Assembly: GCF_965363235.1 (NCBI RefSeq)
Contig: NC_134849.1
Span: 20,238,863-20,302,862, forward strand
Direction of reading: 5' to 3'
From: Mytilus galloprovincialis
Taxonomy: Eukaryota; Mollusca; Bivalvia; Mytilida; Mytilidae
Length of the DNA stretch: 64,000 nucleotides
Part shown: positions 1 through 64,000 of the stretch, one piece after another
How the letters are laid out: each line of letters starts with the position of its first letter
Numbering within the stretch: position 1 is the first letter of the stretch
Notes under the pieces: model-generated
Database searches by the model: none
Seen by the model: the letters and a program-made list of their open reading frames with translations, nothing else
Told to the model about the DNA's origin: nothing
Position numbers and translations under genes: made by a program

Positions 1-540
1 TTTAAGAATAAAACTGAATGTGTTTCACTATCGCAAAAATTAAAATAGCATTTTAGTCTAAAATGACAAAATTGCAATAATAAATGCATGCAATAATTTC
101 TGAATTTACAGTAATCACTATTTTACGAAAATTTCCTTTGATTTTACTGACAGATCATTTCCTTTCACAACACAGTCTAGTGATATGAAAAATTATTACT
201 AGAACTAAGGGCCCACATGTCTGTTATAAAATTAACAATGTTGTCATAGGTAAAATAGCGATAAACAGATTATCATTGGTCATCTCAACTTGATTGCTTT
301 TCTCACTTTTTGCTGTAACGGCTCAAGCGAGAAAATCAATGACTAACGATAATCTATAATTACATGTTTATCATTTCAGTCCCATCTTGCCAACAAAGTC
401 TTTTTTAAGAAAACAAATTTTACCCCTTGCTTCTGCTGCATATCTTATAGAAAGAAGATTTAGCTTTCATTTTTTAAACCATTCTACTTGAATGTCACAT
501 TTATAGTTGTAGCTTACTTGGACAACTACATACCTAGTAG
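1..540. other. AT-rich sequence, nothing recognised
   Basis: I see no open frame of note, no inverted-repeat ends and no recognisable repeat in this stretch. It precedes the tandem array that starts near 540 and is probably intergenic or intronic. Confidence 0.5.
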
Positions 541-559
541 GTTATTGAAACATTTAAGT

Positions 560-1190
560 TTTAGGGTATTTTGTTTTATAACATATAGATCTTATTAACT
601 TCAAGAATTATACATAGCTAAGTTCTAGTCAAATTTTAGAGCATTTTGTTTAATATAACTTATAGATCTGATTAACTTCAAGAATAAGACATAGCTAACT
701 TCTAGTCAAGTTTGAGAGCATTTTGTTTTATAATACATTTAGATCTGATTAACTTCCAAGAATAAGACATAGCTAACTTCTAGTCAAGTTTGAGAGCATT
801 TTGTTTTATAATACATTCAAGCATTATAGATATATAACTAATTTTGTAGTCTAGTTTATAGCATTTTTTTCTATTATTCATATAGAAATGATTACTAGGT
901 AGCTTCCAGCATTATACATAGCTAACGTCTAGTCCAGTTTTAGGATGTTCTGTTCTACAATACATTAGGATGTGATAAACTTCAAACATTACACAAACAT
1001 ATGAGAAGCTATATGTTTAGCCACATGTTAGAATTCTTTGTTCTCTGATAAAGAAAAAAATAATTTAGTTACAAGCATTAAACAAACATACCAGTACATC
1101 TCTTCAGCCCAGTGTTAGAATTCTTTGTTCTATGATAGATCAAGATTTTATTTAATTTCAAGCATTATACATAGCTGACTTTTAGTCCAG
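560..1190. repeat. Decaying tandem repeat, about 77-90 bp unit
   Basis: The block gatct(g/t)attaacttc followed by acatagctaacttctagtc and gcattttgttttata recurs. The three best units start at 588, 665 and 742, giving a period of 77 bp. Older, more diverged units follow near 810, 887, 966, 1041 and 1131. Divergence rises to the right, so the youngest duplications are at 588-820. No coding potential is seen. Confidence 0.75.
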
Positions 1191-2028
1191 ATAAAATAAA
1201 TCTTTCCATGGTCACTATAGAGAATGATGGATTCTATGTTATTTATGCAAATATTAAATAAATTACTAGCTGATCATAGTTATATCATATGCAAGTTTTT
1301 ACAAACTTGTAAGGTCCACATTATTTTTTTGTTGCATGTTATAAATGATAATTATAATTTCACACTATTTTGCAATCAACAATGTTCTATATAATCTATT
1401 TTGTTATAACTTATTGTTGTGATATGTTAAATATATATTATAAGTATTGTATATTTTAATTTATTAAATGTTATATTTGTTTTTGTTGACATTTATGATT
1501 ACAAATTGATAAAACTGTACAGCCCAAACTGTCTGGATGGGGTTTTAGAAAACAGAATGTTCAATTAAATGTGCAGATTAAAGAGTAAACCGTTTAAAGA
1601 ACAGAGAAAAATATGCCCTAAAGAAAGAATAACCGGATGCTTAAATATAAAGAATAGATAATAAAAAAGCAAAATTTACACAGAATAGAATAAAAAAACA
1701 CCTTAAAAATTAAAGTATACAAATTTGAAGGACCCATCACCTTCCAGACCCCCATAGTAGTGAAAAGCAAGAAATCCTGACAGGGGATCAAAATATTAGA
1801 TATAAATATATTCTAATCTTTTGATGTCACGAAATGAGTGATCCCATTGGTTAACACCTAAATAAAATTCAGTTTTGTTTAAAGTAGATATTTAATAAAC
1901 AATGCTAACTCAAGCTCTAATGATCTTTCAAATTGACTGAATAACAAAATATATACACAGATATATTCCAAAGTCATAAAAACAACATTATTTAAAACAT
2001 ACAGTGCATGGTAAGATAATAGAAAAAG
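1191..2028. other. AT-rich sequence, nothing recognised
   Basis: No conserved frame, inverted ends or tandem structure seen. It separates the tandem array from an interspersed repeat copy. Confidence 0.4.
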
Positions 2029-2220
2029 ATAAAAAAAAAAAAAAAAGAAGATGTGGTATGATTGCCAATGAGACAACTCTCCATAACAACTATAGGTCAC
2101 TGTACCACCTTCAACAATGAGCAAAGCCCATACAGCATAGTTTGCCATAAAAGGCCCCAAAATGAGAGGCTGTTGTAGGAGTGCTAATAAGACAACTCTC
2201 CATCCAACTCACAACGTGTA
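2029..2220 (+). repeat. Short interspersed repeat (SINE-like), poly-A next to it
   Basis: A run of A at 2032-2046 is followed by tgtggtatgattgccaatg and agacaactctccat. The same words occur, often in the other orientation, at 15130-15185, 40640-40790, 44209-44372, 60480-60655 and 63311-63410. This multi-copy family is, to my recollection, very common in mussel DNA and cDNA. The tail at 2180-2215 repeats the gacaactctccat word. Open frames crossing it are incidental. Confidence 0.65.
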
Positions 2221-2297
2221 AAAAGGAGTAGGTCCGGTAAGAGCCGATTTGGGCCTCAAATTTCAGGTTCATCTGACGTAAGTTTTCTGACACTTTT

Positions 2298-4114
2298 TAT
2301 ACGACCGCAAATTTTGAAAAAATTTTCGTCGTATATTGCTATCACGTTGGCGTCGGCGTCGTCGTCGTCGTCCGTCGTCCGAATACTTTTAGTTTTCGCA
2401 CTCTAACTTTAGTAAAAGTGAATGGAAATCTATGAAATTTTAACACAAGGTTTATGACCACAAAAGGAAGGTTGGTATTGATTTTGGGAGTTTTGGTCCC
2501 AACATTTTAGGAATTAGGGGCCAAAAAGGGCCCAAATAAGCATTTTCTTGGTTTTCGCACTATAACTTTAGTTTAAGTTAATAGAAATCTATGAAATTTT
2601 GACACAAGGTTTATGACCACAAAAGAACGGTTGGGATTGATTTTGGGAGTTTAAGTCCCAACAGTTTAGGAATTAGGGGCCAAAAAGGGACCCAAATAAG
2701 CATTTTTCTTGGTTTTCGCACCATAACGTTAGTATAAGTAAATAGAAATCTATGAAATTTAAACACAAGGTTTATGACCATAAAAGAAAGGTTGGGTTTG
2801 ATTTTGGGAGTTTTGGTCCCAACATAATAAGGGCCCAAAGGGTCCAAAATTAAACTTTTGTTTGATTTCATCAAAATTGAATAATTGGGGTTCTTTGATA
2901 TGCTGAATCTAACTGTCATGACTGTGTATGTAGATTCTTAACTTTTGGTCCCGTTTTCAAATTGGTCTACATTAAGGTCCAAAGGGTCCAAAATTAAACT
3001 TAGTTTGATTTTGACAAAAAATGAATCAGTTAGGTTCTTTGATATGCTGAATCTAAAAATGTACTTAGATTCTTGATTATTGGCCCAGTTTTCAAGTTGG
3101 TCCAAATCGGGGTCCAAAATTAAACTTTGTTTGATTTCATCAAAAATTGAATAAATGGGGTTCTTTGATATACCAAATCTAACTGTGTATGTAGATTCTT
3201 CATTTTTGGTCCTGTTTTCAAATTGGTCTACACTAAAGTCCAAAGGGTCCAAAATTAAACTTAGTCTGATTTTAACAAAAATTGAAATCTTGAAGTTCTT
3301 TGATATGCTGAATCCAAAAATGTACTTAGATTTTTTATTATGGGCCCAGTTTTCAAGTTGGTCCAAATCAGGATCTAAAATTATTATATTAAGTATTGTG
3401 CAATAGCAAGTCTTTTCAATTGCACAGTATTGCGCAATGGCAAGAAATATCTAATTGCACAATATTGTGAAATATCAAATTTTTTTTTAATTAGAGTTAT
3501 CTTTCTTTGTCCAGAATAGTAAGCAAGAAATATCTAATTGCAAAATATTGTGCAATAGCAAGATTTTTTTTTAATTGGAGTTATCTTTCTTTGTCCAGAA
3601 TCAACTTAAATCTTTGTTATATACAATATACAATGTATATTCACTTTTTACTACCAACTGATAAATTAAAATAATCTTTACCATTCAGTGATAACAAGCA
3701 GTTTTTTTACATCTTAATATTTTATGATGTATTTAAATGAGTAGTTATTGTTGCAAACTCCATTAGAAATTTTAATTGAGATTAGTTTTGGAATAAGGGA
3801 AAGGGGGATGTGATTAAAAAAATTGGGTTCAATTTTTCTCATTTGAAATTTCATAAATAAAAAAGAAAATTTCTTCAAACATTTTTTTGAGAGGATTAAT
3901 ATTCAACAGCATAGTGAATTGCTCTAAGAGAAACAAAAATTTTAAGTTCATTAGAACACATTCATTCTGTGTCAGAAACCTATGCTGTGTCAACTATTTA
4001 ATCACAATCCAAATTTAGAGCTGAATCCAGCTTGAATGTTGTGTCCATACTTGCCCTAACCGTTCAGGGTTCAACCTCTGCGGTCGTATAAAGCTACGCC
4101 CTGCGGAGCATCTG
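2298..4114. mobile_element. Multi-copy 1.8-kb repeat element, copy A
   Basis: It starts tatacgaccgcaaa and ends tgcggtcgtata followed by a conserved tail (gccctgcggagcatctggtt). The terminal 12 bp are exact inverted repeats (2298-2309 and 4079-4090). Inside are a CGT-rich stretch (2350-2392), three units of about 155 bp beginning ttttcgcac, then four or five units of about 140 bp containing gggtccaaaattaaac. Near 3397-3560 are palindromic words of the type TTGCACAATATTGTGCAA. A second copy lies at 56091-59343. Minus-strand frames over 2611-3366 are periodic artefacts of the array; no transposase is seen, so it is non-autonomous. Confidence 0.75.
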
Positions 4115-4249
4115 GTTAAACACTTAAGTGTCTATTCCATTTGATTCAATTAGTTTATGTGAAAGATTTGAACTGATTTAGTCATTAAAAACGCTACGAT
4201 TCAAGCTCAAATATAACAAATCTGTCAAATATGCCAAAACATGTCACTT

Positions 4250-4411
4250 TTCAGATGGTTTTTGTCAAAAACGAAAGTGGCCGCATCCGTGTTCATCCTC
4301 AACCTTTATATATGTTATGTATTATCATCAAATACAACTTACTTTTCAATATGAAGAATGAACACAAATGCGGCCACTTTCATGTTAGACAGAAACCATC
4401 TAAAATTTAAC
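4250..4411. mobile_element. Short inverted-repeat (hairpin) element
   Basis: The arm agatggtttttgtc...gaaagtggccgcat at 4253-4298 is mirrored at 4362-4410 (atgcggccactttc...gaaaccatct), with roughly 36 of 46 positions matching and a loop of about 65 bp. This is the shape of a MITE or foldback repeat. No target duplication is clear. It lies inside the larger candidate element at 2220-4690. Confidence 0.6.
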
Positions 4412-4439
4412 TAAAATGCTAAAATTGTGAAGATTTCAG

Positions 4440-4570
4440 TAATTTAGCATGACTTGATGATGCTAGTACCCGATATATGTGCATTTATTATAACTGAAGA
4501 GACATGTATTGTCGAAATGCGCATTTGGTGCAAGAACATTGGTACCGTTAATTTTATTATTGTCGAAAAC
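4440..4570 (+). repeat. Interspersed repeat with hammerhead-like core
   Basis: The family word gtcgaaatgcgcat and the tail ttggtaccgttaatttta are, as I recall, widespread in mussel DNA. At 4494-4531 the order is CTGAAGAG, a 4-bp stem GACA/TGTC with loop TGTAT, GAAA, then TGCGC/GTGCA around a 5-base loop. This matches the hammerhead ribozyme order CUGANGA - stem II - GAAA - stem III. The usual UH cleavage site after stem III is absent, so self-cleavage is doubtful. Confidence 0.5.
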
Positions 4571-4699
4571 AGCCCATATTTATGTAGAAGCATTCTACTT
4601 TCCAATAGATAACTAAAAGTTTACATTTTAACAATTTTTAAAACTGCTATATTTTGGGGCCAAAAAGGAGTCTTACCGGACCTTTTCCTTTTAACAATT

Positions 4700-5460
4700 G
4701 GACCCAGTCATGGAGCCTTGGCTCACACCTAACAGCAAGCTATAAAATCCGTTGAATGAATAGTGTTAAACAAATCAAACAGGGTAACCAACGGTCTAGC
4801 CTATATAAAAACGAGAAACACTTATGAACCACACTTACAAATAACAACCACTGTACAACACTGAAAGATTACATATAAATTTTATAAGCATAGTTAAAGT
4901 CATTTTTTTGGAAACTTGCATGCATGTAAAACAAAGTATATCTTGAACATGATATAAGTGAAAATATTGAGAACAGTAGATCATATCAACTACTAGTAAT
5001 AAAAGTTTAACAAGTCAAATAAACCAAACTTGTCACAGATTGTATAGCTTTGATGGAGTCTCTCATACAATGGAATTTGATTCGACTGTCATACCGAAAT
5101 AAAGGCAACAGTAGTATACCGCTGTTCAAAACTCATAAATCCATGGACAAAAAACAAAATCGGGGTAACAAACTAAAACCGAGGGAAACGCATTAAATAT
5201 AAGAGGAGAACAACGACATAACACCGAAACGTAACACACACAGAAACGGACCAAGCATCAGACAAAACACGAGAATAACAAATATAACATGAAAACCAAA
5301 TACATGAATTTGGGGTAGACAAGTACCGTGCCACGTAGTGAGAGGTTTAGCTAGCTATTAAACCAGGTTCAATCCATCATTTTCTACATAAGAAAATGCC
5401 TGTACCAAGTCAGGATTATGACAGTTGTTATCCATTCGTGTGACTTGCCGTTTTGAATTT
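4700..5460. repeat. Two interspersed repeat pieces of mussel type
   Basis: Pieces at 4700-4870 (aaaacgagaaacacttatg region) and 5090-5460 (acgacataacaccgaaacg, then gacaagtaccgtgccacg and aatgcctgtaccaagtcagg) resemble SINE-like repeats I recall as abundant in mussels. The word cctgt(t/c)ccaagt also occurs at 7665-7685 and 60395-60415. No coding function is suggested. Confidence 0.5.
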
Positions 5461-6795
5461 TCCTTTGAGTTCAGTATTTATGTGATTTTACTTTATACGT
5501 ACAATCTGTGATTTTTTATTTAGGTGTTAAATACATGGGATTGTTCATATAATAAGATTAAAAGATTAGTACACAATTTTTGATAGCACCATAGCAGAAA
5601 AATGTAATTGAAACCCTATGGCACTGACTTGGTATCTATATCTTCTAAGTTGTATCACTACTTTTGATACGCATAGAATCTAATGCATTGAGGTTCATAT
5701 TGATGAACATTTCCAGAAATTTGTCAATGTATTATAAGAATCAGTTACAACCAATGCTTAATCCTACAATGCAATGTTCACCTTTCTAAAATTGTCCGTT
5801 TATAAACTTTGAAATTTTTAAGAAACAAAGGTTTCAACTCCTTCAGGCAAAGTTGACTTTAGATGAATTTGGCTATTTATTTTAGATATTTTTGTCATAT
5901 AGCTCTTTAACGGTTTCGATACTTACACATCCTCGGGTTTCAAATGTCCGGCTTAGAGCGTTCCTGATGAAGGTAAATCCAGAAAATCGCATGGAATTAT
6001 TAAACGTGTTGTTTTCAATTTTTTAGTTTTACTGACCACTGATAATCAAATGCAATCTGTACCTTTCAGTTTTTGCAATCACTGATTAATGAAATCGTAG
6101 CAGCAATTAAAAATGTATGTCCCTTTAATATATATACAAACATGATTGTCCCATTAGGATATATGTTTCTCCCCATTGTAATATTTACTCTGTGAAACTG
6201 CCCCTTTTTAATATATTTGACGTTCCAAATCTCTGTATACCTTTATAAAGGAAGAGACCACCAAAACAACAAAATGTAGATTTTCATATCGAAAGGTAAT
6301 TGTGTTTCAATTATATATCTATGAATTATGACCCTTGAACTTGGAATGTTGCCTAAATATACTACACTGCAACCGTTTTTCATGGCAACTCCTTTAAACA
6401 ACACAGCATATTTTCAGGAAAATTGAAGATAAATAGTATGCACGAACTATGCAGATCTGCATACTCACAAGAAATTTTCATCAGTTGACTTTTGTAGTCA
6501 TGAGTTTTGAACTTATTATTTTGTGCAGTAATAGTAAGGTCGTTTGGTATGCGAGCGTGCTCACAACGATTCTTTACTTTTACCTGTAGTGGACCTTATC
6601 CAAGTTATTTATAACAATAAACTATCATACAAATTTAAAGAGAATTCTCCAAGATTTGAAAGTGCAATTTTGGCGTTCACAGATTATTGTGCAGTAATAT
6701 CAACAGATCAACTGATATGCCAGCATTATATGTACACCAGCTTTAACTTTATAATGTAATACTTCACAGTAGATTACAATCAGAAGCACATTGCC
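5461..6795. other. No gene or recognisable element seen
   Basis: AT-rich DNA with only short open frames that show no domain-like composition. The longest (6544-6759, +) has no recognisable motif, so I do not call a gene. Confidence 0.4.
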
Positions 6796-7010
6796 TTAGT
6801 ATAGGGGGAGCAATAAGGGTTCGTAAACATGTTAACAACACCTCGATTTTGGCAAAAACAGTTAACAACAAATACAAAAATGCTGATAACAGTTAACAAA
6901 GTGTGTTAAAAACAGTAAACAGCTTAAATTTGTCTCAGATCACAGTTAACATCACATTAAAAAGGGACAAAAACAAGTTAACATAAAAAGGTACCCTCTC
7001 CCCCTTAGTA
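6796..7010. mobile_element. Small element of reiterated GTTAAC words, possible 6-bp duplication
   Basis: The element starts tagggggagc (6802) and ends ctctccccc (7004), flanked on both sides by ttagta (6796-6801 and 7005-7010). The interior repeats gttaaca at least six times with caaaaacag spacers. A longer relative in reverse orientation lies at 42872-43900 and shares the block with gttaacaacacctcgatttt. No coding frame is present. Confidence 0.6.
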
Positions 7011-7369
7011 GTCTCCTGGTAGCTTACTAGTCTCAAGACCAGAAAGTTGTTGTGTCAATTGCTTATCTGGTGTACACCGAATAACCCGTGTAGCGCAATA
7101 ATTTGGAAATGTGCACCACATTCTTGATTTTTTTTAAAAGACAGAAAATACATTAGTCATTCCTTATTTAAAATATTAAGTTACCCCTGGTCTGGTGCAT
7201 ACCGTCATTGATAAACTTGTCTTCGAACCAACTACTTCCAAATTGGTATGTGCTGCATCTTCACTAAGACAGAAGCATTTAGGAGTTAGAGCAAAGGCTA
7301 ATATAATTGTGTTCTGCAGACTGTTACGTTAAAAACTGTGCGCAGCTTATTTAATTTTCCAATATTAGT

Positions 7370-7740
7370 ATTAAATTGAGAATGGAAGTGGGTAACGTAT
7401 CGGAGAGACTGCAACCCTACCAAAGTGCAGAAAACAACACAAGGCCACTAATTATATAACGGTCTCCAACACACAGAGAAAATACCACACCCGTAGGCGG
7501 CTTCAGCTGGCCCCTATACTAAAATATGTACTAGTTCAGTGAAAAAAGACGTCACACTATACTTCGATACGAGGTTTGGAATTTGACGTGACTGTCATAC
7601 ATGTTTGAGATTTAGCGCTGTTAAATCAGATTCAATCCATGAATTCCAACTTTGAAAATGCCTGTTCCAAGTTTGGAATATGATATTTATTCCATTGCTA
7701 ATTTATGTTCGTCATTGCCATATTGTTCAGTGTGATTTTT
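7370..7740. repeat. Interspersed repeat copies
   Basis: At 7378-7560 the order attgagaatggaa, gagactgcaaccc, aggcggcttcagctggcccc, tactagttcagtg matches the copy at 44895-45075 and part of 43264-43329. At 7640-7700 the words tcaatccatgaattcc and aatgcctgttccaagt relate to the repeat at 5360-5420. These are dispersed non-coding repeats. Confidence 0.6.
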
Positions 7741-8791
7741 TGTCGAGCCTGCAACTTTTGTTGCCGAAAGCTCGACATAGGGATAGTGATCCGGCGGCGG
7801 CGGCGTTAGCTAACTTTTTAAAAGCTTTATATTTTAGAAGGTAGAAGACTTGGATGCTTCATACTTTGTATATAGATGCCTCATGTCACGAACTTTCCCT
7901 CAGTCACATGACCAATGTCCTTGACCTCATTTTCATGGTTCAGTGACTACTTGAAAAGAAAGTTAATATTTTTTGTAATGTTAAATTCTCTCTTATTATA
8001 AGTAATAACTATATTTAGTATGTGCGTACCTTGCAAGGTCCTCATGTCCGTCAGACAGTTTTCACTTGACCTCGACCTCATTTCATGGATCAGTGAACAA
8101 GGTTAAGTTTTGGTGGTCAAGTCCATATCTCAGATACTATAAGCGATAGGGCTAGTATATTCGGTGTATGGAAGGACTGAAAGGTGTACATGTCCAACTG
8201 GCAGGTGTTATCTGACCTTGACCTCATTTTCATGGTTCGGTGGTTATAGTTAAGTTTTTGTGTTTTGGTCTGTTTTTCTTATACTATATGCAATAGGTCT
8301 ACTATATTGGTGTATAGAATGAATTTAAGATGTACATGTCTAGCTGACAGGTTGCATCTGACCTTGACCTCTTTTATATGGTTCAGTGGTCAAAGTTAAG
8401 TTTTTGAGTTTTGGTCTATTTTTCTAATACTTTATGCATTAGGTCAACTATATTTGGTGTATGGAAATATTTTATGATCTATATGTCTGTTACGAAGGTT
8501 TTATATGACCTTGACCTCATTTTAACGGTTCATTGATAAGTGTTAAGTTTTTGTGTTTTGGTCTGTTTTTCTTAATTTATTAGCAATAAGTCAACTATAT
8601 TTGCTGTGTTGAAGAATTGTTAGCTGTACATGTCTGCCTGGCATGGTTCATCTGACCTTGACCTCGTTTTCATGGTTCATTCATCAATGTTTTGTTTTAT
8701 TGGTTAATGGTGAGTTTATGTGACAGTTGTAATAAAACTTTATATTTAAGTCTATCAACATAATATCAATGATTAGTAAAGAAGGCGAGAC
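7741..8791. mobile_element. Hairpin-ended element with six 146-bp monomers
   Basis: It begins tgtcgagcc; positions 7742-7776 form a nested hairpin (GTCGAGC/GCTCGAC enclosing GCAAC/GTTGC). It ends near ggcgagaca, an imperfect inverse of the start. The middle carries six tandem units, each with a ttgacctca(t) and catggttcagtg block near 7918, 8067, 8213, 8359, 8506 and 8652, so the period is 146-147 bp. The last four units contain TGACCTTGACCTC, whose complement includes TCAAGGTCA, the binding consensus of estrogen-related-receptor-type nuclear receptors. Function is unknown and no protein is encoded. Confidence 0.7.
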
Positions 8792-8927
8792 ATTTCAGTG
8801 TGTGCACTCTTGTTTTACATATTCGAACATCGGGTTATATTCGGCTGCTTTTTCATTGTATTTTACTGTTTGTACAAATGCACTGCTGTGTGTTCGTTTA
8901 TTCCAAATTGGTTGAGTTTAGTTATCA

Positions 8928-9012
8928 AAAGTACCCGGATTATTATATAATACTACAGACGCGCGTTTTGTCTACATAAGACTCATCAGTGACGCTAAGA
9001 TCAAAATAGTTA
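8928..9012 (-). repeat. Interspersed repeat with degenerate hammerhead-like core
   Basis: On the minus strand the order is CTGATGAG (8982-8989), a 3-bp stem GTC/GAC, AAAA in place of GAAA, then ACGCGCGTCTG. This parallels the site at 4494-4531 in architecture and in the following words (the GCGCRTCTG segment). The family is common in bivalves as I recall. The changed G of GAAA and the eroded third stem argue that this copy is inactive. Confidence 0.5.
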
Positions 9013-9222
9013 GAAAGCCAAACAAGCAAAAAGTTAAAGAGCATTAATGACCCAAAATTCCAAAAAGTTATGCAAAATAAGACCTTTCATTACCTGTTTA
9101 ATCCCGTCGTATTTAATATTTGATATGTTCTGTTAAATCAAAACTCATCAATTAATTTGATAATATAAAAATCAGCAAAAAGGTATAACAATATTTTTAA
9201 TTCCAGGATTACATTTAAAAAA

Positions 9223-9520
9223 AATATTGCAATAAAAAAACAGACAAAATCAAAGAGGGCGAAAGTTACAAGAGAAACAGTCAAACTCATAGACTGAAAA
9301 TAAACTGAAAACGTCATGGCTAAAAATAAAAAGACAAACAGACAAATAATTGTACACAAGACAAAACATAGAAAACTCGTCAACAACCAACGGACGAGTG
9401 AATACACAACTTAGACGGGTTCTCTGTCCTTTATCTGTCGGCGCTGACAAATACCCACATGTTTCAAGGGAGAGGACCAGCCTAATACACAACTGTCATA
9501 GTCCTGACTTGGTAACAACA
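9223..9520. repeat. Interspersed repeat fragment
   Basis: The words agagggcgaaagttacaaga, acagtcaaactcatagac, aacgtcatggctaaaa and gacaaacagacaaa follow in the order of a repeat I recall as abundant in mussel genomes. The minus-strand hydrophobic frames across it (9138-9492) come from A-rich DNA read backwards and are not called as genes. Confidence 0.55.
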
Positions 9521-10740
9521 TTTTCCTGTTTAAAAGGTAGTAAAAACTTATGTCATTGTTAATTTGTTTCGTTGTATTTTACAAAATTTGGTGAGTAACC
9601 CAAACTGAAAATATCGAAACGATGACAATAATTGTCAATAAATGGGATCTTGCAGCCAACAAACTGTGTGATCATATATCAAAACTTACTAAAATATTCA
9701 AACAAACACTTACAAACAAATTGTGAAAAGCGAGTAAACAAATGTCAAACATACTCATCCCCTCTCGTCCAAAAGTCGGTTTTTTCACTTCTAATTTTCG
9801 TAGAACATGTCTTTCCATTCACTATAAAATGCTTTACATGCATTACTTTTCATTGTAGATAAATTATGAAATGGAACTCTTAACAACAACAATAACGAAG
9901 AGTACAATCCCCTAAGGCATTTTCCATGGGCTTTAAATCTTCATAAAACGGGACCAAGTATTGTCTAAATTTTACAAACTTAAATTTGAACTTGTTCTGC
10001 ATGTTTAGACAGTATAGTATTACAATAAACCACTCGAAAATTTCAATACCTGAATTGCAAAATATTTTCTGTTATTTTTTTTTTTAATTACGTAACAAAA
10101 GTTCTATTTTCTTCTAAAGATGTCTATATTTCTAACTGTTATGTGGAAACATAACTCAAAATAGCAAATGCACATAGTAACCATGTCAATTACTTCTTTT
10201 CAAGTTTTTATTCACGTAAATTACAATTATAACGTATATCTTACTTTCAGAAAATGCATCATTTATTGTTTTTTAAGTAGGTTTAAGAACACACTGAATC
10301 AGACAAAGTACGTCTGTATCTAAAATTAACAAAACTTTTTCTTTGTCTGTAAATGCGGAAATAATTAAAATGTCCTGTTACATGTTTGACTTTCAGTGTA
10401 CAATTTATCAGCGTTAGAGGGCAAACTTTTAGAATCCTGTAAAAAAAAATGGAACTTTAAAGCCGTAAACATTCACAGGAAAATATTACTCTGGTACCGA
10501 ATGTATAGTTTATTATGTTACTCAAATAATTCAGCGCCCTCTTATGGTCAGTGTCCTCCAGAGTTAATGTAGTGATGTCAGTGAGTTGAGTACAACGACT
10601 GGATTATTCGGGTTAAAAATAAGTGAGAGGTTAACTAACGCAGGATATTTAATTAGTTTAACTGTATTAACTGACTACTTGTGGTAACATAGATGGTGAG
10701 AACTAGGGGCTACAAAATAATCTCCATTTCTCTGCGTTAT
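9521..10740. other. Upstream region of the receptor pseudogene
   Basis: Nothing with coding or repeat structure is evident. A possible splice acceptor (ttattacag, ending at 10745) lies just before the receptor start codon, which would fit a 5' UTR intron. I cannot identify the upstream exon or a promoter with confidence. Confidence 0.35.
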
Positions 10741-10750
10741 TACAGCTTCA

Positions 10751-13225
10751 ATGAACGTTCTAAGGATATTCTACTTAGTGTTGTTTTTCCTCATCAATAA
10801 AAGTCTATCTTCAAAGTGTACAACAACTAGAACCGGAAATGATGTTTTTACTGATTGTCAAGGAAGGGGTTTCCGGTATGTGCATAGAAATGTTCCAAAC
10901 GATACGACATGTTTAGACTTGTCTGACAATGAGTTATCCGTTATATCTAACTTTGCGTTTTCCAGACTTAAATATGTTTCTAGTTTGAAGTTATAATCGG
11001 CTCAGATATCAGTTATCGAGTCAAAAGCGTTTTCTGGATTAGTTAAACTGACTTCTTTGGACCTGCGCAATAACACTCTTGATATCCATTCTTTACTGGA
11101 AAATGTTTTTAATTCATTACCTTTTTTGAGAATTTTAGATTTATCACTGAATAACTTCCAACAATACCCTAAGAAAGATTTAGAAAACTTATCAGACTTA
11201 GAGAGATTATCAATCAATGGAATAAACGAACAAACTTTTGGAAACGGATTTCGTTCTCTAAGTAAATTAACATATCTGAATTTTAATCCTTGTTCGATAA
11301 CTAGAATAGACAATTTGATGTTTTTAAGAACATACAATTGAAGGAACTAATTTTGAATTGTAAGATAAGGTACGTGGAACCAGGCGCTCTCAACCCATTT
11401 CAGTCAATAGAAAGACTCGATATTTCAAGGAACTTTAATAATGTGCGGATATCGTACCTGCTGCAATTACTTAACGGTCTTATGGACAGAAATGTAACAT
11501 CAATAGACTTTAGCAACCATTTCAGAACTATCCCAACCGCTGACGTACTATTGGCGTCACAGTTTGCAATGATTGGTGCAGTCTGCGTAAAAGAAGTCGA
11601 TTTGACTCGTAACCAAATACTATCTATACAGTCAGGGGGAATAAATCTAATGAAACATAAAAATTGCTTAGAAAAACTTATTCTCAAAGATAATAGTATA
11701 TGGGGTGACCGTAGCCTTGCCATAGAAATGGTTAAACTGGTTAACCTTCGTTGGTTAGATATATCAAATCAGGCAACGTTACACGTCAAAAACAAAACTA
11801 ACAAAAACAAAACCGATGTGCGTCGTCTAGATAAGACAGATACAAACTATTTCTCTGACAGATTAACGTTTGTATTCCAACTCCCACATAATCTGCAATA
11901 TATCGATGCATCATATTTTGGCGGGAGTGATGGTCTTATTAATATAAATTTCACAAATGCTGGTAAATTAGATTTTTTAAATCTAGCTGGTAATAAATTC
12001 GTAGATTGTCTTGGACATTTCCATGGACTGTCACATTTACAAACACTGGACATATCGGATTTTAATTGTAGTGATCTTGATCTAAAGATGATTAGTTTTA
12101 TGCCATACCTCAAAACACTAATTAGCAGAAGAACACATTTAAATGTCGGATTACAAAATGATGTAAAAGGTGAATTTCTAAAACAATTATTTGGGCTAAA
12201 ACTGATTGATTTCTCAGAAAACGAATTTGTTACGTTTAATAAACACATGTTTGTATCACAATATCGTTCCCTCATTTCACTGGATTTATCAAAAAACATA
12301 TTTTCAAAATTTCTAATTCCAATCAGCAAATTTTCAACTTTAAAGAAATTAAGTCTCGTTCAAAATCGAATTGCTTTTCTGCAGAAATCTGATATGAATC
12401 AACTGGAGAACTACCAACGTGATAAACATATCAACTTTGAGCTTCTTTTGAATGACAATAATTTCGTTTGCAATTGTGATTCGATCGATTTTGTGAGATG
12501 GCTCCAGGAAACAAAAGTTACAATATAGATAACAACCGCAATTATTCGTGTGTGTATATTGATAACAGCAAAAAAACAGCAGTTTATGCATACACGCATC
12601 TTGACTTCATTGAGAGTAAATGCCTCAGTAAGATATGGCTTACAATTTCAATAATTGTTGTGGTGGTTTTTCTTCTTCTTTGCACAGCAAGTTCCTTAGC
12701 CTAAAAATATAGAATAACTCTACATTTTTGGTACCTTCATATCCGCCGAAAGTATCGCCATTACACAGCACTGGGAGGAGATTCTAAAGAGTACAAGTAT
12801 AATGCATTCGTTGCTTATTGTAATGAAGATGAAGAATGGGTTTGTGGGTCTCTCGTTAATTATTTGGAAAAGACAAATGGTTACACGATAGAGATTTTGC
12901 AGCTGGGAGGCTCATTATGGATAATATCATAGACGCCATTTTCGAAAGCAAAAAAGTGGTCCTTGTTATCAGTGAAGAATTCCTAAAAAGTTCATGGTGC
13001 GAGTTCGAACTTGATATGGCGAGAATGAAAATGTTTCAAGACAACAGAGATATGTTGGTCGTTGTCTTGTTGAACAAACTTTCTCCTTCACAAATGCCAA
13101 TTTCCTTACAGAGAATTTGGAACAAAGTGACATGCCTAGAAGTTGATGAAATAATCTGTACAAATCAAAATGGCAGTTTTGAACATTTATTCTGGAAAAG
13201 ATTATATGAGGCAGTCGTGATGTAA
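10751..13225 (+). pseudogene. Toll-like receptor pseudogene (LRR-TM-TIR)
   Basis: The parts follow a Toll-like receptor in order: signal peptide (MNVLRIFYLVLFFLINKSL), an N-terminal Cys region, LRRs such as LDLSDNELSVI and LRILDLSLNNF, a C-terminal LRR cap (NNFVCNCDSIDFVRWLQ), a membrane helix (IWLTISIIVVVVFLLL) and an intracellular TIR domain with YNAFVAYC, DRDFAAGR (box 2 region), SSWCEFELDMA and a final FW. Intact receptors of this kind sense microbial or danger ligands and signal through MyD88. Here the frame is broken by a TAA at 10994-10996, a one-base loss near 11339, a shift near 12515-12525, a TAA at 12702-12704 just after the membrane helix, and a shift near 12880. Total length of about 2.5 kb in one exon is normal for molluscan TLRs. 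It is a recently dead paralogue or a null allele; domain identity is certain, ligand unknown. Confidence 0.93.
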
Positions 13226-15520
13226 ATTGAAATTTAGAAGTTGATCAATAATACTTATCACACACAAAAACAAGAATATTAGACAGGTGCCCTTTTCGCA
13301 CTATTATTTTCTATTTTCAGTGGACCTAGAAATTGGGGTCAAAACTCTAATCACATTGAAAAAATGTTGATGAAGATGTATCGTGATCTCGATGTTATTT
13401 ATTCTTTATTAAATTTATTTGTAAATATATATGCAATATATAATATGCTTTATTTAAAAACATTGCGTTACACTCCAATATGAAACAAGAGGTGAATCCT
13501 ACAAAAACAATAACATTCAACTATATAAAGAAATAAAACAATGGAATATTCTATCAATTATAAAGTAACCAGTTTACAAAGAGAAGATATAGGAGTGACA
13601 CACGGCGTTCTGATCCTTAACATCATTTGAACGTTTCATTTCCGGAATACACTTAAAATAGCAATCGGCAATCCTCGGGTGACTCCGCTGAGGTACGAAA
13701 TCGGCCGAGTTGTGACTAATGTGACAACTTTATAAAACAAGTGAGGAAACAGATGACGTTACGCACGGTATTGCGTCAATACCGTGTAATCCACCAGGCC
13801 ATACTAATAAACAGCTTTTCTATAAAATCATAACTGTTAAGTTATATAAAACTTGTATCCATAGACTAGACAGGTAAATACTATTCCGAAAAATGTAGAA
13901 ATTGTTTTATCATATTTTACTATAGTCTAAAATAAGGACAACATATTGACAAAACGTCAAAAATATGCGTGTCAGACGTAACAGACTATACACATAAGAA
14001 CTTTAGCAGGGGTGTTTGTGTTCTTCAAAATTTGTGTTATATCCACGAAAATTCGAATGAATGATATGCTTTATATATAAAGTATTACAATATTACTGAA
14101 CATGCGTTCCTGTAACGACAAACGCTATTTTTTGGCAAAAATAAAAAAGTGTTCATTATGGTCAGATTTTGGAAAATGTTAAGATATCAAAATTTATAGG
14201 TTTTAAGATATAAGATTACATGATATTTCGTTTGTGTAAATTAGACCAACAAAAGTGCTTAAATAGACCATATCAAAATCGAATTTTTGCAGCACTCACA
14301 CTACATATAAAAATGCAACGACTTCTGGCAATTGTCTTGCAAGATGTCCAATGTCGGATTTCGCCGCTTTTTACAAATAAATTGTCATTTGTGACGTTAT
14401 TTTTTGAAAATTTAGATTAGTTGCATGTAAATTGTGCTTTTCTGTAATTGTGCTTTAACTTTACAAAACAGCTACATACTTTTTGATAATTTGCGTAGTC
14501 AAAACGACTCCGTTTTCAATGAAATGAAATGTCTTGCAAGTTTGTCCACTGAACGATTTTCATACGTTTTCAACGTTGTCGATTCGGGGTACGCTATTTA
14601 TGGTGGATCATCTGTATCTATATTTTCTCAGATAGAATTTTTTTGATAGTCAGATAATAAACAATAAGACCACAAAGTATAAAAAAAATCCGATGACTGG
14701 GTTTGTTCGTTTAGATGAGGTTCTTAAGTTGTGGAAAGGTTTTGTATACCGAGAGGATAAAAAGTCATCTTTTTCAATTTTGGGAAGCGTAAAACTGCGA
14801 TTTTTTTTTTATTTCTCTGCAATAAGTTTTATACGTACAGAACTTGAAAGGGAAATTAAAATTGGTCCTGAAGCGTAGCTATATACCTCAGTCTCCATAT
14901 CATACAAAGCTTGTAAACATATGAGATGAATTATAATTAACCTATTTTTCGGACAATCTTTCCATTTCTTTATCTAATTGTACCGCTATTAAAGAAAGTA
15001 AAATGAATTTTATAAGCAAGACCTGTTTAACTTGTAATTCCCGACAAACTTTGTATAAGTTAAAGCAAAATATATCTCTTTTCTTTTCGGATCTAATTTG
15101 GAAACATTGCAGTTTTTTTTCGTTTTATGTCAATTGGTCTCTAGTAGAGAGTTGTCTCATTGGTACTCATCATACCATGTATATATCTTCTCATTTCATA
15201 AAGACTTATGCATTACGCAAATACGATATATTTTGTTGTTTGTTGCTTACGTTACTTCTAGTGGGAAATACTGCATGCATATTCAGTACAACTAAACATT
15301 AAGAAGTATCCATATTGCTGTGCAATACAAAAATTGCAAGCGAAATTAAAAGACTTATCCCAAGTAATAATTAATCGCCGTAAAACGTAAAAATTGGACG
15401 TTACCGTTTGAGACGCAATATCGTGCTTAACGTCATCTATACATAACTTGATACAACATAAGAAATAAAAAGTAAATTTCATTTGTTTTCAAGAATATGG
15501 TGCATTTCGTGTATAAAATC
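13226..15520. other. No gene seen downstream of the receptor pseudogene
   Basis: AT-rich DNA. A short piece at 15130-15185 (agagttgtctcattgg) belongs to the interspersed family also present at 2050. Several open frames of 60-100 codons (14220-15302) lack recognisable motifs and overlap in different frames, so I leave them uncalled. Confidence 0.4.
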
Positions 15521-15529
15521 AATGACATC

Positions 15530-15905
15530 TATACTATTAAACGAGAAGACCTCATTTTGTGTGTCGCTTCTCTTCTTTCCACAATAAAATAATCAACACA
15601 CCTCTGTGTCCTATAGGTACAGTTCATAGTCGCATTTGTCATCCATTCATATGATTATTCAGATTGAGTTATTTTGGGAGAAAAACGAGAAAAAGGCATC
15701 CGGATATTGTCCCGTCATTGGACGAAATTTTAAGTCAGATTATACTTCCGGTTTGCGTTTTTCTGTATACTTTGAACATACATATACAAAGAATAAAGTG
15801 TATTTTCAAAATTCTATCTGCTACGTTTCAAGTTTACTATCCACGGCGGTCACAGAGTTTATTAAATAGAGAGGGTCTGTATATTATATCAATGACCACC
15901 ATGGA
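15530..15905. repeat. Possible interspersed repeat
   Basis: The words ctctgtgtcctataggtaca and tcattcatatgattattcag, followed by aaaaggcatccgg, resemble a repeat I recall in mussel sequences. No second copy lies in this window, so the call rests on memory and is weak. A 115-codon plus frame across it shows no domain. Confidence 0.3.
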
Positions 15906-15961
15906 TCGATTAGTAAACTTAGAATTGAAAGTAAATACACTATATTTATATATACTTAATG

Positions 15962-16120
15962 AATTACTTTCAAAAACAGGAAACAACAAATACAATAAAA
16001 ACATTTATTAGGCTAATGAAATGAATTCACACAACACAATAGTTCAATACTATTCAATAAACAAATTTAAGAATGACCAATATAGAAATTCAAAAATTGT
16101 TAATACATAAGAATTAACCC
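15962..16120. repeat. Split direct repeat B2 of the Ngaro-like element
   Basis: This 159-bp block starts aattactttcaaaaaca and ends gaattaaccc. It is nearly identical to B1 at 16507-16665. It forms the outer end of the element on the low-coordinate side. Confidence 0.9.
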
Positions 16121-16185
16121 TAAACCAGTAGAGAAAATTTTGAAATACCCAAAAGTAAAAATGGGCACGGGTGGGCGGGTTAAAA

Positions 16186-16509
16186 AATGTTCTCAAAACT
16201 ACCAAAATGTGTTGATCGACGCTTCAACTCAAATTTCAAAAATAATATATAATAAGAACTAAGTGTTTACCGTGTGAAAGCAAATCTTTGAGTGATGTAA
16301 AAAGGTATGTAATTTAACAGGTAAACGAAAGTGAGTATAATTCAACTAACAAACCAATAAAAAAAAGTTATAACAAATTCAGTATGGCGAAAAGAATATA
16401 GCATTTAAATAAATAAATTCCTTAGGAACAGAAAAATAATAACTCTAGCAAAAATATAAATTTCTTTCTCAGTAATTAATCATTTTTATCGAAATAAAAA
16501 TTTCCAAAT
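16186..16509. repeat. Split direct repeat A2 of the Ngaro-like element
   Basis: The block runs from aatgttctcaaaactacc to the atttttatcgaaataaaa region. It matches A1 at 23761-24082 with only a few differences. It abuts B1 directly, giving the B1-A2 junction expected of split direct repeats. Confidence 0.9.
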
Positions 16510-16665
16510 TACTTTCAAAAACATGAAACAACAAATACAATTAAAACATTTATTAGGCTAATGAAATGAATTCACACAACACAATAGTTCAATACTATTC
16601 AATAAACAAATTTAAGAATGACCAATATAGAAATTCAAAAATTGTTAATACATAAGAATTAACCC
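16507..16665. repeat. Split direct repeat B1 of the Ngaro-like element
   Basis: This is the second copy of the 159-bp B repeat, lying between A2 and the body of the element. A few bases overlap with the end of A2. Confidence 0.9.
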
Positions 16666-16980
16666 GCCATACCGAAGGTCAGCCAAAAAAAAAAAACAGT
16701 TAGTGTTTAAAGAAAATTGAACCAAGAGTACACTCTTAATTTTGATATAGTCAGAATCTGCTAACAAATAAGCCTCCCTAGCGCCCAAAAAAGGACCAAG
16801 TTAGAGATAAGCTAAAGTCAGCCTTCTGAAGAATTAAATGAGAGAAATCTGCTACAAAAACTCTCCCCCTCAAAAGAGGTCAGAAATAAATGAAGCCTTT
16901 CTCGTAAAGAGTGTTCCCTCAATTCAAATGAGCCAAAGTATTGGCTATAAAATGAACAAATTTTTGAATTCCAGCATGAT

Positions 16981-17356
16981 TCAAATGCAACAGGTCAGTT
17001 TGTGAAATAAAGGGAATATAGGTCTATGAAATCTGTCATAGAAAGACTTACAAACTGGCATATAATTAACCTTCGCACATCCTGTTTGAGAAAAATCAAA
17101 AAGTTGTGAATTAAAATCCTGAACTAAGCGGTCAGACATCCTAAAATCTACTGGTCTAGGTAAAATTGAAGATAAAATAATTCTACAGGAGGCGTTTACA
17201 CACCTAATTTCCTGAATAATTAAATCAATATTAAACCTATATTGATTACTAGTTATTGCAAAAATATCATTAGTACCAACATGAATTAAAACATTACAAA
17301 ATTCGTTAATATTAAAATAGCCATGTCTTATTTTCCATAGCAAACGTTCACTAGTT
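16981..17356 (-). pseudogene. SGNH-hydrolase-like part of the Ngaro-like fossil (distal piece)
   Basis: The minus-strand frame contains LIHVGTNDI, the block V signature of SGNH/GDSL hydrolases, and IILSSILPRPVD. Ngaro elements are known to carry such a third open region. The upstream part with the block I serine lies on the far side of the inserted LINE (about 20928-21030). It is treated as part of the broken element. Confidence 0.75.
17342..17356. repeat. Target-site duplication of the nested LINE, left copy
   Basis: The 15-bp word aaacgttcactagtt here recurs at 20913-20927, directly after the A-rich tail of the LINE. It is the host sequence duplicated on insertion into the Ngaro-like element. 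Confidence 0.9.
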
Positions 17357-20300
17357 GTATATGGACCCAATGAGGACAAACCAGTTTTTTATGAAATACT
17401 CCAAAGAGATATTGAAAATTTTGGTAATACTTCAGTAATAGTGGGGGGTGATTGGAATTTACCACAAAATTATGATATGGATACTAAACTATTTGCATAA
17501 AAATAATCCTAAAGCTCAAAAAAAGGTTAATGAAATGATGTCAGAAATAGATCTGGTTGATGTTTATAGGGAATTATACCCAGAAAAAAAGAGGTTTTCC
17601 TGGAGAGGACCTAACAAGAAGCAGGCAAGACTGGACTACTTCCTTGTCTCATTTGATTTTCAACCACTGATAACCTCGAGTGATATTGGTGTTGCATATA
17701 GGTCTGATCACTCACCCATATCTCTGTCCATTCAATTTAATACAAATGAAAAAGGCAAAGGGACGTGGAAATTTAACAATGCTTTATTATACGACAAAGA
17801 ATTTATTACTAATACTAAAACTTGTATTGCTGATTGTATTGATCAATATAAAATAGTTGATTCTGAAAATAGGGAAGAAATAGAATTTTCCATTTCCGAC
17901 CAACTGTTTTGGGAAACTTTAAAACTGATGATACGAGGAAAAACAATGATAAAAGGGAAGAAATTACACGTATTGAACTTCAGTTAAGGTCGCTCAGAGA
18001 ATCTAGAATAAAAGGGGCAATAATGAGATCAAAAGCTAAATGGCAAATTGAAGGGGAGAGAAGTACAAAATATTTCTGTAATCTAGAGAAAAGAAATTAT
18101 ATTGACAAAGTAATACAAAAATTAACTTTAGATAATGGTGAATTTATCACTGATCAAGCAAAAATTCGTGCGGAACAAAAGTTATATTATGAGAATCTAT
18201 ATTCATCTAAGAAAACACTTATAAATAATACACACCGAGCTAATTTCTTTTCTCTTGAAAACCCATTTATCAAAATTCTCTCTGATGAACAAAATATTAA
18301 TTTAGAGGGGGAACTAAAAAGCTCAGAAATTCATAATGCAATAAAAAATATGAAAAATGGAAAATCTCCTGGTCTGGATGGTTTTACAACTGAGTTTTAT
18401 ATTTTTTTTTGGCGCGACATTAATCCTTTCCTACTGCGTTCTTTCAAAGAAGCATTTCAAGAAGGTAAATTATCAATTTCACAAACACAAGGTGTTATCA
18501 CCTGTCCACCCAAAGATGGTAAACCAAAACATTTTCTAAAAAATTGGCGACCTATTTCATTACTTAATGTAGACTATAAAATAGTATCAACATGTATTGC
18601 AAATAGAATTAAAAAAGTCCTTGATCACCTGATTAGTGAAACTCAAACTGGCTTTATGAAAGGCAGATATATTGGTGAGTGTACAAGACTTATATATGAC
18701 CTCTTGAAAAAAGTAGATGACGAAGATATTCCTGGCTTGCTTGTCTTGTTGGACTTTGAAAAAGCCTTCGACTCTCTTGAGTGGAACTTTATATGTGAAA
18801 CCTTGAAATTTCTAGGTTTTTGGGACACAATAGTGAAATGGTTCACAACCCTTTACTACAATTCAAAAAGCTGCATTCAAAATAATGGCTATCTATCTGA
18901 TTTTTTTGTAATAGAGAGGGGGGTACGACAAGGGGATCCATTGTCTCCCTATCTTTTTATTTTATGTTTGGAACTGCTTAGTGCATCAATAAAATATGAC
19001 AACAACATTAATGGTATAAAGATTAAAAATTCTGAATTTTTACTCAGTCAGTATGCTGATGATTCGACTTTGATCCTGGATGATAGTGAAGAATCTCTCA
19101 ACAGTGCTCTAAATAAGATAGACTTGTTTTACTCATGCTCTGGTTTGAAGGCTAATTTTGAAAAAACCCAAGTTATATGGATTGGGGCAAAAAGGGGCTG
19201 TGGTGAGGAGCTAAACACAAATAAAACAATAATATGGAACCATTCAGGAAATTTCAAACTCCTAGGCATTCAATATTGTTTGTCAAAAGCTGATATATGT
19301 GTTGATAATTATTTAGAAAAAATTCAAAAAGTAAAAAATCTTTTAAGTGACTGGTCATTCAGAAATATTACTATATATGGGAAAATTGTAGTTGTGAAAA
19401 CTCTCGCCCTACCAATTCTAATTCAATGTTTTACTGTTTTACCAGATCCATCCCCAGATATATTAAAGCAGATACAATCTATGCTATACAGATTTGTGTG
19501 GGATGGTAAAGGGGACAAAATTAAAAGATATATACTTACCTCAAATTACGAGGATGGTGGTGTAAAAATGCCACATATTGAATCATTTATAAAATCACTT
19601 AAGTTATCCTGGGTTAAAAAAGTTTTAGACCCCACAAATTATTCCTCATGGAAGGTTCTATTGGCAGATCACCTTGAAATGAATGGTGGTGAAAATATGT
19701 GGCATTTATCAAAATCAGCACTCAATGAAATTAAAAAAGAATTTAACCCTTTTTGGCAAAATGTAATTTCATCATGGGCCTCATTGTGTGAGCCTCTGAC
19801 CACAGCCCCAAGTGATATCTTTTCTCAACCATTGTTTTTAAATGAAAATATTATGATTGATGGAAAAACAGCTTTTTATAAAAATTGGATACAGAATAAT
19901 GTATTTTTCATAAATGATCTCATTAAGGAAAATGGAGAATTTTACAATTATGATGAATTTATTAGAAATTATAATATAAAAACAACTTTCTTAGATTTCT
20001 ATGGACTAATCTTGGCACTACCAAAGGAATGGAAGAATGTCATTCATTCTCAAGTATTTATCAAACTAAATACTGTCAGTCACAAAATTGTTACCGCCAT
20101 TAAAACAGATGATAAAGTATCAAAACATTTGTATAAATTTTTTCTAGATAAAATAAAGGAAACCCCATCACTCATACAAGAGAAATGGAAAATGAAATTG
20201 GGAATAGATATTGTGGCCGAAGAATGGAATTATTTTTTAGTCTTCCTTTAATTATAACTGAAGATCCCACATTAAGGGCATTTCAATACAGATTACTCCA

Positions 20301-20912
20301 TAGAATTCTAGGAACAAATACTTTACTTATGAAGTGTAAATATAGTGAAACAGAACTGTGCACTTTTTGTACCGAAACTAAAGAAACATACATACACCTC
20401 TTTTTTTAATGTAGTTATGTTCGAACATTTTGGCTTAATTTTTTTCAAAAGTTAGAAGATGTATGTAATGTAAGCTTTCTCCCAACCTTATCAAGTATAA
20501 TCTTGGGTGTTAAACATCATCTATTTAAAGATATTCTTAATACATGTATTCTGATATTGAAGAGATATGTTTATTTATGTAGAGTTAGATTTACAGTCCC
20601 ATCTGTTGCTGAAGCAATTGAATGGCTAAACTATTATTATAGGGTTGACATGGTCTCTATGAACTTGTGCTCTACCAGTAAAGCAATAAGATTAAAAGAA
20701 AAATGGTCAAGCATTGATAATATTATTAAGAAATAGAGCTCAATGCAGATGTACTCTGTATTCTGTTACTGACTTTGTATTTTATATTTTGTAACAAGTA
20801 TGGTTAACTATATGTTTAGGATTTATAGCAGAATAATTTGTTTGTGCATCTTTATTTGTAGATGAGATTTGAAAATGATATGAAAATAATAAAAATATAT
20901 ATTACAAAAAAA
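17357..20912 (+). mobile_element. 5'-truncated LINE (L1/Tx1-like) nested in the Ngaro-like element
   Basis: The insert begins inside the apurinic endonuclease domain (VYGPNEDKP, then VIVGGDWN near 17440, later LDYFLVS and SDHSPISL). It continues through a reverse transcriptase with LLDFEKAFDSLEW (motif A), RGVRQGDPLSPYLF (motif B) and QYADDSTL (motif C, catalytic YADD). It ends with a C-terminal region that includes CTFC and an A-rich tail. The main RT frame spans 17909-20251. Breaks: frame changes near 17480, near 17900-17980 and near 20230, and a TAA at 20407-20409 in the zinc-knuckle region. ORF1 and the N-terminal endonuclease are missing, as expected of 5' truncation during target-primed reverse transcription. 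The clade call is by motif similarity only. Confidence 0.93.
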
Positions 20913-20927
20913 AAACGTTCACTAGTT
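20913..20927. repeat. Target-site duplication of the nested LINE, right copy
   Basis: Exact repeat of aaacgttcactagtt at 17342-17356. The minus-strand hydrolase-like frame resumes here, which confirms that the LINE landed inside that region. Confidence 0.9.
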
Positions 20928-21058
20928 ATGCCACCAAACGCTTGTATCTCTGTATTCTTTAAATCAGGAAAGTATTTAAAAAAACGAATCACTCAAAATC
21001 AAAGTGCTTCTGCACCAAGCTTTGCCTCCTAAAACGAGAATAAAGTATTAGAAAACAA

Positions 21059-22028
21059 TTAACAATAAGACATCATTTTATTTGCTACAATTAGCTTTTC
21101 ATTCAAACCATAACGCAGATAAAGTTTATATACAGAACTTTTCCAGTCACCTTGAAGTTGAATTAAATCAGATGGTACACCACATTTGAAAGCCAACGTG
21201 GCACCACCCCTTCTAAAACTATGAGTTGAAAATTTACCTGCATCCAAGCCAATACTTGTAATGCATTTTTTCAAAAAGGCATTGAACATATTGTAAGTAA
21301 CTGGTTTTAAAACACCATTTTTTTTAACAACAAAAGCTGAGGCTGAGTCTGGAACAATAAATTTATCGCACATGGAAACATAGGCCGTAAAAGGACAAAG
21401 AGGAGAAGAAGTATTACTAATAAGAGGAATTTGCAAACTCCTTTCACCAAATTGTATAGTTTTGGACCAATTAAAATTTACAAGCAATATATTGTGTTTT
21501 ACAAAAATATCCTTTTTTTTTTAGACATTTCAACGGATCATCTGCGGTGCCTACCAAATTAGACTTCCGGCACATAAGAAAAAACCCAAACAAAAATAAA
21601 CACCAAAAAGTATGATGATTACTCTCCTCAAAATTTAAAATACTTTTAAACTGCAATAAAATATTCGGAGAAATGGGAAAGGCTGATTTAACTTCATGCG
21701 GATTTACTCTTTTTAAACCTTTAAAAAATAATTTAAAATAGAAAGAATTTAAATGCGGAAAATCTAAATCCAAATACAAATGAAGACATTTAACACCATT
21801 TACATAATTTCTAATCGAGTCAGTGCTATTAAATGACCGACTTAAAAACTGACAGTATAAACATATATTCTCTATTGAACAAGGTAAAGGCACTAATTCA
21901 TAAAAACTACAAAACAGAAAAAATGTTTTCCATTGTGTTTTCAAATTTTTTCTAGTACCAACTGCATAAGCACTATTTATTGAACATCTTGCTTCTCCTT
22001 TCAACCTGACTAAATCACCAATCACCAC
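21059..22028 (-). pseudogene. Tyrosine recombinase region of the Ngaro-like fossil
   Basis: The C-terminal part shows HSFRRGGAT (the H-x-x-R block of tyrosine recombinases), then LQGDWKS and a Tyr-containing end (YLRYGL). The N-terminal part carries an SAM-like core-binding region. Such enzymes insert the circular DNA of DIRS-order elements without target duplication. It is part of the broken element. Confidence 0.88.
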
Positions 22029-23780
22029 TCATGTTGAAACCTAAAAAGAAAATCGTTTATTTCAATTTCCTGAAAAAACTGTTTGTCGACAAGATTAAAA
22101 AATTCCGACTGATAAAAGGGAGACAAATCCCACCTAGATAACAAATCGGAAACTCTGTTATCTTTTCCATTCAAGTGAATCGCTTTAATTTCACACTCAT
22201 TTATAGCACAAATAAATGCAATTTCTCTTAAACAAGCTTGTAAAAACCTACTTCTCGAACATCCATGGTTTATGACTTGCACAGAAACGGCATTATCACA
22301 ATAAATGCAAATTTTCTTTCCCTTTCGAACCCACACTTTAAAACAAACGATCACCGTCAACACTTCCAAAGAATTAATATGCAAATTTTGTTTTATAATA
22401 AAACTTGGAAAAGCACAGTGGAAATACTGTGAAGATGAAATACCACCGCATCCGGACAAACATGCGTCACATGAGAAAAACTGATCTGGTTCTGTCCATT
22501 CTTCCAGACTTAAAATGGAAATACCATTAAAAATCAGTAAGAATTCTGACCGCCAGAAAATGTCCTTTTTGAATTCCTCCGATAATTCTAAACACTGATC
22601 ATCAGAAACAAATTCTCTCAAAAAATTTACAATTCTAGAAATGAATATTCTACCTGGTTTGACACAACTGGCTATGAAATTTAACTTTCCAATCAACGAT
22701 TGTACTTCTTTTCTGAACACCTTACTTTTAAACAACCAAGCATTAACCAAAGCCAAAATTTCAGTAAGCCTAGCAGGAGTAACTTCTAACGTCATTTTCT
22801 CCGTATCAAACCAGACACCTAGAAATGACATCCTGGAACATTGGGGGGGGGGGGGGGGGGGGGGGCAGGCTTTTTCAAGCGATTCCTCTAAACCACAATT
22901 GTCTAGCACCTGTTTTAAAATCTGAAATGAATTATCAGCTGTGTCTGGAGAGTCAGCGCCAGCAAAATCATCCAAATAATTAATGACTTCGACACCAAAC
23001 TTTTTAACAATATAAGACACTGCATTTGTGATTCTTTGACAAATATAAGCCGACGATTTCAAACCCATGGGCAATACTCTGTCCACAAAAATATGATTGC
23101 GCCAAGAAAAACCTACTAAATTGTAATCCTTGGGATCTAGCGGAAACTGTCTGTAAGCCCGGCGCAAATCGCGCTTAAAAATGTGACACTGTGGACCTTT
23201 CTTCTTGATAATCTCTACAAGTTTATCCACATTTGGATAATGTAAATCAACCTTATTTCCCAAATACTCATTTTTGTCAATGCAATCATTAACAGAATTA
23301 CCTTTGGGAAAACTAAGATCCATTATAACCCTTCTTTCCTCCGAATCAGCTTTTGGAACCGAATGGAGATAAAATAAAACCATCTCTAAAGGGATTACTT
23401 TTGAAAGGACCAAGAATAGCACCATACGAAGCTTCCTTCTTTATATATTTATCAATATCTTTAGAAAATTGTCGTGCACCAGCATGATTACGCACTTTCT
23501 TACAAGAAGGATTAATTCTATCAGCAAAATTAATACCTATTGGCCAACCAAACTCTAAAAATTCACAGACATCTTTGTCAAAACAACAAACTAATTGTTG
23601 TCTCCAAAAAGAAACATTTAACCTAGTGTATATAGGGATTCTCAAACTTTCATAATTATAACCCCTATAAGTCAATAAATCATTATGCAAATGTATCAAA
23701 TTTCCGACACTGCATTTATTGGATTCTATTGAATCAAAACATAAGTAGCAATGAATAAATAATGTTCTCAAAACTACCAA
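22022..23780 (-). pseudogene. Reverse transcriptase/RNase H region of the Ngaro-like fossil
   Basis: Recognisable blocks include RRVIMDLSFPKG, DLRRAYRQFPLDP, FVDRVLPMGLKSS, VINYLDDFAG (the YLDD catalytic box) and an RNase H-like part with FFSCDACLSG and IYCDNAVSV. The upstream stretch (YRGYNYESLRIP, FGWPIGI, HAGARQF) is the linker typically seen before DIRS-type reverse transcriptases. It is part of the broken element. Confidence 0.88.
22843..22865. repeat. Homopolymer G tract
   Basis: An uninterrupted G run of about 22 bases, probably length-polymorphic and error-prone in assembly. Comparable G or C runs occur near 30878 and 31128. Confidence 0.8.
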
Positions 23781-24082
23781 AATGTGTTGATCGACGCTTC
23801 AACTCAAATTTCAAAAATAATATATAATAAGAACTAAGTGTTTACCGTGTGAAAACAAATCTTTGAGTGATGTAAAAAGGTATGTAATTTAACAGGTAAA
23901 CGAAAGTGAGTAGAATTCAACTAACAAACCAATAAAAAAAAGTTATGACAAATTCAGTATGGCGAAAAGAATATAGCATTTAAATAAATAAATTCCTTAG
24001 GAACAGAAAAATAATAACTAGCAAAAATATAAATTTCTTTCTCAGTAATTAATCATTTTTATCGAAATAAAAATTTTCAAAT
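23761..24082. repeat. Split direct repeat A1 of the Ngaro-like element
   Basis: Matches A2 at 16186-16509 over about 322 bp and forms the outer end of the element on the high-coordinate side. It marks the transcriptional start side for the minus-strand coding regions. Confidence 0.88.
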
Positions 24083-24109
24083 GTTCATAATATACAGATA
24101 AGTGTAAAG

Positions 24110-25200
24110 CAAAATTATATCCGGGTGAAATTTGATCCGGAGGAAAAAATGTCACAGTAATTGTTATTTTTTTATCCGGAGGAAACTATTTCCCTGGGAT
24201 ATTTTATCCTTTGCCGTGAAATTCTATCTGGGTAGTTAACTTATTGAATAGTTATTAGAAAAAAATTATCCTTTAAAAATACAATGAAATAATAATAGTG
24301 TATTTGAAATAAAGCGAAATTATTAAAAAAATATATATTATAATGGGAAATATTTTCACAAATTATCATTGAAAAAAATTCCTGAAATATTCAAGTCAAT
24401 CTCATCCTTTTAAAAAGAAAATTATCATGAAACATAGGAAAGAAAATCAGAAGTAATTTCAAAGATCGTAATTGTGAAAATAATATCATGATTAAATAAG
24501 GTTAGTGAAATTATGTAAAAGTGAGTTGTTTTCAGATCTCAATACACATATAAATTTAAAAGTAAGGTAGAAATATAGTTGCATATTGCTACTGTTAACA
24601 GTAATAGAAGAATTTGATTGTGATGATATTTTTAACTATATAAATAGTTTTGTCTGGGGACAGAGATGTAGTTGTTGATTATATGGAAATCAGATAAATC
24701 ATAGCATAACAATATATTGGAACAATAGCATGTTTAACAGATGGATAGTGTTTACCTGTGAAATGTTATCCGTCTTATTAAATCAAGTTGTAAGTCATCT
24801 TTTTATATAAATGAATAAAAAAAATAAGATTCAAAGAAAAATTTCGCTATAAAATAGATTCAGAAATATATTATATTAATGTCTTTAAAATATAAATTGC
24901 TCATAATTACCTCCCTTTGATAAATTATGCAAATTTAGTCTACCTTTGTGAAACATTTTATAATTATAGTCAGGTATATATTGATTGTGAGTAACTTACA
25001 TAATAATTAATGGGAGTCTATTTCACACGGTTCTGTGAAATATAGTACGGCAAATATATACCGGTACATACTATCCGCATAACACAGATAGATTTTCACT
25101 CCTCTGGAAAAAATCAACCTGTGAAATACCATGCCTGGAAAAAAATGACCGGGACAAATTATCCTCAGGATAAAATATCACAAAGGAAGAAATAAACCGT
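24110..25200. repeat. Repeat-like region of T-run/TCC words
   Basis: Both ends carry strings of similar words: atccgg, ttttatcc, tttttttcc and tttcac (24117-24240 and 25022-25190), some in opposite orientation (agatagaatttcac in the complement of the left side against agatagattttcac on the right). The middle is plain AT-rich DNA. It may be a non-autonomous element, but neither ends nor target duplication could be fixed. Confidence 0.35.
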
Positions 25201-25227
25201 TACAAATGCACATGATCAAAGGAGATG

Positions 25228-25228
25228 T

Positions 25229-25266
<38 letters not shown>
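25228..25266. repeat. TA microsatellite
   Basis: Continuous alternating TA of about 38 bp. Simple repeat, likely polymorphic. Confidence 0.9.
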
Positions 25267-25267
<1 letters not shown>

Positions 25268-25280
25268 ATGATCCATCACC

Positions 25281-25608
25281 CAGGGTTCTCGCTAAGAATT
25301 TTTGAAGGCGAGTCCAGGGACTCATCATTTTTAGGTTTGATGAGTCCAACAGCAAGAAGAAAATATTTTATTGCAATATAAAGTAATATTTTAGTCTCCA
25401 TTTCCTAACAGAGCAATGAAATGAAATCAAATTCAGATCACTTTTAAACTTTTGCTATAAAATGATGATATTTGTGTTTAACTGTGTTCAGTTTATACAA
25501 AATATTTCAATCTTGATGCATCTGTGGACTCACCAGTTTTGAAAATGGTGAGTCCAGACATATTTTGATGAGTCCAGGACTCATTGACTCGCCTTAGTGA
25601 GAACACTG
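25281..25608. mobile_element. MITE-like element with GAGTCC words
   Basis: The left end cagggttctcgctaag is mirrored by the right end cttagtgagaacactg. The 328-bp interior repeats gatgagtcca/tggactca in both orientations (around 25305, 25340, 25505, 25545, 25570). No coding frame. No clear target duplication was found. The CAG...CTG ends suggest a hAT-like origin by inference. Confidence 0.6.
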
Positions 25609-26338
25609 CTTGTTCTTAGTATCCTGATTCAAAGTTCAGACAGACAGATTATAAGGTGGTAACATACACTAATATAAGCTATTTTGATTTCATGTTTTTT
25701 TTACCTGTGCTGATTTTTCATTTATATTCTATGGAATTCTATTAAGATTTCTTTCAGCCCTTTTTACCTGGATGTTTTTATTTTTAATGCTAAATATTTA
25801 AATGTCTAGTACTGTAATCTGACAAATATAGAAACTCTACATACACTGCGGTCAGTATCATATGAATTGTGGAATTTGTATATAAGATTTTCATGGAATA
25901 TGTAGAAATTTACCTCCTACAAAATATGAAAAGTACCAGTTAACATGAAAAAGATAATGTTACTACTGTATCCCATAAAAATTTAACCTCAGATTGATTG
26001 AAAATGTTGAATAGTAAAAAGAAATGCCATGTCTTCTCCAGAATACATTGAAATACCCTCTTGAAAATTTTCCAACGCTATGTCAACTGAGTTGGACTAT
26101 ACTGTAAAAGCAGAAATTTTCGTTGAGGATTTAATTTGGTTTATTTCGTGAAAAGAATATATCCAAGAAATTAAACCCTCTACGAAAATTTAACCTACAT
26201 ATAATATCACTTCCATTTACTTGAAACCACAAAATTAAATCCCAATGAAATCTTATACATGTTATATGGAGACAAAACCTTGAATTTTTAATCCCATGAA
26301 AATTAATGTTCCTGCAGTATATCTATTACACTTTTTAC

Positions 26339-26465
26339 CTCAAGGAGTAAAGCAATATAAGTTGGCCCAACAACACATTGTGTGACAGTAAGGTTTCTGA
26401 TGGCTCTAAATGCTGGTGAACTGACAAAACCATGATGGCTGACTTTCTCTGCAACTTCTCTTAAT
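26339..26465 (-). CDS. UBR5: UBR5/hyd-type E3 ubiquitin ligase, one N-terminal exon
   Basis: The 127-bp minus-strand exon is bounded by attacag at its 5' side and a gtaaaaag donor. It encodes LREVAEKVSHHGFV followed by the blocks TVTQCVVGP and IALLLE. From memory this matches the N-terminus of vertebrate UBR5 (LREVSEKL...QCVVGP...FLLEDGR) and Drosophila hyd. UBR5 is a large nuclear HECT-type E3 ligase of the N-degron pathway; this segment precedes its UBA domain. The exon begins with the last base of a codon and ends at a codon boundary. I could not find the neighbouring exons: upstream ones should lie at higher coordinates, downstream ones below 26339. Large introns filled with repeats are the likely reason. 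Confidence 0.8.
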
Positions 26466-26815
26466 CTGTAATTATAAATAATAAAACTTTTCTTCCAAAT
26501 TCTCATATGATTCTAACAAGGTTTGTAATTTGTAATTCTGTAACATTTGAAAATTACATGATTATAAAACTGAATAGATAAGGCTAGGAAATCAATCAAT
26601 TTTGTCATTTAACAATGTTTAATGTGTTTAAAGATTTCCTGTAAAACTTACAAACAGGAGATAACATGTAAATAATACTTTAAGGAATTTTAAACTTAAC
26701 TCATTGAATATTTCAACATTTTGTAATGAAATGCTGCTGTATTTATCTAGCGTTGTGCTTCTGAGTTTGTCTAAAATTTTATATCTTGACATTGTGTGTA
26801 TATATCAGCCCTCAA

Positions 26816-27687
26816 AGTAGCCTCTGAAATGAAGTTGCCAACTGAAAATTTAGTGGCCAACTCAAAACTTCAGTGGCCAGGAAATAATTTTAAGTTGCCT
26901 ACATTTTTTTCTATTTAAACAAAAACAGGCTTGTAAATTAAAAGTATTCATTTTTTTGATGTCGAGTGTAGAAAATTGTTTGTATAAATCCACTATAAAA
27001 TAACCACATGATTTATTTAATTTTATATTCGTTGTACATGTTTTAAATCAGTCTGCGACATTAACTAGTAGTTTGAAGCCCCAGACTAGTAAAAATCTCA
27101 TCGGACTTGTGCAGAAGCACTGGTGATTGCCCCATCAGTCAAATGAACATCTGAAATCGTTTTGTAATTGAAGACAGTATTTTGTTGACTCTATAAAAAC
27201 AAATTACAAAATTGTCGCCGACATTGTTTACATCTGTTTACTAACGAAATTGAGAACGAGGCTCTACCATGTGCTTTCAATAAACACAATCTATAAATTC
27301 CAAGGGTTTTCTTTCAAACGGCATGCAATAGTCAAAGTTGTGACTGAGTGCGGAAATATGAAGATAGATAGATCTGTGCCATATTCAGTCACAACAAATT
27401 GCTACCAAATGAACTACAATTACCTGTTGCAATAAAGCGCTGAAAAGATCAAGCTTAAATCTAAAAGGCTCTTAAAATACAGTATTCATTTGTGTTACTG
27501 TCTAGCACTCAGACTATTTTTTAAAAACCAAGCTCTGATCAGGGCAAAATTTCCGAAAAATTTAAGGTTGCCAGATTTTCAATATTCTAATACTAAGCCT
27601 AAATGGTGACCAGTTATGAATTCTTTATTGCCGATCAGCTTTTAAAGCTGCCCATGCAACCATTTCAGTATATTAAATGGAGGGCTG
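26816..27687. mobile_element. MITE-like element with GTGGCC/GTTGCC words
   Basis: Left end cagccctcaaag, right end ggagggctg. The left part repeats agttgcc and agtggcca (26830-26905); the right part holds ggttgcc, ggtgacca, gctgccc and gcaacc (27565-27665). The flanks tatat and tacat differ at one of five positions. The plus frame at 27250-27435 shows no domain. A non-autonomous element is inferred. Confidence 0.45.
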
Positions 27688-27911
27688 TACATATAGTAAA
27701 TACTACTGGTGGAAACATATGGTGAAGACTATTTAAGCAAACCGCAAAACATAAATAAACAATTCACACAAAAATTACCATGATTACTTCTCCTTCTACT
27801 TTGTAGTGACCACCTTCAACACTTTGAATTTTATGTTCCTTGAACTTGATTGAATAAACATAAATGGTAAATTGCCAAATTTATTTACACAAATTAAACC
27901 ATATTTATAAT

Positions 27912-28704
27912 TAGTTCAGTCAGAGATATAACTCTATAGGGTTATACAGAAAATAACTTGCGTGTGTTATTACAGATACTTTTCCTTAAATTTTCTAAAT
28001 CTGTAATAACATGTTTGTTATTTGTAAAATTATTTAATTTGTAGTTGACTGTAGGGAACTCTTGAGACTTTGCGCTCAAACTAAATGCATAGCCTTGATA
28101 ATAAATTTTTAAATTGAATTAATACATTTTTGATTAACCATGGTAAATCAATGAGACAAGACTATTAAGGAATTAACTTAGCTGTGATAACAAGGCTTAG
28201 TTATTAAAGGAATGTAACTTATTACATGTATATAAGACACTTGGGAATTACTGAGAAACTTGTGCAGAACCTCATTACATGCTCTGGTCATTATTTCTTA
28301 CAATAAATTAAAATACATTGAAATTAAGCATGATTTATGTCTGAGCAAATGCTTTGAAGTGATATAGAGAAGCTGTGATAACACCCTTTAGTTATTACAG
28401 GCATATTTTTTCTGTTACATGTATAACATATACATTTTTGTAGGTGTACTATTCAAAATTGGAATACTATGAACTGTTACATCTTTCAATAGTTAAGTAT
28501 ACATAAAGACAATGGTAATATCAATAGAACTTGTATACATTTTAACTAAACTTATGATGTATATTGTCCCTTTGAAACATGTAGCATACGTATCTTATCA
28601 CAGTTCTTTGATGGGATGCCTTCTTTGATTTCTTAGTCCACAATAACAAATGTATGTTACTTTACCTGTAATAACCCTATAGAGTTATATCCCTGACTGT
28701 AGTT
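27912..28704. mobile_element. 783-bp inverted-repeat element with 5-bp duplication TAGTT
   Basis: Flanked by tagtt at 27912-27916 and 28700-28704. The termini cagtcagagatataactcta and its inverse tagagttatatccctgactg are 27917-28699. Inside, tgtaataac/gttattacag and gtgataac words recur (27965, 28005, 28185, 28375, 28395, 28668). No coding frame; the mobilising transposase is unknown. Confidence 0.75.
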
Positions 28705-28757
28705 TGAAATCAATTCAGCAGTATGAAGTATGAGATAATTGGGATAATTTGCAATAA

Positions 28758-30606
28758 AAACAAGAGGCTCTCAAGAGCCTGAATCGCTCACCTTAATTTT
28801 TTGGGTTAAATCTCTCATCAATGATTATTTTGGCTTTTCAATTTATTAAAATGTTCTTTGAATCGTCCTATTTTCTTCAAAAGCAAAAAAAAATCATTTT
28901 CTCCTATGTTCTATTTTAGCCATAGGAGCTATGTTTCTGACATACAAGGAAATGAAATATAAAATTTATACTAGATACTCTGAAACTCATTTAGCCTAAG
29001 TTTGGCTGAAATTGATACAGCAGTTTCAAAGGAGAAGATTTTTTAAAGTAAGTCAACATGATGAACAAATTGTGAAAAAAGTCTTTAAAGGGCAATAACT
29101 CCTTAAGAGGTCAATTGACAATTTTGGTCAAATTGACTTATTTGTAGATCTTACTTTGCTTAACATTTTTGCTATTAACAGTTTATCTGTATCTATAATA
29201 ATATTCAAGATAATAACCAAAAACTGCAAAATTCCTTTAAAATCATCAATTCAGGGGCATTATACCTGAAAAACCAGTTACCCAATTCGGCTGAAAATTT
29301 CAGGACAGGTAGACCTTGACCTAATAAATACTTCAACTTCTTGTCTTATTTGCTCTAAATGCTGGAGTTTTTGAGATATAAGCCAAAAACTGCATTTCAC
29401 CCTGTGTTCTATTTTTAGCCATGACGGCCATGTTTTTTGACGAAATAAAAAATAAAGCACAAACTTTATTTTATACATCCTACTGATCATTCAGTTGAAG
29501 TTTGGTTGAATTTGGTTTAGCAGTTTTAGAGGAGAAGATTTTTTAAAGTTAGCAAATATGATGAACAAATTGTGAAAAATTGTCATTAAAGGACAATAAC
29601 CCCTTAAGGGGTCAATTGTCAATTTTGGTCATATTAACTTATTTGTAGATCTTACTTTGCTGATCATTTTTGCTGTTTACAGTTTATCTTTATCTATAAT
29701 AATATTCAAGATAATGACCAAAAACTGCAAAATTTCCTTAAAATTACCAATTTATTGGCAGCAACCTAACAATGGTTTGTTTGATTCATCTGAAAATTTC
29801 AGGGCTGATAGATCTTGACCTAATGAACATTTTTACGCCTGTCAGATTTGCTCTAAATGCTTTCGTTTTTGAGATATAAGCCAAAAACTGCATTTGACCC
29901 CTATGTTCTATTTTAAGTAACGGCGGCCATGTTTTTTGACGGATCCAAAATCGAAGCACACACTTTGTGCAGGATAATCTAAGGAACAATCATGCTAAGT
30001 TTCATCCAAATCCATTCAGTAGTTTCAGAGGAGAAGATTTTTTTAAAGTTAGCAAATGTGATGAACAAATTGTGAAAAATTGTCATTAAAGGACAATAAC
30101 CCCTTAAGGGGTCAATTGACAATTTTGGTCATATAAACTTATTTGTAGATCTTACTTTGCTGATCATTTTTTGCTGTTTACAGTTCATCTTTTTCTATAA
30201 TAATATTCAAGATAATGACCAAAAACTGCAAAATTTCCTTAAAATTACCAATTAAGTGGCAGCAACCCAACAATGGTTTGTTTGATTCATCTGAAAATTT
30301 CTGGGCTGATAGATCTTGACCTAATGAACATTTTTACCCCGTCAGATTTGCTCTAAATGCTTTCGTTTTTGAGATATAAGCCAAAAACTGCATTTGACCC
30401 CTATGTTCTATTTTAAGTAACGGCGGCCATGTTTTTTGACGGATCAAAAATCGAAGCACACACTTTGTGCAGGATAATCTAAGGAACAATCATGCTAAGT
30501 TTCATTCAAATCCATTCAGTAGTTTCAGAGGAGAAGATGTTTGAAAAATTGTTAACGACGACGACGACGACGGACGCCAAGTGATGAGAAAAGCTCACAT
30601 GAGCTA
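28758..30606. mobile_element. 1.85-kb repeat with three 500-bp direct units and hairpin ends
   Basis: Starts with the hairpin aggctctcaagagcct (28765-28780) and tcgctcacct. Ends cgacgacgacgg, gatgagaaaagctcacatga and gct (30592-30605 is an imperfect palindrome). The block ggagaagattttttaaag recurs at 29031, 29531, 30030 and 30531, so units are close to 500 bp. Each contains aaccccttaaggggtc. I recall this as a high-copy bivalve repeat. The CTAA just after the terminal hairpin recalls Helitron 3' ends, but this is weak. Minus frames at 29278-29989 are repeats of one another and not genes. Confidence 0.65.
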
Positions 30607-30850
30607 AAAATAAATAAAAACATTGGAGCTCTGACATAAAAACTGAAAAAGACAAAGAACTATGACAAATATATGATATGATGATGAAAGAATTCCAGAA
30701 GTCTTGTGATCATGGTGATGAGAAACAGCTTATGTCAGGTTCAAATATTGATTTCTTTCTTTATTTTGTGGCGTTTGTGTAAATTTTTAACCATTTATTT
30801 GAAAAATATTAAAATTCTTCATGTCTTCAAAAAGAGCATATATATACATG

Positions 30851-31170
30851 TAAGGCAGCAACCATTTGATTTTCTGGGGGGGGGGGGGGGGGGGGGGGGC
30901 TATGGTATTTTTTTCTGTGCAAACTTTTTTTTTTCGCCATCGGCGAAGAACAATCTATTTTTTTTAGCGACAAACCGAAAACAATTTTTTTCTTTCAATT
31001 TTAGCATTACATATAGTGGCAGCTGAGGGTGAAACAAACATTTTTTTTTCTCAGGGTCCAAAACAAATTATTTTTTTCACCAAAACCTGGAAACAAACTT
31101 TTTTTTCCAAAAAAAACCATAGCAAACCCCCCCCCCCCCCCCCCCAGAAAATCAAATGGTTGCTGCCTAA
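30851..31170. mobile_element. 314-bp MITE with TAA duplication and poly-G/poly-C arms
   Basis: TAA at 30851-30853 and 31168-31170 flank GGCAGCAACCATTTG...CAAATGGTTGCTGCC. The terminal inverted repeats run about 25 bp, then a G run (about 23) on the left and a C run (about 20) on the right. The centre repeats an aaacaa-ttttttttc pattern five or six times. The 3-bp TAA duplication is typical of PIF/Harbinger-type elements; no transposase is present. Confidence 0.8.
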
Positions 31171-31600
31171 GTCACATTGTCACATCAGCCCAATCATAAA
31201 CGATTAATATATTTATTGAAACAAAACATTTGGCTTGTGTTAAATAATTCCAGGGCACATAAGGCATTAATCTAACAGGTGCAATTGATTTCGATGCGTA
31301 ATTTACAGTGACGTCAGAATACCGTAACGCGATAAAGAGCACGTTTATTAAATATTTGATCGTTTCTTTTATCTCGAAGTACCACAGCCCAAGTACGAAT
31401 AAATCAATTACCTATCGTTCAACTGGTCATCTGTTCCAGGTAAAGGATGGACTATACAATGAATGGATGTCATCACGTATTAAAAATATAAATTATTATC
31501 TTTCTACTGGAAATTTTATGAAATTTATTCCGATTTTAAAAGTTAATTGATCTTCGCCATCTTTGAAGTAATTTCCATAAGTCAATTGTTACCTCAAATA
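31171..31600. other. Unassigned sequence left of the second LINE
   Basis: No motif, repeat structure or domain-bearing frame is seen. The exact 5' boundary of the LINE lies near 31560-31620 and could not be fixed because no target duplication was found. Confidence 0.35.
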
Positions 31601-33062
31601 CGTAATAAAATAAAATAGAAATTGATTGAATTCCTAGATTGTACTGAACAACTTCACTCGCTCTGCTCTCAATACAATAATACACATCATATTGTTATAG
31701 GTGGCGATATAAATGAAAATATAATTGATAAAAGTGAATCAAAACGCTACGAGGCAGTCAGAGCATTAATGGATGACCACTACTTATATACAAAAGATCT
31801 GGGCCGAACATTCATAAACTATAAGCATGAAGAAATATCCTCTATTGACTACATATTTCTAGATAAAGAGCTATTTGAGAACAATTCCAGTTATCTTAAA
31901 CTTGACTCCTGTAGTTCTTTAGTCTCTGATCATTATCCTATAACCTGCAGACTAAATGTCAAAATAGAACATAGGCAACAAAGTACAAAAATATTGCCTA
32001 CTAATAGGAAAATTAAATGGAGTACTATTGACGTGAATCTATACGAGGAAAATGTTAACAAGTCACTAACAGCTATTTCAAGTGAGATTCAATCGGGTCA
32101 GGAGCTAACTAAAGTTATAACACAAGTTAATACCATTATGAAAAATGCAGCAATAGAATCAGCACCTAGAGCCAAGGTATACAACAGAAAGAAACAAAAT
32201 TCTAAGATAGGATCCTTTAAAACAAATCAAGCAAGTAAAAGATGTAAAGAAGCTTTTGCAAAATGGAAAGCAAATGAAAGACCAACATCACCGAACAACA
32301 AAATATACTGTGATATGAAATTTGCGAAATACGAACTTCGAAAAACATGTAGAATAGAGATAGCGATGAAAGTCCTCAACGATAGACAAGAAATTCTAGA
32401 TGCTAGAACTAAACATGATCAAGTATTTTACAAGTTGCTTGGTAAAAAAAAAAGGAAAGCTGAAGAATTGTATATCCGAACTGAATGTACAAGATAATAT
32501 ATATAAATCTGACAATGAAATTATAGTTGGATGGAAACAGCATTTCAATAAATTAGCTCAACCAGCAAATGATCCTGAATATGACGACGAATATTACAAA
32601 CAGCTAGCATTAGATCTAGACAATATAATTGATATATGTAACAATCAAACTAATACCATCTCTGTAACTGAAAAAGATGTTCAAGATGCCATAAATGGGT
32701 TGAAAATAAACAAATCTCCAGACATTTACAGCATATCCTCTGAAAATATCAAATATGGTGGTGATAAGCTGCAAACAGTTATAACAAATATGATAGTATC
32801 ATCATTCAAATTAGGAGTAATACCTGAAATACTCAAAATGGGTCTCCTCACTCCCGTATTCAACTAACTATAGAGGGATTACTATCATGCCAATACTGCT
32901 GAAACTAATTGAGTCTGTAGCAAAGGCTAAGGTCCAACCTAAAATATTGAAGGAACAAAATAGACTACAAAGAGGATTTACTGTGAACTCAGCTCCAATG
33001 AACTGCTCCTTCTTTATAGAAGAATTTATCAGAGAGTGCAGGGATGCTGGTAAAATAATATA

Positions 33063-34596
33063 TATGGGTCATTTTCAAAAAATGTCGAGTTTTGAAATTG
33101 AAAAAATTATTAAAAGTTACTTATTCAAACAACCCTCTACATAAGCAAATCATAACAAACAGTACTTTAAGAACAACATATTAAAAGATGCAATCTTAAT
33201 GATGTCATACAAGAATATGTTGAAACATTTTTTGATCGGTGGTACATTATTTTGTCTATCCTGTTACCATTTTCAAAAGAAATTTTGGGTTATTAAGAAA
33301 AGGTTTAGATAAAATGTTAAGCTTGTTTTACGTAGACAATTAGATGGTTTTCAAGAGAATAAACTTCTATATATATTCATTCTGTAATATAATAGATTAT
33401 TTGCCAATTTTCCAGGTTGTACTGAAAAATGCCTCTAAAAATTGGTTTTCAAAGGTTGTAAAAATTACCACCAGTAATGCAAGTCTAAGATAGCAATTTA
33501 TATTGTTTGGCATTTTTTCACCCTTTCAAATAAACCCAACATCAAGTAAATCCCTCATAAGTTAGTTTACTTTTCTCTATATTTCATTGGTAACAGGAAC
33601 GTACGTTTCTGATATATTACTATATAAAAGTCTATCCTGTTACCTTTTTGTCTATCCTGTTACCGATATCAGTATTGCACCTGCGAATGCTTGAATTGGG
33701 AAGATTAAGACGTTATAACCTTAAGATGACTTCAAACAACGAAATATTTCATTCGTTTTGCACCTATATGTTAAGATAAAAAAATTAACGACGTTTTTGT
33801 CTACAATTGTCTATGCTGTTACTGTAACCATAGCAACCATAGTAACAGGATAGACATAACAGGATAGACAAATTTCTTCGTTTTTGATTGCTGTTGTAAA
33901 ATAACTACTCCCTTTGGTGAAGTGATTATGTTTTTCTATTGTGAATTTGGTTTCCAACACGTTATTGCACTTTTTACAAATATACTGTTGGTGTATTTAA
34001 TCAAAATTGATGGTAACAGCATAGACATAAAAAAAAGTACGCTCTATTTTTTTCACTAAATGTCTTGAAATTTCTTTTCTCTACACTGTCGTTCAAGAAA
34101 CGAGGCGTTTTAAATGTAAAGATTACTTTGCACTTTTGAAATCAACACTGACTGATTCAATATTCATAGGGAGAATAAATTCACGGCTGTTTTAAGTAGC
34201 GGTAACAGGAAAGACATGAACCTCCTGTACGCAGATTCAATTTAGTTTGTAGATAATATGTTACATACAATGATATAGAAGCTACGAATTTTCGTTAGAG
34301 TAATATTTAACGTTCTTAAAAAGTCCCTTTTGTAGATATCAAGGCGATCAGAAAATCGCAAAAAAATCATTTGAAATGTGTTTTTCTGACACTGTACGCA
34401 GACAAATACCCCCAAAATGGGTCTTAAATGCAGTTTAATCTTATCAAAATAGATGCAAGGTGTGTTTATTATTAATGTTCTGAATCACAAATCCGACAAG
34501 CTTTCATTTAAACCATTACAACTGAAATTTCCATTAGAAATAAAAAAGTTAGCATGGGTGTACTGAAAATTCGACATTTTTTGAAAACGACCCATA
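33063..34596. mobile_element. Non-autonomous TA-duplicating element inside the LINE
   Basis: Ends TGGGTCATTTTCAAAAAATG (33065) and the inverse (ending GACCCA at 34594) match over about 30 bp. TA flanks both. Only a 2-bp duplication restores the LINE reading frame ...GKIIYIALLDAKSAFD..., which supports TA. The 1.53-kb interior has no transposase. It repeats the word TGTCTATCCTGTTACC forward at 33253, 33630, 33649 and 33809, and inverted at 33842, 33855, 34012 and 34201. TA duplication fits Tc1/mariner-like or other TA-targeting transposases; the family is not identified. Confidence 0.82.
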
Positions 34597-36233
34597 TAGC
34601 ACTTCTAGATGCTAAATCGGCATTTGATGTGGTATCGAGAGTATCCTAAGAAAGCTATACATAGCAGGGGTAGAGGGGCTACTATGGAAACTTATACATA
34701 GTCTTCACATGGACTCTAGCAGTGTAGTTAAATTTAATTGTCTAATATCTGAACCATTCTCAATATGTCAAGGCGTAAAACAAGGTGGTATACTGAGCGC
34801 CGACCTGTACAAGCTGTACATCAATAATCTCCTAACAGATATCGAGCACTCAGGATTGGGAGCAAAAATAGGATCCATTTGTTGCGCAGCTCCGACTTGT
34901 GCAGATGATGTGGCACTAATGAGCGCAACCCTGAGGAACTACAGGTACTTATTAACATGGCGTACAACTACAGTCGAAGGGAGAGATATAAGCTTCAACC
35001 AGTGAAGAGTGTTATTCTGCCAGTGTATCCAAATCGTAGAAAACAACAAGAACCTTCCTTTCCATGGAGTATAGGTAACTCAATAATGCCAATAGTTAGC
35101 CAAACAACCCATATGGGGGTCTTACGCACATCAAAACCAGATGATCCTAATCCGTTGTATGAAAACGTGAAAAAAGCTAGACGAGCCATGTACAGTTTAA
35201 TGCCAGCTGGTTTGCATGGGAAAAATGGACTGGACATACAATCCTTACTACATATATTTAACATCTATGTCATTCCTGTACTTCTGTACGGCCTGGAATT
35301 AGTAACTCCTACAGGAAAAAACTTGGATATTATTGACATATTCCACAAAAAATGCATTAAACAATTACTTTCTTTACCAACAAGTACAGCTACGCCCGCC
35401 ATATATATTCTTTCTGGACAACTACCAATAGAGGGCCAAATACATAAAAAGATTTTATCATTATTTGGAAATATATCTAGACAACCACAAAATAGTTTAG
35501 AAAAACAAATTGCATATAGACAACTACTTATGAAAACAGATGATAGTCACAGCTGGTTTATTATTGTTAAAACGATTCTAGCGAAATACAACTTACCATC
35601 CGCCTTATATCTATTAGACAGTCAAATTCAAAAATTAAAATGGAAGACCATGGTAAATAAAGAAGTATCAAAGTATTGGAAACATTTTATCGAGGGTCAT
35701 TGTAAGCTGTACCCCTCACTAAAGTATTTAAATAGTCAATATATACCAGGAAAGACACATGTATTAGTAAACCTATCTGCTAGTAATTCCATGCAAGAAG
35801 CTATGAGAATACCCGTAAAATTAAAAATAGCAACAGGAAGTTATATACTCATGGCTGACAGAACAAGGCATTCAAAAAACAAAGGACTATTGGCAACGTG
35901 TCCTTTGTGTCAAACATCAGATGAAACCTTGGAACATTTCTTACTACTTTGTCCTGCACTGTCGAACCAGAGAAAATCAATCTTAAGCAATATCCAACTG
36001 CTACACGAAAAGCTCAGTATTCAATTCAAACACAACGGTAGCGAAGTAGACCTTATCCAAGTAATAATTGATTCAAGTACAATTGGATTACTGGAACCCA
36101 GTTGTGACAATTTAATCCTAATTAATGGACATAGAATTTCAATCAAGGAGACTATGCTTTCTACTACACACAAGCAGGTCGAGAATTCTCAATGATATCG
36201 ATCCAAAATCAAGTTAGCTTAAAAGACACCGTT

Positions 36234-36504
36234 AGCGTGGGTTACGCCACACTCTACGGACACATCGATAAAGGAATCTCGACATTAATACAAAATGAGC
36301 GTGGATTTCGCCACACTTGTTAACTCAACCATAGTCTATAATGCCTTCTAAAGCGTGGATTTCGCCACACTTTACTGAAGATGCTAAATATATATCGTTA
36401 TCAGAGAATGAGCGTGGATCTCGCCACACTTTAATGAAACTATAATACTACAACTCAGCCCAATAAAGTCCTATGAAGCAGTAAGTGTGGGTACGTGGCC
36501 ACAC
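36234..36504 (+). repeat. Five hairpin repeats in the LINE 3' region
   Basis: The word agcgtgg-(attt or gtta)-cgccacac occurs at 36234, 36298, 36352 and 36411, with a variant at 36484. Each folds as GTGG/CCAC around a 5-6 base loop. Starts are 64, 54, 59 and 73 bases apart. They follow the stop codon of the last LINE frame. A role as a 3' RNA recognition structure for the element's own reverse transcriptase is an inference. Confidence 0.8.
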
Positions 36505-36807
36505 TACACTGTATACAGATAAAAGTTAACTATCCTAAATAAAACCAGCAAAGATGCAGAAGAACGATTTAAATTTATGCTGATCATATATATATATATA
36601 CATGTAAATAAACTGTAAATATCGAGGAAGTATTTTAAATTTTAAATTTCATGACGTTGAACTAGCTCATATTTTTATGCCGATACATGTGTATATACAA
36701 AACATTTTAAATATTCCTTTTAATGATGATAGATGTCTACCTGTGTGACTTTTATATTTTAAAGATTAAGATATATGTACTTTTGAACTGGTGGTGGAAT
36801 ACTCATT

Positions 36808-36815
36808 GATTGAGG
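36808..36815. repeat. MULE target-site duplication, left copy
   Basis: The word gattgagg occurs here and at 49129-49136, immediately outside the two inverted ends of the 12.3-kb element. Confidence 0.8.
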
Positions 36816-36823
36816 GAATTCAT

Positions 36824-37043
36824 GACAAGTCGCCCCACTGGCAAGTCGCCCCACTCCTAGTCGCCCCACTTTTTTACCAACTCGCCCTTCTTTAAAAAAA
36901 ACCGCCCCAACCTGGACCACCAACTCGCCCCACTTTTTAAAAAATCGCCCCACTTGTGAAATGTGTTAAATCCCGTTAATATTACTCCTGAAAACTCGCC
37001 CCACTGAATGGAAAACGATAAAATCTAGATTAACATATTATTA
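36824..37043. repeat. MULE left terminal inverted repeat, outer part
   Basis: The word CGCCCCACT or a close variant occurs eight times within 190 bp, with the frames aagtcgccccact and ccaactcgccccact. The order and spacers match the inverse of 48885-49121 closely. The repeat is interrupted at 37044 by a MITE and resumes at 38046. Confidence 0.88.
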
Positions 37044-38047
37044 CAGCTTTTACATTAATGCTAGCAAGACAAATTTTTGTTTGGCTTGCTTGCTTTGTTT
37101 GTATTAATGTTTGCTCAAGCATGGCAATTAAGATAGGCGGGGCTTCAGCTTGTATACATCATACTTAAATTTTATTGGACGTTATGTTTGAGGTTAAGGA
37201 CACCTAATCACATGACAAATATTCTCACATGTTTCCTCACCTGTAAAAACACAATAATTTGTCAATGAAAGAAAAATATAAACTTTTTTCTTGTATGGGG
37301 CTGAGAAACTGGCCTTCAGCATTGACCAAATATTGTTTTTTATAACATATCAATCTATTAGTTCAGTCAGTTATTTCCATGTCTGCCCTTCCATTATGTA
37401 ACTCAAGAAAATATTCAAAAAAATGGGAAACAATTGTATCGAAAAGAGGAAATCGAGTGTACATTTTTTATGTTAGGGTGTGTTTGAGATGAATATTTTG
37501 TTTTGAAAACGTACAAAGCAAGAGTATTTGATACATCATCTCGCTTCAGATTGTATCATTTTAATATAGAAAAGCTACAGGTTTACTTTATAACATTAAA
37601 AAAATCACAGTACTAAAAGATAAAATATAGGGGTGAAGTGAAATACAAATCCAATGGATCACAAAATCAGAGTAGGTTTGTTCGAATAGCTATTTTACTA
37701 AAAGTGCTTGACGACAGTCTTTAAGTTGGATATTTGAAAAAAAAATTGTCTTCCATTTCTACGATTGTGAAAATAAACTGGCGTAATGGGGAAATAGTTT
37801 CGACGAAGTAAAATCCTGTCTGTATTGTATATTTACAGGTAAGGAAACATTTGAGAATATGAGTCGTGGGATGTTTTAAAATTTAGTGTCCTTAACCTCA
37901 AACATAACGTCCAATAAAATTTAAGTATGATGTATACAAGCTGAAGCCCCGCCTATCTTTATTGCCATGCTTGAGAAAACACTGATACAAACAAAGCAAG
38001 CAAGCCAAACAAAGATTTGTCTTGCTAGCATTAATGTAAAAGCTGTA
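37042..38047. mobile_element. 1.0-kb MITE, TA duplication, copy 1
   Basis: Element 37044-38045 starts cagcttttacattaatgc and ends with the inverse; terminal inverted repeats are about 160-200 bp. TA flanks both ends. Sister repeats at 38168-38199 and 38300-38333 show the uninterrupted site attattaaccagg, so TA is the duplicated word. A second copy is at 53441-54481. TA plus a CAG start fits a Tc1/mariner-derived non-autonomous element. No transposase is present. Confidence 0.85.
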
Positions 38048-38600
38048 ACCAGGATGAATGTAGTAAAGCCAACTCGTCCCACTCATGGAAAAAGATGTTA
38101 TCCCGTAGTATATAACTTAAATTCCGTAAACATTACTCCTGCCAACTCGCCCCACTTATAGAAAACGATAATATCTATATTAATATATTATTAACCAGGA
38201 TGAATGTATTAATGCCAACTCGCCCCACTTATGGAAAAAGATGTTATTCCGTGAATATTACTCCTGCCAACTCGCCCCACTTGAAAGAAAACGATAATAT
38301 CTAGATTTATATTATATTATTAACCAGGATAAATGTAGTAATACCAACTCGCCCCACTTATGGAAAAAGATGTTATCCCGTTGTATATAAGTTAAATTCC
38401 GTAAATATTACTCCTGCCAACTCGCCCCACTTATTTGCTATCCCATTGAAAACCTTATAGAAACTTCTTATATTATTCCTTTTTTTAATATAGCAGTAAG
38501 AAGTGAGTATTAATATTTCGGTAACGTGAATGTCAACTAGCCCCACTTGTGAATAGTACAAGTATGAATAGAGTTAAAGGCTACATACTAGCCCCACTTA
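38046..38600. repeat. MULE left terminal repeat, inner tandem array
   Basis: Tandem units combine taaccaggatgaatgta, ccaactcgccccacttatgg, aaaaagatgttat and attactcctgccaactcgcc. Eight further ccaactcgccccactt words occur at 38069, 38141, 38215, 38264, 38344, 38416, 38533 and 38589, the last two eroded. The right end of the MULE has no array of this length, so the left end has expanded. Confidence 0.8.
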
Positions 38601-39229
38601 CGAATAAAATAATTAAACTGAAATGTGTGTTGGCTTCCACGACTGGACCGTTGACCCGACCACACTGGCGTAGTAGTCTGGTTGTTGATATGGAGCCTGC
38701 AATATACTGTTCCCACATGTTGAAAAGAATGGCCTGGTTAGTGCGGGCTTGCTTGCGCTTTTAGCGAGTAAGCTTACCCTCGGACACTAGCTTAATCTGG
38801 ATTGGTAGTAGTTGCGCTTCTTCGTGCAGTCTCTTGATGAGGGTATAGAATGCTGGCTTTTCGTCGTTGTTCTTCTTGTTGAGGCGTCTGTGCCAGCCTT
38901 CTACGTCGTTGTTGGTTCTTGTTGGTTGGTTGAATACGCACCACGTTGCTATTTGGTAGAACGCGCTGGTGATCCATGTCTTGCGGACATAACTGGTAAA
39001 CTTCTCAAGTGCTGGGTCAGTAACACGGCTGGTTAGCTCTCTAAATGTTGGCTCACTGTGACTAGCAGGTAACAATGGTAAGGCCATGATGTTACGGCAG
39101 AAAGAGAATACATCACCTCGTCTGTTGTAGGAGAACTGAAGAAAAAATTATGAAAATTAAGTCTGTGATATATATTCAAATTTACAAATCACAATCAAGT
39201 AATAGTATAAACTGATCTAATCAGCTTTA

Positions 39230-39350
39230 TGTCTCAAAAACAATTATCTCATAGACAATTATACCACATTTGCTTTTGATCTCATTGACAATTATACCCA
39301 ATTGCTTTTGATCTCATTGACAATTATACCACATTTGCTTTTCACATACC
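39230..39350. repeat. Three 34-bp tandem units in a MULE intron
   Basis: The unit tctcattgacaattatacc plus acatttgcttttga is present about three times (39247-39345). It occupies the interval where a catalytic-domain exon would be expected. Confidence 0.75.
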
Positions 39351-39482
39351 CTTCTCGAAATCGACTACTGCAACCTGCACAGCTGGACGTCGTGGCATAG
39401 AGGAAACTACAGCTGATAGTACCTAACAAAAGGAAACAATTCATTTAATATAGTAATATAAAAAAACAAAAACAAGATTATT

Positions 39483-39740
39483 ATTAAACAAATACATTAT
39501 TATTATTATTATTATTAAACAAATACATGATTAGTATTAAACAAATACATGATTACCATTAAACAAATACATGATGATTATTATTAAACAAATACATGAT
39601 TATTATTATTAAACAAATTATTTATACATGATTATTAATTATTAAACAAATACATGATTATTATCATTAAACAAATACATGATTATTATCATTAAACAAA
39701 TACATGATTATTATCATTAAACAAATACATGATTATTAAA
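39483..39740. repeat. Minisatellite, about 21-23 bp unit
   Basis: The unit aaacaaatacatgattatt recurs about ten times with variable ATT/ATC linkers inside the MULE intron between the third and second catalytic exons. Confidence 0.85.
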
Positions 39741-41774
39741 ATAATATATTTTTAAATAATAATTATTATTTACATGAATTAAACGAATAATTATCTAAAT
39801 AATAAAAATAATTTAAACTTACTGCTTTATAATCTCTGGTTAGCCTACGGCTCATCATGCAGAATGCCAAAGGAACCTGCTTAGTGCTACCACCACTGGT
39901 CAGGAAGGCGTGGATGGAAAACATCTGTGCAAAGGGGTTACGGACCACCTTGAACGTGCCGTCTAAATACCAGGACCTCGCTGTTGACAGAACTTTTAAC
40001 TGCTGGTCAGTGAAGAACACCAAGTGTCTGTAGAAGTCTACGTGGATGTCTTTTGCGGTAAACCCTGGAGGAACGAAGTTGTAGGCAAGCTGAAAGGAAA
40101 AAACAGGATTATTTTTTTATAACTTCATTTGACTTAACAACTTTATCAAAAACTACCTTGAACAAAAACTTTCACCTGAAACGGGACAGACGGATGGACA
40201 AGACAAATTTACTATATTTGCCTTTTTTTTTTTTTATCATATTCTAGTATATGAATGCTGCTCTCTTGGTTCAAAATATAACTATACAAAACTTACCTCA
40301 AAATATAAGTCGTGGGGTTCTTCTGGTCTAAGCTTCTGTCTGACTCTGTTACATGTACGAAGCAGGTTAGTCACTTTTGGACGGCTACCTTCTGGCAATT
40401 CTGGGTCAGCATGTTGCACATAGGCAGTGTCTACTATAGTTGAAGCTGGTTGGTGGATGTTGTTAACTGCTTGGTTTTTAACCTATAAATGAAAGGAATA
40501 TTTTATAATATTTTTTTTCGTATCAATTTCTGTTCCGTTTTTTAACAGCAACAACAGTAAACTATATGTTAAACAGCAAACTATGTTATATATACCAAGC
40601 AAACATTTTGAAATACCAAAACATTCATATTATTATTTCATTATCTTATATAAATACGGCAGTTAGTTGTCTCGTTTAAATTGTTTTACATTGTCATATC
40701 TAGGCCTTTTATAGCTGACTATAGCTAACTATGGGGTGACCTATAGTTGTTAACAATCATACCACAACTTGTCAGTGTTTGTATTTTGTATAAACTTACA
40801 TGTGCTGTCAACTGTACTGCTACTAATGTCCCAGGGAGAACTACATGGTTGTGGTTAGTCTTAATTGCCACCTGTGAAAGTATCACCCGTCTGCTTCACT
40901 GTTGCTGTACATGTCAGTGTCTTGTTACGTACTGTGCACTGCCAATCAGTTGAGGACTTGTTTTGACGCTGCAAAAAAAAAAAAAATCAAATTATCTCCT
41001 GTTTTATTGCATGACATTTTAACATTCAACAATAATAAATATTATTGTATAGCAATATAATATTTCCAACAGAAAGTAACCAAAAGTTAGCGTGCAATAA
41101 ATTCTAATATTAAATTCGTATATTTTAACAAATTTGATTTGTTTAGAGATAGTCACATGTTAAACTATATTTTCAAAGGTAGAGAAAAAACGGCGGATAG
41201 CAGAACGCATATTGACCTGCAAAAAGCATATTGCACGGTTATTTTTAGAATATCTAAAAACCAGTATACTTTGTGACGTCATGTAATGAATTTCAGGATA
41301 TTGTTTATCGTTTTGAAACACATGATATCTGTCACTGTGTATCATCGCCACCGGAAATTGGGTACTAACGAAGCGGAGAGAAATAGAAAAAAAAGTAAAC
41401 AAGTTAAGAATTCATTCAATTTAAAGCATTTCCACTCATTTGATGAGGGTGCCGATTAAGAAATGACTTTCTGATATATAATTCTTTAAATTATTAGGCC
41501 GATAAGTACAAAATTAATACAAGATTTTGTATAATACTCCAAAACTTGCCACTTAGTACCAAAAAATTTCGAGGTCGATCGCGTCCTCTGTCGCCCCATT
41601 CTCGAGATATTGAACTGTTTTTCATTATTTTTCCAGACACATTTTTAGATTATTATAGTGTGGCATCATATTTACTGAAATTTGTTGTCAAAAAGATGTA
41701 TTTTAAAGAATATGGACCATAAAAAAAATAAAGCGGTCTAGGGTACGGCAACTTGCTCGTGTTGACAAATTGGT

Positions 41775-41890
41775 ATCCGGTCGTTCCGGCCCCAAACCGA
41801 TCCGGCCCCAAGTCAATCCGGCCTAAAGTCGATCCGTCCCAAGTCGATCCGGCCCACGTCGATCCGGCCCCAAGTCGATCCGGCCCCATA
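41775..41890. repeat. GTCGATCCGGCCCCA minisatellite
   Basis: About seven units of 14-17 bp (41775-41888), strongly GC-rich within AT-rich surroundings. The minus-strand translation is a Gly/Asp/Arg-rich periodic string and is not taken as coding. Confidence 0.85.
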
Positions 41891-42551
41891 ATAAAATAAG
41901 AAATAACTTTATTGATCTTGAAGGAATTTGTGACACAGTATAAATGGAATTTGCAAAAAGTATTGGAGTACCAGTTAAAGAACTATTTTAAATCGATACG
42001 AAAATGATTGTTATTGTGTCGTTGGTTGTATAGTAGCTTCAACATATTTTAAAATATGAAGTTATTTTCCATTGATAACTTTAACTTTAACTCATGGCGA
42101 TTTCATTTTCTTTTTGTTCATACACAGAATATCTAAATAAATATTTACAGTCCACTGGAACCTATTAAATTTAACTCATCATAATGACTTGATTAATCAA
42201 ATCATTAGTCTATAATTGGTTTGTTTATTCAACAATTGTCTGATGATTGTGAACTAAGGTAATGCCACTTGTAATCACTTAATTAAATCAAATCCTGATT
42301 AATTGATCTTCTGGTTTAGGATTCAGATTCTGATTCAATAGTTTATTAAAGTCTCACCACATACAACATGATTAAAACAAGATACAATTATAAAATTAAT
42401 TATACAGTAAACATAGTTAAAACAATTAAATACATGTATGTGCCATTCTTAAAAGAATTATGAGAGACTATTAAAATACAAATAATACTTATTCGTTTTA
42501 TAAAATACTACAAATACAGTAGTTAATGATATAAAATACTGTTTCTCCTTG

Positions 42552-42790
42552 TTAAAATGTTATTGCAGGTTTTGGCAACAATATTACAAATATTGGTATT
42601 TTTAAACATATATATATAAATTTTTCTTCATCAGATAAGTTTAAAAACATATCATTATGACACAATATATCAATAAAAAGTGCACGTCTTAGATCTTCAT
42701 ACAAGGGACAATTTAAAAGTACATGTTTTTCATCCTCTAAAATATTACAGTTAAAACAGACTCTGTATGGCAACTTGTTTTCAACTGTAC
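42552..42790 (-). mobile_element. LINE 3' fragment (zinc-knuckle end)
   Basis: The minus frame YRVCFNCNILEDEKHVLLNC has the C-x2-C-x8-H-x4-C knuckle and following PLYEDLRRALF found at the C-terminus of many LINE polyproteins. Only this end is present; it ends at the inner side in non-coding DNA. Confidence 0.7.
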
Positions 42791-42871
42791 GGCAACTTGC
42801 TAATTTTAGAATAGTTTTTTACCGTCATTTCAAAGAAAATAAAGTATAAAGTTCAAATATCTAAGGTTGAA

Positions 42872-43900
42872 GGGGGGATGGGGGGATTACCCTTTTATGT
42901 TAAACTGTTTTTGTCCTTTTCAAGGTTTTAATTTGTTTAAAACTGTTATTTGACTGATTTTTAAAAACTGATAACTGTTTTCGACCCACTGTCTGTAATC
43001 TGTTTTGTTAAAATATGCAATGTTGTTAACTGTTTATTTGAAATTGAGATTCCTGTTATCTGTTACTTAATACTTAAAGTGTTCACTGTTTTTGACATTA
43101 TTTTCTCTGTTAACTGATCTTAACTGTTATTTACAAGAATCACATTAAAATCTGCTGTCCATCTCTTTCTTTACGTTGCTTCCGCAAAGGATTGACATAA
43201 ACAGCATATATGTAACTGTTCATGTCTTTAAAAAATCTTTGAGTATAGTAAATCCTTGATAAAATTGAAAATGGAAATGAGGAAAATGTCAAAGAAACAG
43301 AAGCCCGACCAAATAGAAGAAACAACCGAACGCAACGAGAAAATTATGCACTAGGGTGGGGCGTCAATTCACAGATAGGAAAAGAAACTTAGAATTGACA
43401 CTCATAATTTTTAAACACCCTCTTTCCCTTTCTTTCTAATAAATAAGGCTTACGCATTTGAGTTATGCATGTGTATATTTATGGAAAGAGAATCGTCCAT
43501 AGATTTGATTTCCAATAGTAATAATGGTGAAATATAATCTTTTTTTAACCATGGCAACATGCAAAATGGGGGTTGAACATGTCACAAAGATCTCAAAAAT
43601 TTGGTCCAACTGAGGAAAATTTCAATCAATAAGAGTGATACCTTTCCTGAAACCATAGACATATATCTATCAAAAGGTAAAAAAAATCATATGCATTTCT
43701 GCGACTTTGTACAGTGGTTTTCAAACTTTTGAATACATTCAAGATATGGACTTCCCCTTTTCATTGCTTTTGGGTTCGTTTGGAAAAAAGGATAAATTAA
43801 AGTTGCTGTTAACTCTTATCAGCATTTAAAATTTGTTGTTAACTGTTTTTGCCAAAATCGAGGTGTTGTTAACATGTTAACGGACCCCCTCCTCCCTCCT
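42872..43900. mobile_element. Larger relative of the GTTAAC-word element
   Basis: The ends are G-rich (42872-42886) and C-rich (43884-43900). The interior repeats ctgtt(a/t)actg and tgttaac many times (42905-43130, 43800-43880). It shares the block ccaaaatcgaggtgttgtta with the inverse of 6802-7004. A non-homologous stretch (about 43135-43790), with a SINE-like piece at 43264-43329, appears inserted. Confidence 0.55.
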
Positions 43901-44208
43901 ATCTAATTATGCATCTCCTATCTAATTATGCATTAGATAAAATGCATTATAGATAGAAACATCATTTGCTTGACAGAATTTTTAGAATTATACAAATTAT
44001 ATATTTTCAAAAAGAAACTGACAAGAAAATTAATTCGAAATGGAATTCACGATTTGTTTCTCCTTACTTTCGATGACAACAAAGTATTTTCTTATTTTTG
44101 TCTGTCCGAATTCACGATCCTGTGGTTCGGTGGTTGTCGTTGCTTCATCTCTATCTTATTTGTTGTTTTCATAAATTGTTTTGTTACACTGTATATGAGT
44201 TAGGCCGT

Positions 44209-44400
44209 TAGTTTTCTTGTTGAGTCCTTCCACATTTTTCTGTCGGTGCCTTTTATAGCCGATTATAAGGTACGAGTTTTCGTTGTTGAAGGCCGTACGA
44301 TAGCATATAATTGCTTGCATACACTTTATTTTATCCTGATGGATAGTTATCTTATTTGCTATCATACCACATATTACTGTTTTTATCTAAAAAAAAAAAA
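44209..44400 (-). repeat. Interspersed repeat copy, SINE-like family
   Basis: Words gttagttttcttgtt, gccttttatagccgatta, gttgttgaaggcc and atcataccacat appear in the same order as at 60470-60655, inverted relative to 2049-2165. It ends at a T/A-rich run. Confidence 0.65.
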
Positions 44401-44889
44401 AAAGCTAGCACCAACAAAAGATGAATGGACGGTTTATTTTATTGAACTTACACAATTTCAACCTAACAACAAATAAGACAACAGTCGTTAGTAGTATAAC
44501 GATATATAAATGTATTTAGGATAATATGGTTGAAAAAAAACTTTTTGTACAAAATCGAAAAGCGGTACGCAACGAGGCCTTCTGAACTGAATTAACGTCA
44601 TATATTTAATAATATTTGATTAGTAAGACATTTTGTATATTTGTAAGCCTGTAAAGCTTTAATATCCACAAAATATCGTCACTTAATATTATATAAACAG
44701 CAATTAATTTCCTCTTAAAATTATAATATATTGCAAGACGCCGTACAGACAAAAGTTGTTATTTTGCAATTCGCCGTACAACGTCCTGCAATTCGCCGTA
44801 CAACAAACAAACAATGTTTTTGTCCATATTATTTAAAAAACATGTTTTTGACAACAAATTTCAGTAAATATGATGCCACACTATAATAA

Positions 44890-45085
44890 AATAAAAACGT
44901 AGAATTGAGAATGGAAATGGGGAATGTGTCAAAGAGACAACAACCCGACCAAATAAAAAAACAACAGCAGAAGGTCACCAACAGGTCTTCAATGTAGCGA
45001 GAAATTCCCGCACCCGGAGGCGTCCTTCAGCTGGCCCCTAAACAAATATATACTAGTTCAGTGATAATGAACGTGTCTGGAAAAA
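44890..45085. repeat. Interspersed repeat copy within the right inverted arm
   Basis: The sequence from gaattgagaatggaaatggg to tactagttcagtgataatga matches 7378-7560. It interrupts the otherwise continuous inverted arm, so it arrived after the arms formed. Confidence 0.7.
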
Positions 45086-45598
45086 TAATGAAAAACAGTT
45101 CAATATCTCGAGAATGGGGCGACAGAGGATGATCGACCTCGAAATTTTCCGGTACTAAGTGGCAAGTTTTGGAGTATTACTCAAAATCTTGTATTATTTT
45201 GTATTTATCGGCCTAATAATTTAAAGAATTATATATCAGAAAATCATTTCTTAAGCGGCACCCTCATCACATGAGTGGAAATGGTTTAAATTGAATGAAT
45301 TCTTAACTTGTTTACTTTTTTTTCTATTTCTCTCCGCTTCGTTAGTACCCAATTTCCGGTGGCGATGATACAGTGTCTGTGATCGATTATTTGACGAAAA
45401 AAATCTTTAAATACATAAGATGTCAAAAAAAAAAAAAAGAGTAAACGTAATAACAACTAGTATCGACCTCAAACAAAGGCTATATTTGTATAATATTGCA
45501 CTAGTGCAATAAATCTTCAAAATTCATGACGTCATCAACGACAAAATCTTAGTTTAAACCAATTTTTACTTTTAAATATTATATTGCTATACAATAAA

Positions 45599-45721
45599 AG
45601 GGTTATTGCATGAATATTGGGGAATATTGTCCCTCGTAGAACATATATTGCACTCGCAAGCTCGTGCAATATAAAATTCTACTCGGGACAATATTCCCCA
45701 ATATTCATGCAATAACCCTAT
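45599..45721. repeat. Near-perfect 120-bp palindrome
   Basis: The arm agggttattgcatgaatatt continuing through ggggaatattgtccc (45599 on) is mirrored exactly at the other end, with a few mismatches near the centre (ttgcactcgcaagctcgtgcaa). The arms are about 60 bp with almost no spacer, so it can form a cruciform or hairpin. Confidence 0.85.
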
Positions 45722-46853
45722 ATTATCTTATAAAATGTTATCACATACATTGGTTTCTGGTGGTTACTTGTCTCATTGGCAATTATAGCAATCTGCCTAT
45801 TTACATTAGCAGCTCTTATTATAAATTAGAGTTTTAAATGTATTATAAATCAGATTGGTTTCTGATAGATACTTGTCTCAGTGGCAATTATAACATAATA
45901 TAATGTTTACTATTTTTAGTATAAAATAAAAGGGTTTACCCTAACGTTGTACGTGTAACCGTGGCTGTCCACAAGCTTACGCTTGCCACGCTGTGTAGCG
46001 GAATCAACTGTTGTGTAGGTGATGGTATCTGGAGCAATCTCAACGTTGTTGATGGACTCATCTAATATAGAGCTGTAAAAAAATGGATTATATAAATAAC
46101 TTTATTTTTTCAAGTCTGTCATTACTTTAAGCAAACCGGCAATACTGAACAGCACAATTACATGTAATATACGAATACATCCGGCAGAATACAATCTGAA
46201 GTTATTGGTATTAAAAATTTATTAAATATTATTGGAATTTTTAAAATAAACTTCTTATTTCTGCAGATTATAATCTTATCATAAATACATTATTCATGTA
46301 ATGATAATCGTATACACTGGACATTATATTAATGTAATATTTAAGGTAAAAAATACAATGCTTACACTTCAAGTTGAACAGTTGGCACCTCAAATGTTGA
46401 AGGACTGCTCTTGAAACACCTCTGTGTCATCTGGCTGTTGGTCTGAATCTGTTTGGTCTAGATGAACGGACTGGTCTGCAACGTCTGTCTGCGGTATAGA
46501 CTGATCATCTTGGGTTGGTGCTTCACATAGCGTACAGCGCCAACTTATAGACAGGTTACCCTTTGTAATTTCTCTGTAATGGGATCTGGTAATGCCTAAA
46601 TAAATAATAATATAGTAATGTTATTTTTAATCATGCTAGTAATAAATGTTAATGATTTATAAAAACTTTTTTCAAAAAACAATATTTTGGGTTGAACTTT
46701 TTTTTAATATCATTTTTATTTTTAATACAATATTCTTTATAGATTGGCTCTTGTTAACTTGTGTCTTGTCTGCTTAATTACTCTTTTTATTGTTATTTGC
46801 ATTATCGTAATATAGACACGTGCCTAATTATACTAAATTGGGTATCAGGCGTA

Positions 46854-46932
46854 GTACGATGCTGCCACCGGTCACAAGAATCACACTGCAGTGCCTCCTG
46901 TCTGGGACGCACGTGCACGTCACACACAACAC
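46854..46932 (-). repeat. Duplicate fragment of the MULE PHD exon
   Basis: 79 bases identical to 47970-48048, starting gtacgatgctgccaccggtc. The copy lacks the donor side and lies 1,116 bp away, beyond an intervening LINE fragment. Confidence 0.9.
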
Positions 46933-47169
46933 ATATATAATATTTATATTTGGATAAAATAGTAGCAAAATCATTTATTAAATGTTCCTGTCAAAATAGA
47001 ACACGTGCCGCATTACATCAATATATAGAATGAGATATAAAAAATAAACAGAAATTGAATAGATGGCACGTGCCATCGTATTATACACAAAGTCCTGTCA
47101 ATTAAGGATATGTTGAAAGGGTGGCACGTAACAAATGTTTTTATAAATAATATATAATAAGCTTTTGTA

Positions 47170-47713
47170 AATGCATGTAAATATTATTTATAGACCAATA
47201 GCAGTTTTGCCTTAGGTCTCAAAAATCATAGAACGACAGAAAGCTAATAGTTTGTATATATTTTTAAATAGTAATGATCTTCTTAATACTACAGTCAGGT
47301 TTCAGACCTAAAAATTCGTGTACTCCTGCACTTACTAAATTAGTAGATGAATGGTAAGAAAATATAGATAATGGAGAGATAAACGGAGTTATATTTTTAG
47401 ATTTAAAGAAAGCTTTTGATCTTGTTAGTCAAATAGTTTTATTGAAAAAAATTAATACTATAATGTTTCAAATTGTACACTAGACTGGTTTAATTCATAC
47501 TTGTTTGAACGAAGCCAACAAATAAAGGTCAATAACGTCATGTCTAATACTAAATGCATAAAAATGGGGGTACCACAAGGTTCTACCCTGGGCCTTCTGT
47601 TATTTATTTTATATATTAATGATTTACCACTTAATATAGAAAATTCATTAATAGATTTATATGCAGATGATTCTACATTACATTGTAAAGGTAATAATTT
47701 AATAATGTTTTAA
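47170..47713 (+). mobile_element. LINE reverse-transcriptase fragment
   Basis: The best frame (47501-47713) reads KMGVPQGSTLGLLLFILYIN (motif B region) and LYADDSTLHCKG (motif C, YADD). Upstream pieces with FRP, FLDLKKAFD-like and IIERQ words are broken by several frame changes. Both ends are lost. It lies between the two copies of the PHD exon fragment. Confidence 0.8.
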
Positions 47714-48884
47714 GTTTATTAGATAGGCGCTATAAAAATCCTTGTAATAAATATCTTTTAGAAATAGTTTATTTAAAGATATTTTTTAAATATTTATTTC
47801 TAGTTGGCGTTTAATGAATAATATTTAATGCTTTAACAATTTCATATTTATTAACATGAATGATAATCATATAAAAAAAACAATACTATGTAAGTTTCTA
47901 AAGCCGTAACCTCATCAGTACAATGTAAAGTAAATAAAGTATTACTATAAAGACTTACCAGAATTGCAAGTACGATGCTGCCACCGGTCACAAGAATCAC
48001 ACTGCAGTGCCTCCTGTCTGGGACGCACGTGCACGTCACACACAACACAATTTTTTTTTATTTTTTTATTTATTTTTTTCTATATAGCACTCAGATTGTT
48101 GTTGACTTTATAGAAAAAATAACGATCATATGTAAAACAATAGCACACAATTTAACAAAACAAAATATAAAAAGTAGCAGGTTATAAAAGATTTGAGTTA
48201 AGTTTAGCTGTGCATACATATGCTAAGAAAGAAGTCAAAGGATAGAGTCAAAAGTAGATTACAACTTAAATGTAATAAAATTCCTATAGCAAAAACACAT
48301 TTCAAACATCATTTCACCTATATTAAGGTCGATACTGATGGGTTTTTTTTGTCAACTTTCTCATCATTGTGCTTTTTTTTATATTTATATTTAAATTTTA
48401 TTTTTAACACACAACACAAGGATACACAGTAGACATAGTGAATGCATGTCAAAGGTTACTTTGCTTTTTATAATTTTAATACCAAGCCATAAATGTCTCA
48501 TTTTTGTTTGATTTCAAACCATAGACAAAACTTACCAATCAATTTGTCAACAACAACAAAACCTGTTTTGATTACTTTTACTAAAAAAAACACGACACAC
48601 GCTTATGGTAAATGAATGAATAGGCATTCTCTTTGATATTTACTTGAAAGAAACATTTGCCTTTCTCTGATTGCTCGTTAGTGTTGAATTATTCTAAATT
48701 CAGAGACAAAAGTAATCAATCTGGTAATTGCTATGATAACAAATTGCTGTTAATTGAAATCCGTTAAGTATTATGATATATTGCATTATGATACAATTAA
48801 CAGGTTTCTTTTCAATTGTTATGCAAATAACTAATCTTAAAAAAATACAGTTATTCTTCAATAATACGAAAATTTTTTTTAAGT

Positions 48885-49128
48885 GGGGCAGTTTTTATAT
48901 TTTAATTTTATATCTAAATATTACCGTTTTCCATTAAGTGGGGCGAGTTGGCAGGAGTAATATTAAACATGATTTAACCAATTTCACATGTGGGGCGATT
49001 TTTTAAAAAGTGGGGCGAGTTGGTGATCCAGGTTGGGCGTTTTTTTTTTTAAAGTGGGGCGAGTTGGTGAAAAAGTGGGGCGACTAGGTGTGGGGCGACT
49101 TGCCAGTGGGGCGACTTGTCCTGCTTCC
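48885..49128. repeat. MULE right terminal inverted repeat
   Basis: Contains about nine aagtggggcgagttgg-type words in inverse orientation to 36824-37010. The order, including the eroded ggttgggcgtttt (48030s of the pair: 49033) word, matches the left end, so the two ends are true homologues. It ends next to gattgagg at 49129-49136. Confidence 0.87.
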
Positions 49129-49136
49129 GATTGAGG
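49129..49136. repeat. MULE target-site duplication, right copy
   Basis: Exact repeat of gattgagg at 36808-36815. Confidence 0.8.
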
Positions 49137-49589
49137 TGCTCCTTTATTGGAGGAAGTTATGCAATACAAGTTACAAGATTGGTTAAAACATATTTACTGT
49201 CATTCGTTCCGATTGGGTAGTATTTTTTATAGTTTTTCGGCATTCAAAACTTTCGGATTTGTACTTAATATTAGGCCTGAAAGTTAGAGGTTATTCCGAT
49301 AACATAGTAAGTAACAGGTGCTACTGCATACATGTATTCTTTCATAACTCATGTTACATATGTTTTTTGTTATTTATGAACATATCATGACACAGGGACC
49401 TGATTAACATTTTTAAATTCCACTTATTAACTTCAAATGAAAAAAAATCTTCGCAAGAAAGATATTAAATAGTGGATATATATGCTGTTGTTGTTAGTCA
49501 TTAACATAATTTATATAGTCAGAATAAACATGATAAAATAATTCACTCAGGTCTAATTTATGTCATGTATGTAGGGAATAATGAATGAA

Positions 49590-49685
49590 AAACAAATGTG
49601 CTACACAGCAACAAATTCAACCATTGAGTTTCAGGCTCCTGACTTGAGACAGGCACACACTGGTTAATATAGTCTGATGGTTTGC
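49590..49685. repeat. Interspersed repeat fragment
   Basis: Words caggctcctgacttgagaca and ggcacacac are inverse relatives of tgtcccaagtcaggagcctg at 60395-60415, part of the dispersed SINE-like family. Confidence 0.55.
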
Positions 49686-49802
49686 TAGTCTATTTGCCAA
49701 TAACTATAATTGATCCTGTAGTTTGAGATTAACTTAAGGAGGTAAATTCATTTTTAATGACAATGGGAAACTAGCCAATACCAATATCTTTATTCTCATA
49801 AT

Positions 49803-50040
49803 CATTGCAGGGGGTCTCTTTGGGGGTTCCGATCCCGGATCCCGCTTACTGTTTTGTCTGATTCCCGTATTCCGCTTACACTATGTACGTAAGCAATTCT
49901 CATTTTTTTGTCATTTCCCGAGTCCTGCTAGACCTCATTTCCCGTTTTCACGACACAATAATTTGACTTTCACGTGTCACGCTTACAAAAAAATGGCAAT
50001 CCCGCGTCACGCTTAGACCCCAATGAGACCCACATTGCAG
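49803..50040. mobile_element. 222-bp hAT-type MITE with 8-bp duplication
   Basis: cattgcag at 49803-49810 and 50033-50040 flanks an element starting ggggtctctttgggg and ending ccccaatgagaccca. The interior repeats cccg(c/t)(g/a)t and cgcttac words. An 8-bp duplication is typical of hAT transposases; no protein is encoded. Confidence 0.8.
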
Positions 50041-50184
50041 ATACATAGGTACAGAGAGGTAGCAAAAAGTTTATATTTAAATATAGAAATATAACTATAT
50101 ACATGATATATGTAATAACACATTAGGTCTCATACCCAATCAAGATATTAAGCAATAACATGTACATGTATTGTCGTTTTACAG

Positions 50185-50354
50185 AAGTTCAAGTATGGAA
50201 AGTCATGATGGAAACCTGAGAAGTGACAGTTCATCAGAGAAAAGATCAGTTCTACCTCCTGCAGAAGAAAGTCATGATGTCTGTCCAAGGCAATGGGCTT
50301 TGTCAAGGTTTCCAAAGAGATATATTGTGGCAATAATGGCATTCCTGGGCTTTT
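50185..50354 (+). CDS. SLC17-family transporter, first coding exon
   Basis: After a tttacag acceptor the exon holds an ATG at 50195 and encodes MESHDGNLRSDSSSEKRSV, then CPRQWALSRFPKRYIVAIMA and FLGF, ending at a gtgagt donor in phase 1. This is the acidic/Ser-rich cytosolic N-terminus and start of membrane helix 1 of SLC17 carriers (sialin, vesicular glutamate or phosphate transporters of the major facilitator superfamily). The upstream acceptor implies a 5' UTR exon that I could not place. The exact subfamily cannot be decided from three exons; a sialin-like member is likeliest. Confidence 0.85.
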
Positions 50355-50382
50355 GTGAGTTAAATGTTGTAGTTAGATAGGT

Positions 50383-50660
50383 TTTTATGCCCCTGCTGTA
50401 GTGGAGGGGGCATTAAGATTTACCCTTGTCCGTTTGAGCTTCTGTCCGTAGGTTCCAAAGTTGGTTTCTGTTCTCTAACTTTTGTTTGCCTTAACCAAAT
50501 GTTATATAAATTATACACAATGATTATTACTATTACAGACAGAATAAGTTCGAAATTTGAACTTTAACCTTTTTAGAGTTATGCCCCTTTTAATTTTAGG
50601 TAGTGACCGTACATTGTTTTAATATTATACATAGTGATGGTACAAACATGTATGTAATTT
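50383..50660 (+). repeat. Interspersed repeat in SLC17 intron 1
   Basis: Starts tttttatgcccctgctgtag with gagggggcatta and a cttgtccgtttgagcttctg-like stretch. A related copy with tttttatgacccatttatgg and tctgtccatccgtttgtcca lies at 54862-55140. I recall this as a common bivalve repeat. Confidence 0.55.
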
Positions 50661-50939
50661 TGAAAGGTTTAAGCAAATGGTTTCTGCTTTATTTATTATT
50701 TATTAATTACTATAGCTACTTGTTTTAGCTTTCAGCAACAGACATTTCTTAATATTCATTCATGTCTATAAAAACAATGTGTCTTGAAAAAATATGCTTA
50801 TGTTTCACAAAATAACATAAAACATCCATAGACTGATTCATGTGTAATGGCATGGATTGCTCCCAGGCAAAAAATACTCTTTTATCAGTATGTTCATTTA
50901 TATCTGAACATCTTATTTTCATAGATCATGTAATACATA

Positions 50940-52834
50940 TATGGACCATAATTTGCTATTGGGCTCGTTTCCTATAACGAAAGAAAAGTGATAAAAATGT
51001 GTATTACTGTAAGAAAAGTAGTAACTACATCTAAAGATGACTTTATTTTTATCAACATACAAGTGTATGCTACTCTTCCCTAGAAAAAAAATAGAAATTA
51101 ACTAATTTCAAAGATTATACAACCGTATTTTTGTGTCGTTTCTCGCATTACTTTTCGCTTCCAAAGTGCATAACGCTGACTGATTTATAGATAATCCTCA
51201 CCGGCAAATTCGTAGCGTTTGCTTTCAAATAATAAAGAACATCGACCAATAAGAATAGTCAGAAGAAAATGCAGAGAACTATAAGTATTTCTGTAGCAGG
51301 TGTAAGAACACTAGCGTTACTTTGGTTTCCGATTTCATAACGCAAATTTTAGATGATGTAATCTGCTTTGTTGTAAAAGAATTCTTTATAACAATATGCA
51401 AATATGAACTCTCGCGAGATGTTCAAACAGGTAAATCAGATATGATTTACATTCTAGTTTTGTTCTTCGTAAAAATTAAGTTAGAAAATGACGTTATCGT
51501 TATGCGTTACATTTCACACGAAACAGAAGTCCAGCTATTTCCTTTTTTTTTTATTAAAATTGTTTTTGTCGTTAAGTTCAAATCATTTCCGGTCATACGT
51601 GAAACATGTGACTAACATGTGATCACACCCTTACGGCCGGATATATGAAATACTAGGTCTAAACATTGTTTTTGTTTCCAACGGGATGTTAGCAAACATA
51701 ATCTGAAGACTTGTTTTGTCTTGTTTAAAAAAGGAAAATACAATTATCAAAGAGATTTTGCCGGGGGTCTATTATTTTTTCTATGTGCATAATGTTACAT
51801 ACGATCTTGTGTGAAAATAAAAGCCCAATGACTTGACAAAATCGATTTCAGATTTGACAGATGTTATGACACACTTTGTTTCCTGATTCAATCGACATTA
51901 CGTCTCTTATCATTGTGCCGATGCTCGTTGGATTGATTTTGCTTCAGCAGTAAATATTACTGGATATTTTAGGTGAATAAAGATAATTTAATAAAAAAAT
52001 ACATGTTAATATACCGTTACACTTGGAATGTACAAAGTTGGTATCTTTGTCACAATTTTTAATTATTTTTTTTTATTCATGTTCGGCAAACACTTTTCAG
52101 AACCACAATAAACTTGTCAAAGGAGAAGTAAACTTTTACCATGCATGACTTGAAAGGAAGTACTTTATTGATTTTAGCCCACTAAAGTAGGTTAAAATGT
52201 GGAAACTATGTAGATGGTGTACAGGTCACAAATATCACATGGTGCCTATTTTAAAACCAAATCTAAATACATTTTTTTGGCTAAAACATCAAGATACAAC
52301 GATTATGGTATCCTGTATCAATGAAGAAAAAATTGAAATTTCTGAATAAATTGTACTACTTGTTTTCAAAACAAGCACATATTTAGGAGTTTTATAATAC
52401 TGTTACATTTAAGATGGATTTTAAGAAAAAGTATACTGTTCAGATTATTTTAAGCAGATTTTGCAATAAAATAAAACTAAAAAAAATGCTTTCGGTTTCT
52501 TATGGTTTCCTGTCGCGTTTAAAAAAATCTTTAATTTAACATTGAGAATAGATTTTAAATATTAACATGAAGCAAGTAACACTAGTAATGGTGTTCATTT
52601 ATGTCTTTTGAAATATATTGTGCAAAATAAAGAAAATAAAGATTGGTTTCCTGTTTGGTTTCCTGTCACGTAAACGGTGAATCAAAATGTATTAATATAT
52701 TCTTGAAAAACTCAATTGTTCATTAATACTATTCTAACACCAACACAATCCACAGAATAAAAGTTAAAGTTTTAGAACTTATAAAAAAGGATACAAAAAG
52801 AAACCAAAGGCCGAATACCAAATAATGGTCCATA
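50940..52834. mobile_element. 1.9-kb TA-duplicating element in SLC17 intron 1
   Basis: Left end TGGACCATAATTTGCTATTG (50942) and the inverse right end (ccgaatacca, aataatggtcca, ending 52832) give terminal repeats of about 35 bp. Both are flanked by TATA, so a TA duplication is likely. The word ggtttcctgt occurs at least three times (52508-52530, 52643-52670), with partial forms near both ends (gtttcctataacg, gaaaccaaag). The end TATATGG(A/G)(C/T)C resembles the element at 33065-34594. A 97-codon plus frame at 51322 shows no domain. Confidence 0.7.
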
Positions 52835-52911
52835 TACCGGTGATAAAAGTAATCAAAAGTGTAAGGAAAGAAAATGCAGAACATTAATTTTACATTTATG
52901 TTTCATTCTAG

Positions 52912-53000
52912 GCAACATATATTCCTTAAGAGCTAATCTGAGTGTTGCAATTGTTGCCATGGTTGCCAAGAAGGAGGAGAATGTGACAGCAGAATATCAG
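52912..53000 (+). CDS. SLC17-family transporter, second coding exon
   Basis: Bounded by tctag and gtaaat. With the last base of the previous exon it encodes CNIYSLRANLSVAIVAMV, then AKKEENVTAEYQ. The N-x-Y-x-L-R-x-N-L-S-V-A block at the end of helix 1 is a hallmark of the SLC17 family, and the loop after it is the lumenal segment that often carries N-glycosylation sites (here NVT). The exon ends at a codon boundary. Confidence 0.9.
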
Positions 53001-53438
53001 GTAAATTCGTCATGTGGTCTTCCATAATTGGCTAAATGGTTATAACACTACATCTGTATGCATCACCATATAACATATGATTTAGAATGTATACTGTGAA
53101 TTGGATTCATTTATTTCATGGGTTTCAATTTCAACGATTGAGGAAATATTGTATTTTTTTTTTAGACATTTTACATACAAGCCCAGTGATATTGTTTGCC
53201 TCAAATTACAGCCGAAATTTGGCCTTTTCCCCTAGAAAAAATTCCCAATTACTAAAAAAAATGGCTTAAAATTCCTCCCAAAAAGTTTTACATTTTCCCA
53301 AAACAGTGATGGCATTGGTAGTAATGTTTGTTAATATCGTATTCATGTTATTATTTTGATATTAGAAAGCACTTTTGAGATCCAGTTTTCTGTTCAGAAT
53401 CATCATGGTGTTTATAACACATGTAGTTTTCAATGCAT

Positions 53439-54483
53439 TACAGCTTTTACATTAATGCTAGCAAGACAAATCTTTGTTTGGCTTGCTTGCTTTGTTTGTA
53501 TCAATGTTTGCTCAAGCATGGCAATTAAGATAGGCGGGGTTTCAGCTTGTATACATCATACTTAAATTTTAGTGGACGTTATATTTAAGGTTAAGGACAC
53601 TGAATTTTAAAACATCACATGACAAATATTCTCAGGCAGGATTCTACTTCGTCAAAATTATCTCCCCATTACGGCAGTTCATTTTCACAATTGTAGAAAT
53701 GGAAGCCAATATTATTTTTTTTTCGAAGATGTTCATTTTCATCATCCAAATTAAAGACTGTCGTCAAGAACTTTTAGTAAAATAGCTATTCAAACATACC
53801 TACTCTGATTTTGTGATTCATTGGATAGGTATTTCTCTTGACCCCTATATCTCATCTTTTAGTACTGTGATTTTTTTTATGTTATAAAGTCAACCTGTAG
53901 CTTTGCTATATAAAAATGATAGAATCTGAAGCGAGATGATTTATCAAATACTCTTTCTTTGTACGTTTTCAAGACAAAATATTCATCTCAAACACACCCT
54001 AACATAAAAAAAGGTGGACTCGATTTTCTCTTTCCAATACAATTGTTACCCATTTATTGGAATTTTTTCTTGAGTTACATAATGGAAGGGCAGATAAGGA
54101 AATAACTGAACTAATAGAGTGATATGTTATAAGAAAAACAATATAAGGTCAATGTCATAAAAATATATAACTTTTTTTTCACTCGGCGCAAAACTGTGGA
54201 AGTCTAGTTTCTCATCATCATTCAAGAAAACAGTTTATATTTTTCTTTCATTGCCCAATTATTGTATTTTTACAGGTGAGGAAACATGTGAAATATTTGT
54301 CATGTGATGTTTTAAAATTAAATGTCCTTAACCTCAAACGTAACGTCCAATAAAATCTAAGAATTATGTATACAAGCTGAAGCCCCGCCTATCTTAATTG
54401 CCATGCTTGAGCAAACATTGATACAAACAAAGCAAGCAAGCCAAACAAAGAATTGTCTTGCTAGCATTAATGTAAAAGCTGTA
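53439..54483. mobile_element. 1.0-kb MITE, TA duplication, copy 2, in SLC17 intron 2
   Basis: Element 53441-54481 has the same cagcttttacattaatgc ends and about 200-bp inverted repeats as 37044-38045, with TA on both sides. The middle is inverted relative to copy 1. No transposase is present. Confidence 0.85.
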
Positions 54484-54861
54484 AGTACCATCATTGCTTC
54501 TGTTTCTTTCCCCTCTCTGAAAAGTACCTTTCTGGTTGAAATGTCTGACAACCAAAATATACATGAAAAAACTGTGCAAAAAAGACAGCAAAGGTCAGCA
54601 AAAAATTAGAGATGTGTTTAGAATAAAATATACAAATTTCCCAATTTCAATAAAAAATATGCATTTTTCCCAATAAAAAACAGTAGAGGTAGTTTTGAAA
54701 AAAGACAACAATATCACTGAAGCCTATACATGCTATATAAATGTGTTTTTGGTTCAGCTATACCAAAGGAATCATAGAAAATGTGTATCCAACTTACAAT
54801 TTGAATTATCAGTATAGTGAAAAAATTTGATGCAGTATTTGTATGTAATGCTAGTGTTTCT

Positions 54862-55140
54862 TTTTATGACCCATTTATGGGCATTATGTTTATTTGTTCC
54901 TCTGTTCGTCTGTCCATCCGTTTGTCCATTTGTCTGTCCTACTTCAGGTTAAAGTTTTTGGTCATGGTAGTTTATGATGAAGTTGAAGTCCTATCAACTT
55001 GAAACTTAGTACACATGTTCCTTATGATATGATCTTTTAATGCCAAATTAGTGTTTTGGTCCCAATTTCACGGTCCAATGAACATAGAAAATGATAGTGC
55101 GATTGGGGCATCCATGCACTATGGACACATTCTTGTTTTT
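54862..55140 (+). repeat. Interspersed repeat in SLC17 intron 2
   Basis: The order tttatgacccatttatgggc, tctgtccatccgtttgtcca, gaagtcctatcaacttgaaa, tagtacacatgttcctta, gcgattggggcatcc follows a repeat I recall from bivalve genomes. It is related to 50383-50660. Confidence 0.55.
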
Positions 55141-56090
55141 GGAAAATGACGATTTCAGCGTCTTGTTCCAATACTGCTGACCTGAACTTCCATTACATTT
55201 CTCTGCCTTCTGCGCTTAGTTTCGTATATTTTCTTCCCCATTACATTTTTCCGTCTATCGCGCTTGGTTTCGTATTTACTATTTTACATACAAACTGGAA
55301 TCTGCTTGTATTATCATGTGTGAGCCTCCATGTGTAGTAATCAACCGGGAACCAGTTTCCATACCTCCGGTCCTTCTTATTACCAAAAAGATCGAAGTGT
55401 ACCAACCAATGTAGTTAAGATACTCATAAATCTATTTTTACAACTTTATTGATTATGTGAAGTAAAACTGAAACATTGTTAAAACATTAAAGATATATTA
55501 TTAATCGGGGAATACTTGATAGTCTTTTCGTTTTACAAACAATTGCCTTTTTTTATAAGAAAATACAATATGTCTGTGTTGGTCCACTTTCTACTGGTTA
55601 TAAGACAGATCGAAGTACCGGAAATCCATCTTTGTTTACAAAGTTACACCTGTAGAGTCTGTAACAGACTGTATCTGTATGACATGTGAATAAATTGTCG
55701 ATATAGATGCTGGCTTTAATACAACGGTTTGAGAGAGCGCTGCCGTTTTATTGGCGGGGCGGGGAACAGATTTGAAGCTCTCTACGTTTGATGCGTGCAC
55801 AACAGTGTTGTCATAGCCGATTCGGCGCAATCACTGTCTTACAAAGGATGAGTTTGCATAATGTATGGTGTTTTACTTAGTGGAATGTAAATAAACTCAC
55901 AGTAAGAGTTATTCTTTACTTGCTTTTCCATTGTTTTCCACAATAATTGTTGCGTGGTATTCTTTGAATTTCTCTGCAGTTATGGTTCTCTTTAGACATG
56001 CTTTTTTGAGGAATTCGTCTGGTTCAATAGCGTATATCAGCCCCTCAACTATTTTTTACATAAATACTAACTTTGGCTTCAACTCCTTGT
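55141..56090. other. Unassigned intronic sequence
   Basis: No domain-bearing frame. A minus frame at 55636-55830 has no recognisable motif. The duplicated phrase gcttagtttcgtat / gcttggtttcgtat (55215, 55262) indicates a small local repeat. Confidence 0.35.
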
Positions 56091-59000
56091 TATACGACCG
56101 CAAAATTTGAAAAATTTTTCGTCGTATATTGCTATCACGTTGGCGTCGTCGTCGTCGTAGTTGTCGTCGTTCGAATACTTTTAGTTTTCGCACTCTAACT
56201 TTAGTAAAAGTGAATAGAAATCTATGAAATTTTAACATAAGGTTTATGACCACAAAAGGAAGGTTGGGATTGATTTTGGGAGTTTTGGTCCCAACATTTT
56301 AGGAATAAGGGGCCAAAAAGGGCCCAAATAAGCATTTTCTTGGTTTTCGCACTATAACTTTAGTTTAAGTTAATAGAAATCTATGAAATTTTGACACAAG
56401 GTTTATGACCACAAAAGAAAGGTTGGGATTGATTTTGGGAGTTTTGGTTCCAACAGTTTAGGAATTAGGGGCAAAAAAAGGGCCCAAATAAGCATTATTC
56501 TTGGTTTTCGCACAATAACTTTAGTTTAAGTAAATAGAAATCTATGAAATTTAAACATAAGGTTTATGACCATAAAAGGAAGGTTGGTATTGATTTTGGG
56601 AGTTTTGGTCCCAACAGTTTAGGAATAAAGGGCCCAAAGGGTCCAAATTAAACTTTGTTTGATTTCATCAAAAATTGAATAATTGGGGTTCTTTGGTATG
56701 CCGAATCTAACTGTGTATGCAGATTCTTAATTTTTTGTCCCGTTTTCAAATTGGTCTACATTAAATATAAGGTCCAAAGGGTCCAAAATTAAACTTAGTT
56801 TGATTTTAACAAAAATTGAATCCTGGGGGTTGTTTGATATGCTGAATTTAGAAATGTACTTAGATTTTTAATTATTGGCCTAGTTTTCAAGTTGGTCCAA
56901 ATGGGGGTCCAAAATTAAACTTTGTTCATCAAAAATTGAATAAATGGGTTCTTTGATATGCCAAATCTAACTGTGTATGTAGATTCTTAATTTTTGGTCC
57001 AGTTTTCAAATGGTCTACATTAAGGTCCAAAGGGTCCAAAATTAAACTAAGTTTGATTTTAACAAAAATTAAATTCTTGGGCTTATTTGATATGCTTTAT
57101 CTAAATATGTACTTTGATTTTTGATTATGGGCCCAGTTTTCAAGTTGGTCCAAATCAGGATTCCATATCAAGTATTGTGCAATAGCAAGAAATTTTCAAT
57201 TGCACAGTATTGCACAGTAGCAAGAAATATCTAATTGCACAATATTGTGCAATAGCAATTAATTTTCAATTGGAGTTATCTTTCTTTGTATAGAATAGAA
57301 GTTGATAATATATGTTGGAAATTTGCCAGACATGACTATGATGTCATTTTCTATTTTTATTTGCCAATAACTTTATGTAAATAACTTCATTGGAAATTTG
57401 CCAATATAAAATGTTGCTGATGAAGCTTTTTTTCCTTATCTTATCTAAAATGTTTTTAGATAATGTATGTTGGACATTTGCCAGACATGACTATGATGTC
57501 ATTTTCTATTTTTATTTGCCAATAACTTTATGTAAATAACTTCATTGGAAATTTGCCAATATAAAATGTTGCTGATGAAGTTTTTTTTATTGTTTTATAC
57601 AATAAACAATGTATATTCACTTTTACTACCAACCAATCTTTACCATTCAGTGATAACAAGCACTTTATTTTACATTTTAATATTTTATGATGTATTTAAA
57701 AGAGTAGTTATTGTTGCAAACTCCATTAGAAATTTGAATTGATATCAGTTTTGGAAAAAGGGAAACGGGGATGTGAAAAAAAAGGGGGGGGGTTTAAATT
57801 TTTCTCATTTCAGATTTCATAAATAAAAAGAAAATTTCTTCAAACATTTTTTTGAGAGGATTAATATTCAACAGCATAGTGAATTGCTCAAAGGCAAAAA
57901 AAATATTTTAAGTTCATTAGCAGGGGTTCAAATTAACATTTGGTACTGGAAGGTCCAGGACCTTTGACACTCAAAACTGAAAGGTCCACAACCTAAATTG
58001 CAGGTCCTACTTTTACTTGAAATATTTTATAACACAGTAAGATACAAAATTATTGTGCCTTTGGTGTTAGGTTATCTTGTTACATTGTCAGTGTCACTGT
58101 TGTATAATATGTTCAATAAACTAATAAATATAATTGTCTTGTATATTATGAATTCATATTATCTTTATTTTTTTTTATTTGGTAGGGTGTCACTGTTGGT
58201 AGGTGTGTTGTAACCAAGATTAGTAATTAATTACTAATTATATCATTACCTCAGGGCTCACACTACTTCAACTCGATTTTAAAAGTCCACTAGAGCTTGT
58301 TACTTTGTTACATTGTATCATATCTAGTTGCACTATTTTTGATAATAAAGTACGAAACTTCCAGCTATTTACAGGCCCCTAAAAATTGAGGAGAAATTAC
58401 CCCTTGGAATTGCAGTAATTTGTTTACACTTTAAAAACATCTGCATGTCATATCCACATGTATTAATGATAAAAGAAAAATGCTGTCACATTGTATTGGA
58501 TGTTGACATGGAAATTTGTCAACTAAAAAACTTATTAAGTAATTTTGAGTTTCAACCTAAAATATTTTCTGGTCTTTCTTACTTTTCCATATATCTTTTG
58601 GTTTTCAATTCTAGTGATTATATTTCATAATCTTAGATGTATTTTGTCACAACTTCAAGCCTGACATTATTTTTTTTATTGTATTTGATCGGCAAACCCG
58701 GAATTACCCTTATCCGTCCCGGAAACTGATCCGGTATTGTAATTATCTTCATTTCCGGTTTATATATGGCATCCATTGTTTTTCTATGTTGATGTTGTCA
58801 GTCAGATACGATTTCACTCGGATTTACAAATTACTTTTTAACGATTTTCGGTATAAAATTAGCGGTTGGATAAAATGAATATTGCTGTCATGAATAATAA
58901 AGATGAGAATTTATTTTGAGATCGTTTATTTGGAAATTTTGATAAAAAGGTCTGCGAAGTTATTTTTTATTTTCTTTCAAATCGAAGGTCCGTCGGGCGT

Positions 59001-59343
59001 AGCTAGTAACCAAAACGAAGGTCCGCTTGCAAAAGTGGAAGGTCGCGGACCTCGGACCACCGCTAATTTGAACCCCTGATTAGACCACATTCATTCTGTG
59101 TCAGAAACCTATGCTGTGTCAACTATTTAATTTTAGATTTAAAAAGTTTGAAGAAGAAATCTTTAATTGATTTGTAAAATCTTGACATTTGTTTTGTGTA
59201 AAAAAAAACATGTAATGTCAAAAATTTGATCACAATCCAAATTCAGAGCTGTATCACGCTTGAATGTTTTGTCCATACTTGCCCCAACTGTTCAGGGTTC
59301 GACCTCTGCGGTCGTATAAAGCTGCGCCCTGCGGAGCACCTGG
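56091..59343. mobile_element. 1.8-kb repeat element, copy B, with nested insertion
   Basis: Same ends as copy A: tatacgaccgc at 56091 and tgcggtcgtata at 59307-59318 plus the conserved tail to 59343. The tandem 155-bp and 140-bp units are retained. Additional features are a duplicated block of about 130 bp (57301-57425 and 57440-57585, with ggaaatttgcca) and the nested element at 57921-59078. Copy A lacks about 110 bp that copy B has near 59125-59230. Confidence 0.75.
57916..59083. mobile_element. 1158-bp element with AGGTCC words and 5-bp duplication ATTAG
   Basis: attag at 57916-57920 and 59079-59083 flanks CAGGGGTTCAAATTA...TAATTTGAACCCCTG. Copy A of the host repeat shows the empty site (cattagaacacattc near 3945), which confirms a 5-bp duplication. 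The ends repeat aggtcc/ggacct words (57950-58010 and 58985-59060). No transposase frame. CAG-G ends suggest a hAT lineage with a short duplication, by inference. Confidence 0.88.
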
Positions 59344-60300
59344 TTCGTCTTTGTCTGGAGATCTTGTTGAAGTTCCAGTTTGGCAAGCATTTTGGAGACT
59401 TATCCATCCTCTCTTGACTTGTAATCTCTGGTGATAAATTTTGTCGCTTGACATGTTTTATTTTGTTACCTGGTAGGGGTCCCATACTATGGTTCCATAT
59501 TAAATAATGAGATCAATTCCTAAAGGTCTAGTTTATTATCCAATCTGACACAAATTTCAATAACTGGAATGCCACCCAAGTTGAATATATGGTGACCCAC
59601 TATAACAGCATAATTACTTGGAATTGTGTTTAATACCATGATGGTTCAAAAGCATAAACTTAAATTGACATGAAAGATTGTGGATTAGTGTAAATTAGAA
59701 ATTAGCTTACTATGATATATGGTTAAAGAATGAATATCAAATTGAGCAGAGTTGTTATAAAATATCAATATGGCAGAGAAGTGGTTTCAAGTTTCATATA
59801 AAGGGACCTGACTGACATGAAATAAAAAATCAAAGGAGTATCCCTATTTGTCTAATCGTCAAGGTGAAATAAAACAAGTATAATAACAATATTATGCTAT
59901 TGTATAAATCTACAGAAATAGAATTTGCTTCAAGTAACAGAAATAACTATGTCACTAGTAACTTATTTAATGAGTACATTTGTATGTGGGTAATAAGTCC
60001 TATAACATATGACCTCGGGAGCATTATTTACTATTTCTATTTACTGTTCTGATAATTTTTTTGAATATCAATGTGTCACACTTCACATTCAAAATTAAAA
60101 AAAATAATGAAAATATCAGTATAAAAACGTTAAGAATTGAATAAGAATGCGGAGTCATATGTTATAGGACTAATGGGGTATAAGAACTTGTTACAACAGG
60201 CTCTTCATAATCATTTGGTTTGAAAGGATACTAGTCCACTTGTAATTTTGTCAGTCTGATGACTTTTCAACTGATTTTTATAGTTCGTTCTTATGTTGTA
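59344..60300. other. Unassigned intronic sequence
   Basis: AT-rich; no inverted ends, tandem array or domain-bearing frame recognised. Confidence 0.35.
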
Positions 60301-60660
60301 CTGTTATACCACTGTCCCAGGTTAGGGGGAGGGTTGGGATCCCGCTAACATGTTAAACCCCGCCACAGTATTTATGTATGTGCCTGTCCCAAGTCAGGAG
60401 CCTGTAATTCAGTGGTTGTCGTTTGTTTATGTGTTACATATATGTTTTCATGCATTTTTTTACATAAATAAGGCCATTAGTTTTCTCGTTTGAATTGTTT
60501 TACATTGTCTTATCGGGCCTTTTATAGCTGACTATGCAGTATGGTCTTTGCTCATTGTTGAAGGCCTTACTGTGACCTACAGTTGTTAATGTCTGTGGCA
60601 TTTTGGTCTTTTGTGGATAGTTGTCTCATTAGCAATCATACCACATCTTCTTTTTTATAG
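60300..60660 (-). repeat. Fuller copy of the SINE-like interspersed repeat
   Basis: Contains in order tgcctgtcccaagtcagg, gtggttgtcgtttgtttatg, aaggccattagttttctcg, gccttttatagctgacta, gttgaaggcc, gttgtctcattagcaatcat and accacatcttcttttt. The pieces at 2049, 40640, 44209 and 49620 are fragments of this unit. There is no open frame; the nature of the element (SINE or other) is unproven. Confidence 0.65.
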
Positions 60661-60689
60661 TAGTCTGTATTCTTGATTTAGAAAAATGT

Positions 60690-60920
60690 AATTGCAAGAA
60701 AAGATATTACACATTACTTTGAGTACTTTAGATCATTCCGGTAGTCTTTATTTAGTATGTACAAAAGAACAGCCAGTAGCCATTGGATATTGTAGATCAT
60801 TTAAATAGTCTTGACCTTTTTATTAGTACAAAAAAAAACAGCCAGTAGTCATTGGATACTGTAGATCATTCAGGTAGTCTTGACTCTTGATCTGTTCATT
60901 TGTATTAAAAAAAACAGTCA
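60690..60920. repeat. Local tandem duplication, about 80 bp unit
   Basis: The phrase acagccagtag(c/t)cattgga followed by tactgtagatcatt and agtcttgac occurs at about 60768, 60838 and, partly, 60725 and 60912. It lies just upstream of SLC17 exon 3. Confidence 0.6.
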
Positions 60921-61131
60921 GTTGTCATCTTCACTTCACACATGCATATACGAATATCAATTATATGCTTACGAGACATGTTGCAATGTTAAACTTATTA
61001 CGGTATGTGAAAATCAAGACTTGCATAAAAAATATCCCAATATTAGAGGCAGTGGCATCATTTTTTCCTCGGAGCTTTCAGCTCTTTGATTATTATGTAC
61101 ATTCCTAACTTAAACACTTTGCTTCACACAG

Positions 61132-61225
61132 GGTGATTTTCCAACATATGATTGGAGCATTAAACAGGAAGACCTGGTTTTATCATCTTTCTTCTATGGT
61201 TATATATTTACACAGCTTCCTGGAG
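61132..61225 (+). CDS. SLC17-family transporter, third coding exon
   Basis: Bounded by cacacag and gtaagt. It encodes GDFPTYDWSIKQEDLVLSSF then FYGYIFTQLPG. The segment F-x-W-x-x-x-x-Q-x-x-x-L-S-S-F-F-Y-G-Y-x-x-T-Q-x-P-G-G is the strongly conserved start of helix 2 in SLC17 carriers. It joins exon 2 in phase 0 and leaves in phase 1. The gene must continue past 64000. Confidence 0.93.
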
Positions 61226-61387
61226 GTAAGTAACATCTTAATTTAAAGCGTTCAGTTAATTTTTTTAAGAGTTAACTCCCTTAGATGTGCTGTTCCTTTT
61301 TTTTTTAATCAGCTGAATTCAGAAATTGTTAAAAGATTTTTATTTTTGCAAAAAAACGAAGGGATATGCGTTTCTAAAAATAAAAAC

Positions 61388-62617
61388 TCAGGCTTAAATT
61401 AAAATATTGTTTGTTTGCCCTTTACCGACCGACCCTATAAATTTGTTCCGCCTGAAAATCTTTTATTTGTGTTTACCAGCAAGATTTTATTTTATTTTAT
61501 TTTTCGTTCCTACCAAAAATTAATCTTATATTTGTATTTCCCGCTCAAAACTTTTTTACCAGAATTCTCGGGTTTTATCTTTCCCATATAAGGTCTAGTC
61601 AGTTTTGTATCATGTGAGCGTTTGACATGAACGAACACTTGCATTTGGAGTTTCAAAGCATAAATTTGTTTGAAATGGATGTTGTATTGAAAGCTATGAA
61701 ATCATGATTTAACAAATGTTACTCTGTGTCTTTATACTTGAAGAGCTGGGTTCATTCAAAAAAAGTTCCTCCAATACTAAATTATCAATGTGTGTACACA
61801 ATATTTTGTAAACAGACTGTGTATCCTATGTAGGGATGGCCTTTGGTCCGTAGATCAGGATGATTATGTTAACAATGCCTTTGACCAGCATTGATATATT
61901 CTGATTTATATCTAACATGAACCAAAGGTCTGTAAAGGGGAGAATATTTGGCAGTAAAATCGCCAAGTTTTTCCATACAGATCATATATAAATGCGATGT
62001 AAAAAACGTGACAATTGAGTTTCAATTCTTGTAGCATTTTTATTGGAAACACAGACAAACACGAAAATTTAAACACTCTAGGGACTTTTTCTACTAGTAA
62101 TGTACAAAGTATGCATGGTATGTCTACCGGGACATATTTTACCAGGACAAAGTTATCTCTTACAGAAAAACTTTAGGTCTAGGTAAGCGTACAAGTTACA
62201 TGTACGTAGTACAGAATATTAGTAAGTTAAAATTCTTAAAAATTCTAGGTGTGTAAACGTTTCAATATGCCGCACCGCCCTATATTTTGATATTTGAAAA
62301 AAATTGTTTTGCATATGAAATAACTTCACATTATATATGATATTTTTTTTTCAAAAGTGAAAACTTGGGACTATTATACTAAAACTTATTAGCAAAAGCA
62401 TACTTAAACAAAAGCAATACAGACAAAAATGATATCATGCAGATTTTGTATCTATAAAATAAAATATTATACCTACCTGCCTACCCATGACAAAAAATGT
62501 ACCGAGCTAAGTTATTTTTTGGGAAAGAAAAATATAATATTTTACCTACCTACCTACCCTGTTTTAAGACATAGGGTCGGAAAAGGGCAAACAAACAATA
62601 TTTTAATTTAGGCCTCA
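61388..62617. mobile_element. 1.2-kb inverted-repeat element with TCA duplication
   Basis: tca at 61388-61390 and 62615-62617 flanks ggcttaaattaaaatattg...caatattttaatttaggcc; the first 40 bp of the two ends match at about 38 positions. Near the ends are accgaccgaccc (left) and the inverse of tacctacctacctaccc (right), and runs of T-rich words ending in CC. A 3-bp duplication suggests a Harbinger-like enzyme, although TCA is not its usual TWA. No transposase. Confidence 0.82.
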
Positions 62618-63310
62618 TATTATTTTTTTAATTTCATAGTCATTATTTGTATGCTGAGCATTTCCTGAAATTGTAATAATTCATCTTTCATTTGTTGTTG
62701 AGCAATCGCAATAATAAATACATTAAAAAAAATTTTAAATTCTGTAAAATAGACAATGCAATTTCCCATAGGAACTCCCTTTGCGACCAAAACTGTGACA
62801 CTTTTACTGTTAAGTTTCGTGAAAAATGATATCCCAAAACAGAAAGTTAACATGGTTTATATGCACTACATGTACTATTTTATTCAAAGGTCAAAATATA
62901 GGGCTGTTAGTCATTTTTTCAACATTAGATTATGCCCTGAACTTCTCAGTTTAAACTGTTACAAAAATTCTATACTACCCTTTGGCCATACCTCCATTTT
63001 TGGCCTTCTCAAAATTAAAATTTTGGCGTTACCATGTTTTTCTATACTGGTTACATCACCAAGTGATGTCTCTATGAGGTGAAACAAAGAGATCATATAT
63101 GGGAACCAGTATGTTAACAAATTAACATATCTATGAATATAATAAATCTCCCCAAAGGAGGCCTGGTTTCAGAAACAGCTGTATTTACAAAGTGAAACCT
63201 ATAAGAAGAGAATGAACGTTATATAGTCAAATATACAACAATGTAACTTGAAAGGATTTTTTATCACAAAGTTGTCTTTTTAGAATCTAAAGGACTTATA
63301 AAAATAAGGA
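62618..63310. other. Unassigned intronic sequence
   Basis: Overlapping plus and minus frames at 62620-63082 show no domain. Likely intron of the SLC17 gene. Confidence 0.35.
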
Positions 63311-63410
63311 TATATGTGATATGGTTTCCAATGAGACAACTATCCATATAAGTTCAAAGATGAAACCAATTGTATGAACTTCAACACTGAGAAAAACCCA
63401 TACAGTTTAT
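63311..63410 (+). repeat. SINE-like repeat fragment
   Basis: Words gtgatatggtttccaatgag, acaactatccat, acttcaacactgag and cccatacag follow the order of 2049-2140. Confidence 0.65.
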
Positions 63411-63682
63411 TGTATGATTTTGAAATTATTACCCAGAAAAGAGTATTTTCCTGATTTATGCCGCCAATATGAGAATCAATTTCAAATGTCCCACAGTATA
63501 TTTTATAATGCTGATGTGAATGGAGACAATATGTGTTCTAGTAGTACATGTAGTAAACTAAGTTACAGGTTCTGTGTCAACGCTTTGCTTACAAGGATCT
63601 AACAACACATCATACTACCTTCTCTTCGGAAAAATTATAACATCAACCAAAGTAATTTGTGTGTGTTTTACAATGACAAAGC

Positions 63683-63841
63683 GGGTTAAGTCTAACAGAG
63701 AGTTGACACATTCCTTTACACGTATTTCTAGTTAAGGGTTAAGTCTAACAGGGAGTTGACACTTTCCTTTACACATATTTCTAGTTAAGGGTTAAGTCTA
63801 ACAGAGAGTTGACACATTCCTTTACACGTATTTCTAGTTAA
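63683..63841. repeat. Three tandem 53-bp units
   Basis: Units starting gggttaagtctaacag at 63683, 63736 and 63789 are nearly identical and contain agttgacac, ttcctttacac and atttctagttaa. Very young duplication. Confidence 0.92.
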
Positions 63842-63957
63842 TCCTGCATAATCATGACCTCCAAGACACTTGATTAACTTAAATAGTCCAGGGATGCAGG
63901 AGATCCCCTCTATCTGGTAAATGACTTTACCATGGCGCCCATAATTTAGGAACTTTG

Positions 63958-63975
63958 AGGGGGGGGGGGGGGGTA
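63958..63975. repeat. Homopolymer G tract
   Basis: An uninterrupted run of G near the window end, likely length-variable. Confidence 0.8.
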
Positions 63976-64000
63976 GGACCTTTATCAGGACTACAGGATT

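Follow-up and report, generated by a model that had tools for sequence, protein, structure and literature searches.

The window analysed here, a 64,000-bp stretch of Mytilus galloprovincialis DNA, raises the question of what kind of transposon places a PHD finger in one gene with a FLYWCH finger and a DDE transposase, and of whether that PHD finger is a working part of it. The explanation that we favour, and regard as very probable, is an inactivated copy of a MULE whose family encoded a transposase in which a PHD finger of Pygopus type, at the N-terminus, and a FLYWCH finger precede a D-D-(C-x-H)-E core.

The element is a DNA transposon of 12,313 bp that spans positions 36816-49128, with its gene on the minus strand and an exact 8-bp GATTGAGG on either side (36808-36815 and 49129-49136). 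Its inverted arms are 94% complementary between 36821-36901 and 49043-49123, and 87% between 36891-36977 and 48966-49052. This bears out an earlier note on this DNA, which had described inverted ends with an 8-bp duplication directly outside them. The left terminal inverted repeat (TIR) region (36816-37043) contains CGCCCCACT motifs, the right one (48912-49128) has the motif inverted, and subterminal tandem repeats with CGCCCCACT motifs, common to short copies, occupy 38046-38434. All 16 exact occurrences of CGCCCCACT within the 64-kb window fall inside the two end regions of the element. When the flanks were joined (36725-36815 + 49137-49217, with the junction behind base 91), 40 uninterrupted matches were obtained in the same genome (40/79 candidates scored), all spanning the junction, the best of them at 99% over bases 1-134. 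These are paralogous copies of a repeat, not alleles of the window site. The earlier note had proposed to check the empty junction, and in the four copies read there, of the 40, GATTGAGG occurs once. The element inserted into a repeat that was already there. This repeat is probably the 3' terminus of a non-LTR retroelement.

The asymmetric ends are common to 13 other two-ended copies. Exact duplications of 8-9 bp flank 12 of the 14 two-ended copies, the window copy counted; one of the remaining two has a 9-bp duplication with a mismatch and the other has none. Both the duplication lengths, against the 8-11 bp typical of MULEs, and the long TIRs fit that superfamily. A sister copy of 4,177 bp has in common with the window element the two ends, PHD exon 1 and, of the transposase, two 3' exons (the second-D/C-x-H exon and the last one). 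The copies anticipated in the earlier note, with shared ends and exons and with 8-9 bp duplications, therefore exist. Short, internally deleted copies have the same ends, and keep the PHD exon while lacking the catalytic core. For the first-D exon of the window copy, no other copy above 55% identity was found in the assembly. The window element is the most complete copy found of its family. Its insertion had been called datable, and what stands of this is a relative order: the 406 terminal bases carry 7 private substitutions, and the element landed in a repeat older than the insertion, neither of which gives a date. We rejected the divergence between left and right TIRs (~210 bp) as a clock, because each of the 13 copies compared shows 79-93% identity between left and right, which makes the difference a family trait.

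The minus-strand gene runs from PHD to FLYWCH to a MULE-type DDE core. Its pieces were spliced by eye, so that the joins given here are putative. Exon 1 would consist of a start-codon part (48407-48436, MSTVYPCVVC), whose last bases overlap a short direct repeat beside an insertion, and of a part (47959-48049) that encodes the initial half of the PHD finger and has a GT donor behind it. Exon 2 (46390-46595, 3' boundary uncertain) has the second half of the finger and an acidic linker. FLYWCH exons a (45943-46071) and b (40797-40950, with a frame break inside) follow, N-terminal to the D exons, and then a linker exon (40297-40482). The catalytic blocks are visible as D (LDGTF, read as YLDGTF in the exon at 39823-40089), D (VVDFEK, 39348-39422) and E (NNDVEGWH, 38761-39135). 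The C-x-H block between the second D and the E is missing, and is present in the sister copy. The C4HC3 PHD finger scores 30.6 bits against a Pfam cut-off of 24, FLYWCH 15.8 against 23.6 (read with an X at the frame break) and the MULE domain (PF10551) 22.9 against 27.6, with one block missing. Only the PHD finger of the window copy thus passes its cut-off; the identification in the earlier note of a MULE with these minus-strand modules and D, D and E blocks was nonetheless upheld. The PHD exon core is duplicated within intron 1 as an exact copy of 81 bp (46853-46933, minus strand). The PHD half-exon at 46802-46990, which contains this duplicate, was rejected as the true N-terminus, because the start-codon and donor exon of other copies corresponds to 47959-48049 + 48407-48436. 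The 81-bp repeat as a target-site duplication (TSD) of an RT fragment is not supported either, since parts of this fragment (47129-47366 and 47577-47763 in L036, 47367-48050 in L034) sit in short copies where the PHD core is found at a single place.

Judging by its sequence, the window copy is dead, because an insertion splits exon 1, the FLYWCH frame is broken, the C-x-H block is lost and the stop comes early compared with the sister copy. The exon-1 insertion (48050-48406) has a T-run and a flanking short direct repeat (~12 bp), is absent from the sister copy, and had no match in Rfam up to E 0.1. A nested TIR element with 168-bp arms and, by eye, a TA duplication (37043-38046) is missing from the other aligned copies. 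Nested insertion missing from other copies amounts to ~1.4 kb, and a further ~4 kb is probably nested too; here the arms (90-98%) and flanks, without an empty site, point to a probable inverted-repeat element in an intron (41338-45372). The figure of 12.3 kb in the earlier note is hence correct for the span and overstates the element itself.

The same PHD-FLYWCH-MULE exon order occurs in three other families of this genome (loci C1/C7, C6 and C10). In family B, all three domains exceed their Pfam cut-offs (PHD 32.0, FLYWCH 38.8 and MULE 44.7 bits), and with 44.1 bits the MULE domain does so in a second sister family. PHD-exon matches near DDE exons lie 5' on the same strand in 16 of 17 cases, with a random mean of 0.13. 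Another 49 of the 66 PHD-exon matches have no DDE-exon match within 12 kb, and some of these are short copies of the window family. Family D has nine loci, and the 9.7 kb read at one of them (C14) contained a FLYWCH exon but no DDE exon. Between the PHD exons of the MULE families, dN is 0.15-0.41, while dS is saturated in seven of ten pairs and 1.5-3.5 in the other three. The MULE PHDs form a single clade (96/94), in a tree of 58 columns that has 9 of 11 inner branches open and drew the program's long-branch warning. The exon order shared with three further families, the single PHD clade and the low dN at mostly saturated dS together indicate that the arrangement is not a chance fusion. The same data bear on whether the PHD exon is a fragment of a host gene or retroelement captured as cargo, in the style of Pack-MULEs, and not a working transposase part. 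Gene-fragment acquisition by MULEs is described in PMC6446971, short copies retain this exon without the core, and the same genome has comparable PHDs in Pygopus and in NPGP-motif ORFs. We still consider cargo very unlikely, given that, with the window family left out, 13 of 14 co-located loci have a 5', same-strand PHD, that the exon order is constant across four families, and that the PHDs form a single clade with low dN.

Which known elements come closest? Long ends built of repeats, mentioned in the earlier note, are supported in the window element but were already known from Tm1, a Mutator/Foldback element of root-knot nematodes in the Phantom subclass (PMC3169594). In Tm1, short tandem repeats make up the composite TIRs, the outermost motifs are asymmetric, TSDs measure 8-10 bp, there are short copies resembling MITEs, and the transposase is of the FLYWCH-MULE kind. 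Tm1 differs in that the searched main text of PMC3169594 has no PHD and reports a single 496-aa transposase ORF, whereas the window element has many exons. Phantom MULEs, compared by description and not by tree, are likewise animal MULEs with TSDs of 8-10 bp, variable TIRs and FLYWCH in some, but PHD is not listed for them in Table 1 of PMC6446971. The sole group listed there with a PHD finger is Rehavkus, a PHD-bearing MULE outgroup. If the window element were of this type and not a Phantom-kind FLYWCH MULE, its PHD finger, long TIRs and MULE-like DDE would be accounted for by description, as would 9-bp TSDs; the subterminal tandem repeats at 38046-38434, next to the TIR on the 3' side of the gene, could be compared with the Rehavkus minisatellite. 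Yet PMC6446971 gives Rehavkus, from insects and annelids, a PHD only, with FLYWCH not listed, and a minisatellite before the 3' TIR. The elements studied here have FLYWCH exons and a Pfam MULE domain, and the sole minisatellite-like array noticed (~41775-41901) lies in the probably nested part. A Rehavkus affiliation is therefore improbable. In the open-access papers listed by searches on transposons and on Pygo, we recognised no description of a PHD-FLYWCH MULE. Our verdict is that these are FLYWCH MULEs in a new, PHD-carrying form.

By alignment, the window PHD finger is of the Pygopus/2A-retroelement type. The ORFs with an NPGP motif (L077-L087), which we take to be 2A-bearing non-LTR retroelements, have Y/F-P-C-type PHDs of similar length, but these are unsplit and fall outside the MULE PHD clade. 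The best solved relatives are Pygopus PHD fingers (PDB 2vpe and others), which share the VYPC-x2-C start. The Pygopus PHD of the same genome differs in lying in one exon, in a host Wnt cofactor. Direct descent from the host Pygopus gene is not supported, because alignment scores for Pygopus (104-114) and for the NPGP-type ORFs (95-116) overlap.

Four of the five residues of the Pygo H3K4me2 pocket (W366, Y341, D352, V350, A356) are kept by alignment in the window PHD; D352 is replaced by Pro. All families from A to E conserve the equivalents of Trp, Val and Ala, and two of them (A and D) also that of Tyr; according to PMC2726290, W366E abolished binding by Pygo1 while V350E and A356E strongly reduced it. 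These data must be weighed against the reading that the finger is a protein-interaction module or a structural zinc finger and no reader of histone methylation. This would fit the loss of the pocket Asp, the non-aromatic residue at the Tyr position in family B and the His in family E; moreover, a second surface of the Pygo PHD binds HD1 of BCL9 (PMC2726290). We place this reading somewhat short of even. A parallel for histone contact comes from a domesticated transposase, in which a zinc finger, the cysteine-rich domain of PiggyMac/piggyBac, touches the H3 tail, although this domain belongs to an unrelated superfamily, has no canonical PHD fold and is insensitive to lysine methylation state (PMC8086355).

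Returning to the favoured PHD-FLYWCH MULE, in its intact ancestors FLYWCH would have bound the ends at their repeated CGCCCCACT motifs, cutting and joining would have been the work of the DDE core, and the PHD finger may have kept the complex on the H3 tail, which would bias target choice. The window copy jumped into the existing repeat, making the 8-bp duplication; further elements then landed inside it, and coding damage built up. Short copies may have been mobilised in trans, by a source that has since disappeared or that the assembly lacks. Chromatin-guided targeting by the PHD finger, a link that the earlier note had raised, is plausible as a hypothesis. A stronger proposal, which we find rather doubtful, is that an animal MULE lineage gained a methyl-lysine-reading PHD once and that selection kept it across several families, with transposition steered to chromatin methylated at H3K4; without the pocket Asp, the preference would then shift from me2 towards me3, the mark of active promoters. 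Target choice in chromatin is poorly known for cut-and-paste transposons. A transposase lineage with a built-in candidate H3 reader of Pygopus type, present as several families in one genome, would make chromatin-guided DNA transposition directly testable, and it connects chromatin readers found in host genes with those in retroelements and in DNA transposons.

In the window (C12:20238863-20302862), the element proper occupies 36816-49128 (12,313 bp) and is directly abutted on both sides by GATTGAGG (36808-36815 and 49129-49136). Its outer inverted arms (36821-36901/49043-49123) are 94% complementary and its inner arms (36891-36977/48966-49052) 87%, which confirms the inverted ends and the 8-bp duplication exactly outside them described in the earlier note. 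The outermost bases of the left end are unlike those of the right end, yet near-constant from copy to copy.

We searched the assembly (1.385 Gb, 331 contigs) for other copies. A query made of the left 195 bases gave at least 41 matches that are 168 bases or longer and extend to base 195 (40 of 526 candidates scored); these are ends of either side, and 20 of them, the window included, cover all 195 bases. Exact 8-9 bp duplications flank 12 of the 14 two-ended copies examined (window included), while the remaining two show a 9-bp duplication with a mismatch and no clear duplication, respectively. In two of these 12 the flanks are identical, the result of segmental duplication, which leaves 11 independent cases. 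A fifteenth copy is known from its right end alone. The other copies measure about 0.9-4.2 kb and are made largely of the outer parts of the window element, several retaining PHD exon 1. One of them, the sister copy (C12:36744135-36748311, 4177 bp), shares both ends and exons with the window element: exon 1, the second-D exon with its C-x-H block, and the last exon.

We then joined the two flanks with a single GATTGAGG. This 172-base query, in which the junction follows base 91, gave at least 40 genomic matches (40 of 79 candidates scored); all 40 span the junction, the top one at 99% over bases 1-134. The four sites fetched read through uninterrupted with a single GATTGAGG, as the earlier note expected of an empty site, although they represent paralogues of the repeat that was hit and not alleles of this site. 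In one of them the flanking sequence between 35212 and 49179, minus the transposon, is matched at 98% over 1647 aligned bases, and similarity ends at about 49179 in all four, marking the end of the repeat. The repeat is likely a non-LTR retroelement, since an endonuclease profile matches the upstream ORF 31619-32497 marginally below its cut-off (27.0 against 27.4 bits). This probable retroelement spans 31619-36195, its 3' part having taken the MULE insertion; related repeats concentrate near the ends of contigs C3 and C5. Elsewhere in the window lie an ORF for an LRR protein (11305-12528), a reverse-transcriptase ORF (17873-20251, RVT_1 120.6 bits) and a minus-strand one (21059-23440, 50.4 bits). 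The latter adjoins ORFs that by eye resemble tyrosine recombinase, one of which (21062-21520) has no Pfam match.

The insertion had been called datable. In each of 13 copies compared, however, the two TIRs share 79-93% identity (89% in the window copy), so the difference between them predates this insertion. Across 406 scored terminal bases the window copy shows 7 private substitutions; nine of the remaining 12 range from 0 to 7, and C12b, C6b and C9a have 17, 28 and 33. Substitutions and TIRs give an order of events and no calendar date.

The minus-strand gene, with exon joins predicted by eye from GT/AG signals in genomic sequence, opens with the two halves of the PHD on exons 1 and 2, followed by a pair of FLYWCH exons, a linker and then the first-D, second-D and E exons. 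The claimed order and the PHD hold (30.6 Pfam bits, cut-off 24), whereas the spliced FLYWCH (15.8, cut-off 23.6) and MULE (22.9, cut-off 27.6) pieces of the window copy stay under their cut-offs. This copy is damaged: exon 1 is interrupted by a ~356-bp insertion that carries a T-run and is bordered by a short direct repeat, FLYWCH exon b has an internal frame break, the C-x-H block downstream of the second D is gone, and the last exon stops earlier than in the sister. Intron 1 contains an exact 81-bp direct repeat (46853-46933) of the PHD exon core (47969-48049), with different surroundings on both sides. It also holds a reverse-transcriptase fragment (47200-47713, RVT_1 34.4 bits), an old passenger, as it is partly present in two short copies (L034, L036). 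A 1-kb TIR element (37043-38046; 168-bp arms at 96%, apparent TA duplication) is missing from the other aligned MULE copies. The stretch 41338-45372 looks like another nested insertion, in which inverted arms of 90-98% enclose about 3 kb. Its ends (CACTGTG../CACTGTA..) adjoin a possible 5-bp TCTGT repeat, and we take them to resemble Transib-like ends, an unproven likeness. Within it, 41770-42320 carries a minisatellite-bearing repeat also present at or close to further PHD-exon loci (L048, L051, L052, L053, partly L014), and is therefore perhaps a nested piece of another PHD-MULE family.

Searches with the first-D and last exons found no intact source of the window family in this assembly: the best other first-D match is at most 55% identical (30 matches; 78 of 78 candidates scored), and for the last exon the sister (98%) is the one close copy among the matches listed, a few others reaching 70-89% (150 of 242 candidates scored). 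We infer that the short copies must have been mobilised by a source that has since been lost or is polymorphic.

The PHD-FLYWCH-MULE architecture recurs. Of 66 PHD-exon matches (150 of 151 candidates scored), 17 have a DDE-exon match (30 first-D and 95 last-exon matches) no more than 12 kb away. The PHD is 5' on the same strand in 16 of the 17, and in 13 of 14 once the window's two matches and the sister are removed; 200 random placements averaged 0.13, with 2 as the maximum. The other 49 have no DDE-exon match within 12 kb, some being short copies of the window family. The full exon order is also found in family B (C1, C7) and at both C6:89.66 Mb and C10:25.01 Mb, the latter with stops. Family B clears all three cut-offs (PHD 32.0, FLYWCH 38.8, MULE 44.7 bits). 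The C6 family reaches 44.1 bits for MULE and, just below cut-off, 23.8 for PHD; it lacks a FLYWCH profile match, its FLYWCH exons being detected by tblastn. Family D (PHD 23.6 bits, just below cut-off) has nine loci of low divergence (L038-L045, L047) with a near-identical PHD exon (MSYPCVLCDQQVRPRQ...), and no DDE exon was found at the single place read. In a tree of short alignment with most other branches open, the six MULE PHDs included, which represent five families, group as a single clade (96/94) apart from three Pygopus PHDs and five from NPGP-type ORFs. For the first-half PHD exon, dN between the five families is 0.15-0.41 (10 pairs) and dS is saturated in seven pairs and 1.5-3.5 in three, of which purifying selection is the simplest reading.

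Table 1, as far as available, and section 8 of PMC6446971 give PHD for Rehavkus only, assign FLYWCH to several groups including Phantom, and enter the two mollusc groups without any finger; words beginning 'PHD' are absent from the main text, as available, of PMC10294476 and PMC10027918. FLYWCH MULEs are known; a PHD-bearing one appears to be new, judged on the open-access literature, Repbase aside, and on one genome. The long repeat-built ends described in the earlier note are real and not new, since in Tm1 (PMC3169594) TIRs that are composite and asymmetric already occur together with a FLYWCH-MULE transposase and short copies, all shared with the window element.

Among solved chains, Pygopus PHDs fill the first nine rows for the window PHD (best E 6.6e-9), followed by KMT2C (3.4e-4), and the first seven for the PHD of one sister family, in a PDB that holds no competing retroelement PHD. 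By alignment score, Pygopus is no nearer to the window PHD than NPGP-type PHDs. The latter come from ORFs (L077-L087), mostly with an NPGP motif immediately ahead of a Pygopus-like PHD, whose scores to the MULE PHD equal those of Pygopus; they are presumably 2A-bearing retroelement ORFs.

As for mechanism, FLYWCH would most likely recognise the CGCCCCACT motifs, all 16 exact occurrences of which in the 64-kb window lie inside the element's two end regions. The DDE core would excise and join through staggered cuts matching the 8-9 bp duplications observed, and short copies would be products of internal deletion that are mobilised in trans. The PHD would contact the H3 tail. The K4me2 pocket of human Pygo1 consists of W366, Y341, D352, V350 and A356 (PMC2726290); aligned to the solved chains, the window PHD retains W, Y, V and A, with Pro at D352 and Asp at E360. 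Families B to E also retain W, V and A, and the Tyr position holds Tyr in D, Phe in C, His in E and a non-aromatic residue in B. As the modest me2 preference of Pygo1 is tied to D352 (PMC2726290), it is conceivable that the preference of the MULE PHD is shifted towards me3.
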